Part shown: piece after piece, positions 1-64,000 of the stretch
How the letters are laid out: every line of letters begins with the position of its first letter
Numbering within the stretch: the stretch's first letter is position 1
Translations under genes and position numbers: made by a program
Notes under the pieces: model-generated
Database searches by the model: none
The model's input: the letters and a program-made list of their open reading frames with translations, nothing else
Told to the model about the DNA's origin: nothing
NCBI GenBank assembly: GCA_902775475.1
Contig: CACYME010000008.1
Location: forward strand, 201,513 to 265,512
DNA length: 64,000 nt
Origin: an uncultured Prevotellaceae bacterium
GTDB lineage: Bacteria; Bacteroidota; Bacteroidia; Bacteroidales; Bacteroidaceae
Direction of reading: 5' to 3'

Positions 1-1
1 A

Positions 2-3000
2 GCAGCCAATGCTGCGCAAGGTGCAGCCCAGGGAGCGGCAAATGCGGCACAAGGAGCAGCCAGTGCGGCGCAAGGTGCAGCGCAGAATGCGGCCAGTGCA
101 GCACAAGGAGCAGCAAACGCAGCACAAGGAGCAGCGCAGAATGCGGCCAGCGCAGCACAGGGCATGGCCAGCGATGCTGCCGCATCGTTGCAAGGAGCCG
201 CCAACGGATTACAAGATGCCGTCGGACAAGCTGCAGCTCAAGCACAGCAGATGGGTGCTAACGCCATGGATGCCGCTTCGAATGTCATGGGTTCTGCCCC
301 TGTTTCTATAGAAGGTGCTGACCAACAAGTGAACGCAGCCATCAATGAAGCAAAGGCACAAGCCGAGGCCACCATGGCTCAGGCCAAAGCTCAAACTGAC
401 CAAATTCTGGCTGACGCTACTCAGCAAGTCAGCGAACTCAAAGCCCAGGCTGAGCAGCAAATAGCGGAAGCCGCCAGCAGTGCACAATCGCAACTCACCG
501 ACGTCGCCGGACAAGCACAGGCTACAGCACAAGGAGCATTCGACACAGTTCAATCGCAGGTGCAGGACACCCTCTCCAACGTCACCAACGTGGTAGAAAA
601 CGCCGGAGAAGGTGCCAAGGAAATGGCGCAGAACGCCATCGATCAGGCAGGAGAACAAATCAGCAGCAAGATTTCCGAGGTACAAGACACTGCCAGCAAT
701 GCCTTCGACCAGGGCATGCAACAGGCAGGCGATGTAGCCAGCCAAGTGCAGAACAGCGCGGAGGCAGCTGCTGATGAAATGGCTCAAAAGGCCGAGCAGA
801 TAAAAGCCGAGTTGGACGCGAAAGCCAACGAAATCATCGAGCAAGCCCAGGCTCAGGCACAAGCCACTTTGGAGGCCGCCCAAGCCCAGGTAAACCAGAT
901 GCTCGACGAGGCCAGCCAGACGGTGGACGCCGCCAAGCAAGAGGCCAGCCAGGCATGGAACGATGCCAAGCAGGAGGTCAGCCAGACCGTAGACGCCGCC
1001 AAGCAAGAGGCCAGCCAGGCATGGAACGATGCCAAACAGGAAGTCAGTCAGACCGTAGAGAACGCCAAAGCAGAAGCCAAGCAAGCATACGACAGCGCTG
1101 TGCAGCAGGCACAGAAGACGTTCGACGCTGCCAAGCAGGAGGCCAGCCAGACCGTGGATGCCGCCAAGCAGGAGGCCAGCCAGGCATGGAACGATGCCAA
1201 ACAGGAAGTCAGTCAGACCGTAGAGAACGCCAAAGCAGAAGCCAAACAAGCATACGACAGCGCTGTGCAGCAGGCACAGCAGACGTTCGACGCTGCCAAG
1301 CAAGAAGCACAGAAAACCCTCGATGCTGCCAAGCATGAGGCTCAGCAAGCCTGGGACAGCGCCAAGCAGCAGGCACAGCAGACCCTTGACTCGGCAAAGC
1401 AGGAGGCTCAGCAGGCCTGGGACAGCGCCAAGCAGCAGGCACAGCAGACCTACGATCAGGTGGTAAACGAGGCCAAGCAGACACTCGACTCGGCTAAGCA
1501 ACAGGCACAGCAGGCTTTCGACAGCGCTAAACAGCAGGCACAGCAAGCCTGGGACAGCGCCAAGCAGCAGGCACAGCAGCTCTACGACCAGGCATCGCAG
1601 GCTTACAACGATGCCATGAAGAAGGCCAAAGAGGCCTACGACTCGGCAATGGCAAAGGCCCGCGAGACGCTCGACGCCGCCAAGCAGAAGGCTGAAGAGG
1701 CTTACAACAATATCAAGCAGAAGGCACAAGAAACCTTTGACGCTGCCAAGCAAAAGGCCGAAGAGGTCTACAACGCTGCCAAGGAAAAGGCGGAGGAGGT
1801 GTACAACACCGTCGTGGACAAGGCCAAGGAAGCCTACAACGCCGCCAAGGAGAAGGCAGAGGAGGTGTACAATGCCGTGGTGGACAAGGCCAAGGAAACC
1901 TACAACGCCGCCAAGGAGGAAGCTCAAAAGACCTACGAGGCAGCCAAGAAGGAAATCAGCGACACCTACAACGCTGCAAAAGACGAAGTCAAGGACACCT
2001 ACTACGCTGCAAAAGATGAGGTTGTCAGCACTTACAATGCTGCCAAGGATGAAGTCAAGGGCACCTACTATGCAGCTAAGGACGAAATCAAAGACACCTA
2101 CTACGCTGCCAAAGACGAGGTTGTCAATACCTACAATGCCGCTAAGGACGAGGTCAAGAACGCCTATAACGCCGTCAAGGAAGAGGTTCAGAAGACTTTC
2201 AACGAGGCCAAGGAGGCTGTGAAGGAAGCCTACAACAACCTGAAGGAGGAGGTGCAGAACGTCAAGCAGGCCATCACCGATGCCGTCAACGACGTGAAGG
2301 AGAAGGCCAAGGAGGCATACAACGAGATCAAGGAGAAGGGAAAGGAACTGCTCAACCAGGGCAAGGAAGCCATCAACAATGCCATCGACTCGTTGAAGAA
2401 CACCGTATCGAACACCCTCGATGCCCTCTCCAACAAGCTGAAAGACGCTGGAAAAGAACTGGCCAACGCCGCCAAGGACATCGCCAGCAGCTTCACTGAC
2501 GCCCTCACCGGCGGTGTCGATGCCCTGAAAGGAAAGGCTGGCGACCTGGCCAACGCCGCAGCGTCGGCCCTCGGCGGACTATCACCCATGCCCAGCGCCA
2601 TCAGCGACAACGACGCCTTCCACGGCAAGGTGGTCATCAACAACAAGAAATATGGCGTCGTGGAGTGCAGCTACGACTTCAGCCAGGCCTGCGACAGCAC
2701 CGGCAAGCCCGCTGCACGTCCTCGCGGTGGACGCATCACGTTCACCATGCCCTCGCAGAGCGACGACGACGTATTCTTCTACAACTGGATGTTCGAGAAG
2801 ACGCTCGTCTACGACGGCTTCCTGAAGTTCGTCGTGTGGGCCAAGCAGAACAAGCGGTGCTTCAAGACCGTCAACTTCAAGAACGCCTATTGCGTGGGAC
2901 TGCGTGACTATTTCAACGACAGCGATTCGAAGCTGATGTACACCACCATCACCTTAGCAGCCGAGGTCATCACTGTCGGCGTGAATGAGATTGCCACCTT

Positions 3001-3019
3001 CGACAACAAATGGACTTAA
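2..3019 (+). CDS. tssD: T6SS tube protein Hcp/TssD with a giant N-terminal repeat extension (5' partial)
   Basis: The frame is open to the left edge, so the start lies outside; an ATG at 164 is internal. 1005 residues are visible. The last ~130 (from about nt 2625) look like a Bacteroidetes Hcp/TssD domain: a strand start near VVINNKKYG, then YDFSQACDSTGKP, RGGRITFT, FKNAYCVGL and a final DNKWT. Hcp stacks as rings to form the T6SS inner tube and can carry cargo. Everything before it is Ala/Gln/Lys-rich: first AAQGAAN-type units, then long 11-residue repeats such as AKQEASQTVDA and AKEKAEEVYNA that predict amphipathic helix. A usual Hcp is ~130-170 residues, so this is an extended Hcp with the extra part on the N-terminal side. 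vgrG starts 3 nt after the stop. The Hcp call is firm; the role of the extension (cargo, spacer or toxin) is unknown. Confidence 0.8.
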   Translation, partial: AANAAQGAAQGAANAAQGAASAAQGAAQNAASAAQGAANAAQGAAQNAASAAQGMASDAAASLQGAANGLQDAVGQAAAQAQQMGANAMDAASNVMGSAPVSIEGADQQVNAAINEAKAQAEATMAQAKAQTDQILADATQQVSELKAQAEQQIAEAASSAQSQLTDVAGQAQATAQGAFDTVQSQVQDTLSNVTNVVENAGEGAKEMAQNAIDQAGEQISSKISEVQDTASNAFDQGMQQAGDVASQVQNSAEAAADEMAQKAEQIKAELDAKANEIIEQAQAQAQATLEAAQAQVNQMLDEASQTVDAAKQEASQAWNDAKQEVSQTVDAAKQEASQAWNDAKQEVSQTVENAKAEAKQAYDSAVQQAQKTFDAAKQEASQTVDAAKQEASQAWNDAKQEVSQTVENAKAEAKQAYDSAVQQAQQTFDAAKQEAQKTLDAAKHEAQQAWDSAKQQAQQTLDSAKQEAQQAWDSAKQQAQQTYDQVVNEAKQTLDSAKQQAQQAFDSAKQQAQQAWDSAKQQAQQLYDQASQAYNDAMKKAKEAYDSAMAKARETLDAAKQKAEEAYNNIKQKAQETFDAAKQKAEEVYNAAKEKAEEVYNTVVDKAKEAYNAAKEKAEEVYNAVVDKAKETYNAAKEEAQKTYEAAKKEISDTYNAAKDEVKDTYYAAKDEVVSTYNAAKDEVKGTYYAAKDEIKDTYYAAKDEVVNTYNAAKDEVKNAYNAVKEEVQKTFNEAKEAVKEAYNNLKEEVQNVKQAITDAVNDVKEKAKEAYNEIKEKGKELLNQGKEAINNAIDSLKNTVSNTLDALSNKLKDAGKELANAAKDIASSFTDALTGGVDALKGKAGDLANAAASALGGLSPMPSAISDNDAFHGKVVINNKKYGVVECSYDFSQACDSTGKPAARPRGGRITFTMPSQSDDDVFFYNWMFEKTLVYDGFLKFVVWAKQNKRCFKTVNFKNAYCVGLRDYFNDSDSKLMYTTITLAAEVITVGVNEIATFDNKWT
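926..1300 (+). repeat. Near-identical direct repeats inside the extended-Hcp gene
   Basis: Units coding for AKQEASQAWND and neighbours recur almost identically at about 932, 998 and 1163. A longer block (AKAEAKQAYDSAVQQAQ) starting near 1066 returns near 1231, a shift of about 165 nt. All shifts are multiples of 33 nt (11 codons), so unequal recombination would change protein length without breaking the frame. Confidence 0.75.
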
Positions 3020-3022
3020 GCC

Positions 3023-5218
3023 ATGTCAATATCGGTAAACAACATTAAGGTCAGCATCGCCGGTGTAGACTCGAATGGTTTCAAGATCGACATCGACGGG
3101 GCGAAGTTCCGCCTCGATGATTTCAAGCTGACGCAGAAGCTGCTTTCACCCTGCCTGCTGTCGTTCACGCTGCGCAAGGACCCCGAGGAGGACATCAGCG
3201 AGATTCAGTTCTCTGCCTGTGCCAGCATCATCGGAAAGGACGTGGCGCTCACCCTGCAGACCGAGGAGATGGAGAAACAACTGCAGGGAGGCGACGGCAA
3301 CGGCGGCAAGACCGCCGACCTCGACTTCGAGGGCTTCATCGTCTCGGCCAATGCCTCACGCGTAGAGAGCGAGTACGTCATCATGGTGAACGCGATGAGC
3401 AAGGATGCAGCCATGATGAACAGTCCACACTGCCGTGTCTACAACGAACAGACGCTCGACATGATTGTGCTCTACACTGTGCGACATAGCGATCTGGGCG
3501 TGGGTGGCTCGTGCAAGATGGAAGACACCATCTTCTACACCACCCAGTACAACGAGAGCGACTATGAGTTCCTGCAGCGTCAGGCCATGCGCTACGGCGA
3601 GTGGATGTTCAACAATGGAAAGCGTTTCTTCTTCGGCAAGCTCGACGACCAGGAGATAGAGGACATACAGCTGAAATATCCCAGTATCGACATTGCCGAC
3701 TACAGTGTGAGCCTGCGAACCACCCACATTGGATATAATCAGGTGGCGTTGGCATACAACGAGATTAGCCACGGGGCAACTTACCACGGTTGGGACCAGG
3801 AGGACACCGGCAACAAGCTCAATGATGCCGTCTTCAAAGCCTCCAAGGAGAACTACCCCTTCACCACCAACATGATTATTCCCGGCAATAGTATTGAAAC
3901 CGACGATCAGGCCGAGGCAAGCAAGCTCGATGAGACCGTACACTCCCACTACACCCGCGTGGTGAAGCAGGGGCAACGTGCCAACATGCTCGTCTACGAG
4001 GGAACCACTTTCTGTTCGAAGATGAAGATAGGCACCCGCCTCACTATCCTCGACAACTACATCAGCGGTACCGCCACTGAAAAGAGCGAAGTGCAGCAGG
4101 AGCAGATACTCATCACTGAAGTCACCCACACCTTCGGGGTCGATGATGAATACAAGAACCATTTCCAGGGCATCACTGCCAAGATTGACTATCCACCCTA
4201 CTTCAATCCTTACGTCTACCCCCGCTGCGACCATCCCGTAAGGGCCCATGTGGTGGAGACCGACGACCCCAAGCACTGGGGCCGTGTCAAGGTGCGCTTC
4301 CCCTGGCAACAAAAGGAATACAAGGACGGCGACCCCGACGGCATGACGCCTTGGATACGCGTTGCGCAGCCCTACGTTGGTTCCGACAGCTATCAATTCG
4401 GTACGCACCTCATCCCTGAGAAGTTTTCTGAGGTGATGGTCGGCTTTGAAGAGGGCAATTTCGAACGTCCCTATGTCTGCAACGCTTTGTTCTCGGCCTG
4501 CCACCCTGTCCTCGGCGATTGGAACCCAGGCAACAACAACGTAAAAGCCATACGCACCGCTAGCGGCCATACCATCGAGATTCACGATACTGAAAGCGGT
4601 GAGAACTGGGGCGACGGCGGCTTCATCAAGGTCTACGACGACAAGAAGCAGGTCTATGAACTGCTCCTCAGCACTGATGGCAAAGTTATCCGGCTCAGGT
4701 CGAAGGGCAACATTGAACTTTTCGCCGACAAAGACATCAAGATGGAGGCCGGCAACGACATCAAGATGGAGGCTAAGCACGACATGCTCATCGACGTACG
4801 TAACGACATGAGCACTGAAGTCAGCAAGAATTGGTCTACTTGGGTTGGAGAGGATGCATATATGGACGTCATCGGAGAACTGACACAGATATCCAGCGAC
4901 AACATGACCATCATGACGGAAAAGGAAATGGTATTTGCTTCAAAAGAAGATATGACTATTTCCACAGAAAAGAAGCAGTATGTCAACGTAAAGGAAGACC
5001 AAATAATCAAAGTGGAGAAAGACAGCAAGACGTCTGCCAACAACTTCGGTGTGCAAGCCACGCAGGCTGTAAAGATCAAGGGCATGAACAGCAGTTATCT
5101 GTCAGACCAGAAAGCTAAGATGCAGGGCTTGAACGTGGAAGTGAACGCCAGCGCTTCGGCAAAAATTGCCGCCTCGGCAAGCCTCGACCTCAATGCCCCT
5201 ATCATCAAGGAGAGTTAA
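3023..5218 (+). CDS. vgrG: T6SS spike protein VgrG (TssI)
   Basis: 731 residues, usual VgrG length. The N-terminal half resembles the gp27-like head (LTQKLLSPCLLSFTLRKD, then the FLQRQAMRYGEWMF stretch). A gp5-like OB region follows (HPVRAHVVETDDPKHWGRVKVRFPWQ, here shortened in spirit to its core WGRVKVRFPW; then MTPWIRVAQPYVG). The C-terminal third is a regular stretch of short repeats such as DIKMEAGN and DIKMEAKHDM, expected to form the beta-prism needle. VgrG trimers sit on the Hcp tube and are tipped by a PAAR-type protein. It lies 3 nt after the Hcp gene and 12 nt before the next gene, so one transcript is likely. Start chosen at the ATG just after the Hcp stop. Confidence 0.93.
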   Translation: MSISVNNIKVSIAGVDSNGFKIDIDGAKFRLDDFKLTQKLLSPCLLSFTLRKDPEEDISEIQFSACASIIGKDVALTLQTEEMEKQLQGGDGNGGKTADLDFEGFIVSANASRVESEYVIMVNAMSKDAAMMNSPHCRVYNEQTLDMIVLYTVRHSDLGVGGSCKMEDTIFYTTQYNESDYEFLQRQAMRYGEWMFNNGKRFFFGKLDDQEIEDIQLKYPSIDIADYSVSLRTTHIGYNQVALAYNEISHGATYHGWDQEDTGNKLNDAVFKASKENYPFTTNMIIPGNSIETDDQAEASKLDETVHSHYTRVVKQGQRANMLVYEGTTFCSKMKIGTRLTILDNYISGTATEKSEVQQEQILITEVTHTFGVDDEYKNHFQGITAKIDYPPYFNPYVYPRCDHPVRAHVVETDDPKHWGRVKVRFPWQQKEYKDGDPDGMTPWIRVAQPYVGSDSYQFGTHLIPEKFSEVMVGFEEGNFERPYVCNALFSACHPVLGDWNPGNNNVKAIRTASGHTIEIHDTESGENWGDGGFIKVYDDKKQVYELLLSTDGKVIRLRSKGNIELFADKDIKMEAGNDIKMEAKHDMLIDVRNDMSTEVSKNWSTWVGEDAYMDVIGELTQISSDNMTIMTEKEMVFASKEDMTISTEKKQYVNVKEDQIIKVEKDSKTSANNFGVQATQAVKIKGMNSSYLSDQKAKMQGLNVEVNASASAKIAASASLDLNAPIIKES

Positions 5219-5230
5219 TCCACCACAGAC

Positions 5231-6277
5231 ATGGCCAACAACTGGGACGACGAATTCTCCTCTTTCGACTTCGACCTCAGCAAGCCCTCCAAGCCTGCCG
5301 ACACGGACGAAATGTCTACTGCCGTCAAGGACACATCCTCTAATTTCGAGAATTTCGACTCGCCAGTAGCTACTGACGTACCCACAGAGAGTGAAGAAAT
5401 TCCAAAAGTTGTCGTCAACTCAGAACCCACTGCCGACACAGAGTCCATCCCCCCCCCCGCTGAGGAAGAGGACGGCATAGACATGGATACTGGCTTTGCG
5501 GAAGCAGATGAGAAATGGCACAAGTCAGAGGAAAGGCTGAAAGAGCAGAAAGAACGCAACCCCTTCAGATCAAACGAGCCTAAGCTCCAAGACCCCATGG
5601 AGCCGGCCATGAAACTGATTGAGACTGCAGAACAGTTAGATCAGCGTGCTGAGGCCGTCGAAGCGATGATGAAACAAGTGGAACAAGCGGTAGAGAATGG
5701 CGGACAGCCCCCCAAGGGCACAAGGAGTGCCCTGCGCCGTATGGACGACTATGTGCTGGTGATGCGTGCTGCAAAGACTATTGTGGAAACACTCAGCAAG
5801 ACAGCACGCCAAGAGGTGTTTGAAACACTGAAAAACAGCCGTTTCCTCTCTGTCTTTAATCAGATAAAAAGAGACGGCAAGCGCAAAGACGCGAAGATGA
5901 AAGCCACCATCGGCGAGATAGAGACGGCACTTGGCAACGGTGACCATGAGGAAGCTAACGCTATCGCCCGTCTGCTGAAACAGCAGGCCATGCACATGCA
6001 GGATAACGCCAGCGAACTGGCTGTGGCACTATGCGAAGCTACCTCAAACTACCCCGAGGAGGACGGGCAGTTGGCTCTCTTCAGCATGATTGCCGACGAA
6101 GGCGATGCCGACAGCATGGCCTGCATCGACCATGCCATGCGGCTTACAGGACAGGTAGTGGTGCCCGTAGATGAGGCCAAGGCGATGCTGGAGGCACGAG
6201 CCAATGGCGACCAGCAGACCATCGACGACATCCTCGACCGTGTAATCACTCGTTTGGTAGAAGACGAAAAACTATAA
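5231..6277 (+). CDS. Unknown T6SS-cassette protein with acidic disordered N-terminus
   Basis: 348 residues; family not recognised. Residues 1-110 are acidic and low in complexity (many D, E, S, P), probably disordered. Residues 115-348 are mostly predicted helix (AMKLIETAEQLDQRAEAVEA and following). There is no signal peptide or membrane segment. It sits between vgrG and a PAAR-like gene with 12-nt and 6-nt gaps, a place where T6SS loading factors or chaperones are often found; that role is inference from position only. A run of ten C bases (5449-5458) lies inside the reading frame at the IPPPA stretch, about 75 codons in, so slippage could switch the protein off. Confidence 0.6.
   Translation: MANNWDDEFSSFDFDLSKPSKPADTDEMSTAVKDTSSNFENFDSPVATDVPTESEEIPKVVVNSEPTADTESIPPPAEEEDGIDMDTGFAEADEKWHKSEERLKEQKERNPFRSNEPKLQDPMEPAMKLIETAEQLDQRAEAVEAMMKQVEQAVENGGQPPKGTRSALRRMDDYVLVMRAAKTIVETLSKTARQEVFETLKNSRFLSVFNQIKRDGKRKDAKMKATIGEIETALGNGDHEEANAIARLLKQQAMHMQDNASELAVALCEATSNYPEEDGQLALFSMIADEGDADSMACIDHAMRLTGQVVVPVDEAKAMLEARANGDQQTIDDILDRVITRLVEDEKL
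5449..5458 (+). repeat. C10 homopolymer inside a coding region
   Basis: Ten consecutive C bases encode part of ATC-CCC-CCC-CCC. A change of one or two bases would shift the frame of the 348-residue protein and truncate it. Tracts of this kind act as phase-variable switches in many host-associated bacteria; it may equally be a sequencing-error spot. Confidence 0.7.
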
Positions 6278-6283
6278 GACGCA

Positions 6284-7966
6284 ATGGGAGACAGCTACGT
6301 CACTTTGGGAGCGATGATGACATGTACCTTTGGCATGGCACCATCATCACTTGTTGTGTTACCTGCACGCACTAAAATGCTCTCCAACGTTCCGCGTGCC
6401 AACATCATGGACTATGCTCCAATGGTAAACATCATGCCTTTTGGCATGTGCAACACACTCAGTAATCCCACCGTAGCATCAGCCACGGCGGCTGCCATGG
6501 GTGTGCTCACCCCCATGCCCTGCATCCCTGCCATCACCGCGCCTTGGATGCCAGGCAACCCACAATGCCTCATTCAGGGCCAGCCCGCGCTGACACGAAA
6601 TAGCCAGTGCATCTGCATGTGGGGCGGAGTCATCAAGTTCACCACCGATGGTCAGATGCCCGGGGTGCCCCCCGTCATCACCCCTGACGTGTCTGTGGAC
6701 GTCACCATCACGCCTCCCCTCACTCCCATCCAGAGACAGCAGATGGAGCCATGGGAGCAGCAACAGTACGACAGGGAGCTGGCTACAGCAAAGCATGCCG
6801 GAGCCAACGATTTGGCCATCTCTGCCGACCTCGACCACATGGCCGAGAAATACGAAGTTTCAGGCGACACAGCAAAAGCTGCCAAAGCCCGAGAAGCAAG
6901 CCAGGCCTACCGCGAGAGTGCCGCCAAGAAGCAGTCGGATGCCATCGCACGACTGAACAACAAATACTTACCTGGCAACGACAAGAATGTCAACACGGCA
7001 ACTGAACAGAAAGCACCATCCAAGCAAGAACTGCAAGAAATCTACAAGCAATCGACCGACGACCAGTCAAAACAAGACAGAGAGATAGAGGACCTCGACA
7101 AGCAATTGGAAAAAAACAGTGAGGAGTTCGGCAAAAACGACAAAAAACTGAAGGAAGCCAACCAGAAACTTACTGAGGCTGCTACGCCCTACCAAGAGGC
7201 ACAAAAAGAACGACAGGCAGCCACAGAAAAGCGCGAACAAGCAGACAAAGAGCTAAACGCAGCACGCCAAAGGGAAGAAATGGCCAACAATGGCGGCTCT
7301 GAATTTGCCAAGCAATACGCAAAGGAACAACGCAAACAAGCCGAGGCCAACGCTCGTCAGGCTGCCAAGGAAGAGGAAACCGCCAAAGCTAAGGAAGCCA
7401 AGGCAGAGAAGAAATTGGACACAGCAAGAAAAGAACAGCAGGCAGCAGCAGATAAATGGCGTGGAAGCCTCGACCAATACAACGACCTCAGCAAGCAAAA
7501 GGAGACTGCCGAAAAAAAGAGGGACGAAAGCACCAGGAGAGCACAGGCCGCCCAGACAGCCCTCAACGCTCAAGAGGAGATGGAGAAGCACGATGAGGCC
7601 GTGAGCAAACACCGTGAGAACGTGGATGCTACGAAGGAGAAACGCCTTCAAATGGATGATTATTCCCAGCAACAGAAAAAAGCGCAGGCTGAGGCTGACG
7701 CTTGGGAAAACCTCGGTGTTAATGCCTATATAAATAGCGGCAGCAACATGGGCGATAAGTTCTTTGCAAACGCTGACAAATACAAAGAGCAAGCCAACCA
7801 AGCCGGAAAGAAGAAGGAAGAGGCAAGGAAAGAATGGGAACACTCGAAAGAAAACTTGAAGCAGACATACCAGGACGCTTATAGCGAAGATGCACTCTTC
7901 GACGCTTACACAGCCAAGGTCGACTACGACAAGTCGATGGCAGAACTGAACAAAGGAACCCAATAA
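6284..7966 (+). CDS. PAAR-like DUF4280 spike-tip protein with coiled-coil tail
   Basis: 560 residues. Residues 1-125 match the DUF4280 (PAAR-like) pattern: MGDSYVTLGAMMTCTFGMAP, then PFGMCNTLSNP, PCIPAITAPW and LTRNSQCICMWGGVI, with several Cys and regularly placed Gly/Pro turns. Such proteins sharpen the VgrG tip and carry effectors. Residues 180-560 are a long charged coiled coil rich in Lys, Glu, Ala and Gln; no toxin domain is recognisable. It follows the previous gene by 6 nt and precedes the next by 12 nt. Start: the ATG leading directly into the domain. The tail may be an adaptor for the proteins encoded next to it (inference). Confidence 0.85.
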   Translation: MGDSYVTLGAMMTCTFGMAPSSLVVLPARTKMLSNVPRANIMDYAPMVNIMPFGMCNTLSNPTVASATAAAMGVLTPMPCIPAITAPWMPGNPQCLIQGQPALTRNSQCICMWGGVIKFTTDGQMPGVPPVITPDVSVDVTITPPLTPIQRQQMEPWEQQQYDRELATAKHAGANDLAISADLDHMAEKYEVSGDTAKAAKAREASQAYRESAAKKQSDAIARLNNKYLPGNDKNVNTATEQKAPSKQELQEIYKQSTDDQSKQDREIEDLDKQLEKNSEEFGKNDKKLKEANQKLTEAATPYQEAQKERQAATEKREQADKELNAARQREEMANNGGSEFAKQYAKEQRKQAEANARQAAKEEETAKAKEAKAEKKLDTARKEQQAAADKWRGSLDQYNDLSKQKETAEKKRDESTRRAQAAQTALNAQEEMEKHDEAVSKHRENVDATKEKRLQMDDYSQQQKKAQAEADAWENLGVNAYINSGSNMGDKFFANADKYKEQANQAGKKKEEARKEWEHSKENLKQTYQDAYSEDALFDAYTAKVDYDKSMAELNKGTQ

Positions 7967-7978
7967 TTCACATCTACC

Positions 7979-8617
7979 ATGACAACAACAGGATCAAGTG
8001 CACCCAGCAACGAGTCAGGACAAAATGACAGAGAGGAAGAAAGGAAGAAAGATGACAAGCCTTCTAAGGAAGTATATATCAGCATTTACTTCTCTGTCGT
8101 TTCTTATGATTTACTGAACTCCTACGAGTCGACCAAATACACTCATAATGGTACAAAATATGAATCTATATGGAAAATCTATCCAAGCAAGGCAGTCTTT
8201 AAGAAAGGTTCATTCGACAAGGATAAAATAGAGAAGTCTATCTTCATTGACTGCAGCGATTTGATAGTAAACTTCAGCACAGGCGAAGTGGACGATGACG
8301 AGGGGCTGATGGAGCTAATGGACAGCGCTATGGTGGAGATTCACTATGCAATAATGACTTATGCCTATCAGAAGAATGTCAAGTTGCATATCATTATTGG
8401 CTCTGATGTGGAATGCCAAGACTTGGGCTATGCAATGAACTTCGTTTGTGACAAAAGTTTATCAGAAAAAATTAAAGACCATTCCTTTTTTTCATTCGTC
8501 AAGTCAAAATACGCATCATTCTTCAAAAGATACGAGAACAAGGGGTGGACTATTTCTGTGGACTCATGCTGTATTTACGAGTTCAAGATAGTTCATGTAC
8601 CTTTAGTGGTAGCATGA
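7979..8617 (+). CDS. Unknown protein of the T6SS cargo cassette
   Basis: 212 residues; not recognised. Residues 1-35 are polar and charged (REEERKKDDKPSKE) and probably flexible, followed by an alternating strand/helix pattern (VYISIYFSVVSYDLL, KLHIIIGSDVE) and a C-terminal strand region with a CC pair. No signal peptide. Base composition turns AT-rich here compared with vgrG and the baseplate genes, as expected for exchangeable T6SS cargo. It could be an effector, an immunity protein or an adaptor; the sequence does not decide. Confidence 0.55.
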   Translation: MTTTGSSAPSNESGQNDREEERKKDDKPSKEVYISIYFSVVSYDLLNSYESTKYTHNGTKYESIWKIYPSKAVFKKGSFDKDKIEKSIFIDCSDLIVNFSTGEVDDDEGLMELMDSAMVEIHYAIMTYAYQKNVKLHIIIGSDVECQDLGYAMNFVCDKSLSEKIKDHSFFSFVKSKYASFFKRYENKGWTISVDSCCIYEFKIVHVPLVVA

Positions 8618-8648
8618 TTGTTTTTAATAACAACTTAAAAGAATAATT

Positions 8649-10631
8649 ATGGGCTGGAGTAGTTTGGGCTCATGGCTTGGAGAAGTTGTCTGGGATAAAA
8701 CGCATGGTACAGACTATGCAGATAGTTTCCACGAACATATCACCAAAGATTATGGCGATGATGCACCTTATGTCAATGCTGTCATTGATCATGCTTTGGG
8801 AGCAGTTCCTGTTGCTGGGTGGGTTCGTGAATATAATCAATCGAAAGACCGTACAATTATGGAGAATCAGTCAGAAAGAATCCATACTGAGCTTACGGTG
8901 GGTAGTATGTTTCCAGTTGTAGGAAAAGTAGCAGGTGCTGTAGATGCAGTATACCATACAGCGGAGGGCATTGAAGATACTGTTGAATTAGTGGTGGCTG
9001 CCAATACGACGATAGAAGAAAAAGATGAACATGGCAATACGATATATAGGGATGCGCCAACAACCGAGAAGATGATTCAAGCCGAAGTTCATTTCATTAG
9101 TGGAACCGTTGGGGCTGTCTTTACTATAGCAGGCGAAAATTTTACCAAGGGAGCAAGTGCTGCAGCTACTAATGCAGCCAATATTGGAGTAAGGGGAACT
9201 CAAGCTGCAACTGGAGCTACGAAAGGTTTCTTTAGAAGAGCCGTTGAGACAGTTTTTGTGAAGAATGCCGACAGAGCTGCAAAAGCAGCTGCAGAGGCTT
9301 CAGAAGCCTCATCAAAGGCAGCTGCAGAAGCGGCGAGACACACGTCGGGGGAAGCTTCGAGGTCAGCGATTAACTCTGCTCATTTAATAAAAGATGCAAG
9401 ATTAGCAGAAGAGCAAATAGCGCGGGAAGCATCTATAGCAGCTGAAGAAGCAGCAAGAACTTCAGAAATAGCTTTAAGGGAAGCTTCGGAAGAAGCAGCT
9501 AAGGCAACAACAGCAGAGGCGGCAAAAGCCGCTGCAGACAAAACGGCAAAAGCCGCAGAGCAAGCAGTAAAAGATGCAGCAGAAGCCGCAAGAAGTAAAA
9601 CGGTTTTGGATGCAGCGAAAAAAAATGCGGATGACGCCATTTCGTATACTTTAGAAGTAGCATCAGAAGCTGCAAGAAATACCGAATTAGCAGAACAAGC
9701 AGCGAGAAAAGCAGCGGAAAATGCGGCAAAAAAGCAAGCACAAAGCGAAGCGGCAAAGACAGCAAAGGACGTTGCAGTAAAAACATTAGACAAGCTTGAA
9801 GAGGAAGTAGTGGTTGGGGGAAAAATTGGCGATATGTTGGCAAGAAGTAATAATGTAAGGTCATATATTGTCAATGGACTAACAGCAGGAGGAGTGTTTC
9901 TTTATGACCCAAACAAAGCTATTGCGCAAAAAATCGTGTTAGGAAACGTAGAAGACTGGGGGAAGGGAAAGGGTATTCTATTAAGTGATTATGATAGTAT
10001 GAGCCAAAGCCAATGGGAAAAAAACGACTCCAAGTCTCAGACTAACACCAATACTCAAACTGGCAATAACAATCAAGCTAATACCGATGCCAAGAAAAAG
10101 AAAGACACCGTTCAAGTTCAGCAAGACAAAACAGCTTTGGAAGAAAAGAAAATACAGAAACAGCAGGAACTGGATGATGCCATAAAAGATGAGGCTTTTT
10201 TGGGTGGAGAGTTGAAAGATAGACATCAAGAAACTGGCGAAGCAGAGCAGGCATTAGACGTTGCTTACCGAAGGAAGGTGAATTACGAGCAGAATATGAA
10301 AGCCCTAATATGGGAGCCAGAGGAGGAAGCCAAGAGAACGGGCGACAACAGCAAGTTGCCAGATCCAGGACTCAAAAAGAATATGGAGGAAATGTATGAG
10401 CAGCTAAAGAAAAACGAGGAGCTAGCACAGGGCAATTACAATGGTGCAAAAATCTCGGAAGAACTGACAAAAGACCTGCTCGATGAAGCCACACAGCGCA
10501 AGGAAACAGCACAGAAAAGTATCAAAGACATAGACAATGATATTTATGGCTTACAGAACTCTACTAACAACAACCAACGAAAGCCAGACTCCAATAATGA
10601 CTTTTCCAAATATGAAAGCTATGGCGCTTGA
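8649..10631 (+). CDS. Candidate T6SS effector, Ala-rich with hydrophobic N-terminal segments
   Basis: 660 residues; no family recognised. Residues 1-200 contain several hydrophobic, Gly/Ala-rich segments (VIDHALGAVPVAGWV, GSMFPVVGKVAGAVDAVYH, ISGTVGAVFTIAGENF). Residues 225-400 are strongly Ala-rich helix (AAEASEASSKAAAEAA), and residues 440-660 are a polar coiled coil. There is no signal peptide. Large size, AT-rich composition, position after the PAAR-like gene, and a directly following gene resembling an immunity family all fit an effector/immunity pair, but no catalytic motif is visible. The hydrophobic segments would allow a membrane-acting role (inference). Confidence 0.55.
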   Translation: MGWSSLGSWLGEVVWDKTHGTDYADSFHEHITKDYGDDAPYVNAVIDHALGAVPVAGWVREYNQSKDRTIMENQSERIHTELTVGSMFPVVGKVAGAVDAVYHTAEGIEDTVELVVAANTTIEEKDEHGNTIYRDAPTTEKMIQAEVHFISGTVGAVFTIAGENFTKGASAAATNAANIGVRGTQAATGATKGFFRRAVETVFVKNADRAAKAAAEASEASSKAAAEAARHTSGEASRSAINSAHLIKDARLAEEQIAREASIAAEEAARTSEIALREASEEAAKATTAEAAKAAADKTAKAAEQAVKDAAEAARSKTVLDAAKKNADDAISYTLEVASEAARNTELAEQAARKAAENAAKKQAQSEAAKTAKDVAVKTLDKLEEEVVVGGKIGDMLARSNNVRSYIVNGLTAGGVFLYDPNKAIAQKIVLGNVEDWGKGKGILLSDYDSMSQSQWEKNDSKSQTNTNTQTGNNNQANTDAKKKKDTVQVQQDKTALEEKKIQKQQELDDAIKDEAFLGGELKDRHQETGEAEQALDVAYRRKVNYEQNMKALIWEPEEEAKRTGDNSKLPDPGLKKNMEEMYEQLKKNEELAQGNYNGAKISEELTKDLLDEATQRKETAQKSIKDIDNDIYGLQNSTNNNQRKPDSNNDFSKYESYGA

Positions 10632-10636
10632 CCGTT

Positions 10637-11695
10637 ATGGAATATAGATACCAGACATCTGAAAGCATGGCTCACCTGTATCCCATGGTGAAAATCAAAG
10701 GCCACCTACACATCAACAAGGAGGGCAAAAGCACTCGAACTATCAACTTAGGTAACTACAAACGTGCCGACTGGGGCAACGCCACTGCGCCAACTATCAT
10801 AGACAAGAACACTTATCCCTTTCCTTATAAAGCCAGCATGACATGGCTGTCACCAACAGAGGCGAAGGCATTCAAGGCAGAGACACCGCTTGATAGTGAC
10901 CAAATAGAAAAAAACTGGCAGCAGAAAGATAGCGATGGTTATCCTCTGTTTGAGTTTATTGTTGCTGGTATGGCACCCAATGGGGGATTGGCTGTGTGGT
11001 TGCGAGGACAACGCAAATCAGTGCTCATAGCAACGGCAAAGGGACAGGAATTGGATGATACTGCTGTTGCTGATATGTTGGGCGGAAAGAGCATCAAGGA
11101 AATTAGCCAAACGGCGCTGTGTCAGAATCCAGAGATATTGCAGCACCTGTTAGACAACGGCCTTCCTCCTTGTGACCTTTTCGACCACTGGATGGAACAG
11201 ATGGAATACCGTTATATGCCATTAGAGGAGTATTGGGACGGCGAGACATGGCGGGAGTATGACGAGGACGACCTGTTCTACGACGATATCATGTTGAACG
11301 AACTGCATGTGCAGCGCTACGACGGCACCCATCACCAACTGCCTGATGACATCTCACTGCTGAAATACCACAAGGCAGGAATGCCCAAACAGCTTGCACT
11401 ACGCTGGGACGAGGGGGACAGCCACCTTTCGGCTTATTGGTGGTTTGACGATCAGCTATTATACCCTGTTCTCCACCACTTTTTTTATAGTCTGGCCCCC
11501 GGCGCACGCACAGACTTACTGCTGCGTCTTGACAGCCGCCACCAACGCTTCGAAATGGCATTAAAAGGCGGAGAGATGCTCACACAACCCATAGACATAC
11601 CCCAGACAACGTATCAGCTCATCATCTTCAAAGACGGCCACGAACTCTACCACAGTAAAAACTTCAACAAGGAAGACGGTGCTTGGGACTGGTGA
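10637..11695 (+). CDS. Putative immunity protein, DUF2931-like
   Basis: 352 residues from the ATG at 10637; a TTG at 10628 overlapping the previous stop is a possible but less likely start. The stretch WLSPTEAKAF, later YPLFEFIVAGMAPNGGLAVW, resembles DUF2931 proteins, which are common beside T6SS effectors. The second half is acidic and aromatic (EEYWDGETWREYDEDDLFY). No signal peptide or membrane helix is visible, whereas some relatives are lipoproteins, so the family call is tentative. It starts 5 nt after the candidate effector, so the two are probably translated together; that pairing is the main support for an immunity role. Confidence 0.5.
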   Translation: MEYRYQTSESMAHLYPMVKIKGHLHINKEGKSTRTINLGNYKRADWGNATAPTIIDKNTYPFPYKASMTWLSPTEAKAFKAETPLDSDQIEKNWQQKDSDGYPLFEFIVAGMAPNGGLAVWLRGQRKSVLIATAKGQELDDTAVADMLGGKSIKEISQTALCQNPEILQHLLDNGLPPCDLFDHWMEQMEYRYMPLEEYWDGETWREYDEDDLFYDDIMLNELHVQRYDGTHHQLPDDISLLKYHKAGMPKQLALRWDEGDSHLSAYWWFDDQLLYPVLHHFFYSLAPGARTDLLLRLDSRHQRFEMALKGGEMLTQPIDIPQTTYQLIIFKDGHELYHSKNFNKEDGAWDW

Positions 11696-11742
11696 GACAC
11701 TATACACGACAATTATAGATAACCATTAAAACCTACAGAAAT

Positions 11743-12081
11743 ATGATAGACCTGACCAAATTTAGTTTCCTTTCAAAGAAAATAGAGTTCTTCATCGGTG
11801 TGAACTCAAGTACGCAAATCGTGGTGGCCACGGAGCGGGGCATCATCTGCCAGGGCACGATGGACCACTGCATGAACGAGTTGCGCGAGTTTGCCGTGCG
11901 CTGCCAGCCCGACCGCGTGCTGCGCTTCAACGTGGGCAACAACGTGTCGAGCCAGGTGGACGGCATGCGCGCCGCTGCCGACGACGTGAAGGCCAACATC
12001 AAGGGCTACCTGACGATGATGGCCTCGTCGTGCCGCTGCAAGGTGGAGGTGTATTCCGGCATGAATACCACCTTCGCCTAA
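11743..12081 (+). CDS. Small unknown protein at the entry of the ubiquitin-like module
   Basis: 112 residues; not recognised. Predicted small alpha/beta fold (IEFFIGVNSSTQIVVATERG, then a helical stretch and RVLRFNVGNN). No signal peptide, several Cys (C36, C43, C54 region and a CRC pair near the end). Base composition changes within its first 80 nt from AT-rich to the GC-rich style of the following genes, so the cargo cassette ends here. It is followed by the 21-bp repeats and the ubiquitin-like gene. It may belong to the conjugation module or close the cargo cassette. Confidence 0.6.
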   Translation: MIDLTKFSFLSKKIEFFIGVNSSTQIVVATERGIICQGTMDHCMNELREFAVRCQPDRVLRFNVGNNVSSQVDGMRAAADDVKANIKGYLTMMASSCRCKVEVYSGMNTTFA

Positions 12082-12112
12082 GAGGGGGGAAAACAGCCCC
12101 CAGCGGCACGCA

Positions 12113-12177
12113 AAAATTTGGCGTTGACTTTTGAAAATTTGGCGTTGACTTTTTCAAAAAAGTCGTTGACTTTTTCA
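12113..12177 (+). repeat. Three 21-bp tandem repeats before the ubiquitin-like gene
   Basis: GCGTTGACTTTT-type cores begin at 12120, 12141 and 12162, exactly 21 bp apart (two helical turns). The first two share AAAATTTGGCGTTGACTTTT; the third is diverged (AGTCGTTGACTTTTTC). All copies face the same side of the helix, which suits binding by a regulator. The array ends 65 nt before the ubiquitin-like start codon. A single related copy lies at 51015, before the helicase gene. Confidence 0.75.
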
Positions 12178-12242
12178 GAGGGGCCAAAACCGCTGTTTTT
12201 CAGTACGACAAAAATCAATAATAAACAAAACTATAAAAAGCT

Positions 12243-12569
12243 ATGACAGAACAAGAATTTTATCAGGAAGAGTTTATCGTCATGCTCACCATCGACGGAA
12301 CATCGTATGACGAGATTGAAGTGAAGGTGACCGACCCGAACAAGACCATCCGCGACCAGATCAACAGCATCGTGCAGGTGTTCGAGCTGCCAAAGATGGA
12401 CAACGGCGGCAACCCCATCCAGTATCTGCTGGGCAAGCTGATGGACGGCGACGAGGAGCCTGTCATCCTGGAGTTCGAGGACGAGAATGGCCGCGAGATG
12501 GCCCTCATCGACTACGAGATTGCTCCCATGGACCACCTGCACCTCATCTCGGTGCCCATCGCTGGATGA
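12243..12569 (+). CDS. Ubiquitin-like beta-grasp modifier ending in Ala-Gly
   Basis: 108 residues. The order strand (FIVMLTIDG), strand (EIEVKVTD), helix (TIRDQINSIVQVFELP), strands and the closing LIDYEIAPMDHLHLI follow the ubiquitin fold; the last segment lines up with ubiquitin LSDYNIQKESTLHLV. The chain stops right after VPIAG, so the terminal Gly is exposed without processing, in place of the usual Gly-Gly. No signal peptide: cytoplasmic. Genes for an E2, a JAMM peptidase, a RING-like protein and an E1 follow on the same strand, so it is most likely the modifier they attach, through its terminal Gly, to a Lys or other target group. The fold call alone would be moderate; the context makes it strong. 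A non-conjugated YukD-like role is the alternative. Confidence 0.85.
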   Translation: MTEQEFYQEEFIVMLTIDGTSYDEIEVKVTDPNKTIRDQINSIVQVFELPKMDNGGNPIQYLLGKLMDGDEEPVILEFEDENGREMALIDYEIAPMDHLHLISVPIAG

Positions 12570-12714
12570 AATGATAAGTGATAAGTGATGAGTGATAAGT
12601 GAAGAGTGAAGAATTTGCTTCCGCTTTCTTAACTTGAAAAATCTCAAACCTCAAATCTCAAGCACCGAACTTCAAGCCTGAAACCTCAAATCTCAAACCT
12701 CAAATCAAAAAAAC
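12570..12714 (+). repeat. Two period-7 tandem arrays between the ubiquitin-like and E2 genes
   Basis: 12570-12612 is a run of GTGATAA-type heptamers drifting into GTGAAGA; about 12642-12710 is a run of CTCAAAC/CTCAAAT heptamers with a few degenerate units. The piece AAGTGAAGAGTGAAGAATTT with following GCT (12597-12619) recurs in the terminator at 49587. No open frame or promoter is visible in this gap. Confidence 0.75.
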
Positions 12715-13371
12715 ATGAATCCCGCAATAAACAACTTTAACCTGAAGGAACTGAAGGGTCGCGACGCCCGCCTGTTCCAAGAGTGGAAGGAGCTTGACTC
12801 CGTGTGCAGCAAGCGCAAGGCCGAGGCTGCCAATCCGCTGAAGCCATCGCTGTCGTACATCATCCGCCGCAAGAACGCCATGGGCCTGCCCACGGAGTTC
12901 GAAATCTGGTATCGCTGCAAGAGCATCGTAGGCGTGGAGGAGACCGAGCCACCTCGCAAGCCCATCTTCGGCTATCTGCACAAGATGAGCGTGGTGCTGC
13001 CCAACAACTACCCATCGGCCGACGGCAACCCCGTGTTCACGTTCGTCAGCGACGTGTGGCACCCGAACATCCGCTACAGCGGCTCGTTCAAGGGCCACGT
13101 GTGCCTGACCATCAAGGAGATGGGTGTGCTGGCCTCCATCAAGGACCTGGTGCTGCGCGTGGAGCGCTACCTGAAGTACCAGATGTACCACGCCCAGAAC
13201 ACCTACCCCTACCCTGAAGACCAGACGGTGGCCGAGTGGGTGCGCGAAGAAGGTGAGCCCAACGGCTGGGTGAAGTTCACGCAGGACATGCCCGAGGAGC
13301 CGAAGCCACAGCCCAAGCCGGCACCAGCCGAGGGCGAGGAGCCGAAGAAGAGAATATCACTGAGCATCTAA
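12715..13371 (+). CDS. E2-like ubiquitin-conjugating enzyme
   Basis: 218 residues, a typical E2 core plus a Pro/Lys/Glu-rich tail (190-218). Key E2 marks are in order: the N-terminal helix with LKELKGRDARLFQEW, strands, LPNNYPSADGNPVFTF (E2 pattern FPxxYPxxPPxVxF), HPN at 116-118 followed by I, and the active-site Cys at 130 in GHVCL, followed by helices. In E2s this Cys takes the modifier from E1 as a thioester, and the HPN Asn helps isopeptide formation. No signal peptide. It follows the ubiquitin-like gene after a repeat-filled gap of 145 nt and precedes the exported partner genes by 24 nt. HPN is kept, unlike in many bacterial E2 relatives. Very likely a working E2; the target is unknown. 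Confidence 0.9.
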   Translation: MNPAINNFNLKELKGRDARLFQEWKELDSVCSKRKAEAANPLKPSLSYIIRRKNAMGLPTEFEIWYRCKSIVGVEETEPPRKPIFGYLHKMSVVLPNNYPSADGNPVFTFVSDVWHPNIRYSGSFKGHVCLTIKEMGVLASIKDLVLRVERYLKYQMYHAQNTYPYPEDQTVAEWVREEGEPNGWVKFTQDMPEEPKPQPKPAPAEGEEPKKRISLSI

Positions 13372-13395
13372 AAACCAAAACACACCTTACACAGC

Positions 13396-14481
13396 ATGAA
13401 AAAATTACTGTTATCAGTCCTCTGCTGCCTCGTCGCCCTGAACGGATGGGCCGACGAGCAGCGGAAGATCACGCTGAGCAACGACAACACCAAGGAGACC
13501 ATTAACCTGTCGTACTGCAACATCTTCGTCACGCTGCTCAACCCCGACAGCGAGGACACGCCCATGGTGCAGGTGGAGGTGGAGAACCTGGATGAGTCGA
13601 AGCTGCTGGCCTTGTTCAACAAGGCCTACACCGAGAAGCAGGTGAAGAAGCTGAAGCCCTCGTTCCAGTACGACAAGCTCTTTGGTGGCACTAAGGGCAA
13701 GCGTGTCATCGACCCGTATAACCTGGAGACGGGGAAGGACCTGTTCATTGAACCATCTAACAAGTATGCCCTGGGCGCTTTCCAGGTGCAGGCCGAGAAG
13801 CAGCTGGTGGTCCACCTGCCCATCTATCTGGCCAAGGGCAAGGACGGCATCGTGGAGCGCATTCTGGGCAAGGAGAAGCTGTTGCTGCTGCGCAAGCAGC
13901 TCATCGAGATCGACATCGACGTGAGCACGAAGCCCAGCGCCGAGTTTCTGAGCACCCAGGACGAGTGTGAGAAGCTGAAGAAGGAAATCAAGGGCACCGT
14001 GTTCTGCACCGCCAAGAAGCACAAGCAGAGTGTGGAGGAGCAGCAGGAGCCCTACAAGAAGAAGATTGAGGACCTGAAGGCCAAGATCGACGGCATCATC
14101 AGTGCCCACGGATGGACGGCCAATGATGGTGGCTACAAGCGTTTCAGCGCTCTGAAGGACGACCTGGACCAGATTGACCTGGACGCCCAGAAAGGCACTT
14201 GCAGCCAGCACAGGCCCAGCTCGAAGCCTGCCGGCCATCAGTGCAGCTATTGCTCGCTGTCGCTGCAGCAGATTTACCACCGCCTCGACGACCTCTACAA
14301 GAAAATCTACAGCGCCAGCGACCGTCAGGCCACGAAGCAGAGCGTGATGGGCCAGGTGAACGCCCTCTACAACTGCTGCACGGCCGGCGACTGCGCCAAG
14401 CACGCCAGGGACTGGAAGAACGGCGGTGGCGGCTACAAGAGCAAGATTACGGAACGCTATAACCGCATCCAAGGCTTATGA
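13396..14481 (+). CDS. Exported Cys-rich partner protein of the ubiquitin-like module
   Basis: 361 residues; not recognised. Signal peptide at 1-19 (MKKLLLSVLCCLVALNGWA). Residues 20-190 look like a beta-rich domain (FQVQAEKQLVVHLPIYLAKG), then a helical part with Cys/His clusters at about 268-290 (GTCSQH, GHQCSYCS) and 325-340 (NCCTAGDCAKH), able to form disulphides or bind metal. No further membrane helix, so periplasmic. The stop overlaps the next start by 4 nt (ATGA), hence tight co-translation. The LPIYLAKG segment resembles SIPIFLAHY in the next protein, so the two may share a domain. Being periplasmic, it is more likely a sensor or envelope partner than an enzyme of the conjugation cycle (inference). 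Confidence 0.65.
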   Translation: MKKLLLSVLCCLVALNGWADEQRKITLSNDNTKETINLSYCNIFVTLLNPDSEDTPMVQVEVENLDESKLLALFNKAYTEKQVKKLKPSFQYDKLFGGTKGKRVIDPYNLETGKDLFIEPSNKYALGAFQVQAEKQLVVHLPIYLAKGKDGIVERILGKEKLLLLRKQLIEIDIDVSTKPSAEFLSTQDECEKLKKEIKGTVFCTAKKHKQSVEEQQEPYKKKIEDLKAKIDGIISAHGWTANDGGYKRFSALKDDLDQIDLDAQKGTCSQHRPSSKPAGHQCSYCSLSLQQIYHRLDDLYKKIYSASDRQATKQSVMGQVNALYNCCTAGDCAKHARDWKNGGGGYKSKITERYNRIQGL

Positions 14482-16019
14482 CAACCCGATGGCTCAAAAG
14501 CATCGCCGCAGCGCTGCTGATGGTCGTGGCCGGTAGCTCACCCGCCGGGGCAAAGGACGTGATTGACACGCTCTACTCCTCGTCGGGCGACCGCATCATC
14601 CTCGACTACACCATCCAGCAGACAGGCGGGCAGACGACGGTGCGCTTCAACGGTGTGCAGAAGAAGCTCGGCTCGGCCAACCAGAAGAAGTACAAGAAAC
14701 TGGACGAGGTGGCCGTGGTCATCTTCGACCGCACCGGCTCTTACAACGACATGAAGTTCGAGGGCATGACACCCAGCGCCTTCATGCTGCCCGCCGGTGT
14801 GCAGTACAGCTTCTCCAACGACGGCTACTTCCTGCTGCAGGACAATCCGCAGCTGGCATTCACTGCCCCCAGCGAGGCCCAGCTGAGCATTCCCATCTTC
14901 CTGGCCCACTACGAGAAGAAGCGCCACTACAAAATCTTCAGCCAGTGCAACCCGCTGCAGTTCTCGACCAAGGTCAAGAGTGGAGGCGGTGGAGGACGCA
15001 GCAATGGCAGCGCCCGCCAGAGCGGTGGCGGAGACCGGAGCGGCGACCATGCCGCCAATGCCGACGACATCATCACCACCGAGGAGCTGCTCGACGACGG
15101 GCTCACAGCCAGCGACGACGCACTCATCACTCTTGCCAATGTGAAGAACACCCTCGACGGTGTCACCAAGCTGCCCTTCCCCGAGGACCTCACCTTCCAG
15201 GCCAACCATCTGCGCGAGCTGCGCAGCAAGATTTCCGACCTGGAAATACTGCAGCAGATCAACGACCTGCTGGCTGCCTACGACAAGAAGAAGGCTGAGC
15301 TGGAGGAGAGTGCTGCCGGTGAACAGGCTGCCGCTGCCGCCGCTGCCCAGCAGGCCGCTCAGGAACAGGCTGCCGCCCAAGCAGCCCGTCAGGACTCCAT
15401 CCAGGCTGCTCAGGAGCAGAAGGCTGCCGACGACAAGAAGGACATGATGTGGCTCATCGGAGGCATTGCCGGACTGGGCATGCTCCTCATGGCCGGAAAA
15501 CAAATTTTCCAGACCATCAAGAACAACAAGATGCAGAAGATGATGATGGACAACATCAAGAAGGCTCAGGAGCAGGCATTAGGCAACGTGAAGATTCCCG
15601 GACTGGACGACAACCCGCTGACCAAGGACGTGAACGCACAGCTGCAACGCGAGGCGCGCAAGAAGATGAACGCTGGAAGCGACGCTGCCATGGAACAGCT
15701 GAAGGCCCTGCAGAAGGGCAACACTGCCGCTGGCGCCGCCAGTCCATCTGACGGGCCATCCCCAGCCTCCCCCACGCAGCCCACGGCACCTACCCAGCCC
15801 CGCCCCGCCGACCAGCCTGCCACTCCCGGGAAGCGCCGTCTGCGCACAGCCAGCGAGGTGAGAGCAGCTGCCGGCGTTGACTCCACATCGCCCGGAATCA
15901 CCATCACGCCTGGAGCCGCCAAGGCCAGGCCCTCTTCACTGAACGATGCCATACCGGCAAAATATAAGCGCTGGCGCAAACCTGGCACAGACTCACCGAC
16001 CAACAACAACACAAAATAA
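14478..16019 (+). CDS. Exported, single-span partner protein of the ubiquitin-like module
   Basis: 513 residues; not recognised. Signal peptide about 1-25, periplasmic beta-rich domain to about 165, Gly/Ser linker (170-190), helical region, Ala/Gln coiled coil (278-318), one membrane helix at about 323-340 (MMWLIGGIAGLGMLLMAG), then a basic and Pro/Thr/Ala-rich cytoplasmic tail. The topology (periplasmic head, cytoplasmic tail) mirrors the JAMM and RING proteins encoded next, so all three may form one inner-membrane complex (inference). It starts inside the previous stop codon (ATGA) and ends 13 nt before the JAMM gene. Confidence 0.65.
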   Translation: MTTRWLKSIAAALLMVVAGSSPAGAKDVIDTLYSSSGDRIILDYTIQQTGGQTTVRFNGVQKKLGSANQKKYKKLDEVAVVIFDRTGSYNDMKFEGMTPSAFMLPAGVQYSFSNDGYFLLQDNPQLAFTAPSEAQLSIPIFLAHYEKKRHYKIFSQCNPLQFSTKVKSGGGGGRSNGSARQSGGGDRSGDHAANADDIITTEELLDDGLTASDDALITLANVKNTLDGVTKLPFPEDLTFQANHLRELRSKISDLEILQQINDLLAAYDKKKAELEESAAGEQAAAAAAAQQAAQEQAAAQAARQDSIQAAQEQKAADDKKDMMWLIGGIAGLGMLLMAGKQIFQTIKNNKMQKMMMDNIKKAQEQALGNVKIPGLDDNPLTKDVNAQLQREARKKMNAGSDAAMEQLKALQKGNTAAGAASPSDGPSPASPTQPTAPTQPRPADQPATPGKRRLRTASEVRAAAGVDSTSPGITITPGAAKARPSSLNDAIPAKYKRWRKPGTDSPTNNNTK

Positions 16020-16032
16020 CAATTCTCAATAT

Positions 16033-17841
16033 ATGAAAAAGATACAAGCATTCCTACTTTTCGCTGTCCTGCTGCTCATGGCAGGCATGCCGACGGATGC
16101 AATGGCAGCCAAGAAAGGCAAAGCCAAGGCCGAGCCGCAACCCGTCGTGGAGGTGATGGATGCCTTCAAACAACAGGTGCAAGCCGACCCTTTCCTCTCT
16201 GACGAGACTCAGACAAGGCTGAACAACGAGATTGAACAGTATCTCGACGCACTGCTCCACCGCTCTGACAAGGCAGAATATGCCGAGAAGAACGAACTGA
16301 CGCTGTTCGTGCAGGACCAGCGGCAACAACTGGAGCAGTATCGCAAGAAGGCTCCGCTGCTGATTGAGAACATTCTGCAGAACTACAACGACCTCGACGC
16401 TGAGACGGCAGTAAACTACCGCAAGGAGATGGAAGCCGCCCTGGAACAGAAGTTTACCACGCTGGAGAACAATGTGAAGCGACTCGACGACGAGATTCAG
16501 ATAGAGCCCGCGAAGACCATCGCCGACTGGAACTGGAAGCTCATCGGCGCCATCGTGGGTGCTCTGCTACTGCTCATCATCGTCTTCGCCATCATCAGCA
16601 GGAGCAAAAAGAACAAAAATGTCACCCCCGGTCCCGTCAACCCCCGCAACAACACCAGGAGCAACGGCGGACAGGGCGGTCAGCAGCAGTCTGCTGACGG
16701 CGGCATCGTCGTTCGCCGCAAGACGGCTACCATTCTGAAGAAGCAAAGCTTAGAGGATGTCATCGACAACCCCAACTACATGCAGGTGGATGCCATCGAC
16801 TTCTGCTACGAGTCGGCCGTCCGACGCATGTACATCAAGAACAGCTGCATCGAGGATATCTATAACCTCTATGCCGAAGACCTGCGCAACCCCGAGAGTC
16901 CGAAGGAGGACGGCTGCATGGTGCTGGGCCGCTGGGTCCACGACCCCGAGAGCAACGAGTACTATGTATCGCTGGAAGAGATTGTACTGCCTGGCGACGA
17001 TGCCGTGTTCGAGGAGTACGCCCTGAACTTCGGCGGTAAGATTAAGCTGAAGGTGCTGGAGCAGCTGCGCAAGCTGCGCCGCGAGACCAACCTGCAGTAC
17101 GACCTCACCTGCTGGGTGCACTCACATCCGGGCCTGGGCGTCTTCTTCAGCAACAGCGACACGTCGGTGCAGGACCAGCTGAAGCACCCTCAGCACCCCA
17201 ACTTCCTGACCGCCATCGTCGTCGACATCCTCACGCCGATGCAGGATGTGGGCATCTTCACCTACCGCCGCGACACGACCATCAACTCAAAGAGCGACCT
17301 GAAGAAGATGTACTCGCTCATCGAGTGGCACCAGTGGGCACAGGAGAGCCTGAAGACCGCCGTGCAGCGCCCCGTCAACGCCAAGCCGCAGGAGTTCAAC
17401 AGCGTGGAATACTTCAACGCGCTGGAGAATGCCAAGGAGCACGACGACAACTGCGCTGGCGTGCAGCTGAGCAAGAACGCCGTGGTAGACATCTGCATGG
17501 ACCTCACCGGACAGGGCGATGACATCATAGCCATGATGCACGGTTTTGCCAGCCAGCGCGGACAGAAGGTAGAGTATGTGGCCGAGAAGATTTCCGACAA
17601 GGACGTAGAGCCGAAGCTGAGCCTGACGGGCTGTTTCATTGCTGCCCCCCACTGCAGCATACCGACGGTGCGCCGAGTTGTGGCCAATTATCTGGACCGC
17701 ATACGCTTCGTGGTGGTCTACACACCCAGCGACGGCCTGCTCACCACCATCCCCGTCATCAACAGCGACCTCTGCACCGATGAGCAATTCTATGGCGAGC
17801 AAAGATTGGAAGACTTAAAAACCTGGATAAAACAAAGCTGA
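16033..17841 (+). CDS. Membrane-anchored JAMM (JAB/MPN) peptidase, putative deubiquitinase-like enzyme
   Basis: 602 residues from the ATG at 16033. This start begins a signal-like segment (MKKIQAFLLFAVLLLMAGMP) just after the previous gene; an ATG at 15946 would overlap it. Residues 30-160 are a helical periplasmic part, with a membrane helix at 169-189, a Gly/Asn/Gln linker and a cytoplasmic JAB domain at about 250-430. The full JAMM zinc signature is present: H363-S-H365, seven residues, S373, two residues, D376 (HSHPGLGVFFSNSD), with an upstream Glu in SLEEIVLPG. JAMM enzymes cut isopeptide bonds at the modifier C-terminus. Since the modifier already ends in Gly, removal from targets rather than maturation is the likely job. 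Residues 440-602 form an extra unrecognised domain. It ends 2 nt before the RING protein gene. Confidence 0.88.
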   Translation: MKKIQAFLLFAVLLLMAGMPTDAMAAKKGKAKAEPQPVVEVMDAFKQQVQADPFLSDETQTRLNNEIEQYLDALLHRSDKAEYAEKNELTLFVQDQRQQLEQYRKKAPLLIENILQNYNDLDAETAVNYRKEMEAALEQKFTTLENNVKRLDDEIQIEPAKTIADWNWKLIGAIVGALLLLIIVFAIISRSKKNKNVTPGPVNPRNNTRSNGGQGGQQQSADGGIVVRRKTATILKKQSLEDVIDNPNYMQVDAIDFCYESAVRRMYIKNSCIEDIYNLYAEDLRNPESPKEDGCMVLGRWVHDPESNEYYVSLEEIVLPGDDAVFEEYALNFGGKIKLKVLEQLRKLRRETNLQYDLTCWVHSHPGLGVFFSNSDTSVQDQLKHPQHPNFLTAIVVDILTPMQDVGIFTYRRDTTINSKSDLKKMYSLIEWHQWAQESLKTAVQRPVNAKPQEFNSVEYFNALENAKEHDDNCAGVQLSKNAVVDICMDLTGQGDDIIAMMHGFASQRGQKVEYVAEKISDKDVEPKLSLTGCFIAAPHCSIPTVRRVVANYLDRIRFVVVYTPSDGLLTTIPVINSDLCTDEQFYGEQRLEDLKTWIKQS

Positions 17842-17843
17842 CC

Positions 17844-20222
17844 ATGATAAAAAGATTTTTGACAGCTTGCGCCATGCTGGCATGCCTGGTGCAGGCGCAG
17901 GCTCAGGACGTGGACAAAATCCAGTTCTGCGACAAGAAGTATGAGTATGCACAGGGTAAGGACAGCATCACGCTGTTCCTGAAAGTGCTCGACAAGAAAG
18001 GCAACTCCAGCCAGGACGCGAATGCCGCTGCCCTGGAGAAGAGTCTGGTCATCAGCGAGGACGGTGCGCCCATCGCCCCTGACCGCCGCAAGATAGTGGA
18101 GCTCAGCTCCGGCGAGCGTATTCCAAACGACTTCACCTTCTCGGTGCTGGTAGACCTGAGCATCCCCGAGGAGGGTAAGGGCCAGATCTACGATGCCGTA
18201 GGACAGCTGGTGAACAGCGCTCCCGACAGCTGCGTCTACCTCTCGTTCTTCGGCGACGAGGTGACCGAGAGCCGTCTGGTGACGAAGCGCAACCTGAAAG
18301 ACTTTGAGCCGCTTTTCCACAAGCATTCCGAAGAGAAGTTCTTCTACGGCGCGCTTTACAGCAAGCTGGCTGAGTTTGCCAGCGAGAAAGCCGAACTGGA
18401 AGACTCGGTGAAGACTGCCACGGGCTATGAGCGCAACGCCGTCATCGCCAAGCGTGCCCAGGCCAACGAAGACAAGAACCTGCTCTTCGTGTTCACCGAA
18501 GGCAACATGCGCCCGGCAGACGAATTCATCTCGTTCGTCGAGGTGACCGACTACCAGTCGAATGCCACCCACATTGTGCCTAAGGTCTATGCCCTCTACT
18601 ATACCGGCGAAGGCGTCGACGAGAACGTGGAGCTGACGCTGCAGGGCGTATCCACTCCCCGCGATGCCGAGGGCAGCGTGCTGGCCAGTCGCCGTGGCTC
18701 CTATCAGCCCTCTGACGACCTGAACAGCGTGCTCAACAACTTCAAGCAGGTGGTGCGCGACGCCATGTACGACTTTGCCTACGTCTATCGCGCCACGAAG
18801 GACAAGACCTATGCCGGCGTGGTGAACTACGCTGCCGAGTGGGATAAGAAGGCAGCCGGCGAGGCTGACTACACCATCGGCTCGGTAGAGACACCCTGGC
18901 CCATCAAGGCCGAGAGCACTGGCGACACCATCACGAAGCTGCTGGTGGCCCTGCTGGTGGCCCTGCTCACGTTTGTATTCTTCTTCCTGGTGATGAAAGT
19001 GCTGGTGCCCTTCGTCAAGTCGAAGCGCTTCAGCATGCAGTATTATAAAAAGTATGTTCCCGAGGCCAACGTCTCGCGCCGCATCTGCACCTACTGCCGT
19101 CAGGACATCGAGCCGGGCCAGCTGGTGGTGACTAAGTGTAAGCACATCATGCACGTGGGCTGCTGGCAGCAGAACGGCTACAAGTGCGTGGAGTATGGCC
19201 AGAACTGTAAGGATGGCATCCAGGAGCACGTGGCATGGAAGGAGATGTTCAGCAAGGCTACACTGCGCGACACCTATCAGACCATCGCTGGCATCCTGGC
19301 CGCCCTGGTGAGCTGGATTATCTTCGAACTGACGGGCCGCGGCCTGTTCCCCGCCATCGGCACGGGCATTGCCAATGCCTTCTTCACCAACGAGGAGCAG
19401 AAGCTGAACCTGATGGGCGAATGTGCCAACAAGGTGTCAGCCTTCCTCACCATCGGTTTGCTGCTGGGATTCTTCCTCTCACTGGTGTTCCGCTGGTTCG
19501 ACGAGTATCGTAAGAAGGATGCCAAGGTCTACCTGAAGATATTCGGCCTGTCGCTGCTCTCCGGCATCATCGGCATGGCAGCCATGGCCGTGGGCGGCAT
19601 CATCTTCTGTCTGCTGCTCTCAGCCGTGGGCACCACCTACGTGCCCTGGTACTGCTCGCTGCCCGCCTACATCCTCTTCGCCGTATGCGTGCCGCTGAGC
19701 CTCACCATCAAGTCGTCTATCCCGATGAAGAGCGCCCTGCTGGGCGGAGTCATCGCTGCGGCCATCGGCTTCATCGTACTCATGTGCGGCTCCATCGGCA
19801 ACATCGGCTGGATGAACATGCTGCTCGACTTCATCATCTTCGGTGGTGGACTGGGCGCTTCGCTCGTCACAGTCCGAATGCTGGCTGAGAAGTACTTCCT
19901 GCTCATCAAGAACGGCGTGAAGGCCGGTCAGAAGATACCTATCCACAAGTGGATGAACGCCACTGGCGGTGGCAACAAGGTGACCATTGGTGCCACCGGC
20001 GACTGCGAGGTGCAGATGAACTGGGAGAAGAGCAACAAGGTGGCCAAGGAGCACGTACAGCTCTACATCGACCCAGTGAAGACGCTGCCCATGCTGAAGG
20101 CCCTGGCCACAGGTGTGCTCTACAACATGCGCACCGAGTTGCCCGTGAGCAAGACCGCCGTGCTCACCAACGGCGACACGTTCAAGATTGGCGACACCAT
20201 CTTCGAATACGTGGAGTCATAA
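17844..20222 (+). CDS. vWA-like / RING-H2-like / polytopic / FHA-like membrane protein, putative E3 ligase
   Basis: 792 residues. Signal peptide 1-20; periplasmic part 21-362 with a vWA-like core (FTFSVLVDLSIPEEGKGQIYDAV; metal site altered); membrane helix 363-391; cytoplasmic RING-H2-like segment with C415, C418, C432, H434, H437, C440, C448 and C455. The central CKHIMHVGCW is a textbook RING-H2 signature; the last pair is spaced by six residues instead of two. About six further membrane helices follow (480-680). Residues 700-792 resemble FHA (KVTIG, KEHVQL, NGDTFKIGDTIFEYV), though the usual GR and SxxH residues are not all kept. A RING would hold the charged E2; FHA reads phospho-threonine. 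Ligase activity is inferred from context. The kinase and phosphatase genes at 28.3 and 31.6 kb fit the FHA domain. Confidence 0.75.
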   Translation: MIKRFLTACAMLACLVQAQAQDVDKIQFCDKKYEYAQGKDSITLFLKVLDKKGNSSQDANAAALEKSLVISEDGAPIAPDRRKIVELSSGERIPNDFTFSVLVDLSIPEEGKGQIYDAVGQLVNSAPDSCVYLSFFGDEVTESRLVTKRNLKDFEPLFHKHSEEKFFYGALYSKLAEFASEKAELEDSVKTATGYERNAVIAKRAQANEDKNLLFVFTEGNMRPADEFISFVEVTDYQSNATHIVPKVYALYYTGEGVDENVELTLQGVSTPRDAEGSVLASRRGSYQPSDDLNSVLNNFKQVVRDAMYDFAYVYRATKDKTYAGVVNYAAEWDKKAAGEADYTIGSVETPWPIKAESTGDTITKLLVALLVALLTFVFFFLVMKVLVPFVKSKRFSMQYYKKYVPEANVSRRICTYCRQDIEPGQLVVTKCKHIMHVGCWQQNGYKCVEYGQNCKDGIQEHVAWKEMFSKATLRDTYQTIAGILAALVSWIIFELTGRGLFPAIGTGIANAFFTNEEQKLNLMGECANKVSAFLTIGLLLGFFLSLVFRWFDEYRKKDAKVYLKIFGLSLLSGIIGMAAMAVGGIIFCLLLSAVGTTYVPWYCSLPAYILFAVCVPLSLTIKSSIPMKSALLGGVIAAAIGFIVLMCGSIGNIGWMNMLLDFIIFGGGLGASLVTVRMLAEKYFLLIKNGVKAGQKIPIHKWMNATGGGNKVTIGATGDCEVQMNWEKSNKVAKEHVQLYIDPVKTLPMLKALATGVLYNMRTELPVSKTAVLTNGDTFKIGDTIFEYVES

Positions 20223-20225
20223 TGA

Positions 20226-20346
20226 TTTGAGAGTTGAGGTTTGAGATTTGAGATTGATGATGATAGTTTTCCAAATCCAGTCTTCCTCTCATCAATCTCA
20301 AACCACAAACCTCAAACCACAAACCTTAATTCTCCAACCTCAAATC
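20226..20346 (+). repeat. Inverted period-7 arrays between the RING and E1 genes
   Basis: TTTGAGA-type heptamers (20226-20260) face CTCAAAC/CACAAAC heptamers (20296-20346). The perfect 14-bp arms TTTGAGATTGATGA (20247-20260) and TCATCAATCTCAAA (20289-20302) can form a hairpin in the transcript. The second array runs on into the E1 reading frame (about 20366-20396), where it encodes most of the first 14 residues. Confidence 0.75.
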
Positions 20347-20354
20347 CTGTTAGG

Positions 20355-21692
20355 ATGGAAAATAAAGCTCAAACCTCCAACCACAAACCTCAAGCCAGCT
20401 ATGAGTGGGGCGAGGGTGTGTTCACGCTTCTCTCCTGGTTCAAGAAAGACCGGGTGAAGCAAGCCCGTGTACTCGTGGCCGGTGCTGGTGCGCTGGGCAA
20501 CGAAGTGGTGAAAAACCTGGCGCTGTTCGGCGTAGGACACATCTATGTAGCCGATTTCGACCGCATCGAGCTGTCGAACCTCACACGCTCCATCCTCTTC
20601 CGCGAGGAGGATGCCTACAGCCACGCCTACAAGGCCGACATTGTGGCCAAGCGTGCCCGCGAGATTAACCCCCAGATAGAGGTGACGCCCATCGTGGGCA
20701 ACCTTTTCTCTGAGGTGGGCTTCGGCCTGTACCGCTCGGTCGACGTCATCATCGGCTGTCTCGATAGCCGTCTGGCCCGCTACCTGCTCAACCGCCTGGC
20801 CATGCGTGCCGGCAAGAGCTGGATTGACGGCAGCATCGAGAACCTCACCGGCGTGGTGAAGGTCTACACGCCTGGGCAGAGCTGCTATGAATGTGGCCTC
20901 TCGCGCGACGAGTTCAACAACATCATGCTGCGAACGGGCTGTGCCGACGTGGTGCGAACGCAGACGGAGCATGGCCGCATTGCCACCACGCCCATCAGCG
21001 CCAGCATCGTGGGTGCCCTGCAGGTGCAGGAGGCCATGAAGCTCATCCACAAAGACACCATCGACCAGGCTGAAGACAAGGCCGACGCCACAGCTCCCCA
21101 GCAGCCTGAGCCACCCAAGGAGAAACCGCTCATCGAGCTGGTGAAGCCCATCGCCAGCATCAAGCCGACACAGGCGCTGAAGCCTGCCCCACCCTTCAAG
21201 ACGCTGGAGGGCAAGATGCTACGCTACGAGGGCATGACCTGTGCTACCAGCATCTACCGCATCGCAGCGTGGAAGAGCAACTGCCCGGCCCACGAGCGCT
21301 GGGACGAGGTGGTGGAGTGCAAGGAGCTCTCGGCCACAATGACCGTGGCCGACGCACTGAAGAAGCTGAGGGAGCTGCTGGGCACCGAGGTGGTGGAAAT
21401 CAACATGCGCAACAACAAGTTCATCGACCGCATCGTGTCCGACAGGCCTGAGAAGGAGTTCGAGGTGATGATTCCCGAATCGCGCCTCGACGACTACATC
21501 AAGCAGGATGCCGAGCTGCGCCAGCTGAGCTACCGCACGCTCATCCACAAGAACTTCTTCGAGAACATCGACGATACCTTCCCCTATCAGCAGCTCACCT
21601 TGCAGCAGATAGGCATCCCGCCCTACGACGTGGTGCAGGTGTCAACGGAGAAGGGCGTGTTCTTCGTAGAACTCACGGCTGATGCCTTTTGA
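20355..21692 (+). CDS. E1-like ubiquitin-activating enzyme (ThiF/MoeB/Uba3 fold)
   Basis: 445 residues from the ATG at 20355; an in-frame ATG at 20241 would translate the repeat array and is less likely. The adenylation domain is at 35-232: nucleotide loop VAGAGALGNE (G43, G45, G48), acidic strand ADFDRIELSNLTRS with D67 and D69, then CLDS at 135-138. CYEC (177-180) resembles the zinc knuckle of MoeB/Uba3. C196 in RTGCADVV sits where the catalytic Cys of this class is expected. A Pro-rich linker (245-280) leads to a C-terminal domain (285-445) whose end (LTLQQIGIPPYDVVQV and a last strand) looks beta-grasp-like, like the E2-binding ubiquitin-fold domain of E1s (inference). It should adenylate the modifier's terminal Gly and pass it to the E2. 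Confidence 0.88.
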   Translation: MENKAQTSNHKPQASYEWGEGVFTLLSWFKKDRVKQARVLVAGAGALGNEVVKNLALFGVGHIYVADFDRIELSNLTRSILFREEDAYSHAYKADIVAKRAREINPQIEVTPIVGNLFSEVGFGLYRSVDVIIGCLDSRLARYLLNRLAMRAGKSWIDGSIENLTGVVKVYTPGQSCYECGLSRDEFNNIMLRTGCADVVRTQTEHGRIATTPISASIVGALQVQEAMKLIHKDTIDQAEDKADATAPQQPEPPKEKPLIELVKPIASIKPTQALKPAPPFKTLEGKMLRYEGMTCATSIYRIAAWKSNCPAHERWDEVVECKELSATMTVADALKKLRELLGTEVVEINMRNNKFIDRIVSDRPEKEFEVMIPESRLDDYIKQDAELRQLSYRTLIHKNFFENIDDTFPYQQLTLQQIGIPPYDVVQVSTEKGVFFVELTADAF

Positions 21693-21716
21693 GTTAGGAG
21701 TTAGGAATTAGGAGTT
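21691..21716 (+). repeat. GAGTTAG period-7 repeats directly before the TssG-like start
   Basis: Four heptamers (GAGTTAG, GAGTTAG, GAATTAG, GAGTTAT) fill the whole gap between the E1 stop and the next ATG, whose A and T come from the last unit. It is another heptamer family at a junction of this module. Confidence 0.75.
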
Positions 21717-22601
21717 ATGCAAACACCTCACTTTCTGCCTTCGGACATCAATGTAGAGCTGCTCTTGTCCTACTACCCCATCGGGCAGTGCCGTGTGGCC
21801 CTGAAAGGCCTGCACAAGCGCAACACCTACAACGACATCATCGAGACGGAGCTGATGGCCAACGACGTGATGCACGTCACCGTGGGGCGCAACAGCCTCT
21901 ACAACTCGTTGCCGGAATATATGTTCCACCCTATCGACCGCTTCGACAACCTGCCTGCCTACGAGGAGAAGGAGCGGTTCCAGGAACAGATAGAGAAGCA
22001 AGAGGAGGAAATCAGGAAAGCCTACCAGTTCTTTGCCCCCATCGACGTGCTGCTGCTGAAGGCCCGCTCCGACGTGCGTGCCACCCTGGAGCCACTGGCG
22101 ACGGCCAACGTCGTGCTGCAGCAAATCATCGGCGACAGCCTTTCCGAAGAGCAGCGCCAGAACCGCTTCATCAGGCAGATGCTACCCTTCCTGCCCAGCT
22201 GCAAGCAGATAAGGGGCAACCGAACCCTCATCACCTTCCTGCTACGCAAGGTGCTCATGGAGGAGGGGCTGCGACTGGAGCAGAAGCGCGAGTGCCGCCA
22301 GTACACCGACGAGGAGCCGCGCTACGAGGAGCGCCTCGACATGGCACTCGGCGAGGGCTACGTGGGCAACACCTACAGCGAGCAGGTGAGCTATTTCAGC
22401 ATCCACTACTGGTCTGATGACGAGTGCCGCGAGCACTTCCTGCAGCTCATCGACGAACTGGAGCAACTCCGCCTGTTCATGAAGGACTTCTTCCTCTCCA
22501 TCGAGGAAGACATCGTGTTCGACGTCTGCGAGGATGAGCCGCCGTTGCGCCTGTCCGACGAAGTGTTCTACAATTACCTGAATTACAATACCAATATATA
22601 A
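21717..22601 (+). CDS. tssG: TssG-like T6SS baseplate protein
   Basis: 294 residues. The size, the stretch DVMHVTVGRNSLYNSLPEYMFHP near residue 50 (core VGRNSLYNSLPEYMF), the long charged helix KERFQEQIEKQEEEIRKAY and the genomic place before TssK, TssE and TssF point to the Bacteroidetes form of TssG, which with TssF builds the wedge around the VgrG hub. No signal peptide or membrane segment; cytoplasmic. Direct motif recognition is weaker than for the three following genes, so the name rests partly on context. The gap to TssK is 10 nt. Confidence 0.65.
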   Translation: MQTPHFLPSDINVELLLSYYPIGQCRVALKGLHKRNTYNDIIETELMANDVMHVTVGRNSLYNSLPEYMFHPIDRFDNLPAYEEKERFQEQIEKQEEEIRKAYQFFAPIDVLLLKARSDVRATLEPLATANVVLQQIIGDSLSEEQRQNRFIRQMLPFLPSCKQIRGNRTLITFLLRKVLMEEGLRLEQKRECRQYTDEEPRYEERLDMALGEGYVGNTYSEQVSYFSIHYWSDDECREHFLQLIDELEQLRLFMKDFFLSIEEDIVFDVCEDEPPLRLSDEVFYNYLNYNTNI

Positions 22602-22611
22602 ACCATACAAC

Positions 22612-23613
22612 ATGCCTAAAAGAATCAGTTGGAAAAAAGGAATGCGCCTCACCGACGAGGTGCTCATGGCTGCCGATGCCTGCACCTACGACCACATCAG
22701 CAAGGCGCTGCTGCTGGCCGCCGGTGGCCGTTTCGGACTGCTGCCCTCTCCCCGGCCCTTCCTGCTGCAGCTCAGCATCACGAAGGGCTTCGTCGACGTA
22801 GAGGCGCTCGACTGTCTGGCCATCACCCGTGGTGGCTACCTTATCGACGCACGCTTCGACACCAAGTTCACCAACACTTTCGACGGACGTGTGCAGATTC
22901 CCGACCATGGTGACGAGCGGGAGTTCCTGCTGACCATCAACATCGCCACCGAAGCATGGAGCGACACCGCCGACGGCTACTGCGAGCCTCGCTACTCGTT
23001 TGCGCTCATCGGTGCTAATTCGGCAGTACCCGACAACGCCATGCCCATCGGACGAATCATCAACGAGGACGGGTGGCGCGAGGACAACACCAAGTTCGTG
23101 CCGCCATGTCTCTACCTCTCGTCGCACAGCAAGTTCGAGGAGCTCCACGCACAGTTCATCAACATGATGCGCACCCTCGACGACGCCACACGGCAACAGC
23201 TCGACACCGGTGCCCGCACGGCCATCAGCATCTACTGGCCCGTGGTTCAGCAGATGCTCATCACCGCCAATGCCGAACACGAGCTGATGACGCCGCAGTC
23301 ACTGCTGGCCTGCGTGCAGAAGGTGGTGGGAGCCTTCACCCTGGCCTGCGAGTTCGACGAGGCCATCACCCTCTCCGAGGCCGACACGTTCAACAACTTC
23401 GCCCGCGTGCCCTACAGCTACCGCAATGCCTACCTGCGCATCAAGCAGGGCCTGGGTATGTGCTACGCCATCAGCGAGAAGGTCGAGCGCTTCAGCCTGC
23501 TGAAGAAGCAGGAGCCCACACCACCGCCCCCACCACCCCCTGCACCCGAGCCCATGAGAGTGGAACCGCCTAAACCCGACCCACGCCGCATCTGGGACGG
23601 CAAGCGTATATGA
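22612..23613 (+). CDS. tssK: T6SS baseplate protein TssK
   Basis: 333 residues. The opening RISWKKGMRLTDEVLMAAD matches the TssK start pattern (W..GM.L....F), followed by the beta-rich shell domain and a helical C-terminal half. TssK trimers link the baseplate wedges to the membrane complex. The C-terminus ends in a proline stretch (EPTPPPPPPPAPEP) and a basic tail. The stop overlaps the TssE start by 4 nt (ATGA). No signal peptide. Confidence 0.8.
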   Translation: MPKRISWKKGMRLTDEVLMAADACTYDHISKALLLAAGGRFGLLPSPRPFLLQLSITKGFVDVEALDCLAITRGGYLIDARFDTKFTNTFDGRVQIPDHGDEREFLLTINIATEAWSDTADGYCEPRYSFALIGANSAVPDNAMPIGRIINEDGWREDNTKFVPPCLYLSSHSKFEELHAQFINMMRTLDDATRQQLDTGARTAISIYWPVVQQMLITANAEHELMTPQSLLACVQKVVGAFTLACEFDEAITLSEADTFNNFARVPYSYRNAYLRIKQGLGMCYAISEKVERFSLLKKQEPTPPPPPPPAPEPMRVEPPKPDPRRIWDGKRI

Positions 23614-24104
23614 GCTTCATCAGCACACCCCTCAGCTACATGGGGCCCAGCCTGGTGCTGGCACGCAACATCGAGGACTCCATCGCCATGCTCGACAACC
23701 TGGTGGAGCTTGTCGTGTTCACGCCGCGGGGCAGCTTCGCCGCCGACCCCGACTTCGGCTTCGAATACTGGAACCACGAGTTCTCAAACGTGCACTACCA
23801 TGAGTTCAACATCAACCAGACGGGCAGTGTATCCTCGGGCCTGCGCAACGAGGTGACCCGCAAGGAGTGCGAGGACAGTATCCGCCAGAGCCTGGCCACC
23901 TATATGCCCATGCTGAAGAACGTCAGTGTGTCCATCCTCCTCGACAGCGCTTTTGAGAAAGGCGGGCACCGCAAGAAAGCCCCCTCGAAATACGAGCTCA
24001 ACGTGGTGGTCAACGGCAGCCTTGACGACGGCCTTGGCACACGCCGCCCCTACAGCAAGGCCGTGGTGTTCTTCGTGGAGCCCACGGTGAAGCGCTACCG
24101 TTAG
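23610..24104 (+). CDS. tssE: T6SS baseplate protein TssE (gp25-like)
   Basis: 164 residues, the normal gp25/TssE length. Visible parts: the N-terminal helix with ARNIEDSIAMLDNLVELVVFTP, then RGSFAADPDFGFEYW (the usual start-loop of gp25 proteins), the helix ECEDSIRQSLATYMPMLKNV and closing strands. gp25-like proteins start sheath assembly on the baseplate. It overlaps the TssK stop by 4 nt. A 140-nt gap follows before TssF, with short inverted pieces (AAAATCCG at 24142, CGGATTTT at 24200) but no open frame. Confidence 0.82.
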   Translation: MSFISTPLSYMGPSLVLARNIEDSIAMLDNLVELVVFTPRGSFAADPDFGFEYWNHEFSNVHYHEFNINQTGSVSSGLRNEVTRKECEDSIRQSLATYMPMLKNVSVSILLDSAFEKGGHRKKAPSKYELNVVVNGSLDDGLGTRRPYSKAVVFFVEPTVKRYR

Positions 24105-24244
24105 CGCCGGGTTAACGTCATCCAAAAAATTATCTTTCCGCTAAAATCCGACGTGGGCGGACGAAAAACCGCGGTCAGCGGACAACAATACGACCATCGC
24201 GGATTTTCAGGAACCGACCCTGGCAATAATAATCTAGTTACATC

Positions 24245-26038
24245 ATGGATGTAGACCTGCAAAAAAGAATCAACGAAGCGGTCATCGCGCTTGGCCAGCT
24301 CTCGGCACAGCCCATCGACTTCAACCAGATGGACCCCATCGCCAAGATGATGATTGTGGCGCTGGTGTGCGAGGCGCAGAAGATACAGGACTATGCCGAC
24401 GGAGCCACCGAGCGCATCGTCGACCGCTTCTGCACCGACTTCATCCCCCGTCAGAAGGTGGAAGCCATGCCCGCCGTGTGCCTGCTGCGCCCTGAGCTGA
24501 AAGACCGCAGCGACACGGCCATCGTCAACATCGGCAGCGGTGCCGAGTTCTCCTATAAGAAAGAAGGCATCAAAGTTCCCCTGAACTATATTCCCCTATT
24601 CAACACCGCGCTGTTGCCCCACAAGGGCCTCTACCTGCTCAACCACCGGCGCATGCGCGACGGCATGAACGCCATCGACATCAGCATGGAGAAGCCCAAC
24701 CAGGCCTGGATAGGCATCCAGACCAACGCCGAGCTGAACAGCATGCGGGGCATCTCGATGCTCATCAAGGGCACCAACGGCATGACGCCCGAACACGTCT
24801 ACGTGGCCACCGCCAACCAGGAGCTGGACTTCTCGACGATGCTCGAAATGGAGAACATCGAGATGGCCGAGCCCTTCGACGCACAGCAGTCGTCGGAACA
24901 GTTCTTCTCGCTCATCGAGAGCTGGAAGGAGAGCCTGCTGAACATCAGCGACGGCGCCATCCTCTACATCACCGACGAGGTGGTCGACCGCGACCTGTTC
25001 AAGCCACGCCAGTTCCCGCGCTCCTTCCAGCAGTGGCTCGAGAGCGACGTGCTCGACTACTTCAAGCCCGCCACCATCTGGCTGCGGCTCGACTTCCCCG
25101 AGGGCTATGTCGTGCCCGACAGCTTCGACGTTGTCCTCGGCGTGCTGCCCGTGACCAACATCGACGTCTGCTCGCTCATGCTCACCCAGGCACAGCCCAT
25201 CGCCAAGCTGCAGCAGCATGACGAGTCGTTCTTCCTCCGCATCCTCGAGACGAGCACCAACGCCAACCGCGAGGGCTTCAACATGACGAAGGACGAAATC
25301 ATCGTGCGCGACTTCGACGCCCGCTGCTATGACAACGGCGACCTCTACCGCGACGTGCGCAACCTCTACAATCGCTTCATCGACGACTACTACGCCTTCA
25401 TCGAGTACAACGGCATCAAGGACGGCGAGGTGCTCAAGCAGCTGCGCGAGACCATCAACCGGCTGGGCAAGAGCGTGGGCCAGCAGAACGAGAACTTCAA
25501 GTTTGACAGTGGCACCTACGCCATGAAGAACATGAACCAGTATCCCCCCACGCTGTCCACCCGCGTCAGCTTCATCACCACCATGGGCCGCATCGGCAAC
25601 GCCCCCCGCGCCGGCGAGCTGATGGAGAACAAGCGCGAGCCCGCCCTGGAACAGAAGGTGGGCATCCTCGTCTCAGCCATGGGCGGCACCGACAAGGCCA
25701 CCGCCGACGAGCGCTACGAACTGCTGCGCTACTTCGCCCTGACCAACGACCGTCTCTACACCCGCATGGACATCGATGCCTTCCTCCGCAAGGAGATACT
25801 CGCCGAGTTCGGCAAGGAGGAGTTCCGACGCATCTTCATCAAGATGAGCGTCGAGGGTGCCGCTGGCGGCAGCAGCCTGCAGCGCGGTCTCTACATCGTC
25901 ATCGAGTTCAAGGACCGCAAGAACTTCCAGCATGCCCAGCGCATGGCCTTCGACAGGCTGCTACAACAGCGCATCCGCAACCGCTCCTGCATCGCCATGC
26001 CCATCATCATCACGTTGAAGAACCTCGAGGAAGACTAA
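24245..26038 (+). CDS. tssF: T6SS baseplate protein TssF
   Basis: 597 residues, normal TssF length. N-terminal helical part (LQKRINEAVIALGQLSAQP, IVDRFCTDFIPRQKVEAMPA), then the typical beta-rich body with PALCLLRPELK-like wording (VCLLRPELKDRSD), SYKKEGIKVPLNY and a long C-terminal region ending in MPIIITLKNLEED. TssF forms a 2:1 wedge with TssG. Cytoplasmic. The next gene starts 11 nt later, so transcription probably runs on. The match is by overall pattern and neighbours (TssE, TssK). Confidence 0.82.
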   Translation: MDVDLQKRINEAVIALGQLSAQPIDFNQMDPIAKMMIVALVCEAQKIQDYADGATERIVDRFCTDFIPRQKVEAMPAVCLLRPELKDRSDTAIVNIGSGAEFSYKKEGIKVPLNYIPLFNTALLPHKGLYLLNHRRMRDGMNAIDISMEKPNQAWIGIQTNAELNSMRGISMLIKGTNGMTPEHVYVATANQELDFSTMLEMENIEMAEPFDAQQSSEQFFSLIESWKESLLNISDGAILYITDEVVDRDLFKPRQFPRSFQQWLESDVLDYFKPATIWLRLDFPEGYVVPDSFDVVLGVLPVTNIDVCSLMLTQAQPIAKLQQHDESFFLRILETSTNANREGFNMTKDEIIVRDFDARCYDNGDLYRDVRNLYNRFIDDYYAFIEYNGIKDGEVLKQLRETINRLGKSVGQQNENFKFDSGTYAMKNMNQYPPTLSTRVSFITTMGRIGNAPRAGELMENKREPALEQKVGILVSAMGGTDKATADERYELLRYFALTNDRLYTRMDIDAFLRKEILAEFGKEEFRRIFIKMSVEGAAGGSSLQRGLYIVIEFKDRKNFQHAQRMAFDRLLQQRIRNRSCIAMPIIITLKNLEED

Positions 26039-26049
26039 GCATTACCACT

Positions 26050-27240
26050 ATGGAATACGGCTACAATCACAGCCGCCCCTTGCAGCAGGGCGATGAGATA
26101 CGCACCTTTCAGGAGAAACTGAACACCATACGCCAAGTGTACCACGGCACATGGGACCGTCTGCAACCTGATGGTATCTATGGTCGTCGTACACGCGATG
26201 CCGTAAGAGCCTTTCAAACCTACATGGGGCTGTCGCCGACGGGCAACATGGACATGATGACCCAGACGGCCATCACCTCCAAGCACCAGGAGAGTCAGCA
26301 GACTTACTCTTTCTTCCAGCCCGTACAGAACTTCCAGGCTACCACCGCCCTCTTCACCAGTGCGGGCGATATCGACTGGAGCGACTACGCTGCAGCTGGC
26401 GATACCGTCGTTGCCAATCTCACCGCATCTCCATCCACCTACGCCATACTCACCAAAAACAAGTTCGTCGACCTCTGGAAGGGACCATTCAACACGTACC
26501 TCAGCGACCTCGACACCATTGCCGACTCTTTCATCGAGTACAAGAAAGTGGAGTTCTCCATGATTATCAACAAGTTGAAACCCACTATCGATGCCATCAG
26601 GAAGCAAGCCAATGAGATGGGAAGGGCACTGATGAAAGCGGTGAACAGCGGTATCGTCAAGCTCAGCGACTTGGAAAATGCCGTAAAGACTTCTGGCGAG
26701 CTGAAGGCCGCCGAGGAGATGCAGAAGATCAACGCCCAAAAACTCTCCAACGCCAAAGCGGCAGGCAAAATAGCCAAGGGCTTTGGCTTTGCTGCCATCG
26801 TTTCCCAGTTCCTTGTAGTCATCTACTATGGCATTGCCTATTTTGTTGCCACACCGGCAGAAGTCGAAGATGCCAGGAAAGAGTTTGTCAATGCATTAGG
26901 CTCGTTCTTCGGTGCGCTGCTGGCCTCAGCCCTCGGCAAGATTCTGCAGATTATCGCAACACGCATCGCCGTCGGCTTCGCGGCTGGCAGCGTGGCTCCC
27001 GGAGCTGGCAATCTTGTGGGAACCATTGTGGGCATCGCCACGGCAGTCCTCGACATCGTGCTCTACTTAGCCACCGGCAAGACTATTGGCGACCGTATCT
27101 GGGAAAGCATCAAGGACGTGTTCACCACCGTTAGCTTCAAGGCCATCAACAAATGGGAAACCCTTGACTATACTAAGATGTCGCCTGCACAGATTGCCTA
27201 CCTCGGCCCTGGCGGCGTAACCATGTCCTGCAAGTTCTGA
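26050..27240 (+). CDS. Peptidoglycan-binding protein with Gly/Ala-rich membrane segments, possible T6SS effector
   Basis: 396 residues. Residues 10-75 form a peptidoglycan-binding (PG_binding_1) domain: LQQGDEIRTFQEKLN, then DGIYGRRTRDAVRAFQ and LSPTGNMD. There is no signal peptide, which is unusual for such a domain unless the protein reaches the cell wall by another route, for example the T6SS. Residues 145-250 are charged helix. Residues 255-365 hold several hydrophobic Gly/Ala-rich segments (FLVVIYYGIAYFVA, FFGALLASALGKIL, GAGNLVGTIVGIATAVLDIV) resembling glycine-zipper or pore-forming regions. A secreted wall-binding, membrane-acting effector or a structural anchor are both possible; no clear immunity gene lies beside it. 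Confidence 0.6.
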   Translation: MEYGYNHSRPLQQGDEIRTFQEKLNTIRQVYHGTWDRLQPDGIYGRRTRDAVRAFQTYMGLSPTGNMDMMTQTAITSKHQESQQTYSFFQPVQNFQATTALFTSAGDIDWSDYAAAGDTVVANLTASPSTYAILTKNKFVDLWKGPFNTYLSDLDTIADSFIEYKKVEFSMIINKLKPTIDAIRKQANEMGRALMKAVNSGIVKLSDLENAVKTSGELKAAEEMQKINAQKLSNAKAAGKIAKGFGFAAIVSQFLVVIYYGIAYFVATPAEVEDARKEFVNALGSFFGALLASALGKILQIIATRIAVGFAAGSVAPGAGNLVGTIVGIATAVLDIVLYLATGKTIGDRIWESIKDVFTTVSFKAINKWETLDYTKMSPAQIAYLGPGGVTMSCKF

Positions 27241-27274
27241 TTAAGCAAAAACCCTTTTTACCATCCTATTCTGA

Positions 27275-28249
27275 ATGAGACGAACAATAGTCATCATATC
27301 GCTATTCATGCTGGCCATAGCAGGTACGCACGCCCAGTCGTCGGCCGACATCATGGCCTACATCGACAAGTACAAGCAGATAGCGCTCGACCAGGAACGC
27401 AAGCACGGCATCCCCGCCACCATCACGCTGGCACAGGGCATCCTCGAGAGCGGTGCAGGCAAGAGCGGACTGACGCGCAACTCCAACAACCACTTCGGCG
27501 TGAAGGCGCTGGGCGGCTGGAGCGGCAGCGTCTACAAGGCATGGGACGACGAGCCGCAGAAGAGCTCTTTCCGCGTCTACGCCTCGGCTGCCGACTCCTT
27601 CGAGGACCACTCGAAGGTGCTGCTCGCCCCCCGCTACCGTTCCCTCTTCTCGAAGAGCATCTACGACTATCGTGGCTGGGCCATCGGCCTGCAGAAGTGC
27701 GGCTACGCCACGGCGAAGAACTATGCCGCCGCCCTCATCGGCTTCATCGACACCTACCGCATCTATGCCGTCAACGGCGGCGTGAAGCTCCGCCCCGGCA
27801 AGACCGTCGTCGTGAAGCAGACAGTGAACAAAGCCCCAGCCTTCGACGAGTCCTGCCAGATGGACGAGGAGGAGCAGTCCGAGGAAGAGCAGACCGTGAA
27901 GGAGGCCGTGAGCCGCTTCGTGGTCGACATCAACGACGTGGGCTGCACCATCCTCTACCCCGGCTCGTCGCTCTCGGCCATCGCCATGCAGTATGACATT
28001 CCCAAGGACCAGCTCCTCGAGTTCAACGAGGTGGTGGTCGAGGAGGAGCTGAAGGAGGGCGACATCGTCTTCCTCGACAAGAAGAAAAAGAAGTACACCG
28101 GTGCCAAGGACTTCTATTATGCCCGTCAGGGCGACACCATGTACGGTGTCTCCCAGCAGTTTGGCATCAAGGTGGCCAGTCTGGCCAAGATGAACCACCG
28201 CGACGTAACGGAACCCCTCTACGAAGGTGACAAAATAATCCTGAAATAA
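27275..28249 (+). CDS. Exported N-acetylglucosaminidase (GH73-like) with LysM repeats
   Basis: 324 residues. Signal peptide 1-20 (MRRTIVIISLFMLAIAGTHA). Residues 25-170 match the glucosaminidase/FlgJ-type domain: GIPATITLAQGILESGAG with the catalytic Glu in LESGAG, then NNHFGVKAL, FRVYASAADSFEDHSKVL and YAAALIGFIDTYRIY. Two LysM-like stretches follow (YPGSSLSAIAMQYDIP and ARQGDTMYGVSQQFGIK). It cuts the glycan strands of peptidoglycan in the periplasm. Its place among T6SS genes suggests local wall opening for the secretion machine, as other T6SS loci recruit wall hydrolases (inference); a general cell-wall role is possible. Confidence 0.85.
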   Translation: MRRTIVIISLFMLAIAGTHAQSSADIMAYIDKYKQIALDQERKHGIPATITLAQGILESGAGKSGLTRNSNNHFGVKALGGWSGSVYKAWDDEPQKSSFRVYASAADSFEDHSKVLLAPRYRSLFSKSIYDYRGWAIGLQKCGYATAKNYAAALIGFIDTYRIYAVNGGVKLRPGKTVVVKQTVNKAPAFDESCQMDEEEQSEEEQTVKEAVSRFVVDINDVGCTILYPGSSLSAIAMQYDIPKDQLLEFNEVVVEEELKEGDIVFLDKKKKKYTGAKDFYYARQGDTMYGVSQQFGIKVASLAKMNHRDVTEPLYEGDKIILK

Positions 28250-28272
28250 TATCCCAAATCTCAAATACAATA

Positions 28273-29790
28273 ATGCTTGACATCGAACTTTATGCTGCCT
28301 CTGGCAGACCCATCGACAACCAGTATAAGCTCATCCGCCCCATCAGCAACTCGGGAGGCACCGCCGACGTGTGGCTGGCCCTCGACATGAACACCGTGAA
28401 GGACCGCGATGCCGTGGGCGACCTCAAGGGGATGACCGACGAGGAGATAGAACAGCTGGGACTCATCGTGGCCTTCAAAATCTACCGCCCGCAGAACGCC
28501 CTCGATATCGAAGGCGAGATGCGCTTCCGCGACGAGTACACCATCGTGTTCAACTGCCACCACACCAACCTCATCCACCCCACCCACTTCTCCATCTTCC
28601 AGGAGACGCCCTATCTGGTGCTGCCCTACTGCAAGCAAGGGTCGTCGGAACGCCTCGTCGGCCGTCTGCCCGACTACGACACGCTGTGGAAGTATATCTA
28701 CGACGTGTCCTCGGGTCTGGCCTACCTCCACGCCCTCACGCCGCCCATCATCCACCAGGACATCAAGCCTGGCAACGTACTCATCGATGACAACGGCAAC
28801 TACTCCATCACCGACTTCGGCATCAGCGCCAAGAGTGGCAACAGCCGCGACACCGAGGAAGAAGAGGAGCGCAGCGGCACCCTGGCCTACATGGCCCCCG
28901 AACGCTACCACGAGGGTGCGGAGCCCAGCACCGAGGGCGACATCTGGGCCTTCGGTGCCACGCTCTGCGAGATCATCACCGGCCACGTGCCCTTCGGCGA
29001 GGAGGGCGGCTGGGCGCAGGAGCAGCAGCAGGCCCCCATGCCCACGCTGCCTGCCGACCTGCCTGCCGACATCCAGCGGCTCATCTACGCCTGCCTGGAC
29101 CCCGACCCGACGAAGCGCCCCACGGCAGAGCAAATCAGCAAGTCGGCCGATGCCCGCCAGTACCCGCTGAAGCCGAAGAAGACGGGGCTCATCATCGGCA
29201 TTATCGCCGTCTGCGCCCTGCTCATCGGCGTGGCGCTCACCTATTTCCTGCGCGACCCCGAAGTGCAGATTATCACCGAGGAGGAGCAGCGCATACCGCC
29301 CGAGGTGGCCTATGCCAAGGCCATGAGCCTCATCAGTCAGGCCGACGCCGACTCGCTGCGCACCGGCATGGAGCTCATGGACAGCCTCAGCGGCGCCAAC
29401 TACGTGCCCGCCATCTACCAGATGGCCTTCACCTACGGCTGGTACTCCGACTCCACCTCCGTGGCGCGCAAGGAGCTCCTCGGCATTGCCATCTTCACCA
29501 GTGGCGACAGCCGCTTCCTGCCCAAGGCCGACCGCTGGAGCAACAAGGCCGTGGCCCTGTTCACCAACATGCTCGAGCAGCGCGACTCGGCCTACGCCGC
29601 CCTCAATGCCGACGCCGCCTACCGCCTCGCCTGCTACTACGAGGTGCCCAACAGCATCTTCCAGCGCAACCCCGAAAAGAGCAAGAAGTTCCTGCTCACC
29701 GGCCGCGACTGGGCTCAGCTGGCCGGCGACGAACAGCTGCTGCAGCGCATCAACAACGGCCTGGAGCGACTCGGAGTGAAAACTAAATAA
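28273..29790 (+). CDS. Membrane Ser/Thr protein kinase (PpkA-like role)
   Basis: 505 residues. Cytoplasmic kinase domain at about 18-290: Gly-rich loop SGGTADVW, Lys at 69 (VAFKIYRP), catalytic HQDIKPGN (D163; HQD instead of HRD), DFG at 181-183, APE at 208-210. Membrane helix 305-326 (GLIIGIIAVCALLIGVALTYF), then a periplasmic helical domain of about 180 residues, perhaps TPR-like, that could sense envelope state. In other T6SSs a kinase (PpkA), phosphatase (PppA) and FHA protein switch firing. Here the PP2C gene follows one gene later, and a FHA-like domain is in the RING protein at 17.8 kb. There is no RD arginine, so activation may not need loop phosphorylation. Confidence 0.9.
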   Translation: MLDIELYAASGRPIDNQYKLIRPISNSGGTADVWLALDMNTVKDRDAVGDLKGMTDEEIEQLGLIVAFKIYRPQNALDIEGEMRFRDEYTIVFNCHHTNLIHPTHFSIFQETPYLVLPYCKQGSSERLVGRLPDYDTLWKYIYDVSSGLAYLHALTPPIIHQDIKPGNVLIDDNGNYSITDFGISAKSGNSRDTEEEEERSGTLAYMAPERYHEGAEPSTEGDIWAFGATLCEIITGHVPFGEEGGWAQEQQQAPMPTLPADLPADIQRLIYACLDPDPTKRPTAEQISKSADARQYPLKPKKTGLIIGIIAVCALLIGVALTYFLRDPEVQIITEEEQRIPPEVAYAKAMSLISQADADSLRTGMELMDSLSGANYVPAIYQMAFTYGWYSDSTSVARKELLGIAIFTSGDSRFLPKADRWSNKAVALFTNMLEQRDSAYAALNADAAYRLACYYEVPNSIFQRNPEKSKKFLLTGRDWAQLAGDEQLLQRINNGLERLGVKTK

Positions 29791-29847
29791 GGGTTCTACA
29801 AGAGAACCTAAAATATTTAGCTTGGTTACTTACCTTAAACAGAGAAT

Positions 29848-31605
29848 ATGAAACGAACAATTGTCCTTCTTTCCTCGCTGCTGCTCGGCATCACAGCGTC
29901 GCTGGCGCAGGTGGCGCAGTGGATTGTCCCACCAGCCTACGAGCACGTGGAAATGCCCGAGGGGGCCAGCATCGCCATCACCGACTCGGCCAACACCTAC
30001 ACCATCTGGAGCCTCAGCGGCAAGCGCCTCCACACCACCACCGACAACGTGTTCCCCCTGTCCGAGGGGATGCTCGTCACCACCAGCATCTACGACGACA
30101 AGATCAGCGGACTCTTCAACGCCAGCGGCACCGCCATCCCCTTCGAGCAGCTCCGCCTGGGCTGGGCCTATCCCTGCTACCACAACGGCTACCTGCTCGT
30201 CTTCGACGGCCACTACTTCTACTACATGAACACCAACGGCGAGGTCGTCAGCCAGGAATACGTCAAGGCCTACCCCTTCAGCCAGGGCTATGCCTCCGTC
30301 TTCTCCTACGAGAACGTGCGCAAGCAGAAAGACCCCTACCGCGAGTTCATCACCCCCGACCTGCAGCCCATCACCCTGCAGCTCGACGGCAAGCCGCTGA
30401 GCCGCAGCGACGACGTGGAGTTCATCTCCTCCGTCAACGACGAGGGGCTGGCCATCGTCGTGGTGAAGCGCAAGCTCTACTACTTCAACGCCAAGACACG
30501 CGAGCTCACACCCTGCTACCTGACGCCCGACGAGACCAACCCGAAGAACCAGCTCAAGCTCGACGGCGACGTGCAGTCGAGCACCACGTCGAAGAACGAC
30601 TCCACCACCATGCGGGCCAAGTGCGGACGCGAGCAGGTCGTCATCACCTTCGACTACATCATGAAGCCCATCGCCGTGACCCACAGCCAGCAGCGCCATG
30701 AGTTCCTCTCAGCCCCCGACGTCATCCACAACCACTCCGACCACATGGCCCGCACGCCGGAGAACAACGTCAGCGGACCCTTCGGCCTCAGCTGGGACGG
30801 CAAGGAGGTGCTGCCGCCACAGTTCAAGGAGGTCAGCCTCATCGTCGACGACAAGGCCATCGTCTGCCTCAACGGAAAGTACGGCCTGCTGCAGATGCAC
30901 CCCAACGACCGCTTCCGCTTCAGCCTGAACAAGGGCGACGCCCTCGGCTTCCGCCACAAGCGCTTCGAGACCACCATCCGCCTCGACGTGCCGTCGTATG
31001 TACACTCCAACGCCACCACCATCGACATGGACGGCGTCGCCGGCATCCTCGTCGACAAGATCTCGCGCGAGACGAAGAACACCGAGTACGGCAACTACGT
31101 GCAGTACGACTGCGTGCTCGACATCCCCGAGGGCATCACCGACGAGCTCTCACCCATCAGCTTCACCGCCAACATCAACTACGACGGGCTGCGCGCCGTG
31201 CCCACGCCGTTCACCGCCAACGCCTGGCACAGCCAGTACTACAACGTGGAAATCAACGAGAAGGAGACCACCATCTCCAACGGCACCCTCGCCTTCACCT
31301 CCGACATCGACCCTAAGCGCCTGGCCGGCGAGGCCGTCTACCCCTACACCGTCACGCTGAACACCAACCTGCACTTCGAGCTGGTGGAGAAGGTCTCCGA
31401 GACGCGCTATAAATGGAAGGTCACGGGCCTGAAGGAGGGCATGAACACCATCAACGTGCAGATACAGGAGGATGGCTGTCCGCCTGCCGAGGTGAGCTTC
31501 GACGTGGAATACGTGAAGCGGTCGGCTAAGAGCGGCCCCGACAAGGTGGTGGTAACGAAGAAGAAGCCCAAGCCCCAGCCCGTACAGCAACACTTAGACG
31601 TCTGA
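29848..31605 (+). CDS. Exported WG-repeat-like envelope protein between kinase and phosphatase genes
   Basis: 585 residues; family not firmly recognised. Signal peptide 1-20 (MKRTIVLLSSLLLGITASLA). Residues 60-330 contain spaced units like LLVFDGHYFYYMNTNGEVV and YAYPFSQGYASVF-type wording, resembling WG/KWG repeats that form beta-propeller-like folds. Residues 370-570 are beta-rich and contain a conserved-looking stretch (VTLNTNLHFELVEKVSETRY). The tail is basic (VVTKKKPKPQP). Its place between a membrane kinase with a periplasmic domain and a PP2C gene makes it a candidate periplasmic sensor partner for the kinase (inference). Confidence 0.6.
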   Translation: MKRTIVLLSSLLLGITASLAQVAQWIVPPAYEHVEMPEGASIAITDSANTYTIWSLSGKRLHTTTDNVFPLSEGMLVTTSIYDDKISGLFNASGTAIPFEQLRLGWAYPCYHNGYLLVFDGHYFYYMNTNGEVVSQEYVKAYPFSQGYASVFSYENVRKQKDPYREFITPDLQPITLQLDGKPLSRSDDVEFISSVNDEGLAIVVVKRKLYYFNAKTRELTPCYLTPDETNPKNQLKLDGDVQSSTTSKNDSTTMRAKCGREQVVITFDYIMKPIAVTHSQQRHEFLSAPDVIHNHSDHMARTPENNVSGPFGLSWDGKEVLPPQFKEVSLIVDDKAIVCLNGKYGLLQMHPNDRFRFSLNKGDALGFRHKRFETTIRLDVPSYVHSNATTIDMDGVAGILVDKISRETKNTEYGNYVQYDCVLDIPEGITDELSPISFTANINYDGLRAVPTPFTANAWHSQYYNVEINEKETTISNGTLAFTSDIDPKRLAGEAVYPYTVTLNTNLHFELVEKVSETRYKWKVTGLKEGMNTINVQIQEDGCPPAEVSFDVEYVKRSAKSGPDKVVVTKKKPKPQPVQQHLDV

Positions 31606-31614
31606 CAACTGCGT

Positions 31615-32484
31615 ATGAAAATCAGTATTTCTGCAAAGACCGACGTAGGCCGCGGACGCGAGAACAACGAAGACGCCTACGCCTTCTGCCCCGACCTCTC
31701 CCACCCACAGTGGCAGCTCGAGCGCACCAAGGGCTACGTGCCCATGGGTCCGCTGGGCTCCCTCATCGTGGTGGCCGACGGCATGGGAGGTGCCAATGCC
31801 GGCGAAGTGGCATCGGCACTGGCCACCGAGACCCTGAAGAAGACCTTCACCATCGAGGCCGCCACCGCCGCCGCACAGTCCGATGCCGCTGCACGCACGC
31901 TGCTCACCCAGGCCGTGAAGCAGGCCGACGAGGCCATCAACCTGAAGATGTTCGACAGCCCCGAGACCGCCGGCATGGGCACCACCATCGTCGTCTGCTG
32001 GATCACCGGCTCTAAGGCCTACGTGGCCTGGTGCGGCGACAGCCGCTGCTACCTCTACAACGACGAGGCGGGGCTAAAGCCTCTCACCAAGGATCATTCC
32101 TACGTGCAGGAGCTCATCGACCGCGGTGAGATTACCGAGGAGCAGGCCTTCACCCACCCCGACAACAACATCATCACCCGCGGACTCGGCGACTTCGACA
32201 CGCAGGTGCTGCCCGACATCGCCATCACCCCGGTGAAGGCTGGCGACACGTTCCTGCTCTGCAGCGACGGCCTCTGCGGCTACTGCACCAACGAGCAGAT
32301 AGAGCAGATAGTGGCCGACTGCGAGGGCAACACCGAGCGCACCGCAAAGGTGCTGCTGCAGAAGGCCCTCGACGTACCCGGCGACGACAACATCTGCATC
32401 GTCGTCACCCGTCTGCAGGACGATGATGCCGACGAGCAAGGCGGCTCAAAGCTCCGCCACTTCCTGAAGAACATCTTCGGATAG
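31615..32484 (+). CDS. PP2C-family Ser/Thr phosphatase (PppA-like role)
   Basis: 289 residues, normal length. PP2C metal and active-site motifs appear in order: VGRGRENNEDAY, VVADGMGGANAGEVAS, GMGTTIVV, WCGDSRCYLY, ITRGLGD, LLCSDGLCGY and GDDNICIVV. Cytoplasmic, without membrane helix. It would reverse the phosphorylation set by the kinase encoded at 28273, as PppA reverses PpkA in T6SSs of other phyla. It starts 9 nt after the preceding stop and is closed by a strong terminator at 32512, which marks the right end of the T6SS transcript. Confidence 0.93.
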   Translation: MKISISAKTDVGRGRENNEDAYAFCPDLSHPQWQLERTKGYVPMGPLGSLIVVADGMGGANAGEVASALATETLKKTFTIEAATAAAQSDAAARTLLTQAVKQADEAINLKMFDSPETAGMGTTIVVCWITGSKAYVAWCGDSRCYLYNDEAGLKPLTKDHSYVQELIDRGEITEEQAFTHPDNNIITRGLGDFDTQVLPDIAITPVKAGDTFLLCSDGLCGYCTNEQIEQIVADCEGNTERTAKVLLQKALDVPGDDNICIVVTRLQDDDADEQGGSKLRHFLKNIFG

Positions 32485-32511
32485 CCTCTTCACCTGCCCA
32501 CACCATTCGCT

Positions 32512-32549
32512 GTCGCCCCTCTTCCGCACGGAAGGGGGGCGACCTTTTT
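32512..32549 (+). terminator. Terminator closing the T6SS gene run
   Basis: Hairpin arms GTCGCCCCTCTTCC and GGAAGGGGGGCGAC (one mismatch) around a short loop, followed by five T. It lies 28 nt after the PP2C stop. Confidence 0.85.
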
Positions 32550-32981
32550 GCATGGTTACTTAAAGAAAAAACGTGAGGCTGCCCTTCGTGCCTATTCGCG
32601 GTTCCCGGGCCTTCGCATGCCCCCATATCGACGAACAAGCAGAGAACAGGGCTCGCCCCACGCACAGAAAATACATAAAGGGGAACCGTTTCACAACGCC
32701 CCCCCTCACACACATTACATTGATTAAATTGAACCACTTCGATTAAAATAAAACAAACATGCTTCTATTGTCTCACGACAACATTAACAATGTGTCCATT
32801 ACTGGAAACTTTTTTGGCGAATAAGCCTGTGTTCATTTTAATACTAAATCAACTAAATCACTGTTTGCATATTTTTTGAGGAAACGCGGGGCGACGGCTG
32901 CGGGCTGCCGCCCCGCGTGGAAGTATTCAGTTTGTTAAACTGCGTTCATTCGTTCTTTGAGGTTACCCTGCTTGCGCCGGA
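32550..32981. other. Non-coding stretch between the T6SS locus and the surface-protein operon
   Basis: I see no supported gene here. The middle (32700-32880) is AT-rich; the only structured element is the hairpin at 32884-32918. Confidence 0.5.
32884..32918 (-). terminator. GC-rich hairpin ending the minus-strand surface-protein operon
   Basis: ACGCGGGGCG and CGCCCCGCGT arms with an inner GC-rich part. Read on the minus strand it comes 64 nt after the stop of the 52-residue gene and is followed by a short T-containing stretch. Confidence 0.65.
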
Positions 32982-33140
32982 TTACTCCTCTTCATCGTCC
33001 CAGGCGCCCTGGCGGCTGGTGGGGGGAACATCATCATCGCCAGCCTGTCCGGGAGCAGTCCCACTGGTCGAAAGCATGACGTCCTTAGCGTAAAGCTCCT
33101 GAATCTGGAGTTCGGGCACTAAATAATCTTTCTTTTTCAT
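32982..33140 (-). CDS. 52-residue companion peptide of the surface protein
   Basis: 52 residues: it begins MKKKDYLVPELQIQELYAKD, has a Ser/Thr/Gly/Ala/Gln middle and ends in the acidic AWDDEEE. No signal peptide or membrane segment. The start codon lies 19 nt after the stop of the large surface protein, so it is co-transcribed. Short proteins of this sort (basic MKK start, PEL.I.EL middle, polar tail) are frequent in Prevotella and Bacteroides genomes; the function is not known to me. Confidence comes from the clean start and stop and tight spacing rather than from homology. Confidence 0.65.
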   Translation of the reverse strand: MKKKDYLVPELQIQELYAKDVMLSTSGTAPGQAGDDDVPPTSRQGAWDDEEE

Positions 33141-33159
33141 TTCTTTTCTTTGCATTTAA

Positions 33160-36100
33160 TTATTTAACAACAACCTTCTTGCCATTGTTGATGTAGACAC
33201 CCTTCTGAGTGGGAGCAGCGTTGAGCTTCATACCGTCGACGGTGTACCAGCCCTCGCCAACAGCCTGAGGATTGATGTCCATGGCCTTGATGGCAGTAAT
33301 CGTGCCGTCTTCATCCTGTACGTATACGCGTACGGCGTCGGGATCAGCAGAAGCTGATTCGAAATAGCCACCGAGAGAAGCGACATTCCAAGCACTGGAG
33401 CGTGCTCCAGCACGGAAGAACATATTGTACTTAATGTACTCATCCTTTGAAGCATCCTCATACAAGTACCAGCAATTAGCATTCTCTGTAGGATCAAGTG
33501 ACTTGTTCGCATAGAGCGTAAAGTACTTGTTGTGAGCAGCATCCTCTAAGTACTTTTCAGGTTCGTACACGATTTCAGTCTCCTCTTCAAACTCAAATAC
33601 TGCGGGCTTCTTGTCCAGGTCTCTATCCCTGTACATCTTGATAAGAATCATCGTGTTGGCAGGAATTTCCTGGGATTTAGCCAGTTCGAAGGCCACCTTC
33701 TTAACATCCTTGTTCGTCAGGTCGGGCACGTCAACAACAACATAGCCAAAGGCGTCAGCGATGTCCATTGCTGTGGTAGCGAACGGCAGAGTGAGGGTAT
33801 ACCACCAGTCTTTCTTCAGGAAATCACCCTTAATCGATACTGAAGAAACTTTCTGTCCAGCGTAATCAGCCAGCAGAGCAGAGTTGTCCCACTCAGCAGC
33901 GCGAGCGAGCTCAAGAACCTCAGCACCTTCAATAATCAGAGTACCCTTCACAACTTCGATATCATAGAACGTGGTGGGTTCTGTCTCATTAACCTTGATG
34001 TCGATAGCATCCTCGTGGGTTCCAACAGCCGTAGTCGAGAACACAAGCTCGATGTCGAGCTCATCCTGATCCTCACCAACAAAATTGCCCTCAGTAAGCT
34101 CAACGTTCTCACCAATGACAGCCACCGTGCTGGGAGTCTCACCCTGATTGATGGTCAGATCCTGAGCGGTCAGCGTAATCGGAGCCTTATTGACTTTCAG
34201 ATCAGCGGGCTCAATAGTTATAGCATAGTTGATAGCTGTAGCCGTTGTCTTACCAACGATAGCACCTACATAAGGCTCATCAGCAGGCTTGTAAGTCACA
34301 ATTCCATCGCCGAGAGATACGGCAGGGACACTTTCAGCGATGCTGAAGGTGATGTCACGGCTCTTGATGATGTTAGCAAGGTTCTCCTGCTGAGCGGTCG
34401 ACAGATCGCCATCGACATACTCATAAGTAACCTTTGTGGGATCGAACTGCTCTCCATAGGTAATTTCGTACTCACCAGTAATAGCAAGCTTGATTTCACC
34501 TTGCTTAATGTTGATATTACCATTCTGATACGACGGGGTGTAGTTGGTGAAGCTGACACCGTTAGCCGTAATGTTAAGAGCACCGGGATGCGAACCAACG
34601 CTTACAGCAGCGTCATTATACGAAACGGTAATAGTACCCTGGAAGCCTAACTCTTCAAGCGTCTTATCCTTATCTGCATCGACGAGGCCTTCCATGCTCC
34701 AGGTATAGTCTACCTTGTTGTTAAGAACAGCGCTGTAAGATGGGGAATTTTCCTCCACCATATCATCGGCCTTAATCAGCAGCGACTTCTTGGTGATGTC
34801 AAAGGTCAAAGTGCGAGTGCCGGTATAGTTACCCTGTCCAGTGATAGTAACAGTTGCAGTACCTGCATTAAGGTTATTAGCATATTCTACAGTGTAATCG
34901 TTGAGAGCATCTTCTGCTGCCTGAACAAGTTTTACATTGCTCAAGTTACGGTCTGTAATGCTAATAGCATCATCCTGCTTGATAGGCTCACCTGTATATT
35001 CCTTATTTGCAAGAGTGCTTACATTAAACCTTCTATTATTAGCCCCAGCAATAGAAGCCGGGTTCACCTTCAGCTTACCATTTTCAATTGAGATAATGTA
35101 GTTGCCCGAGAGGAGACCAGGAACGAATTCGCCATCTTGCATTCTACCGACCTTGATGGTATAGTCCTTGCCGACCTGATAAGGTGTGGTTGCCTCTACT
35201 AACTCGCCATCTACCGTTTCATAGATTCTGTAAGAAAGGGTAAACATTATTCTCAAGTAGTCAAGCAGATTCAATCCCGTAGGATAGGGAGAAACAGCAG
35301 AGATAGACAACTGAGGAACAGCTTCGCCGAAGGTCATTTCCACATCATTCACCTTCACGATGAACTCAGTATCCGTGATAGACAACTGACCATTTACATA
35401 GGTAAACGCATAGTTGCTATTTTCTGCTGCGCGAACTCTATAGTTGTACGTACCTTCATTCAGTTGAGTATTTGCATTAAGAGTCCGCCACCTAACGTAA
35501 TAATACTGATAGGTCAAGGTGTTCTTAATAGCATCCTTGTCAGCTTCAGTCACAGTCAGACCCTCAATGTCGTCAGTGATAGAATAAAGCGGCTCAGGAA
35601 TCTGGAGATCTGCACCATAGGCAGCAGCGAAGTCAACAGCTGTGAGGGTGATGGGCTTAGCCTTAATCTCGTACTTGTACGATTGCTCAACACGAGCCTG
35701 GGTCTTCTGGTTCACATAGTAAGCACCAATACCTCTTGCCTGAACATAATAGGTGCCGGCATTAACCGTTTCGATGCTTTCAGGATTATCACTATACTCT
35801 GCGACATAATAAAGTTCATAGTCGACACCTTCTGTCAACTCGACATTGTCACGTCCAGCATCTGTCACTTTGACAACGGGATGTTGCGAGGCGCCATTGT
35901 AATAGAACTCATTCTTGTCGAATGTCAGCACGATATCAGTCGAAGCGAAGTTCCTCTTCTTGACGGTGTAGGGCAGCGTGATTTTGGTTTCAGGGTCATA
36001 GTTGCCCTTACCAGTAAGCACAAATTCTACTGCGCCAGGACCATAAACCTCGTTCAGGGTGTAGTCTCTATCCTTCACAAGAGGTTCGATAGGCTCGCCA

Positions 36101-37950
36101 TTATCAGTAAATGCGAAGGTGGGAACAATGGGCTGTCCATTCCAGCGCAACTCATTATCGGTGATTGTAGCTGCAAGCTCGGAAATATCCCTTGGCTTGA
36201 TGTCGAATGTTCCACCTGCTTCACCACTATAGATACCACCAAGGGTAACGATAACAGTACCTGCCTTTTCACCAGCATTGGTGTTTTCGCCATAGGACTT
36301 GATGTCGAAGTCATCAGTTGTCAATGTTGTTATCACATCGTCCTCACCCTTCACGGAGACAATCAGCTTATCCTCACCAGGCGTATGCTGCTTTCCATTG
36401 TAGATATATTCACCGGTAACCTCGACCGTAATGTTATCAGCAAGGACGGAAGTTGGCTTGATAGTGAACTGCAACTCGTGCGAGTCCTTGAAGTTTCCTA
36501 TACCATTAACGATAACAAATGCTTCTGTTCCAGGCAGAATATTGTTACGATAGGAGAGTTTGTAGTCGGTATTTTCTACGAGTGTTTCACCATTAAACTT
36601 AACCACCGGTTTGGCGAGAATTTGCTCACCCGTATAGTCAAATTCATTAGGATTGAGCTCATACGTGACGAGATCATCATTCAGAGACCTGGGGATGAAG
36701 TTGACATAACCGTTGTTAACATTGACGGTGTTGATAGCAGGATGGGCTGCATTGAATGCATCATCAATTTCAACAGTATAGGCATGTTCACCAGCATTAT
36801 TACCTTGGTCGACACGCACGAAAGTCATCGCTGCAAAGAGTTCTGCCTTAGTAAAGTCAGAAGGTGTAAAGTCACCAGTCTCATATGATTTAGACCCAGA
36901 ATAGGAGAAATCGTTAATCGTGAAGTCGCGTATCTCGTCACCATAAGGCACATTGATAGTACCTAACTGAATAACGACATCATAGCCTGTCACCGTCCAC
37001 CATTCGTCTGGGTTCAGGACCCATGAAAAACCTTCACTCTGATAACCATTTGACTCTTGGAATTTACCACCAGAGATAAATTGATCGCTGACGAGATTAT
37101 CACCAGATGCTTCGACTAAGCCCTTGAACGTTCCACCAGTAACACTGACCGTTACATTGGCTTCTTCATTATTATTATTTACGTCATTGATGAAGAGTGC
37201 GGAGACACCAACAAACTCGCCACCACTGATTGAAACGTTAATGGGGTTTTTAGTCTCGTGCTGAACAATAGCCAGGGCAGCGCCCTTGGTCGTTGTTCCA
37301 TTTCCGTTTGCCTGACAGTCAACAGCCTGCAGCTGATTATTCGTGCATTTGAACGAACCGCCAGTGACAGTCAGATTACCAGAACGGACCTCAACAGCAG
37401 CGTCGAAGCCTTCAATCACACCTCCATTGATAACCAAATCACCAATCTGAGGATTGTAGATACCCGTTCCATTAGTAGCCTGAAGAGTGCCACCTGCAAT
37501 GGTCACTTTGGTGTCGTGGCGAGTACCGTTACCAGTAATGGCATATCCATCACCAATGATAGTACCACCATTCACAACCAGTTCAGCCAGGTCACCGGTT
37601 GCAGCTTCACCTTTATCGGTCAACTTGATAGCACACAGCGCATTGCTAGCATCAATTTTACCACCTCCGAAATTGTCATTCACCGTGAACGTTCCGCCAC
37701 GTTTGACAATGAACGGTTCTTCAATAGGCTCATCAAGGCCTTCAGGAACAGTAATCGTTTGGCCATTAAGGTCAAGCGTTACAGCTTTGTCCACTTTGAG
37801 GACTTCCGTCACTTCAATGCCAGCAGTCAACTTGACATCACCTCCGGCTGCGAGTGCTTCCTTCAGTTCTGCAAATGTGCCAACATCTCCAGCCCATGCC
37901 CCCAGGAACGGCAACATGGTCAGCAACGCTAATAGAAAATGTTTTTTCAT
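33160..37950 (-). CDS. Large MBG-repeat surface protein
   Basis: 1596 residues. Signal peptide 1-20 (MKKHFLLALLTMLPFLGAWA). Residues 20-300 are rich in beta-helix-like turns (VVNGGTIIGDGYAITGNGT, LVINGGVIEGF, TVTGGSFKC). From about 330 to 1340 come many repeats of MBG/Ig-like type with recurring pieces such as YTGEPIKQDDAI, NLNAGTATVTITGQGNY and RTLTFDITKKSL. The last ~250 residues are a different domain, ending VYINNGKKVVVK; endings of this kind in Prevotella resemble type IX-type sorting ends (tentative). Likely an outer-surface adhesin or matrix protein. It has its own promoter at 38526 and a leader of about 570 nt, and is followed by the 52-residue gene. Confidence 0.8.
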   Translation of the reverse strand: MKKHFLLALLTMLPFLGAWAGDVGTFAELKEALAAGGDVKLTAGIEVTEVLKVDKAVTLDLNGQTITVPEGLDEPIEEPFIVKRGGTFTVNDNFGGGKIDASNALCAIKLTDKGEAATGDLAELVVNGGTIIGDGYAITGNGTRHDTKVTIAGGTLQATNGTGIYNPQIGDLVINGGVIEGFDAAVEVRSGNLTVTGGSFKCTNNQLQAVDCQANGNGTTTKGAALAIVQHETKNPINVSISGGEFVGVSALFINDVNNNNEEANVTVSVTGGTFKGLVEASGDNLVSDQFISGGKFQESNGYQSEGFSWVLNPDEWWTVTGYDVVIQLGTINVPYGDEIRDFTINDFSYSGSKSYETGDFTPSDFTKAELFAAMTFVRVDQGNNAGEHAYTVEIDDAFNAAHPAINTVNVNNGYVNFIPRSLNDDLVTYELNPNEFDYTGEQILAKPVVKFNGETLVENTDYKLSYRNNILPGTEAFVIVNGIGNFKDSHELQFTIKPTSVLADNITVEVTGEYIYNGKQHTPGEDKLIVSVKGEDDVITTLTTDDFDIKSYGENTNAGEKAGTVIVTLGGIYSGEAGGTFDIKPRDISELAATITDNELRWNGQPIVPTFAFTDNGEPIEPLVKDRDYTLNEVYGPGAVEFVLTGKGNYDPETKITLPYTVKKRNFASTDIVLTFDKNEFYYNGASQHPVVKVTDAGRDNVELTEGVDYELYYVAEYSDNPESIETVNAGTYYVQARGIGAYYVNQKTQARVEQSYKYEIKAKPITLTAVDFAAAYGADLQIPEPLYSITDDIEGLTVTEADKDAIKNTLTYQYYYVRWRTLNANTQLNEGTYNYRVRAAENSNYAFTYVNGQLSITDTEFIVKVNDVEMTFGEAVPQLSISAVSPYPTGLNLLDYLRIMFTLSYRIYETVDGELVEATTPYQVGKDYTIKVGRMQDGEFVPGLLSGNYIISIENGKLKVNPASIAGANNRRFNVSTLANKEYTGEPIKQDDAISITDRNLSNVKLVQAAEDALNDYTVEYANNLNAGTATVTITGQGNYTGTRTLTFDITKKSLLIKADDMVEENSPSYSAVLNNKVDYTWSMEGLVDADKDKTLEELGFQGTITVSYNDAAVSVGSHPGALNITANGVSFTNYTPSYQNGNINIKQGEIKLAITGEYEITYGEQFDPTKVTYEYVDGDLSTAQQENLANIIKSRDITFSIAESVPAVSLGDGIVTYKPADEPYVGAIVGKTTATAINYAITIEPADLKVNKAPITLTAQDLTINQGETPSTVAVIGENVELTEGNFVGEDQDELDIELVFSTTAVGTHEDAIDIKVNETEPTTFYDIEVVKGTLIIEGAEVLELARAAEWDNSALLADYAGQKVSSVSIKGDFLKKDWWYTLTLPFATTAMDIADAFGYVVVDVPDLTNKDVKKVAFELAKSQEIPANTMILIKMYRDRDLDKKPAVFEFEEETEIVYEPEKYLEDAAHNKYFTLYANKSLDPTENANCWYLYEDASKDEYIKYNMFFRAGARSSAWNVASLGGYFESASADPDAVRVYVQDEDGTITAIKAMDINPQAVGEGWYTVDGMKLNAAPTQKGVYINNGKKVVVK

Positions 37951-38520
37951 AAGCTTTGAATTTTAATTGTTAATAATAAAGTTGTTAAATAAAAGAATGT
38001 AGATTTTAATCCGTCTTGAGAGGTCAGGGGCGGCAAGCGCATGCGCACAGCATGCCCCCGAAGCCGCTACTCCCTGACGGCAACTCTATCAGTAACAATC
38101 AAACCTTATGGATACAAAAAAGACGTGGGAGAATCATTCCTCCGTGCTTATCAGTGCATGTCAGGCCTTCGCATTGCCCCCAGATTAAAGATAAGCACTG
38201 TATGCCAGCCCACGTCAGCAACATCATCACGCACGGATATATTATCCCCCCTGTAGAAAGACACATCTATAAGGTGCAGCAAGCCACACCTTATAAATTT
38301 GTCCTTAGGTAGTTAAAGTATCCGCGGTGATATAAATATCACCCCGCGGACGTCATTCAGTAGCATTACCGTCGCATCTGGATTCAAAGTTGCGAAGTTT
38401 GACTGCACACAGACAGTAACGTAGTGAAAACGTCCTTCCAAGGCCAGGCCTTACAACTGGCAAGTTGGTCTTGATCCAAAGTGTTGTTAAACAGCCTGGC
38501 CCACTCATGGGTAGGCATTT
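37951..38520 (-). other. Long structured 5' leader of the surface-protein gene
   Basis: Between the minus-strand promoter at 38526 and the start codon at 37950 there is no credible gene. Strong inverted repeats lie at 38321-38352 (TCCGCGGTGATA facing TATCACCCCGCGGA), near 38268-38296 (TATAAGGTG facing CACCTTATA) and 38020-38078 (GTCAGGG/CCCTGAC outside, GCGGC/GCCGC inside). I could not match it to a known riboswitch by eye. Confidence 0.55.
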
Positions 38521-38525
38521 CGGTG

Positions 38526-38556
38526 CAAAGTTAGATATTTTTTTTGAATCACCAAA
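38526..38556 (-). promoter_or_regulatory. Bacteroidetes-type promoter for the surface-protein operon
   Basis: Read on the minus strand: -33 TTTG (38553-38556), 19 nt spacer, -7 TAACTTTG (38526-38533). This is the exact consensus and spacing for the main Bacteroidetes sigma factor. Confidence 0.75.
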
Positions 38557-38744
38557 GAAAACGGAAAAAATTTTCAAAAAAAAATGCAAAATTGTTATGG
38601 TGAGGGGGGCCGGGGTATATATATATAATGTAAACAATAATATAATAGGGGGAATGGCAGATCATGCTGGGATGAGAGGAAAAAGGCAGCGACAAATGGG
38701 AACCAGGCCATGCCGGAGCGGGAAAAAGTCCTCGCCTTTTCCGT

Positions 38745-38818
38745 TGGCAGCGGACGGGGACGATATTGGCAGCGCCCGCTGCCAATAATGGCAGCGGGCG
38801 GGAAAAACAATGGCAGCG
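38745..38818 (+). repeat. Cluster of TGGCAGCG motifs upstream of ddh
   Basis: Four direct copies (38745, 38767, 38789, 38811; exactly 22 bp apart) and one inverted copy (38777-38784). The middle ones form a perfect 10-bp palindrome ATTGGCAGCG/CGCTGCCAAT. It lies about 90-160 nt before the first ddh promoter; possible operator. Confidence 0.6.
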
Positions 38819-38905
38819 GCCGCCGACTTCCCTGCTGAGAACAGGAGGAGCTTCGCCGAAGTTACTGGCGTTCGGAAATGCAAATGAAAAAAACGAGTTT
38901 TTTTC

Positions 38906-38936
38906 TTTGCATTTCGCTCACTTATTCGTAACTTTG
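38906..38936 (+). promoter_or_regulatory. First of two tandem promoters before ddh
   Basis: -33 TTTG (38906-38909), 19 nt, -7 TAACTTTG (38929-38936). Confidence 0.7.
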
Positions 38937-38988
38937 CCATCAAAGATGGCGAACTTACTCCATCTCGGCAAAAAAAGAAACAAGTTTC

Positions 38989-39019
38989 TTTGTTTTGCTC
39001 TCGATTTTTCGTAACTTTG
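38989..39019 (+). promoter_or_regulatory. Second of two tandem promoters before ddh
   Basis: -33 TTTG (38989-38992), 19 nt, -7 TAACTTTG (39012-39019), 83 bp after the first. The surrounding 40 bp resemble those of the first promoter, so a local duplication is likely. Confidence 0.72.
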
Positions 39020-39060
39020 CAGGCGATTTGTAAACACCAAACACAAAAGGAAAAAAAGAA

Positions 39061-39960
39061 ATGAAGAAGACGAGAGCCGCCGTAGTAGGCTACGGCAACA
39101 TCGGGCGGTATGCCCTGCAGGCCCTTGAGGCCGCTCAGGACTTTGAGGTGGCTGGCGTGGTCCGCCGCCAGGGAGGAGAGAACAAGCCGGCAGAGCTGGC
39201 AGCGTATGAAGTGGTGAAGGACATCCGCGAGCTGAAGGACGTTGACGTGGCCATCCTGGCAACGCCGACGCGGTCGTGCGAGGAGTATGCACGGCAGATT
39301 CTTCCGCTGGGCATCAACACGGTGGACTCGTTCGACATCCACACGCAGATACGCGACTACCGGCGCTCGCTGATGGAGGTGTCGAAGCAGTCGGGGACGG
39401 TGAGCGTCATCGCCGCCGGCTGGGACCCGGGCAGCGACAGCATCGTGCGCACGCTGATGCAGAGCCTGGCGCCGAAGGGCCTGACGTACACGAACTTCGG
39501 CCCTGGCATGTCGATGGGCCACTCGGTGTGCGTGCGGTCGAAGGCAGGCGTGAAGAACGCGCTGTCGATGACCATTCCCCTGGGTGAGGGCATCCACCGC
39601 CGCATGGTGTACGTGGAGCTGGAGGAGGGTGCCCGACTGGAGGAGGTGACGGCAGCCATCAAGGCCGACCCGTACTTCGCCTCTGACGAGACGCACGTGT
39701 TCCAGGTGGAGAGCGTGGACGACGTGCGCGACATGGGGCACGGGGTGAACCTGGTGCGCAAGGGCGTGAGCGGAACGACGCAGAACCAGCGCCTGGAGTT
39801 CAACATGAGCATCAACAACCCTGCGCTGACGGGGCAGGTGCTGGTGAACGTGGCGCGTGCCTCGATGCGCTTAGAGCCGGGCTGCTACACGATGGTGGAG
39901 ATCCCGGTCATCGACATGCTGCCCGGGGACCGCGAGGAGCTGATAGCGCACTTGGTATGA
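39061..39960 (+). CDS. ddh: meso-Diaminopimelate dehydrogenase
   Basis: 299 residues, normal for this family. NADPH-binding start AAVVGYGNIGRYALQAL, then ATPTRS, VDSFDIHTQI, AAGWDPGSDSIVRTL (signature of the family), NFGPGMSMGHS and the substrate-site region LVRKGVSGTTQNQ. It makes meso-diaminopimelate from tetrahydrodipicolinate in one step (EC 1.4.1.16), feeding both lysine and peptidoglycan synthesis. It is preceded by two consensus promoters. The next gene starts 71 nt after the stop without an obvious terminator between. Confidence 0.93.
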   Translation: MKKTRAAVVGYGNIGRYALQALEAAQDFEVAGVVRRQGGENKPAELAAYEVVKDIRELKDVDVAILATPTRSCEEYARQILPLGINTVDSFDIHTQIRDYRRSLMEVSKQSGTVSVIAAGWDPGSDSIVRTLMQSLAPKGLTYTNFGPGMSMGHSVCVRSKAGVKNALSMTIPLGEGIHRRMVYVELEEGARLEEVTAAIKADPYFASDETHVFQVESVDDVRDMGHGVNLVRKGVSGTTQNQRLEFNMSINNPALTGQVLVNVARASMRLEPGCYTMVEIPVIDMLPGDREELIAHLV

Positions 39961-40031
39961 GAAAGAAAAGGGAGTTTAACTCCCCTCTCACTCCCCAAAA
40001 AAGAACTGTTGGCAACTTAAATTATAAAAGC

Positions 40032-40913
40032 ATGAAGAAAGTATTTCTGACAAGTGTCGTGCTGCTGATGGCTGTGATGGCCCAGGCACAGACGAAGATT
40101 TCGGCGAAGCTGGTGAACGGCTTCAAGGCTGTGTACACGGAGGAGAGCACCATCGACGTTGGCGGTAGCGCCGTCAAGGTGGTGGAGGAAAACGAGTACG
40201 CGGTGAGCAACGTGACGGCCCAGGGTGCCATGATCACGGTGACGACGACGAAGGTGAGCACCGATGGCGACGAGAACCCGATGGCCGGCATCCTGACGGC
40301 TGGTGCCAAGATTATGGAGGGCGTGCCCGTGAAGTTTAACACCGACGCTGACGGCAAGGTGACGGGCGTGGCCAACCTGGACGAGGTGAAGGCCCAGATG
40401 GCGAAGGCCTCGAAGGCGATTTTCGACAAGATTTTCGAGGCGAGCCCCGAGCTGGCCGCTGCCGTTCCCCGCGAGAGCCTTGAGAGCCAGTTTGCCGAGA
40501 ACATGAACGAGGAGGCGCTGATGACGAGCGTGGCCGGCAACGGCGTGCTCGCCCTGAACGGCAAGACGATTGCCAACGGTGCCACGGAGTCGGACAAGAG
40601 CGAGGAGGGTCTGAAGATGAAGCGCATGTACTTCGTGGCAGGCAAGAGCATCATCGCCAACTCGACGCTTGACATGACGACGGAGGAGCTGAAGGACTTC
40701 ATCATCAAGAAGATTGAGGAGGAGGTCCCTGAGCAGGCCGAGATGGTGAAGGAGAACATCGGCATGCTGATGGAGCAGCTGAAGCCGGAGGTGACGTCGA
40801 AGTCGACCTACGTGATGCAGGACAACGGCTGGCCGAAGTCGGTGAAGACGGAGACGACGCAGAACATGATGGGTCAGTCGCAGAAGCAGACGACGGTGGT
40901 GACGCTGAAGTGA
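40032..40913 (+). CDS. Exported protein of unknown function
   Basis: 293 residues from the ATG at 40032. This start gives a clean signal peptide (MKKVFLTSVVLLMAVMAQAQ); the upstream ATG at 39957 overlaps the ddh stop and adds a non-signal leader. The mature part is beta-rich at first (YTEESTIDVGGSAVKVVEEN), then helical, and ends with a strand region containing TQNMMGQSQKQTTV. No enzyme motif is visible. Periplasmic or lipid-free outer location is likely. It ends just before a strong terminator. Confidence 0.7.
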   Translation: MKKVFLTSVVLLMAVMAQAQTKISAKLVNGFKAVYTEESTIDVGGSAVKVVEENEYAVSNVTAQGAMITVTTTKVSTDGDENPMAGILTAGAKIMEGVPVKFNTDADGKVTGVANLDEVKAQMAKASKAIFDKIFEASPELAAAVPRESLESQFAENMNEEALMTSVAGNGVLALNGKTIANGATESDKSEEGLKMKRMYFVAGKSIIANSTLDMTTEELKDFIIKKIEEEVPEQAEMVKENIGMLMEQLKPEVTSKSTYVMQDNGWPKSVKTETTQNMMGQSQKQTTVVTLK

Positions 40914-40930
40914 TGCGACAAGAATAGTCA

Positions 40931-40979
40931 CGAGTCATTCTTGCTACCCAGCGGGGCGCAAGAATGACTCGTTTTTTTT
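40931..40979 (+). terminator. Intrinsic terminator after the exported protein
   Basis: Perfect 13-bp stem CGAGTCATTCTTG / CAAGAATGACTCG with a GC-rich loop and eight T. Confidence 0.92.
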
Positions 40980-41012
40980 GGTTCCCGCGCAGAGACGCGG
41001 AGGACGAACGAA

Positions 41013-42701
41013 TTATTTCTTCAGATATTTGGCGAGCGGGCTGGCGGCGGCCTTCAGGCCTCGTGCGAAGCTCTGGGCGTTCATCTGTGCCCCGAGCTTC
41101 GAGGCATGGGTGTGGTCCTTCTTGAAGTAGACGCCGGCCTTCTCCTTGATGGCGGCGACCCTGGCCTTGGCCTTCTCCTTGTCGTCGGGGAGGCTGCGGA
41201 CGGCGAACTTCTTGTCGAGGAAGTCGGCGCTGATGTTGTGCATGTCGATGAACTCCACGCCGGTCTCGGCGACGACCTCGCGGTACCACTTGCCGTAGCT
41301 GCCGTCGCGGCGCTCGATGCGTCCGCCGGGCCACTCGTTGCGCGGCGTCAGCGAGACGAGGATGGGCGTGGCCCCCTTCTCGCGCACGTCGTCGATCATC
41401 TTGCGCAGGTACCACCCGAAGCTGTAGACGGTCTCGTAGGTGCCGTCGTCCATCTTGTAGGTGTGGAGGGTGTCCTGGGTGCCGGGGATGACGCCCCGGG
41501 CCTTGCGGTCGGTGATGGGGCAGATGTCGTTGTGGCCGAACTGGATGGTGACATAGTCGCCGGGCTGCAGGGAGTTGTAGACCTTGTCCCAGAGGCCCTC
41601 GCGGATGAAGGAGCGAGTGCTGCGTCCGGCGCGAGCGGCGTTGCAGAGGGTGATGCGCGACTCGTCGAAGACGGTCTGTGCCTGCGATGCCCATCCCCAC
41701 ATGCCGTCGTCGTCCTTGTCGGCGTTCTTCACGGTGCTGTCGCCGGTGAAGAAGAGGACGGGCTTGCCGGGCTCGCGGTGCACCTGCCACGTGTCGGGCT
41801 CGACGTTCTGCATCATCTGCTGCAGGGGCCTGAGGGCGGGGTTGGCGCTGTAGAAGAGGCCCTCGGCGGCACAGCGGGCGTTGAGCTCGGCACCGAACTT
41901 CGAGGTGTGGATGTGGTCGCCCATGAAGTGGTACTTCTCCTTCCAGGGGCTGAAGCTGTCGAGGCGCTGTCCGCTGAGCTCGTTGAGGTCGACGAAGGGC
42001 ACGCCCTCGACGGCAGCGACGTAGGCGGCCCACTCGGTCTGGGGCTTGCGCACGATGCGTCCCGTCTGCGGGTCGTAGGCATCGCGGGGCGTGAGCGACA
42101 TGAGGATGGGGTTGGCACCGGCGGCACGCACCTCGGCGATGTAGCGGCGGAGGTAGTTGCCATAGCTATAGACGGTGTCCTGGCGTCCGGTGCGCTGGTT
42201 GAGGCCTACGTAGCAGGTGTCGGGGTCGACGCCGGGGATGACGGCGCGGGCGCGCCGACGGTCGAAGAACTCGCCGTTGTCGTTGTGGCCGATGGATACG
42301 ATGACCCAGTCGCCGGGGCGGAGGGCCTGTCGCACGGCGGGCCAGAGGTCGGTGTAGAAGGTGCGGGTGGACATGCCTCCGAGGGCCTGGTTCTCGACGG
42401 AGATTTTCTTCGCGTTGAAGTACTGCCCGAAATAGTAGCCCCAGCCCCACTGGCCGTTGTTGCCGTTGCCGAGGGTGCCGTTGCGCATGGTGGAGTTGCC
42501 CACGAGATACATCACGGGGTTCTGCCCCACCCTGGTGCTGCCGGGGGCAGGCCGTGCCGAGAGGGCCTTGGCGATGGAGTCGGGGGTGTTGTCGACGACC
42601 TTGTTGACGTCTTCGATGGGGTCAGGCAGGTTGTCGAAGTCCTGTGCCCATCCACAGAGCGCCAGGCTGGCGGCCAGCGCTGCAGTAAGTAATCTCTTCA
42701 T
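41013..42701 (-). CDS. Exported double-domain SGNH esterase (rhamnogalacturonan acetylesterase-like)
   Basis: 562 residues with a signal peptide (1-19) and two SGNH hydrolase domains in tandem. Domain 1: LVGNSTM with Ser 70 (Asn in place of the usual Asp of GDS), LGGMSTRTF, IGHNDNGEF and DHIHTSKFGA. Domain 2: FTGDSTV with Ser 322, ARAGRSTRSF, FGHNDICP and DHTHASKLGA. These blocks carry the Ser, Gly, Asn and Asp/His of the family. Relatives remove acetyl groups from pectic rhamnogalacturonan. Tandem duplication probably widened substrate range; the linker between domains is about 30 residues. It has its own promoter, with -7 TAACTTTG at 42736-42743 on the minus strand. Confidence 0.87.
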   Translation of the reverse strand: MKRLLTAALAASLALCGWAQDFDNLPDPIEDVNKVVDNTPDSIAKALSARPAPGSTRVGQNPVMYLVGNSTMRNGTLGNGNNGQWGWGYYFGQYFNAKKISVENQALGGMSTRTFYTDLWPAVRQALRPGDWVIVSIGHNDNGEFFDRRRARAVIPGVDPDTCYVGLNQRTGRQDTVYSYGNYLRRYIAEVRAAGANPILMSLTPRDAYDPQTGRIVRKPQTEWAAYVAAVEGVPFVDLNELSGQRLDSFSPWKEKYHFMGDHIHTSKFGAELNARCAAEGLFYSANPALRPLQQMMQNVEPDTWQVHREPGKPVLFFTGDSTVKNADKDDDGMWGWASQAQTVFDESRITLCNAARAGRSTRSFIREGLWDKVYNSLQPGDYVTIQFGHNDICPITDRKARGVIPGTQDTLHTYKMDDGTYETVYSFGWYLRKMIDDVREKGATPILVSLTPRNEWPGGRIERRDGSYGKWYREVVAETGVEFIDMHNISADFLDKKFAVRSLPDDKEKAKARVAAIKEKAGVYFKKDHTHASKLGAQMNAQSFARGLKAAASPLAKYLKK

Positions 42702-42735
42702 TGTCTTAGTAGTTGATAAGTTCGTTAATATGGCG

Positions 42736-42743
42736 CAAAGTTA
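42736..42743 (-). promoter_or_regulatory. -7 element of the SGNH esterase gene
   Basis: TAACTTTG on the minus strand, 34 nt before the start codon. The expected -33 spot falls in the loop of the adjoining terminator (TTGG), so the two elements overlap. Confidence 0.6.
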
Positions 42744-42744
42744 C

Positions 42745-42784
42745 AAATAAATGGGCGAACCGCCAACGGTTCGCCCATTTATTT
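42745..42784. terminator. Perfect 17-bp inverted repeat between nrdG and the esterase gene
   Basis: AAATAAATGGGCGAACC (42745-42761) and GGTTCGCCCATTTATTT (42768-42784), loop of six. It begins 3 nt after the nrdG stop in the direction of transcription and should end the nrdD-nrdG transcript. Confidence 0.85.
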
Positions 42785-42786
42785 TT

Positions 42787-43251
42787 TCATCGCCAGAAGC
42801 GGTGGGTGATGTCGTCGAGCCGACCGTCGGGGAGCACGTGGTAGAGGCGCTGGTTGGTGGTGCGCTCCTTCAGCGGTCCGAGGTGGCGGAGGAAGGGTCC
42901 GATCTTGATGTAGTCGAAGTCGGTGACGGTGATGGCCGAGGGGATGCGGGCACGTCCGCTGTACCAGGCCACGTGGAACTGTGGGTGCTCCTCGCGTATG
43001 TACTGTGCCAGCAGGTTGATGCCCTTGGGGTCGCCGTCGCCTCCCATGAAGGCCAGACAGGTGATGTCGGTGCCATACTGCCCGATGAAGTCGTCGATGG
43101 CGGCGGCATCGAGTGGCAGCCCGATGTCTTCCCACAGGTAGCGGCTATGACAGCCCGGACAACGGCACGGACAGCCCGAGATGTTGATGGCCAGCGTCGT
43201 CTCGTCGGGTATCTCCTGAAAAACAATTCCTGTATTGACGTACTTGAGCAT
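42787..43251 (-). CDS. nrdG: Anaerobic ribonucleotide reductase activating protein
   Basis: 154 residues, normal NrdG length. A radical-SAM Cys motif is visible in NISGCPCRCPGCHSRYLW (C-x3-C-x2-C: GCPCRCPGC), followed by the SAM-binding FMGGDGDP stretch. It makes the glycyl radical of NrdD using S-adenosylmethionine and a 4Fe-4S cluster. It lies 15 nt after nrdD in the same transcript and ends in the terminator at 42745. Confidence 0.92.
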   Translation of the reverse strand: MLKYVNTGIVFQEIPDETTLAINISGCPCRCPGCHSRYLWEDIGLPLDAAAIDDFIGQYGTDITCLAFMGGDGDPKGINLLAQYIREEHPQFHVAWYSGRARIPSAITVTDFDYIKIGPFLRHLGPLKERTTNQRLYHVLPDGRLDDITHRFWR

Positions 43252-43266
43252 GGGGAAGAGTATCTC

Positions 43267-45360
43267 CTAAGCCGTGGCATAGAATCGGCGTGCGGCCTCC
43301 TCCTGGCGGGCCTGGGAGAAGTTGGAGACGCGCTTCAGATAGCCGATGATGCGGGTCATATAGTCGACGTTCTTCGAGTGGCAGTGGGGGCACTCCTTGA
43401 GGTAGCGCTTGTCGATGTAGCCGCAGTCGTTGCAGACGGTGTTGGGGATGTTGAACGTGAAGTAGTTGCAGCCCTCCTTGGCGGCCACCTTCAGCAGCTG
43501 CAGGTACTGCTCCTTCGAGAGGTGCTCCTCGAGGTTCATGTGGAGGGCGGAGCCTCCGGTGAGGTGCTCAATATAGGGTGCGCCGTGGAGCTTGAACTTG
43601 TCGATGACGGAGAGGGAGTCGTCTTCCACGATGTAGAAATAGGAGTTGTAGCAGTCGCGGGGCACGAAGTAGCCGTCCTCGCGGTCCCACTTGGCGTGCT
43701 TCACGCCGACGTTCTCGGCGGGAATCATCTCGCAGTTGAACATCACGTCCTTCGTGCGATACTGCTTGTTGTACTTCTCGACGAGGCCCAGGATGCCCTG
43801 AACGAAGTGCAGATACTGGTCGTTGGGGGTAATCTGCAGGCCCATGAACTCGGCAGCCTCCACCAGTCCGTTGATGCCGATGGTGAGGTACTGGCGCGAG
43901 ATGTTGATGTAGCCGGCGTCGAAGAGGGGGAGCATGCCGTGGGCCTGGAGGTCCTTGAGGTTCTCGTTGTAGGCCAGTTGCACCTTATGGCAGAGGTCGA
44001 TGACACCGCCAAGGTACTCCAGATAGTCCATCTTGTGGTTCACGGCGTACTGGATGCAGCGGTTCAGGTTGATGGTGAGCACGGACTTCGAGCCAGTGGA
44101 AACGCCACCGGCACCAAGGGTGTAGGAGAAGCCGTTGTCGGTAATCTCGTTGCGCAGACGGCAGCAGGAGCTGAGGGAGTCGGCGTTGTCGCTCATGTAG
44201 GTGAAGAAGGAGTGGCCCTCGGCATACATCTCGGCGGTGAAGTCGCCCCACTCCTTGTCCTTGCACTCGCCGTTCTCGTCGACGAGCAGGGCCATCGTCT
44301 CCACGGGGAAGGTGAGGAGGGTCTTCGTGCGCTCCTGGTTGAACCACTTCATGAAGCGCTTCTGCAGCCAGGAGAGGCCGTCCCAGTCGGGCTTGGTGCC
44401 GTCGGGGAAGTAGAACTCGCCGAAGATGGACTCGAAGTAGTAGCGGTCGTAGTAGGCCACGTTCCAGAACACGGCCTGGTAGTTGCGGGCACCGGTGGGC
44501 TGGTTGAGGGTGTAGACAATCTGCTCGAAGTAGTCGGTGATGACCTTGTCGAGGGTGCGCTTCTTCAGCGAGAGGTCGACCACCTCGTCGGTGCGCTTCC
44601 AGTAGTCGAGGCCGAACTCCTTGCCGATGAAGTAGTTCATGTACATCAGGAACTCGGGGGTGGCGCAGGCTCCGCTGAGCATCGAGCTGACCATGAACAC
44701 CATGTTGACGAATCCGCCGCAGTAGCTCTTCAGGTTGGTGGGGGCGGTGGAGTTGCCACCGATAGACTTCGTGCCGCCGATGAGCCAGGGGTACATGGTG
44801 ATGGAGGCGCAGTAGTTGGCCAGCGAGGTCTCGTCGTTCTTATAAATAAAATGGTGGGTCAGCTTGTCGATGTATTCGTCGGCCAGCTGCTTGCCGAACA
44901 TCTTCTTGATGCGGTCGGTGAGCAGACGGCGGTTCAGGCGGATGAAGTTCGATTTGGGCAGCTCGCCGATGAGGGTGGCTATGTTCTTGTGTTCCACGTT
45001 GGCGTTGGCGTCGTACTTCGAACCGGTGGCCGCATTCACACTCTCCATGTACTCTGAGAGGAACTGCATCTTCTCGAGGGTTTCACGGTCCTCGGTGTGC
45101 TGCTGGCGATAGAGGATGAACGACTTGGCCACCTTGAAATGGCCCTCGCGCATGAGCGCTTCCTCTACCTGGTTCTGGATGTCCTCGACCTTGATGTCAT
45201 CCTTCATCTCCAAGTGGCTGAGAATCTTAGAGATAGTTATCAGGTCGGTAGGCTCGTCCACACTCTCGAACGCCTTCACGATGGCGTTCATAATCTTGTC
45301 TAACGAAAAGCGGTCTTTCGATCCGTCGCGTTTGGTGATAGTGAAATTCTTAATTTCCAT
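43267..45360 (-). CDS. nrdD: Anaerobic ribonucleoside-triphosphate reductase
   Basis: 697 residues. The N-terminal ATP-cone (ITKRDGSKDRFSLDKIMNAI), central glycyl-radical enzyme body, C-terminal zinc ribbon (CNDCGY, CPHCHS) and glycyl-radical site RIIGYL (Gly 673) are all visible. It converts ribonucleotides to deoxynucleotides without oxygen, as fits a strict anaerobe; NrdG follows. Start at the ATG at 45360, leading directly into the ATP-cone. A -7 element (TAACTTTG, minus strand) at 45468-45475 would give a leader of about 100 nt. Confidence 0.95.
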   Translation of the reverse strand: MEIKNFTITKRDGSKDRFSLDKIMNAIVKAFESVDEPTDLITISKILSHLEMKDDIKVEDIQNQVEEALMREGHFKVAKSFILYRQQHTEDRETLEKMQFLSEYMESVNAATGSKYDANANVEHKNIATLIGELPKSNFIRLNRRLLTDRIKKMFGKQLADEYIDKLTHHFIYKNDETSLANYCASITMYPWLIGGTKSIGGNSTAPTNLKSYCGGFVNMVFMVSSMLSGACATPEFLMYMNYFIGKEFGLDYWKRTDEVVDLSLKKRTLDKVITDYFEQIVYTLNQPTGARNYQAVFWNVAYYDRYYFESIFGEFYFPDGTKPDWDGLSWLQKRFMKWFNQERTKTLLTFPVETMALLVDENGECKDKEWGDFTAEMYAEGHSFFTYMSDNADSLSSCCRLRNEITDNGFSYTLGAGGVSTGSKSVLTINLNRCIQYAVNHKMDYLEYLGGVIDLCHKVQLAYNENLKDLQAHGMLPLFDAGYINISRQYLTIGINGLVEAAEFMGLQITPNDQYLHFVQGILGLVEKYNKQYRTKDVMFNCEMIPAENVGVKHAKWDREDGYFVPRDCYNSYFYIVEDDSLSVIDKFKLHGAPYIEHLTGGSALHMNLEEHLSKEQYLQLLKVAAKEGCNYFTFNIPNTVCNDCGYIDKRYLKECPHCHSKNVDYMTRIIGYLKRVSNFSQARQEEAARRFYATA

Positions 45361-45709
45361 TGTCTATTTTAGATTGCTAAGATCCATTGTCACTTCTCCG
45401 TTTTGGAAAACTTTTTTGTTTTTTAGGTTTGAAGAGTTGTCCGATTTGGCAAACGGCTATTCGGCTGCAAAGTTACTAAATTATCCCAATATAGCCATCA
45501 TATAAATCTAAAAAAATGCTAAAGTTTTTCATTTGGTTCGTTTTTCTGCATTCTGTTCAAAAAGCACGCCACCGCTTTGAGCTTTGCACAAAATGGGCTG
45601 TTTGCGCACAAAACGGACGATTTTGTGCAATTTATTTTGTGGAACGGTGAAAAAGTAGTACCTTTGCACCCGCTTTACAAGACTTTAGTTTTACACATTA
45701 TTATATTAT
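45361..45709. other. Divergent control region between nrdD and etfB
   Basis: No gene is visible. It holds the nrdD -7 element (minus strand, TAACTTTG at 45468-45475), an inverted repeat TTGCACAAAAT (45584-45594) / ATTTTGTGCAA (45620-45630) with a similar TTGCGCACAAAAC between the arms, and the etfB promoter at 45636. Confidence 0.7.
45636..45666 (+). promoter_or_regulatory. Promoter of the etfB-etfA-acyl-CoA dehydrogenase operon
   Basis: -33 TTTG (45636-45639), 19 nt, -7 TACCTTTG (45659-45666), 44 nt before the etfB start codon. The TTGCACAAAAT inverted repeat ends 5 nt upstream and could be an operator. Confidence 0.8.
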
Positions 45710-46582
45710 ATGGCATTAAAAATTGTCGTGCTGGCCAAGCAAGTGCCAGACACCCGAAACGTGGGAAAGGACGCCATGACCGCAGAAGGCACGGTGAACC
45801 GCGCCGCCCTTCCCGCCATCTTCAACCCCGAAGATTTGAACGCCCTGGAGCAGGCTCTCCGCCTGAAGGAGCAGCATCCGGGCACTACAGTAGGAATCCT
45901 CACGATGGGTCCTCCACGTGCAGGCGAGATTATCCGTCAAGGGCTTTATCGCGGTGCTGACACCGGCTGGCTGCTTACCGACCGACTCTTCGCCGGTGCC
46001 GACACGCTGGCCACGAGCTATGCACTGGCCACGGCCATCAAGAAGATTGGCGATGTGGACATCGTCATCGGCGGTCGGCAGGCCATCGACGGCGACACCG
46101 CCCAGGTGGGTCCGCAGGTGGCTCAGAAGCTGGGCCTGAACCAGGTGACCTACGCCGAGGAGGTGCTCTCCGTGAAGGATGGCAAGGCCACCATCAAGCG
46201 CGTCATCGATGGTGGTGTGGAGATCGTGGAGGCTCCGCTACCCGTGGTCATCACGGTGAACGGAAGCGCTGCCCCCTGCCGTCCGCAGAACGCCAAGCTG
46301 GTGATGAAGTACAAACGCGCCACCTGCCCGATGGAGCGTCCTGCCGAGGGTACGGCCTACGACTATCTGTATGATGAGCGCCCCGAACTGACGCTGAACC
46401 AGTGGAGCGTGGCTGATGTTGACGGCGACGTCAACCAGTGCGGCCTGGCTGGTTCGCCCACGAAGGTGAAGGCCATCAAGAACATCGTGTTCCAGGCGAA
46501 GGAGTCGAAAACTTTGACGGCTTCCGATGCTGATATCGAGGGAATGATCAAAGAATTGTTGGAAGAGAAAATCATTGGCTAA
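45710..46582 (+). CDS. etfB: Electron transfer flavoprotein, beta subunit
   Basis: 290 residues. The family opening LKIVVLAKQVPDTRNV, then NPEDLNALEQALRLKEQ, VGILTMGPPRA and the ETF-beta signature region VIGGRQAIDGDTAQVGPQ are visible. With EtfA it carries FAD and moves electrons between an acyl-CoA dehydrogenase (encoded at 47856) and another carrier. In anaerobes such EtfBA pairs can also bifurcate electrons (possible, not shown). First gene after a consensus promoter. Confidence 0.93.
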   Translation: MALKIVVLAKQVPDTRNVGKDAMTAEGTVNRAALPAIFNPEDLNALEQALRLKEQHPGTTVGILTMGPPRAGEIIRQGLYRGADTGWLLTDRLFAGADTLATSYALATAIKKIGDVDIVIGGRQAIDGDTAQVGPQVAQKLGLNQVTYAEEVLSVKDGKATIKRVIDGGVEIVEAPLPVVITVNGSAAPCRPQNAKLVMKYKRATCPMERPAEGTAYDYLYDERPELTLNQWSVADVDGDVNQCGLAGSPTKVKAIKNIVFQAKESKTLTASDADIEGMIKELLEEKIIG

Positions 46583-46637
46583 CCGTCCCCCTATGCAGCA
46601 ACACTGTTGCAGCAAAGGAAACAAGAGAACAACGAAC

Positions 46638-47675
46638 ATGAACAACGTTTTTGTATATTGCGAAATAGAAGGCACCCTGGTACAGGAAGTATCCCAGGAG
46701 CTGCTGACCAAGGGCCGCAAGCTGGCCAATGAACTGGGTGTCGAGCTCCACGCCGTAGTGGCCGGCACCGGCATCAAGGGCAAGGTGGAAGAGCAGATTC
46801 TGCCCTACGGCGTCGACAAGCTGTTTGTCTTCGACGCTGAGGGGCTGTTCCCCTACACCTCCGCTCCCCATACAGACATCCTCGTCAACCTCTTCAAGGA
46901 GGAGCAACCGCAGATTTGCCTCATGGGCGCCACCGTCATCGGCCGCGACCTCGGCCCCCGCGTCAGTTCGTCGCTGACCAGCGGTCTCACCGCCGACTGC
47001 ACCGAATTAGAGATTGGCCCGTATGAGGACAAGAAGGAGGGTAAGACCTACGAGAACCTGCTCTACCAGATTCGTCCCGCCTTCGGTGGCAACATCGTGG
47101 CAACGATTGTGAACCCTGACCACCGTCCGCAGATGGCTACCGTGCGCAGCGGTGTGATGCAGAAGGCCGTCTACGAGGCCAACGGGGAGAACCCCGTTGC
47201 ACATGGGCAGGTGGTCTATCCTGAGGTTTCGAAGTATGTAAGCCCTGAGGCCTTCGTCGTAAAAGTGCTCACCCACGAGGTGCAGGCTGCCAAGCACAAC
47301 CTGAAGGGCGCGCCCATCGTCGTCGCCGGTGGCTACGGAATGGGCTGCAAGGAGAACTTCGACATGCTGTTCCAGCTGGCCAAGGTGCTGCATGGTGAGG
47401 TGGGTGGAAGCCGCGCTGCCGTCGATGCAGGCTGGCTCGACCACGACCGTCAGATTGGTCAGACGGGTGTCACCGTTCATCCAAAGGTCTACATTGCCTG
47501 CGGTATCTCTGGACAGATTCAGCACATCGCTGGTATGCAGGACTCGGGCATCATCATCAGCATCAACTCTGACCCCGATGCCCCCATCAACCGCATCGCT
47601 GACTACGTCATTAACGGCACCGTCGAGGAAGTCGTGCCCAAACTGATTAAGTACTACAAGCAGAACTCAAAGTAA
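46638..47675 (+). CDS. etfA: Electron transfer flavoprotein, alpha subunit
   Basis: 345 residues from the ATG at 46638; the in-frame ATG at 46575 overlaps etfB and adds a Cys/Gln-rich leader not expected in EtfA. N-terminal domain NNVFVYCEIEGTLVQEVSQE; C-terminal FAD-binding domain with AGGYGMGCKENFDML, GGSRAAVDAGWLDHDRQIGQTG, YIACGISGQIQH and NSDPDAPINRIADY, all hallmarks of EtfA. It binds FAD for electron transfer with EtfB. A 58-residue gene starts 1 nt after its stop. Confidence 0.94.
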   Translation: MNNVFVYCEIEGTLVQEVSQELLTKGRKLANELGVELHAVVAGTGIKGKVEEQILPYGVDKLFVFDAEGLFPYTSAPHTDILVNLFKEEQPQICLMGATVIGRDLGPRVSSSLTSGLTADCTELEIGPYEDKKEGKTYENLLYQIRPAFGGNIVATIVNPDHRPQMATVRSGVMQKAVYEANGENPVAHGQVVYPEVSKYVSPEAFVVKVLTHEVQAAKHNLKGAPIVVAGGYGMGCKENFDMLFQLAKVLHGEVGGSRAAVDAGWLDHDRQIGQTGVTVHPKVYIACGISGQIQHIAGMQDSGIIISINSDPDAPINRIADYVINGTVEEVVPKLIKYYKQNSK

Positions 47676-47676
47676 A

Positions 47677-47853
47677 ATGAAGAAACAAGTTCTATTCCTG
47701 CTATTGTACGCTATTCTCGTCATCGTGTCCATTTGGTTGTCGCTCGACCCGTATAAGGCAACATGGCGAAGAGTCCTCAATGAGGTTATTGCAATCTATT
47801 TCTCTATTGCTTTCTACAGAGTATGGATAAACTTGGGTAAAGAAAAAGTATAA
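47677..47853 (+). CDS. 58-residue membrane protein in the etf operon
   Basis: 58 residues with a hydrophobic helix at 5-22 (VLFLLLYAILVIVSIWLS) and a weaker one at 36-50 (VIAIYFSIAFYRVW), basic ends. Not recognised. It starts 1 nt after etfA and stops 2 nt before the acyl-CoA dehydrogenase, so it is surely transcribed with them. Perhaps it anchors the flavoprotein/dehydrogenase pair to the membrane (inference only). Its composition is more AT-rich than its neighbours. Confidence 0.7.
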   Translation: MKKQVLFLLLYAILVIVSIWLSLDPYKATWRRVLNEVIAIYFSIAFYRVWINLGKEKV

Positions 47854-47855
47854 TT

Positions 47856-49580
47856 ATGGCAAACTATTATAGCGATCATCCTGAGATCGGGTTCTACTTG
47901 AACCACCCCCTGATGGCTCGTATCGTCGAGCTGAAAGAAAAGGGTTTCGCTGACGCGAAAGAATATGACTATGCTCCCGTTGACCTGGGCGATGCCATCG
48001 AGAACTACAAGCAGATTCTCGACATCACGGGCGACGTGGCAGCCAACATCATCGCCCCGAACTCGGAGGACGTGGACCTGGAAGGGCCGCACTTAGAGAA
48101 CGGCCGCATGATTTACGCCTCGAAGACCTTCGAGAACCTCGACGCCACGCGCAAGGCTGGCCTCTGGGGCGTCTCCATGCCCCGCCGCTACGGCGGTCTG
48201 AACCTGCCCAACGCCGTGTTCTCCATGCTGAGCGAGGTCATCTCGGCTGCTGACGCTGGCTTCCAGAACATCTGGTCTTTGCAGTCGTGCATCGACACGC
48301 TCTATGAGTTCGGTTCGGAGGAGCAGCGCCAGAAGTACATCCCCCGCGTCTGCGCCGGCGAAGGCATGTCGATGGACCTCACCGAGCCTGATGCCGGCAG
48401 TGACTTGCAGCGCGTCATGCTCAAGGCCACCTACGACGAGAAGGAGCAGTGCTGGCGCCTGAACGGCGTGAAGCGCTTCATCACCAACGGCGACTCTGAC
48501 ATCCATCTGGTGCTGGCCCGCTCGGAGGAAGGCACGAAGGACGGCCGCGGCCTGTCGATGTTCATCTACGACAAGCGCAACGGCGGTGTGAACGTGCGCC
48601 ACATCGAGCATAAGCTCGGCATCCACGGCTCGCCCACCTGTGAGCTAACCTACAAGAACGCCAAGGCCGAGCTCTGCGGAAGCACCCGTTTGGGACTCAT
48701 CAAGTACGTGATGGCCCTGATGAACGGTGCCCGTCTGGGTATCGCCGCCCAGTCGGTGGGTCTCTCGCAGGAAGCCTACAACGAGGGCCTGGCCTACGCC
48801 AAGGAGCGTGCCCAGTTCGGCCAGAAGATTATCGACTTCCCCGCCGTCTTCGACATGCTGGCCCGCATGAAGGCCAAGCTCGATGCCGGTCGCTCGCTGC
48901 TCTATCAGACAGCCTGCTATGTCGATGTCTATAAGTGCTTGGAGGACATTGAGCGCGACCGCAAGCTGACGCCCGAAGAGAAGCAGGAACTGAAGAAGTA
49001 CCAGCGTCTGGCCGATGCCTTCACGCCGCTGGCCAAGGGTATGAACTCCGAGTATGCCAACCAGAACGCCTACGACGCCATCTCCATTCACGGCGGCAGC
49101 GGCTTCATCATGGAGTACAAGAGCCAGCGCCTCTATCGCGATGCCCGCATCTTCTCCATCTACGAGGGAACCACCCAACTGCAAGTCGTGGCTGCCATCC
49201 GCTACATCTCGAACGGCACCATGCTCCAGAACATCAAGGACCTCGCCGCCACCGTTTGTTGCGACTCCGTCGCAACATACGCCAGCCTCGCAGCCCTGAA
49301 GGCCCGCGTGGAGAAGCTCATCCCCGTCTACGAGGATGCCCTGAACTATGCCAAGGCCCTCGACAACCAGGATGCCTTCGACTTCCTGGCCCGCCGTCTC
49401 TACGACATGACCGCCGAGCTGGTGATGGCCCTGCTCATCATCCGCGACGCCAACGAGGCTCCCGAACTCTTCGAGAAGAGCGCCAACGTCTACGTACGCA
49501 TGGCCGAGGAAAATGTTCTTGGCAAGGCTGCCTACATCAAGGCCTTCCAGGTGGAAGACCTCGACAGCTTCCGCGCATAA
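47856..49580 (+). CDS. Acyl-CoA dehydrogenase, long form
   Basis: 574 residues. N-terminal helical, middle beta (EGMSMDLTEPDAGSDLQRV, the flavin/substrate signature; WRLNGVKRFITNGDSD) and C-terminal helical domains (YAKERAQFGQKIIDFPAV; IHGGSGFIMEYKSQRLYRDARIFSIYEGTTQLQ, i.e. the FAD-binding and base region YEGTTQLQ). An extra C-terminal domain of about 130 residues makes it longer than the ~380-residue standard forms, as in AidB/FadE-like or DUF-extended classes. It removes two hydrogens from an acyl-CoA (or reduces an enoyl-CoA in the other direction), passing electrons to EtfAB encoded just upstream. Confidence 0.92.
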   Translation: MANYYSDHPEIGFYLNHPLMARIVELKEKGFADAKEYDYAPVDLGDAIENYKQILDITGDVAANIIAPNSEDVDLEGPHLENGRMIYASKTFENLDATRKAGLWGVSMPRRYGGLNLPNAVFSMLSEVISAADAGFQNIWSLQSCIDTLYEFGSEEQRQKYIPRVCAGEGMSMDLTEPDAGSDLQRVMLKATYDEKEQCWRLNGVKRFITNGDSDIHLVLARSEEGTKDGRGLSMFIYDKRNGGVNVRHIEHKLGIHGSPTCELTYKNAKAELCGSTRLGLIKYVMALMNGARLGIAAQSVGLSQEAYNEGLAYAKERAQFGQKIIDFPAVFDMLARMKAKLDAGRSLLYQTACYVDVYKCLEDIERDRKLTPEEKQELKKYQRLADAFTPLAKGMNSEYANQNAYDAISIHGGSGFIMEYKSQRLYRDARIFSIYEGTTQLQVVAAIRYISNGTMLQNIKDLAATVCCDSVATYASLAALKARVEKLIPVYEDALNYAKALDNQDAFDFLARRLYDMTAELVMALLIIRDANEAPELFEKSANVYVRMAEENVLGKAAYIKAFQVEDLDSFRA

Positions 49581-49586
49581 CACAGA

Positions 49587-49664
49587 AAGTGAAGAGTGAA
49601 GAATTTGCTGCCGCCGTATCTCCAACAGATGGGATGGCGGCAGCAAATTCTTCACTCTTCACTT
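49587..49664. terminator. 29-bp perfect inverted repeat between convergent genes
   Basis: Arms at 49587-49615 and 49636-49664 are exact reverse complements, with a 20-nt loop, and a further partial copy follows to 49680. It ends both the acyl-CoA dehydrogenase transcript (+) and the dacB transcript (-). The left arm shares 23 identical bases with 12597-12619, so the arms belong to a dispersed repeat family. Confidence 0.85.
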
Positions 49665-49680
49665 TTCACTCTTCACTTAT

Positions 49681-50910
49681 TTATGGCTGGCAGAGTGCTA
49701 AACAGACGCGGTTCTGGAACTCACGCCCCTCTGCCGAGCGGCGCACCCCCTGATTGATGATGCTGAAGCAGAGCCGGTGGCCGTTGGGCGCCGTACAGTA
49801 GCCCGCGAGTGCCGAGATGCCCGACACGGTGCCCGTCTTAGCCCTCACGTTGCCCTGTGCGGCAGTGTCCACCAAGCGTTTCTCCAGCGTGCCGTCGACG
49901 CCGGCGATGGGCAGCGACGCCAGCAGATGGCTGTAGATGTCGGGCTGCTGCCAGGCATAGCGCAGCAACATCACCTGCGCCTCGGCCGTCAGGTAGTTAT
50001 AGAGCGACAGGCCACTACCATCAGCCAGACGGTAGTGGTCGGCGTCCAGCCCCACCTTCGCCAGCAGCTCATGCTCCACCTTCTGCGCATCCTTCGCCGT
50101 GGCGGGCCGTCGGCCCACGCGAGCGGCTATCTGGTAGTAAGTAGCCTCGGCGTAGAGGTTGTCACTCTCCTTCATCATCTGCTTCAGCACCTCGTCGATA
50201 GTGTGGCTGCGGGTGCACAGCGGCTGGGCATCCTTCGGACAGTTGTCGATGATGGCCGAGACGCTCCCCGTGCCGATGCCTGCCGAGCGCAACTCGCGCA
50301 ACAGCTGTCCGGCGAAGTCGGTCTTGCCCTCGTAGAGCAGCGGCGAGAGCGTCGGGTTCTTGTCATCCCAGCACCAGCCCTCGCCCCACTTGTCGCCATC
50401 CTTCATCGACGTATCGATGATCAGGCGGCAGCCCAGACTCTTCACCCCCTTCTTCTTCAGCGCCTGGGCGAAAGCCTGCATGTCCTTACGGTCGAACATG
50501 GGGTCCATGCCACCCACGCAGACGAGGTCGCCCTGCAGGCGTCCCTGGCTGATGGTGCCCTTATGATAGAGCGTCGTTGTATAGCGATAGTCCGGGCCCA
50601 GGCAGTCGAGGGCGGCGATGGCCGTGAGCACCTTCATGGTCGATGCCGGGCGTAGCAGCTGGTGCTCGCCACGGGCATAGAGCAGCGTGTCATCGGTCAG
50701 GTCCCACACCATCAGCCCCAGCTGCGACCGCTCCATCAGCGAGTCGTCCACCAGGGCATCCAGCCGCTCGGTCACCAGCTGCCGCAGCGGCACCATCAGC
50801 ACCGTGCTGTCGGCCTGAGGAGCCTCGTCCTGCACCGCCGTCTGAGCCGTCATCTGGGCAGGCCACAGCAGCGATGCCCAGAGCGTAAGTAGTATTATCT
50901 TTTTCATCAT
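49681..50910 (-). CDS. dacB: D-Ala-D-Ala carboxypeptidase/endopeptidase (PBP4 type, S13)
   Basis: 409 residues from the ATG at 50910. The longer frame up to 50991 would begin before the -7 element at 50928, and the chosen start gives a signal peptide (MKKIILLTLWASLLWPA). Motifs of family S13: SxxK in LRPASTMKVLTAIAAL, SxN in MMKESDNLYAEATYY, and KTG in RAKTGTVSGISALAGY. It trims or cuts peptidoglycan cross-links in the periplasm. A long insert between SxxK and SxN, typical for PBP4, is present. It ends at the shared inverted repeat. Confidence 0.92.
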   Translation of the reverse strand: MMKKIILLTLWASLLWPAQMTAQTAVQDEAPQADSTVLMVPLRQLVTERLDALVDDSLMERSQLGLMVWDLTDDTLLYARGEHQLLRPASTMKVLTAIAALDCLGPDYRYTTTLYHKGTISQGRLQGDLVCVGGMDPMFDRKDMQAFAQALKKKGVKSLGCRLIIDTSMKDGDKWGEGWCWDDKNPTLSPLLYEGKTDFAGQLLRELRSAGIGTGSVSAIIDNCPKDAQPLCTRSHTIDEVLKQMMKESDNLYAEATYYQIAARVGRRPATAKDAQKVEHELLAKVGLDADHYRLADGSGLSLYNYLTAEAQVMLLRYAWQQPDIYSHLLASLPIAGVDGTLEKRLVDTAAQGNVRAKTGTVSGISALAGYCTAPNGHRLCFSIINQGVRRSAEGREFQNRVCLALCQP

Positions 50911-50927
50911 TGTCAAGCCTAATGCTG

Positions 50928-50935
50928 CAAAGGTA
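50928..50935 (-). promoter_or_regulatory. -7 element for dacB
   Basis: TACCTTTG on the minus strand, 17 nt before the chosen start codon. No good TTTG is seen at the -33 place. Confidence 0.55.
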
Positions 50936-51060
50936 GCAAAAAAATCAATAAGCCACGCCTTTTCCCCCGTAAAAAATCGTCCCATCGTCATTTTATTGCT
51001 TTATCCCGAAAAAAAGGCGTTGACTTTTTCCACGCTCCGCATTTTTCCGCCCATTTATGA

Positions 51061-51089
51061 TTGATTATCAGTTTTTATTGCTACTTTTG
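51061..51089 (+). promoter_or_regulatory. Promoter of the helicase fusion gene
   Basis: TTG (51061-51063), 18 nt, TACTTTTG (51082-51089), 38 nt before the start codon. A copy of GGCGTTGACTTTTTC lies at 51016, the same core as the 21-bp repeats at 12113. Confidence 0.65.
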
Positions 51090-51127
51090 CACAGCAGAAG
51101 CAAAAGCCACAGTGCAGAGAGCAGAAG

Positions 51128-54100
51128 ATGAAAGACGTGACGATAGCAGATAGCCTACGCTATGCCATCGTGGATGTTGAAGTCGGGATGAACGACCACA
51201 AGATTCACGATATCGGGGCACTTCGCTTCGATGGAGCCGTCTTTCACCATGCGTCAAAAGAGGAGCTGTTCAGTTTTCTTCGCAATACCGATTTCATCTG
51301 TGGGCACAACATCGTCCACCACGACGCCAAGTATCTCTTTGGTGAACAGCCCTGCCCTTGGGCTCTGGTAGACACGCTATATATGTCGCCTCTGCTATTC
51401 CCTGAACGCCCCTATCACCGATTGGTGAAAGACGATAAGCTGGTGAGCGAGCAGATGAACAACCCCGTGAATGATTGCGAGAAAGCCCTCGACCTGCTGA
51501 ACGACGAGATAGCCCGCTGGAAAGCATTACCAGCAGGGAAGCAGCGCATTTTCTCGGCACTACTGAAGAACCGGGAGGAGTTCAAGGGATTCCTGGAGCT
51601 CGTAGACGCTGAAGATAGCATGGACAACTTAGTCAGCCTGATTCAGGACGAGTACCACGGAAAAGTATGCGACCATGCCGTCTTCGAGACCCTCGTGAGC
51701 CTCTACCCCTGCGAACTGGCCTACGCCCTGGCACTGATTGACACAACAGACTATCGCTCGGTAACACCAGGATGGGTGTTGCGCAATTTCCCAGAGGTGG
51801 AACACGTCGTGAAGCTGCTGCGCCACACCCGCTGCGATGCAGGCTGCGACTATTGCAACACGATGCTCGATACGCACTACAACCTTGAGCGTTTCTTTGG
51901 CTACAAAGAGTTCCGCACATTCGAGGGAGAACGCCTGCAGGAGCAGGCCGCAGAAGCTGCAGTGGCCGGTCGGTCGCTGCTGGCCATCTTCCCTACTGGC
52001 GGAGGAAAGTCGCTCACGTTCCAACTGCCGGCACTGATGGAAGGGCGCACGGTGCACGGGCTTACGGTGGTCATCTCGCCGCTTCAGTCGCTGATGAAGG
52101 ACCAGGTAGACAACCTTGCCGAGCGCGGCATCACCGATGCCGTGACCATCAACGGACTGCTCGACCCCATCAGCCGCTCACTGGCCATTCAGCGGGTGCA
52201 GGACGGCGAAGCCTCGCTGCTATACATCTCGCCAGAAATGCTTCGCTCGAAGACCATCGAGCGAATCCTGCTGTCGCGCCACGTGGTGCGCTTCGTCATC
52301 GACGAGGCCCACTGCTTCTCAGCATGGGGGCAGGACTTCCGCGTAGACTATCTCTACATCGGCACCTTCATCCGGGAGTACCAACAGAAGAAAGGGTGCA
52401 AGCAGCAGATTCCCGTGTCGTGCTTCACGGCCACAGCCAAGCAGAAAGTCATACAGGACATCTGCGACTATTTCAAGCAGACGCTCTACCTGAACCTGCA
52501 GCTCTTCGCCTCAACAGCCACGCGCACCAACCTCCACTATAGCGTCCTACACGCTGACACCGACGAAGAAAAGTACCAGCAACTCAGGTCGCTGGTGGCA
52601 GAGGCCAACTGCCCCACCATTGTCTATGTGTCACGCACGAGGCGCACACGCGAACTGGCCGACAAGCTGACACGCGACGGCTACCGGGCGCTACCCTTCA
52701 ACGGCAAGATGGATGCCGACGAGAAGATTGCCAACCAGGACCTGTTCATGGCCGACCAGGTGCGCATCATCGTGGCCACCTCGGCTTTCGGCATGGGTGT
52801 CGACAAGAAGGACGTGGGGCTGGTGGTGCACTACGACATCTCCGACTCGCTGGAGAACTACGTTCAGGAAGCAGGCCGTGCCGGGCGCGACCCTCAGCTC
52901 AGCGCCCAGTGCTTCGTACTCTATAGCGATCATGACCTCGACAAGCATTTCATCCTGCTGAACCAGACGAAGCTGAGCATCAGCGAGATTCAACAGGTGT
53001 GGAAAGCCGTGAAGATGCTGACGAAACAGCGGCAAAGGGTGTCGTGCTCTGCCCTGGAGATTGCCCGTCAGGCAGGCTGGGACGACTCAGTGGCCGATAT
53101 TGAGACCCGTGTGCGCACAGCCTTGGCCACGCTGGAGCAAGGAGGCTATCTGGCAAGGGGAAACAACGTGCCCCACGTCTTTGCCACCGGCATCACGGTG
53201 AAGAACATGGACGAGGCCCGCAAACGTCTGATGGAATCGCCCCTTTTTGGCAATGAAGAAACCGAAAAAGCGGCCCGAATCATCAAATCGCTCATCTCGA
53301 AGAAGCACATCGCCAAGGCACAATCGGCGGATGCTGAGTCACGCATTGACTACCTGGCCGACACGCTGGGACTGAGCAAGGGCGAAGTGATTTCTGCCGT
53401 AGAACGGATGCGCCAAGAGGGCATCCTGGCCGACAGCAGGGACATCTCGGCCTATCTGCTGGATGCCGGCGATTCGGAGCGACGCTCACGAACGCTCTTC
53501 GAGCATATAGCAAGGCTCGAACGCTATATCCTGGAGCGCATTCCCGACGGCATCATGAGGATATCGTGCAGACAACTGAACGACGATGCCGTAAACAGCG
53601 GCATTGTCAGCTCGAAAGAGAAGGACATTCGGACTATTCTCTTCTTCCTCGCCATCAAAGGATATATTCGCAAAAAAGAAGACGCGAACCACAACCTGGA
53701 GCTGACCCTTCAGACCGACAAAGAAACGGCACTGGCCCGCCTGGAACAGCGCATTGAGCTGTGCCGCTTCACCATAGAGTGGCTTTACAAGCTGGCTGCG
53801 GAACAGAAGACCGACGACACGAAAGACGGTGCCGTCAGGTTCTCTGTCGTTGAACTGCTGAACACCGTCAAGGCCCGGCAACACGGGCTTTTCAGCCATC
53901 TGGCCGACCTGCAGATTGACCACATGGAAGAAGCCCTGCTCTATCTTTCCAAAATCGGGGCGCTCAAACTGGAAGGCGGCTTCCTGGTGCTCTACAACGC
54001 GATGGACATACGTCGGCTGAAGGACATGAAAATGCGCTACAAGCAGGAGGACTACCGGCTGCTCAACGAATTCTACAAGCAGAAAATCCAGCAGGTGCAC

Positions 54101-55942
54101 ATCGTTGGCGAATATGCCAACCTGATGGTGAGAAACTATGACGCGGCGCTTCAGTACGTGCAGGACTACTTCCAGATGGACTACAAACGCTTCATCGCCA
54201 AATACTTCAAAGGGGAAAGGAGCAACGAAATACAGCGCAACCTGACTCCAGCACAATACCAGAGGCTGTTCGGCCAACTTTCGGAACGCCAGCAGGCAAT
54301 CATCGCCGACAAGGAGTCGCGCTGCATCGTTGTTGCTGCCGGCCCCGGAAGCGGCAAGACACGCGTGCTGGTCCACAAGCTTGCTTCGCTACTGCTGCTG
54401 GAAGACGTGAAGCACGAGCAGCTGCTGATGCTGACGTTCTCGCGGGCAGCGGCCACGGAGTTCAAGCAGCGGCTGATGGAGCTGATTGGCAATGCCGCGC
54501 ATTTCGTGGAAATCAAGACGTTCCACTCCTATTGCTTCGACTTGCTCGGGCGCATCGGCAACCTGGACGATGTGGCCGACGTGGTGGGCAAGGCGGCAGC
54601 CATGATCAAGGAGGGCGAGGTGGAACCCAACAAGATCGGGAAGACGGTGCTGGTCATCGACGAGGCTCAAGACATGAGTGCCGAAGAGTATGCGCTGGTG
54701 AGAGCACTGATGGACCGCAACGAGGAGATGCGCGTGATTGCCGTGGGCGATGACGACCAGAACATTTTTGAATTCCGAGGCTCCGACTCTAAGTATCTGG
54801 CACAGCTGGCTCAGGAGCCTGGAAGCCGATTCATCGAAATGACAGAAAACTATCGCAGCTCACAACAGGTGGTCAGCTTTGCCAATGCCTTCGTGAAGAA
54901 GAACATCGGCCAGAGGATGAAGCGCAACGCCATCCGCTCTATGAGCGATGACGAGGGGCTGGTGGAGATTACCCGTCACTGGTCGAGGTTCATCTACGAG
55001 CCATTAGTGGAGAACTTGCTGGCACATCGGAGCCACGGAACGTCGTGCATTCTCACCCAAACCAACGAGGAGGCGGTGATGGTGGTGGCGTTGCTGCGGA
55101 AGCACGGCATCAGCAGCAAGCTGATACAGTCGCTCGACGGGTTCCGCTTCAGGAACCTGGCCGAGATACGGTTTTTCATGAAGTGCCTGAAAAAACGAGT
55201 GGACACTCCCGCCATTCCCGACGAGGTGTGGGAGAGTGCCAAGCACGAAACCTTCGCTGCCTATGCCAACAGCTCGTGTCTGGAGAACATCCAGCGCTGC
55301 ATCGCAATGTTTGAGCAGACCAACAGGACGAAATACCTCAGCGATTTCAAAGAGTATGTCAGCGAATCGTCAGTAGAGGATTTCTGCGATGTCACTGGGG
55401 CCGAAGTTGTCGTGTCGACCATCCACAAGGCCAAAGGCCGCGAGTTCGACGATGTGTATATGCTCATTGCCGACAGCCAGCAAAAGGACGAGTCGCTCAT
55501 GCGGCGCCTGTATGTAGGCATGACCCGCGCCAAGCGCAGACTGTTCATCCACACCAATGGCGATTGTTTCGACCATGTTGGCGCAGTCCACTATTCCATT
55601 GACAAGAAAGAATATCCCATGCCCGAGGGCATCGTGCTGCAACTGTCGCACAAAGATGTTTTCCTCGACTACTTCAAAGAGCGGAAGCGTGCAGTTCTGT
55701 CGCTAAGAAGTGGCGACGAGCTGAACTACAGCAACAGCGTGCTCTATAGCGTTCCTGCCGACAAACCCGTCGCCAAGCTCTCTTCGGGTATGCAAGCAAC
55801 GCTGAAGGAATGGTCGGAGAAGGGCTACGGCGTGAGTGCCGCAACCGTCAGATTTGTGGTGGCATGGAAGCCCAAAGACGCCCCCAAAGCCGAAGCCGAG
55901 ACGGCCGTTATGCTGGCAGACCTGACCCTTACTAAAACGTAA
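51128..55942 (+). CDS. Exonuclease-like / RecQ / UvrD-type triple helicase protein
   Basis: 1604 residues. (1) Residues 10-125: DnaQ-like exonuclease fold with DVE (16-18 region) and GHNIVHHDAKYLF, but the third motif is altered (NDCEKALDLLND), so activity is doubtful. (2) About 255-800: RecQ helicase with Walker A PTGGGKS (289-295), VIDEAHCFSAWGQDF, SRTRRTRELADKL and the QAGRAGRD-like EAGRAGRDPQ, then RQC/winged-helix parts. (3) About 1040-1560: UvrD/PcrA-like helicase with GPGSGKT (1072-1078), VIDEAQDMS, GDDDQNIFEFRGSD, TIHKAKGREFDDV and YVGMTRAKRRLF. Both helicase engines look intact. Such fusions occur in Bacteroidetes and probably serve recombination repair. It runs alone from its own promoter. 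Confidence 0.9.
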   Translation: MKDVTIADSLRYAIVDVEVGMNDHKIHDIGALRFDGAVFHHASKEELFSFLRNTDFICGHNIVHHDAKYLFGEQPCPWALVDTLYMSPLLFPERPYHRLVKDDKLVSEQMNNPVNDCEKALDLLNDEIARWKALPAGKQRIFSALLKNREEFKGFLELVDAEDSMDNLVSLIQDEYHGKVCDHAVFETLVSLYPCELAYALALIDTTDYRSVTPGWVLRNFPEVEHVVKLLRHTRCDAGCDYCNTMLDTHYNLERFFGYKEFRTFEGERLQEQAAEAAVAGRSLLAIFPTGGGKSLTFQLPALMEGRTVHGLTVVISPLQSLMKDQVDNLAERGITDAVTINGLLDPISRSLAIQRVQDGEASLLYISPEMLRSKTIERILLSRHVVRFVIDEAHCFSAWGQDFRVDYLYIGTFIREYQQKKGCKQQIPVSCFTATAKQKVIQDICDYFKQTLYLNLQLFASTATRTNLHYSVLHADTDEEKYQQLRSLVAEANCPTIVYVSRTRRTRELADKLTRDGYRALPFNGKMDADEKIANQDLFMADQVRIIVATSAFGMGVDKKDVGLVVHYDISDSLENYVQEAGRAGRDPQLSAQCFVLYSDHDLDKHFILLNQTKLSISEIQQVWKAVKMLTKQRQRVSCSALEIARQAGWDDSVADIETRVRTALATLEQGGYLARGNNVPHVFATGITVKNMDEARKRLMESPLFGNEETEKAARIIKSLISKKHIAKAQSADAESRIDYLADTLGLSKGEVISAVERMRQEGILADSRDISAYLLDAGDSERRSRTLFEHIARLERYILERIPDGIMRISCRQLNDDAVNSGIVSSKEKDIRTILFFLAIKGYIRKKEDANHNLELTLQTDKETALARLEQRIELCRFTIEWLYKLAAEQKTDDTKDGAVRFSVVELLNTVKARQHGLFSHLADLQIDHMEEALLYLSKIGALKLEGGFLVLYNAMDIRRLKDMKMRYKQEDYRLLNEFYKQKIQQVHIVGEYANLMVRNYDAALQYVQDYFQMDYKRFIAKYFKGERSNEIQRNLTPAQYQRLFGQLSERQQAIIADKESRCIVVAAGPGSGKTRVLVHKLASLLLLEDVKHEQLLMLTFSRAAATEFKQRLMELIGNAAHFVEIKTFHSYCFDLLGRIGNLDDVADVVGKAAAMIKEGEVEPNKIGKTVLVIDEAQDMSAEEYALVRALMDRNEEMRVIAVGDDDQNIFEFRGSDSKYLAQLAQEPGSRFIEMTENYRSSQQVVSFANAFVKKNIGQRMKRNAIRSMSDDEGLVEITRHWSRFIYEPLVENLLAHRSHGTSCILTQTNEEAVMVVALLRKHGISSKLIQSLDGFRFRNLAEIRFFMKCLKKRVDTPAIPDEVWESAKHETFAAYANSSCLENIQRCIAMFEQTNRTKYLSDFKEYVSESSVEDFCDVTGAEVVVSTIHKAKGREFDDVYMLIADSQQKDESLMRRLYVGMTRAKRRLFIHTNGDCFDHVGAVHYSIDKKEYPMPEGIVLQLSHKDVFLDYFKERKRAVLSLRSGDELNYSNSVLYSVPADKPVAKLSSGMQATLKEWSEKGYGVSAATVRFVVAWKPKDAPKAEAETAVMLADLTLTKT

Positions 55943-55945
55943 ACG

Positions 55946-55972
55946 GGGGAATCCCGTTGCCGGGACTCCCCT
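55946..55972. terminator. Probable hairpin between the helicase gene and its convergent neighbour
   Basis: GGGGAATCCCG faces CGGGACTCCCC with a short loop right after the stop; no clear T-run, so the call is moderate. Confidence 0.5.
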
Positions 55973-56026
55973 GACGGTCCTCTTCCGAGGCATATAGAGA
56001 ACAAGCAGAATTGCTTGACGGCGCGG

Positions 56027-56599
56027 CTAACGCGACCAGCGACCGTGGCCCGACGGCCCGTGACCGCGACGGCTGTCATGGCCAGCTACGGGCTGGTGAC
56101 GGTGGTTGCCGCCAGTGGCTCTCCAGGTGGCGTTGCCAGCGTGGCGCGGTGCCCAGCGGTCGGCATAGAAACGCTCTGCCCTGCGGTTGTTGCCTCCCAT
56201 GTAGCTCACGAACACCGACGGACGTGCCCTGTAGAAGTGGTCGCGGTTGGCATAGCGGCCGTAGATGTTGAACCGCCAGGTGCCGGCGTGCCACGACAGG
56301 GGGCGATAGAAGTGGGTCAGACCGATGTACTTGTCGTACTGCCAGGGCGTCAGCACATAGCGCAGGTCGGCATTGCGGCGCTTCCACCAGGGGCCGAGCA
56401 CGTCGGCATCGCCATTGACACTCATCATGTAGTCGAGGTTAATCTCGTAGACTGCAGCATACTGCTCGTCGGTCAGGCCGAGCTCGTAGGCCATCTTGTC
56501 GCTAAGGAACAGGGCCTCGTGGCGTGCTGCGGTATAGCTCATTGCGTTGGCCGAGATGGCTATCGTCATCATCAGGACCAGGGTCATCATCTTCTTCAT
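56027..56599 (-). CDS. Small exported protein with His/Gly/Arg-rich tail
   Basis: 190 residues. Signal peptide about 1-19 (MKKMMTLVLMMTIAISANA). The mature part has helix-rich wording (FLSDKMAYELGLTDEQYAAVYEIN), then WRFNIYGRYANRDHFYRARP and YMGGNN. The last 45 residues are rich in His, Gly and Arg (GHDSRRGHGPSGHGRW), perhaps metal-binding or nucleic-acid-binding. Family not recognised; the LTDEQ.....IN start resembles CpxP/Spy-like stress proteins only loosely. A minus-strand promoter (TTTG, 19 nt, GAACTTTG at 56647-56677) precedes it. Confidence 0.7.
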   Translation of the reverse strand: MKKMMTLVLMMTIAISANAMSYTAARHEALFLSDKMAYELGLTDEQYAAVYEINLDYMMSVNGDADVLGPWWKRRNADLRYVLTPWQYDKYIGLTHFYRPLSWHAGTWRFNIYGRYANRDHFYRARPSVFVSYMGGNNRRAERFYADRWAPRHAGNATWRATGGNHRHQPVAGHDSRRGHGPSGHGRWSR

Positions 56600-56646
56600 T
56601 GTCTTATCTCCTATTCTTTAAGGGTTATACTTAATTGTTTACGGTG

Positions 56647-56677
56647 CAAAGTTCGGCATTCTTCCGCAGCTTTCAAA
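56647..56677 (-). promoter_or_regulatory. Promoter of the small exported protein gene
   Basis: On the minus strand: TTTG (56674-56677), 19 nt, GAACTTTG (56647-56654). First base of the -7 box differs from consensus. Confidence 0.55.
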
Positions 56678-57080
56678 AGGATTATTCCTAAACCGCAGGG
56701 TGTGAATCCCTAAACATTTGGGGGGATTCCCTCCCCAGGGCACATCAGCTCGAAAACGCCCATTTTTCGCTCCAGAATACTTCGTCGCCGTGAAGCAATT
56801 TTTTTGTGAAAAATTTTGACTTTTTGGCAAGCAAATATAAAGATATTGAAGGGCTGGGGCCGATCCAAAGACTGGTTTTTCTCTGTTTTTTTGGGGGGCC
56901 TGTTTTTGAAAGACCGCTTTGCGGTAAGTCTATAAAAACCTTGGGGCACCGTACAGCTTGAATAGTTTCATTATGCAAATTACGACAATATCATTCATCC
57001 ATTCAGAGGGCAGAGCAGTTACCCAGACGCTGCGGAAATCCAAATAAAATCTAACACACGAAAGTTTTTCCTCTTTTTTC

Positions 57081-57111
57081 TTTGCCAGCCAATGGATTTG
57101 TTGTAACTTTG
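57081..57111 (+). promoter_or_regulatory. recA promoter
   Basis: -33 TTTG (57081-57084), 19 nt, -7 TAACTTTG (57104-57111), 36 nt before the recA start. I found no LexA-like palindrome around it. Confidence 0.8.
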
Positions 57112-57147
57112 CAGAAACAAACCAAAAACAACAATTATATTATAAAT

Positions 57148-58176
57148 ATGGCAAAGAAAGAACAAGAAGGCGGCGAGGCACTCAGCCCGCAACAGGAGAA
57201 GCTGAAGGCGCTGCAGGCCGCCATGTCGAAGATTGAGAAGGACTTCGGCAAGGGCAGCATCATGCGCATGGGCGAAGAAAAGATAGAGAACGTAGAGGTG
57301 ATTCCCACGGGGTCCATCGGCCTGAACGCCGCACTCGGCGTGGGCGGCTACCCCAAGGGTCGCATCATCGAGATTTACGGCCCGGAATCGAGCGGTAAGA
57401 CGACGCTGGCCATCCATGCCATCGCCGAGGCCCAGAAAGCAGGCGGCATTGCGGCCTTCATCGACGCTGAGCACGCCTTCGACCGCTTCTATGCCCAGAA
57501 GCTGGGCGTCGACATCGACAACCTGTACATCTCGCAGCCCGACAACGGCGAGCAGGCCCTGGAGATTGCCGACCAGCTGATTCGCTCGGCTGCCATCGAC
57601 ATCATCGTCATCGACTCCGTGGCCGCGCTGACGCCGAAGAAGGAGATTGAGGGCGACATGGGCGACTCGGCCGTGGGCCTGCATGCCCGACTGATGAGCC
57701 AGGCCCTGCGCAAGGTGACGGCCACCATCTCGAAGACCAACACCACCTGCATCTTCATCAACCAGCTGCGCGAGAAGATTGGCGTGATGTTCGGCAACCC
57801 CGAGACAACCACCGGCGGCAATGCGCTGAAGTTCTATGCCTCGGTGCGCCTCGACATCCGCAAGGTGACCACGCTGAAGGACGGCGACCAGCCCATCGGC
57901 AACCAGGTGCGCGTGAAAGTGGTGAAGAACAAGGTGGCGCCCCCCTTCCGCAAGGCAGAGTTCGAAATCACCTTCGGCGAGGGCATCTCGAAGGTGGGCG
58001 AGATTGTTGACCTGGGCGTGGAGTACGGCATCATCAAGAAGAGCGGCTCGTGGTTCAGCTACGAGGACTCGAAGCTGGCCCAGGGACGCGACGCCACCAA
58101 GCAGCTGCTGAAGGACAACCCCGAGCTGTGCGACGAGCTGGAGGCCAAGATCATGGAGGCCATCAGCAATGCGTAA
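57148..58176 (+). CDS. recA: Recombinase RecA
   Basis: 342 residues from the ATG at 57148; an ATG at 57082 lies upstream of the -7 box and cannot be in the transcript. Motifs: Walker [15 protein letters not shown], the MAW-like region [37 protein letters not shown], the L2 region [19 protein letters not shown] and the [16 protein letters not shown] stretch. It forms filaments on single-stranded DNA for strand exchange and repair. It is monocistronic, ending at the terminator at 58205. Confidence 0.97.
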
Positions 58177-58204
58177 CTGCCCCACCCTTTATTAATAAGG
58201 TACA

Positions 58205-58257
58205 CGATGGCATCGGTTCTGCGTCACGACGCGATTCGATGCCATCGGCTTTTTTTG
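58205..58257 (+). terminator. recA terminator
   Basis: Perfect 11-bp stem CGATGGCATCG / CGATGCCATCG enclosing a smaller GCGTC/GACGC hairpin, followed by a run of T. Confidence 0.88.
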
Positions 58258-58372
58258 TCGGTTCTTCTGCCATTTTGTCACCTATCTGCCAACTATCAAG
58301 CTTTTGGCATAAGCTTTGCTATTCATTAGGCGAATCATCTTGAATAATAACAAATAAAAAAATAGTAAGATT

Positions 58373-60301
58373 ATGGGAAAGATTATTGGTATTGACTTAG
58401 GTACAACCAACAGCTGCGTGGCCGTCTTCGAAGGCAACGAGCCGGTTGTGATTGCAAACAGCGAAGGCAAGCGTACCACGCCTTCAGTAGTGGGATTCAT
58501 GGATAATGGAGAGCGCAAGATTGGCGACCCTGCCAAGCGCCAAGCCATTACCAACCCGAAGAAGACCGTCTACTCGATTAAGCGTTTCATGGGCGAGACG
58601 TGGCAGCAGACGGAGAAGGAAATCTCGCGCGTGCCGTTTACGGTGGTCAACGAGGGTGGCTATCCCCGCGTAGACATCGACGGACGTAAGTACACCCCGC
58701 AGGAAATCAGCGCCATGGTGCTGCAGAAGATGAAGAAGACCGCCGAGGACTATCTGGGACAGGAGGTGACCGACGCCGTCATCACCGTGCCTGCCTACTT
58801 CAGCGACTCGCAGCGACAGGCCACGAAGGAGGCAGGACAGATTGCCGGACTGAACGTGCGCCGCATCGTCAACGAGCCTACTGCTGCCGCTCTGGCCTAC
58901 GGTATCGACAAGACGAACAAGGACATGAAGATTGCCGTCTTCGACCTCGGTGGCGGTACGTTCGATATCTCTATCCTCGACTTCGGCGGAGGCGTGTTCG
59001 AGGTGCTCTCCACCAACGGTGACACCCACCTCGGCGGCGACGACTTCGACCAGGTCATCATCGACTGGCTGGTGCAGGAGTTCCGCAACGACGAGGGTGC
59101 CGACCTGAAGCAGGACCCGATGGCCATGCAGCGCCTGAAGGAGGCTGCCGAGAAGGCTAAGATTGAGCTGTCGTCGACCACCTCGACGGAGATCAACCTC
59201 CCCTATATCATGCCCGTGGGCGGCGTGCCCAAACACCTGGTGAAGACGCTCACCCGCGCCAAGTTTGAGCAGCTGGCTCACAACCTCATCCAGGCTTGCC
59301 TGGTGCCTTGCCAGAACGCCGTACGCGACGCAGGCATCTCTACCTCAGACATCGACGAGGTCATCCTCGTGGGCGGCAGCAGCCGTATTCCCGCCGTGCA
59401 GACGCTGGTGAAGAACTACTTCGGCAAGGAGCCGTCGAAGGGCGTGAACCCCGACGAGGTGGTGGCCGTGGGCGCAGCTATCCAGGGCGCCATTCTGAAC
59501 CAGGAGACAGGCCAGGACATCGTGCTGCTCGACGTCACACCGCTGACCCTCGGCATCGAGACCCTCGGAGGCGTGATGACAAAGCTCATCGATGCCAACA
59601 CCACCATCCCGTGCAAGCAGAGCCAGGTGTTCTCCACGGCTGCCGACAACCAGACGGAGGTGACCATCCACGTGCTGCAGGGCGAGCGCCCCATGGCCAG
59701 CCAGAACAAGAGCCTCGGACAGTTCAACCTCACTGGCATCGCACCGGCACGCCGCGGCATACCTCAGATTGAGGTCACCTTCGACATCGACGCCAACGGT
59801 ATCGTGAAGGTCAGTGCCAAGGACAAGGCCACCGGCAAGGAGCAGGCCATCCGCATCGAAGCCTCGTCGGGACTGTCGCAGGACGAGATCAACCGCATGA
59901 AGGCCGAGGCAGAGCAGTTCGCCGAGGCCGACAAGAAGGAGCGCGAGCGTATCGACAAGATGAACCAGGCCGACTCGATGATCTTCCAGACCGAGACCTT
60001 CCTGCAGGAGAACGGCGACAAGCTCGGAGCCGACAAGGCCAGCGTTGAGCAGGCCGTGCAGCAGCTGAAGGACGCCCACAAGAGCGGCGATGTCGCTGCC
60101 ATCGACACCGCCATCAACAACCTCAACCAGGTGATGCAGGCCGCCTCTGCCAAGATGTACCAGCAGGCCGGCGGTGCTCAGCCCGGCGGCGCAGGCTTCG
60201 GCGGTCAGCAGGCTGGCAATCAGGGCTTCCAGGGAGGCCAGCAGGCTCACTCCAACCCCAACGACGACGTCCAGGACGCCGACTTCGAGGAGGTCCACTA
60301 G
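58373..60301 (+). CDS. dnaK: Chaperone DnaK (Hsp70)
   Basis: 642 residues. Nucleotide-binding domain: [34 protein letters not shown] (core [12 protein letters not shown]), [14 protein letters not shown]. Substrate domain with [17 protein letters not shown] and the helical lid; the C-terminus has Gly/Gln-rich repeats and the DADFEEV ending that binds co-chaperones. It folds and protects proteins with DnaJ and GrpE, which are not in this window. No heat-shock CIRCE element is visible upstream. Ends 33 nt before a strong terminator, beyond which the mobile element begins. Confidence 0.97.
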
Positions 60302-60334
60302 TTCAAAGATAACAAACAATAACAATCGGAAACC

Positions 60335-60375
60335 AAATCCGTGTAGCTCACCGAGTTACACGGATTTGCCGTTTT
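60335..60375 (+). terminator. dnaK terminator
   Basis: Stem AAATCCGTGTA / TACACGGATTT with an 11-nt loop and a T-rich end. Confidence 0.88.
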
Positions 60376-60510
60376 AAGGGGTTTGTTCTTCGTTATCGAT
60401 TTCTATCGTTTCCTATCTCATATATATTCCTTATTTGTACCGCAACAAAAAAGTCGATAAAGTGCAACAAAAATATTTGAGTAAAAATGATGAATTAAAA
60501 ATGTCGTAAA

Positions 60511-61071
60511 ATGGGAATTGCAAAATTTGAAATCAGAAGAAAATGTATGGTTTGTGGAGAATCATTCATGGCCAAGACCATCGAGTCATGGTACTGCTCT
60601 CCCCGATGCTCAAAAATAGCATATAAGCGTCGAAGGGATGAAGAAATCCGTCATTCAAAACTGGACGTAATCGTAAGGAAGATACCTAAGTCTCAAGAGT
60701 ACGTAAAAGTGTCAGAAGCTTATGCTCTGTTCGGAATCAGTAAAGACACTCTTTATCGACTTATCAGAAAGGGAAAGATTCCTTATGTGAACGCAGGTAA
60801 AAAAATGATTAGAGTTAGCAAGACAGAGTTGATGAAGATGTACCCTCTGCGTAAGCATCCTTTGAAAAAGGAAAAGCCAGAACCCAAACTTTATTCATTG
60901 GAGCCCAAGAACTGTTATACTATCAATGAGATGTGCAAGAAATATCATATGAATGATAGTACAGCATATATGCAGATTAGAAAATACTCAATTCCGACAA
61001 GACAAATAGGAAACTATGTATATGTCCCCAAGAAAGAAATCGATAACCTCTATAAATCTGAAGCAAAATGA
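60511..61071 (+). CDS. Zinc-finger plus helix-turn-helix protein of the integrative element
   Basis: 186 residues. N-terminal zinc-finger-like part CMVCGESF (C12, C15) and WYCSPRCSK (C29, C33 region). Two excisionase/MerR-like winged helix segments follow: YVKVSEAYALFGISKDTLYRLIRKGKIP and CYTINEMCKKYHMNDSTAYMQIRK. Probably a DNA-binding partner of the recombinase (directionality or regulation). The stop overlaps the integrase start by 4 nt (ATGA). AT-rich codon use compared with dnaK marks the start of foreign DNA. Confidence 0.75.
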   Translation: MGIAKFEIRRKCMVCGESFMAKTIESWYCSPRCSKIAYKRRRDEEIRHSKLDVIVRKIPKSQEYVKVSEAYALFGISKDTLYRLIRKGKIPYVNAGKKMIRVSKTELMKMYPLRKHPLKKEKPEPKLYSLEPKNCYTINEMCKKYHMNDSTAYMQIRKYSIPTRQIGNYVYVPKKEIDNLYKSEAK

Positions 61072-62330
61072 AGAAAGCAATGCTCCACACGAAAGTGTCT
61101 GTCAAACTCCGAAAATCGGAGTTGCGCAACGAATGGTATTTATACCTTGAAGCCTATCCCGTGTTCAAGCCTGGGCATGATAAGCCATGCCGTGAACGTG
61201 AGTATCTGAATCGTATCATCATTACTCCCATATGGGACAAGACGCGCCCAGCCCGATTGAATGACTATGGTGTACAAACCTATAAGCCCAAACGGGATAT
61301 GAACGGTATCATCATTTGCCGTTCAAAGGCGGATCGTGAGACGTGTATCTTTGCAGACAACGTGCGAATCCTTCGCCAGCGTGAATACGACAATGCTGAG
61401 CTTTATTCTGACACCGAACAAGCTATGGTGGAGAAGAAAGCCAGAGGACAAGAAGACTTCATTGAATATTTCGGAAAGCAGGCAGCTAAACGCTACAAGA
61501 ATGACACCAAATCCGTCGGTGTCAATTGGGATAGAGCCCACGACTTGCTGAAGATATTTAACAAGAATAAGCCTTTACCGTTTGCTCAGATTGATATGCA
61601 CTTGATAGAGAGTTTCAGGGACTTCTTGCTAAAAGCTCCGCGAGGAGGCAATAAATCTGGAACCATCTCCCAGAATACGGCTTCCACTTACTTCACTCTA
61701 TTCAAAGCAGCATTACATCAAGCGTTCATTGACAGTTATTTCGACGTAGACATTGCCGCTAAGGTGAAGGGCATCTCTGGAGTGGAGAGCCGTCGCGAGT
61801 ATCTCACTATCGAGGAACTGAACAAACTCGCAGCAACACCTTGTGAATACCCCATGTTGAAGAAGGCTGCCTTCTTTAGTGCATTGACAGGACTTCGTCA
61901 TTCCGATATACGAAAGATGACTTGGAAAGAACTATCCGTAGAAGGTGACCACTACCGCATAAACTTCACTCAACGGAAAACAGGAGGTGTGGAGTACATG
62001 CCTATATCTGAGCAAGCCTATCTGATTTGTGGTGAACCCGCCGAACCCGATAGGTTGGTTTTTGAAGGATTACAAGATCCTTCATGGATTAACAGACCAG
62101 TGAAGAAGTGGATAGAAGCTGCTGGTATAAAGAAGCACATAACATTCCACTGTTTTCGTCATTCCTACGCAACAAACCAGCTTACAGAGGGCACGGACTT
62201 ATACACCGTATCAAAGATGTTGGGACATACCAACATCCGCACAACGCAGATATACGCCAAGGTCGTTGACTCCAAGAAAGAGGAGGCAGCACAAGCAATC
62301 AAGCTTGATCTTCAAAGCGACGTGATATAA
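61068..62330 (+). CDS. Tyrosine recombinase (integrase) of the integrative element
   Basis: 420 residues. The C-terminal catalytic domain has all key residues: R277 (LTGLRHSDIRKM), H361-x-x-R364 (HCFRHSYATNQL), H387 (MLGHTNIRTTQ) and the nucleophile Y396 (QIYAKV). Residues 130-230 form the SAM-like DNA-binding domain (IDMHLIESFRDFLLKAP). The N-terminal 1-120 is an arm-binding-like part. It should catalyse integration and excision of the element starting next to dnaK. Overlaps the helix-turn-helix gene by 4 nt. Intact in length and motifs. Confidence 0.93.
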   Translation: MKKAMLHTKVSVKLRKSELRNEWYLYLEAYPVFKPGHDKPCREREYLNRIIITPIWDKTRPARLNDYGVQTYKPKRDMNGIIICRSKADRETCIFADNVRILRQREYDNAELYSDTEQAMVEKKARGQEDFIEYFGKQAAKRYKNDTKSVGVNWDRAHDLLKIFNKNKPLPFAQIDMHLIESFRDFLLKAPRGGNKSGTISQNTASTYFTLFKAALHQAFIDSYFDVDIAAKVKGISGVESRREYLTIEELNKLAATPCEYPMLKKAAFFSALTGLRHSDIRKMTWKELSVEGDHYRINFTQRKTGGVEYMPISEQAYLICGEPAEPDRLVFEGLQDPSWINRPVKKWIEAAGIKKHITFHCFRHSYATNQLTEGTDLYTVSKMLGHTNIRTTQIYAKVVDSKKEEAAQAIKLDLQSDVI

Positions 62331-62410
62331 ATCCACCAGATACCCTACATAGGTTAAGCCATCTATACAATAGCAAAGGTGGCTTGGTCTGTTTTTTTAA
62401 CCTTCATTCA

Positions 62411-62561
62411 TACGGAATAGCCTACGGAAGTGCCCCGTAAGCCATTCCGCATCTCAATTATTTTCGATTTCTATTGTTAAATGATGTTTCTGAAACCGCC
62501 TGATTTCAAGCGGTTTCGGTTATTTATTGATTGTTGTTAATACGGAACAGCATACGGGAAG
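62411..62561 (+). repeat. Repeated TACGGAATAGCCTACGG-type sites near the integrase
   Basis: CGGAATAGCCTACGG (62413-62427) faces the near-complement CCGTAAGCCATTCCG (62435-62449). A direct copy, TACGGAACAGCATACGG, starts at 62541. The set may be arm-type binding sites for the recombinase or excisionase. Confidence 0.5.
62491..62518 (+). terminator. Hairpin in the integrase-excisionase gap
   Basis: GAAACCGC / GCGGTTTC stem with a 10-nt loop and AT-rich sequence behind. Confidence 0.5.
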
Positions 62562-62582
62562 CTTTCGCCCATTTTTCTGCCC

Positions 62583-62613
62583 TTGTGAAGGGCATTTTAT
62601 CGCACTATCTTTG
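62583..62613 (+). promoter_or_regulatory. Promoter of the excisionase-like gene
   Basis: TTG (62583-62585), 20 nt, TATCTTTG (62606-62613), 64 nt before the start codon. Confidence 0.6.
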
Positions 62614-62677
62614 CAGCCGAATTCATATAAACGCTGACTGCGCAGTCGCAAAGTATTAACAACAAATTTCATTTAAT

Positions 62678-63073
62678 ATGGAAGAAAGAAAACATACGTC
62701 GAGTGGCGTTCCCACCTTTGACATGATTCCCATGCTGATGGCGAATCTTCTCGAAGACAACAAGATTCTGTCAGCAAAGATTGATGCCCTCAACAGAAAA
62801 ATTTCGGCATCTGTAGGTAATAGTAAGGACGATGACCAGCGCATGGATGTAAACGAAGCACAGAAGTACATTCCTGGTCATCCCGCAGTTCAGACCATCT
62901 ACGGCTGGACATCCAACAATATGATACCATATCATAAGGTTGGCAAGCGCATCTATTTCGTCAAGTCAGAACTTGATGCCTGGCTTTCTAAGGAGCAGCA
63001 CAAGTCTCAGGAGGACTTGCAAAAAGAAGCTGAGGAATATGTGAATAATCGGAGAAAACAACCTACACAATAA
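62678..63073 (+). CDS. Excisionase-like helix-turn-helix protein
   Basis: 131 residues. Residues 1-50 are helical (LMANLLEDNKILSAKIDALN). Residues 60-110 resemble the helix_turn_helix_17/excisionase type: MDVNEAQKYIPGHPAVQTIYGWTS, IPYHKVGKRIYFVKSELDAWL. The tail is charged. Common in Bacteroidetes integrative elements, where such proteins control excision or replication genes. It starts after its own promoter, and the primase gene follows 6 nt after its stop. Confidence 0.8.
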   Translation: MEERKHTSSGVPTFDMIPMLMANLLEDNKILSAKIDALNRKISASVGNSKDDDQRMDVNEAQKYIPGHPAVQTIYGWTSNNMIPYHKVGKRIYFVKSELDAWLSKEQHKSQEDLQKEAEEYVNNRRKQPTQ

Positions 63074-63079
63074 TAAGGT

Positions 63080-64000
63080 ATGAGAATCGCTTCTAACATC
63101 ATTGATACGATTAAGGCCAAAGCCGACATCGTTGAGGATATCGGTGAACATGTTCACCTGACCAAGAGGGGGCAGAATTATACAGGACTATGCCCATTCC
63201 ATAATGACAGCACACCGTCATTAACCGTCAGTTCTGCTAAGGGCATTTACAAGTGTTTCGCTTGTGATGCCTCTGGCGATGTGATTAAATTCCTGCAAGA
63301 TTATCATAAAATATCCTTCGTCGAAGCCGTGAAGATGTTGGCCAATAAGTATGGCGTTGAGATTCCTGAGGATTCATGTTCTATGACTGATGATGCAGAC
63401 CAATGCAAGCGAGAGTCAATGTTCATCATCAATGACTATGCAGCCAAGTTCTTTGCCGAGAATCTATTCAGAGAAGCAGAAGAGTCGCACACGGCTTTAG
63501 ACTATGCTGTTAGCCGATGGCCAATAGAGTATATCCGTACATTTGGTATCGGCTATGCCTGCAATAGTTGGAATAGCTTTGCCCAATGGGCGAAAGAAAA
63601 AGGGCTTGACAAAGACCTTTTGCTTGAATTAGGACTTGTCAAGAAGAAAAGCATGAGCGATGATGTTTATGACACATTTCGTGGCCGCATAATGATCCCC
63701 ATCCGTGACAAACAGCATCGAATCATAGCTTTCACTGCAAGAATCCTGCCCGACATCCTTGCCCAAGACCCTAATGCTCCCAAGTATATTAACTCCTCTA
63801 CATCTCTTATATATGATAAGGGTAATAGCCTGTTCGGTATTGATGTAGCCTGGAACGCAGCATCAAAAGCAGGTGTGATGAATCTGGTAGAGGGTGCGCC
63901 AGATATAATGCGCTTGCAGGTTATTGGTGCTTCCAATACTGTTGCGCCTCTCGGCTCCTCATGGACAGAGGCACAACTCAGTATGCTGAAACGCATAACG
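63080..64000 (+). CDS. CHC2 zinc-finger DNA primase of the element (3' partial)
   Basis: 307 codons visible; the frame is open at the right edge. Residues 1-100 match the DnaG zinc domain: IIDTIKAKADIVEDIGEHV, CPFHNDSTPSL and GIYKCFACDASGDVIKFL give the C-H-C-C zinc ligands. The central part (FRGRIMIPIRDKQHRIIAFTAR, PKYINSS, LFGIDVAWNAA, and VEGAPDIMRL) is the start of the catalytic core; the EG of the Toprim fold is visible in LVEGAPD. It would make primers for replication of the excised element. The distance from chromosomal dnaK and the AT-rich codons show it is the element's own copy. Confidence 0.88.
   Translation, partial: MRIASNIIDTIKAKADIVEDIGEHVHLTKRGQNYTGLCPFHNDSTPSLTVSSAKGIYKCFACDASGDVIKFLQDYHKISFVEAVKMLANKYGVEIPEDSCSMTDDADQCKRESMFIINDYAAKFFAENLFREAEESHTALDYAVSRWPIEYIRTFGIGYACNSWNSFAQWAKEKGLDKDLLLELGLVKKKSMSDDVYDTFRGRIMIPIRDKQHRIIAFTARILPDILAQDPNAPKYINSSTSLIYDKGNSLFGIDVAWNAASKAGVMNLVEGAPDIMRLQVIGASNTVAPLGSSWTEAQLSMLKRIT

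Follow-up and report, generated by a model that had tools for sequence, protein, structure and literature searches.

A ubiquitin-like gene set within type VI secretion loci of Bacteroidales and its candidate role in T6SS assembly

Gene content of the locus

The window, meaning the whole 64,000 nt stretch analysed, comes from an uncultured Prevotellaceae bacterium (assembly GCA_902775475.1, contig CACYME010000008.1, forward-strand positions 201,513-265,512), and at 12243-21692 it holds a module of genes for a ubiquitin-like protein (UBL), an E2, a membrane JAMM peptidase, a membrane RING protein and an E1. A sequence-only reading had placed these five genes in this order on one strand between type VI secretion system (T6SS) genes, and the order was borne out, all five being on the plus strand, as is every gene given below with coordinates. 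The UBL (12243..12569; 108 aa) ends in ...SVPIAG, with the terminal Gly that had been proposed, and is followed by the E2 (12715..13371; 218 aa) and by two genes, g11 (13396..14481; 361 aa) and g12 (14478..16019; 513 aa), that have signal-peptide-like starts by eye and no credible Pfam match. A possible transmembrane segment (TM) was seen by eye near residues 323-345 of g12, and a hydropathy scan called none. The JAMM peptidase (16033..17841; 602 aa), the RING membrane protein (17844..20222; 792 aa) and the E1 (20355..21692; 445 aa, a ThiF domain with a C-terminal extension) complete the module. The likely starts of JAMM and E1, 16033 and 20355, differ from the raw ORF starts (15946 and 20241).

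To the left lie a 951-aa protein whose residues 819-950 form an Hcp (TssD) domain (164..3019; PF17642, 4.2e-29), a VgrG spike (3023..5218; Phage_base_V 5.9e-14, Phage_GPD 1.4e-11) and a DUF4280 (PAAR-like) tip protein with a C-terminal extension (6284..7966; PF14107, 2.7e-34). TssH, TssB and TssC, identified by match to relatives, sit just outside the window on this side, and sheath, tube, spike, baseplate and ClpV share one locus (TssC at 2.8e-130). To the right, a TssG-like baseplate protein (g16; 21717..22601), a TssK-like baseplate protein (22612..23613; TIGR03353, 1.5e-4) and a TssE-like (gp25) protein (23610..24104; GPW_gp25, 0.0054) follow the E1 almost without gaps (successive spacings of 24 bp, 10 bp and -4 bp), with a TssF-like protein (24245..26038) beyond. 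The TssK and TssE matches fall below cut-off, TssE being matched by profile to TssE-position genes as well. TssG and TssF were identified by position and match to relatives: Pfam and NCBIfam scans of g16 gave nothing above noise and its profile matches a gene beside TssK and TssN in three TssN-type loci (L114, L115, L116), and TssF, with no Pfam match, resembles TssF-position genes of three relatives (24-25% identity, 2e-9 to 5e-11). The claim of T6SS genes on both sides stands for the left flank, and for the right flank with TssK and TssE weakly matched. The same run of genes also includes a Ser/Thr kinase with one predicted TM at 304-322 (28273..29790; Pkinase 4e-39) and a PP2C phosphatase (31615..32484; PP2C 5.5e-18). 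Promoter-like sites numbered 8 (expected 4.1, sd 2.0), with 5 on the opposite strand, and terminator-like sites 10 (expected 13.7).

Family relationships and conserved residues of the module proteins

To assess the gene identities, we scanned single sequences with Pfam and compared family profiles with PDB sequences; motif counts cover all hits (81 E2, 72 RING, 73 JAMM and 71 E1), whereas the alignments A4-A7 were picked by hand from these hits as non-redundant subsets filtered by length, with relatives added. The E2 falls just under the curated UQ_con cut-off as a single sequence (1.5e-5; 25.1 bits against 27), and its family profile reaches UBE2K at 3.6e-9. HPN is present in 81/81 hits and HPN-x11-C in 80/81, and the alignment confirmed the predicted positions of HPN 116-118 and Cys 130. 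The E1 matches ThiF at 1.2e-47, with GxGxxG and DxDxxExxNLxR both found in all 71 hits and C163, C166, C182 and C296 (A7 numbering) invariant in 37/37 rows. The Cys 196 proposed earlier is consistent with a start at 20355, being residue 234 of the ORF from 20241 and C182 in A7, and by its position C182 is probably the catalytic Cys.

Bacterial UBL conjugation is known from antiphage defence, where sets of E1, E2, UBL and JAB proteins occur, and a Bil/Bub- or CBASS-like module might simply travel with T6SS loci. The ThiF domain of the E1 does match PADLOC E1-E2 models, but UBL, E2 and JAMM found no match in the same library (2023), the E1 profile places UBA7 (2.9e-34) far ahead of BubCD (6e-12), the E2 has no tblastn match at 1e-5 in 50,697 phage and 72,556 plasmid records, and the place within the T6SS locus is conserved, all of which makes this explanation quite improbable. 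CBASS Cap2/Cap3, which shares E1, E2 and JAB-type proteins with the module as do Bil/Bub, is an E1-E2 fusion beside a CD-NTase, whereas here E1 and E2 are separate genes and none of 37 window genes scanned with Pfam gave a CD-NTase-type match; neither Bil/Bub nor CBASS Cap2/Cap3 is known to include a RING. The E1 profile also matches MoeB and ThiF, as a sulfur-carrier or biosynthetic ThiF/ThiS-type pathway lying beside the T6SS would predict, but the presence, with conserved active sites, of a cysteine E2, a RING and a JAMM makes that highly improbable.

The JAMM peptidase stays under the Prok-JAB cut-off as a single sequence (0.0063), and its family profile finds Rpn11 at 3e-9. E321, H392, H394, S402 and D405, numbered from ORF start 15946, are invariant in 37/37 rows, so that the HSH..S..D motif first noticed is kept as E..HxH..S..D, and HxH-x7-S-x2-D occurs in 71/73 hits. 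The predicted topology comprises an N-terminal hydrophobic stretch, a TM at 170-188 and a cytosolic JAB domain. The RING protein is predicted to consist of a vWA-like region, a TM at 366-384, the RING at 415-455, six TMs within 480-677 and an FHA-like region at about 700-790. In the window's protein only RING models reach 0.01 or better, none above curated cut-off (zf-RING_16, 0.0017), and the family profile reaches RNF165 at 0.0015. Among family members Pfam matched zf-RING_2 in 16/38, FHA in 9/38 and VWA in 4/38, with the eight Cys/His invariant in 38/38 aligned rows and the spacing pattern kept strictly in 63/72 hits and in relaxed form in 70/72. The description of this gene as a RING-H2-like membrane protein agrees with these results, and we regard it as the putative E3 of the module.

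The closeness of the JAMM to Rpn11, the deubiquitinase of the proteasome, together with TssH/ClpV encoded in the same locus, would fit a turnover or recycling pathway in which spent or wrongly assembled parts of the sheath, tube or baseplate are tagged with UBL for ClpV or a protease to release or degrade, the JAMM recovering the UBL. We consider this unlikely, as RING and JAMM are predicted membrane proteins and the JAMM is missing in some lineages: three genomes (G018, G020, G025) gave nothing beyond weak partial matches near 1e-3 outside the catalytic stretch, and two further loci (L097, L102) had none within the locus. Reversal is thus not universal among module carriers.

The UBL is the least securely identified of the five. 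Its single-sequence Pfam scan gave nothing credible, and its family profile reaches ubiquitin among PDB sequences, the best single-ubiquitin chain at 0.0046 over the C-terminal half only; the far lower E-values obtained with tandem ubiquitins reflect summed weak repeats and do not gauge how strong the match is. When 51 members were scanned against Pfam, ubiquitin was matched by 7 (best 0.0013), YukD by 5 (best 0.00046) and the unrelated Glypican model by 8 (best 0.011). A ubiquitin-like fold is therefore suggested weakly, by a half-length profile match, and of the profile checks on the ubiquitin families the E2 came out supported and the UBL more weakly so. Gly is the last residue in 71 of the 74 UBLs assigned beside an E2, the other 3 carrying 2-4 residues after it; this unfiltered count is the independent one, as alignment A3, in which the Gly is invariant, was drawn from 54 non-redundant UBLs selected by length and for Gly within the last eight residues. 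A separate idea, that the UBL is a detached TssN domain, was rejected when profile comparison of its alignment with four TssN proteins found them unrelated (probability 0.1).

Recurrence in T6SS loci and distribution of TssN

With one genome scanned per species, 202 E2 relatives were confirmed, and locus counts refer to the best 80 of these 202. T6SS genes lie within 10 kb in 77/80 loci (70/80 when only TssH/B/C/K/E/F are counted), as the sequence-only reading would lead one to expect, and the module is therefore not one chance adjacency. All five parts are present in 68/80, g11 in 69/80 and g12 in 64/80, the usual order being TssH-B-C-Hcp-VgrG-PAAR-UBL-E2-g11-g12-JAMM-RING-E1-TssG-TssK-TssE. 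Five members (L097, L102, G018, G020, G025) have a different gene order and still keep UBL, E2, RING and E1 with T6SS. Elsewhere, one locus (L072) has the module with no T6SS gene within about 10 kb, and another (L092), covering 10.6 kb at the end of a contig, shows just an E2. Records of 77 of the 80 loci carry MAG or uncultured labels, which would suit an assembly artefact or chance adjacency, but three records without that label hold the module (Xylanibacter muris, Barnesiella sp. An22 and Palleniella intestinalis), the gene order is common to many species and the association was seen again in an independent genome sample, such that an artefact is scarcely credible.

That sample comprised 295 Bacteroidales genomes, with TssC in 15 and the E2 in 5, 4 of which also had TssC on the same contig (one-sided Fisher, p 2e-5 including the window's own genome and 3e-4 excluding it); one genome, G051, has the module and no TssC. 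The distribution is patchy, at 5/295 in the order and 5/60 among near relatives at better than 1e-30, the E2 being absent from most of the same genus. One weak E2 match (G019, locus L015; E 9.7e-4) was discarded, as no other module or T6SS gene was matched in the surrounding 20 kb.

Evaluating what adjoins the module, we found VgrG in 56/80 and DUF4280 in 62/80 of the best 80 of 202 loci, and in two genomes (G393, G487) a cousin E1-UBL-E2-JAMM-RING module lies near an eCIS-like cluster with sheath, PAAR and eCIS_core genes, the PAAR gene and eCIS_core proteins adjoining it; the window's system differs in being a T6SS with Hcp, VgrG, TssK and ClpV. Such neighbours could mean that the UBL is placed on effectors, spike proteins or immunity targets, either to load them or to neutralise them before the system fires and so protect the owner. 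Against this, TssG follows E1 directly in 68 of the 71 loci that have E1 (among the best 80 of 202), the module is linked to TssG and TssK nearly without gaps, and among eight compared genes the lowest dN in all five comparisons belongs to UBL and E2, unlike an effector-immunity arms race; preparation of effectors or protection of the owner seems to us improbable on these grounds. The comparisons used five relatives, hand-chosen among the nearest loci, and gave dN/dS of 0.037-0.050 for UBL, 0.045-0.13 for E2 and 0.11-0.26 for TssG, values that are rough because several dS exceed 1. These ratios show purifying selection.

We next compared the carriers with the known Bacteroidota T6SS. According to sections of PMC10781749, T6SSiii is the sole type in the phylum, and tssN and tssP are nearly ubiquitous. 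TssN is the hub of the TssNQOPR membrane complex of this known T6SS. The window-type T6SS shares with it a PF17541 TssC, a TssD-family Hcp, TssB, TssH, VgrG, TssG, TssK, TssE and TssF (same sections of PMC10781749), whereas TssN stayed below cut-off in 13/13 UBL-type genomes, some of them incomplete MAGs, and was found in 2/2 controls. G018, G020 and G025 likewise gave none over cut-off, and sub-cut-off matches in G000 (2.3e-4) and G020 (6e-4) come from other contigs, in reading frames of about 700 aa. TssR matched in 0/13 UBL-type genomes and in only 1/2 controls, and no TssO, TssP or TssQ family match appeared among the scanned genes of the window and one related locus (L012). Among the 295 genomes TssN occurs in 6, none with the E2; of the 15 genomes with TssC, 6 carry TssN, 4 carry this E2, none carries both and 5 carry neither. 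Set against the near-ubiquity of tssN reported in parts of PMC10781749, these counts point to a T6SS subtype without TssN that has instead a UBL cascade and RING, JAMM, g11 and g12 envelope proteins.

The genome G293, of the same family and 99% complete, carries a T6SS of colinear gene order, kinases and FHA proteins included, but neither the E2 nor TssN, which implies that this branch can do without the module. A recent loss leaving a relic gene was rejected there, as what lies between PAAR and TssG is a gene for an M23 peptidase, unmatched by a profile of the gene between RING and E1 from 25 loci. In a TssC tree (40 of 45 rows kept after removal of near-copies; the G293 row a 406-aa piece cut at a region border), L093 and G081 join closer to the TssN clade, and the tree has several long branches.

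A candidate conjugation pathway at the envelope

The module's genes are identified by profile, the catalytic residues are conserved and the embedding in T6SS loci recurs; from these we infer conjugation, its targets, a link to phosphorylation and an effect on assembly. On balance we lean towards a dedicated, membrane-anchored pathway of UBL conjugation and deconjugation that controls assembly of a distinct T6SS subtype of Bacteroidota. The E1 would activate the C-terminal Gly of the UBL and hand the UBL to Cys 130 of the E2, which would cooperate with the RING domain of the polytopic inner-membrane protein, keeping the reaction at the envelope. There the UBL would be joined to a T6SS component, most likely one of the baseplate or envelope anchor, and the membrane JAMM peptidase would take it off again. 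The FHA-like domain of the RING protein may couple tagging to the cluster's Ser/Thr kinase and PP2C phosphatase, such that docking of the baseplate at the membrane would be licensed or reset in a T6SS lacking the TssN hub.

A broader proposal, which we find possible and rather doubtful, is that Bacteroidota contain a class of contractile injection systems in which covalent UBL tagging is a built-in assembly step, with the cousin module serving an eCIS. In the T6SS branch the RING-vWA-FHA membrane protein, with E1, E2, UBL and JAMM, would replace TssNQOPR, and baseplate docking would hence depend on conjugation. The absence of both module and TssN in G293 and the members without a JAMM weaken a core role in the T6SS.

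Among the open-access papers searched we found none describing UBL conjugation in a T6SS; a 2011 paper about RING fingers in prokaryotes, by Burroughs, Iyer and Aravind, may refer to such a context. Among described operons, the Caldiarchaeum type, in the sections of PMC5654768 that treat it, has the same five-part set of UBL, E1, E2, RING and Rpn11-like JAMM, and the module here departs from it in the predicted membrane location of RING and JAMM, in the fusion of the RING to vWA and FHA domains and in its position within a T6SS locus; the Caldiarchaeum pro-ubiquitin is cut by Rpn11, whereas most UBLs here already end at Gly. FtsH-ternary conflict systems likewise combine bacterial UBL conjugation, E1, E2, RING, JAB and a vWA protein, but with UBL and E2 in one protein and with MoxR-vWA, FtsH and EAD1 effectors as partners, in a section of PMC7159879 that leaves T6SS unmentioned; parts of the same paper also describe bacterial UBL conjugation in operons of unknown role. 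Operon type 6d of Iyer et al. 2006, as given in parts of PMC1779556, has separate bacterial UBL, JAB, E1 and E2 genes and includes a Bacteroides, and its E2 is without the classical conserved histidine, unlike the HPN-bearing E2 here.

The present locus ties bacterial UBL conjugation to an identified machine whose output, secretion and killing, can be scored, so that a direct search for the UBL targets becomes possible. A T6SS subtype lacking TssN prompts one to ask how its apparatus is anchored. The cascade is also compact and bacterial, and its HPN E2, Rpn11-like JAMM and membrane RING offer a comparison for the origin of eukaryotic ubiquitin signalling. For the group of gut bacteria that carry the module, a ubiquitin-like gene set built into the genes of a harpoon-like weapon used on neighbours suggests that this T6SS may be assembled or controlled by a small-protein tag.

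Arrangement and identity of the module genes

Within the window, which spans G000:C8:201513-265512 on its source genome, the five module genes lie on one strand: a ubiquitin-like protein (UBL) at 12243-12569, an E2 at 12715-13371, a membrane JAMM peptidase at 16033-17841, a membrane RING protein at 17844-20222 and an E1 at 20355-21692. Two further genes of the same strand between E2 and JAMM, g11 and g12, encode envelope-type proteins of no known family. To the left lie genes for an Hcp-domain protein, VgrG and a DUF4280 tip protein, with TssC, TssB and TssH just beyond the window's left edge, and to the right follow, in order, TssG-, TssK-, TssE- and TssF-like genes, a peptidoglycan-binding protein, a glucosaminidase, a Ser/Thr kinase, a WG-repeat protein and a PP2C phosphatase. 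Gaps are short between JAMM and RING (2 bp), E1 and TssG (24 bp), TssG and TssK (10 bp) and TssK and TssE (-4 bp), and wider between UBL and E2 (145 bp), RING and E1 (132 bp) and TssE and TssF (140 bp). Seven-base tandem repeats occupy several intergenic gaps of the module (12572-12612, 12639-12704, 20224-20255, 20297-20344 and 21691-21717).

The Hcp domain forms the last ~130 residues of a 951-aa protein (164-3019) whose first part, an unusual extension for a tube protein, matches an apolipoprotein A1/A4/E profile (7.5e-27). Elsewhere, at 51128-55942, the window encodes a protein of 1604 aa that combines DEAD/Helicase_C with UvrD helicase domains; at 58373-62330 a tyrosine integrase comes after an Hsp70 (DnaK-like) gene, perhaps marking an element boundary.

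Family profiles compared with PDB sequences matched the E2 to UBE2K (3.6e-9), the JAMM protein to Rpn11 (3e-9), the E1 to UBA7 (2.9e-34), MoeB (1e-27) and BubCD (6e-12), and the RING protein to RING fingers (0.0015). The UBL is the weakest identification: its PDB matches are ubiquitins, the best single-ubiquitin chain scoring 0.0046 over the C-terminal half only, and Pfam assigned ubiquitin to 7, YukD to 5 and the unrelated Glypican model to 8 of 51 family members. Motif conservation across all matches in the 80 loci described below was high, with HPN in 81/81 E2s, both E1 motifs in 71/71 E1s, HxH-x7-S-x2-D in 71/73 JAMMs and a relaxed RING pattern in 70/72 RING proteins. A terminal Gly was present in 71 of the 74 UBLs assigned beside an E2; the other three (L034, L086 and L099) carry 2-4 residues past a conserved Gly and would need processing. 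In five loci (L052, L068, L071, L081 and L093) a second, longer match to the UBL profile lies upstream of the canonical one; it lacks the terminal Gly and may be a decayed copy or a protein fused to a UBL. Comparison with five chosen relatives gave dN/dS values of 0.037-0.050 for UBL, 0.045-0.13 for E2 and 0.11-0.26 for TssG, figures that are rough because several dS values exceed 1.

Recurrence of the module beside T6SS genes

A scan in which each species was represented by one genome confirmed 202 E2 relatives; the loci of the best 80 were kept, with hosts including Prevotella, Xylanibacter, Palleniella, Barnesiella, Muribaculaceae, Alistipes, Tannerella and a Sphingobacteriia genome; only three of the 80 records (Xylanibacter muris PMUR, Palleniella intestinalis PINT and Barnesiella sp. 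An22) lack a MAG or uncultured label. By best profile, these loci held UBL in 78, JAMM in 72, RING in 72, E1 in 71 and TssG in 68, with all five module parts together in 68 and TssG directly after E1 in 68 of the 71 loci with an E1. The sequence-only reading had placed a ubiquitin-like conjugation system inside a T6SS locus, and the position of the module among T6SS genes is confirmed, with the integration recurring in many species: 77/80 loci contained one or more of nine T6SS genes, or 70/80 when the count was limited to TssH, B, C, K, E and F. No T6SS gene was found in L025, a 6.7 kb contig, nor within ~10 kb of the module in L072, and L092, with its E2 at a contig end, showed no other module part or T6SS gene in 10.6 kb. 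One module (L089) has two E2 and two JAMM matches. The parts belong to known families; of their combination with a T6SS we found no description in the open-access literature searched.

Gene order differed in L097, L102 and three same-genus genomes (G018, G020 and G025), where E1 precedes TssG-TssK-TssE-TssF and UBL-E2-g11-g12-RING follows. JAMM was absent from the locus in all five, and whole-genome JAMM searches of G018, G020 and G025 returned weak partial matches only. The module is also patchy: among 60 near relatives, E2 was detected at better than 1e-30 in five, the window's own genome counted, and most same-genus genomes were without it. A counter-example is G293, a 99% complete genome of the window's family that encodes TssH-B-C-Hcp-Hcp-VgrG-PAAR-M23 peptidase-TssG-TssK-TssE-TssF accompanied by kinases, FHA and WG proteins, and in which neither the module E2, nor TssN, nor JAMM was found. 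Either not every T6SS of this branch needs the module, or the G293 system is different or decayed, and it is mainly because of this genome that we do not call the module an obligate part.

Relation to TssN-type and other contractile systems

Across 295 Bacteroidales genomes, TssC was detected in 15, TssN (hub of the known Bacteroidota T6SSiii membrane complex) in six and the module E2 in five, with TssN and E2 together in none. Four of the five E2-positive genomes carry TssC, on the same contig as E2 (Fisher test, p 2e-5 with and 3e-4 without the window's own genome). Five TssC-positive genomes had neither TssN nor E2 (G274, G282, G293, G305 and G308), and in G274, G305 and G308, where TssC sits at the end of a contig or on a short one, the rest of the system may be missing. 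TssN fell below cut-off in 13/13 module-bearing genomes, a set that includes incomplete MAGs, and 2/2 controls were positive; TssR was found in 0/13, though that search rang in only one of two controls. A TssC tree of 40 rows is divided by a 100/100 branch: on one side are the six genomes with TssN, joined by G274, G282 and G305, and on the other all 30 rows from module-bearing loci and G293, L093 and G081 being nearest the TssN side; details are unsure because branches are long. A T6SSiii survey reports that tssN and tssP are nearly ubiquitous in T6SSiii and that this is the only type in the phylum (PMC10781749), so the module-bearing subtype looks overlooked by, or outside, that survey's models. 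Comparing the UBL profile with TssN gave a negative result, which leaves the idea that the free UBL stands in for TssN's own ubiquitin-like domain without sequence support.

Among 345 genomes sampled from the phylum, E2 occurred in three: the window's own and G393 and G487, both from one other genus. There, E1-UBL-E2-JAMM-RING adjoins a PAAR gene (by Pfam in G393) and eCIS_core proteins, and a PF04984 sheath gene lies on the module's contig about 23 and 46 kb off, scoring just under cut-off in G393 and over it, with neighbours, in G487; the surrounding genes show an eCIS-like order, judged by eye. In another genome, G051 (L013 and L014), SrfB and Virul_Fac genes are neighbours of the module, and a sheath gene lies on a different contig. 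A search for TssC was negative in G051, G393 and G487, but no control rang in it; the same model had found the 15 TssC-positive genomes described above, and G051 was negative there too. These contexts link the module, it seems, with contractile injection systems of more than one form. Also close to the G051 module are genes for a subtilase, for a further JAMM and for a protein of 357 aa that by eye resembles the local UBL at its start.

Proposed action of the module

The anatomy of the parts fits a cascade in which UBL would pass through E1 and E2 to the membrane RING protein, with the membrane JAMM reversing the modification, and conjugation is most likely its activity. RING family members also match FHA (9/38) and VWA (4/38), and hydropathy gives one transmembrane segment ahead of the RING domain and another six separating it from FHA, which would put both domains on the same, predicted cytosolic, side. 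A threonine phosphorylation pathway operates in other T6SSs, and here the FHA-like domain of the RING protein, together with the cluster's kinase and phosphatase, may tie the cascade to phospho-signalling. We infer that the UBL would most likely be attached to a baseplate or envelope-anchor protein, since the enzymes share a run of genes with TssG, TssK and TssE and are membrane-held.
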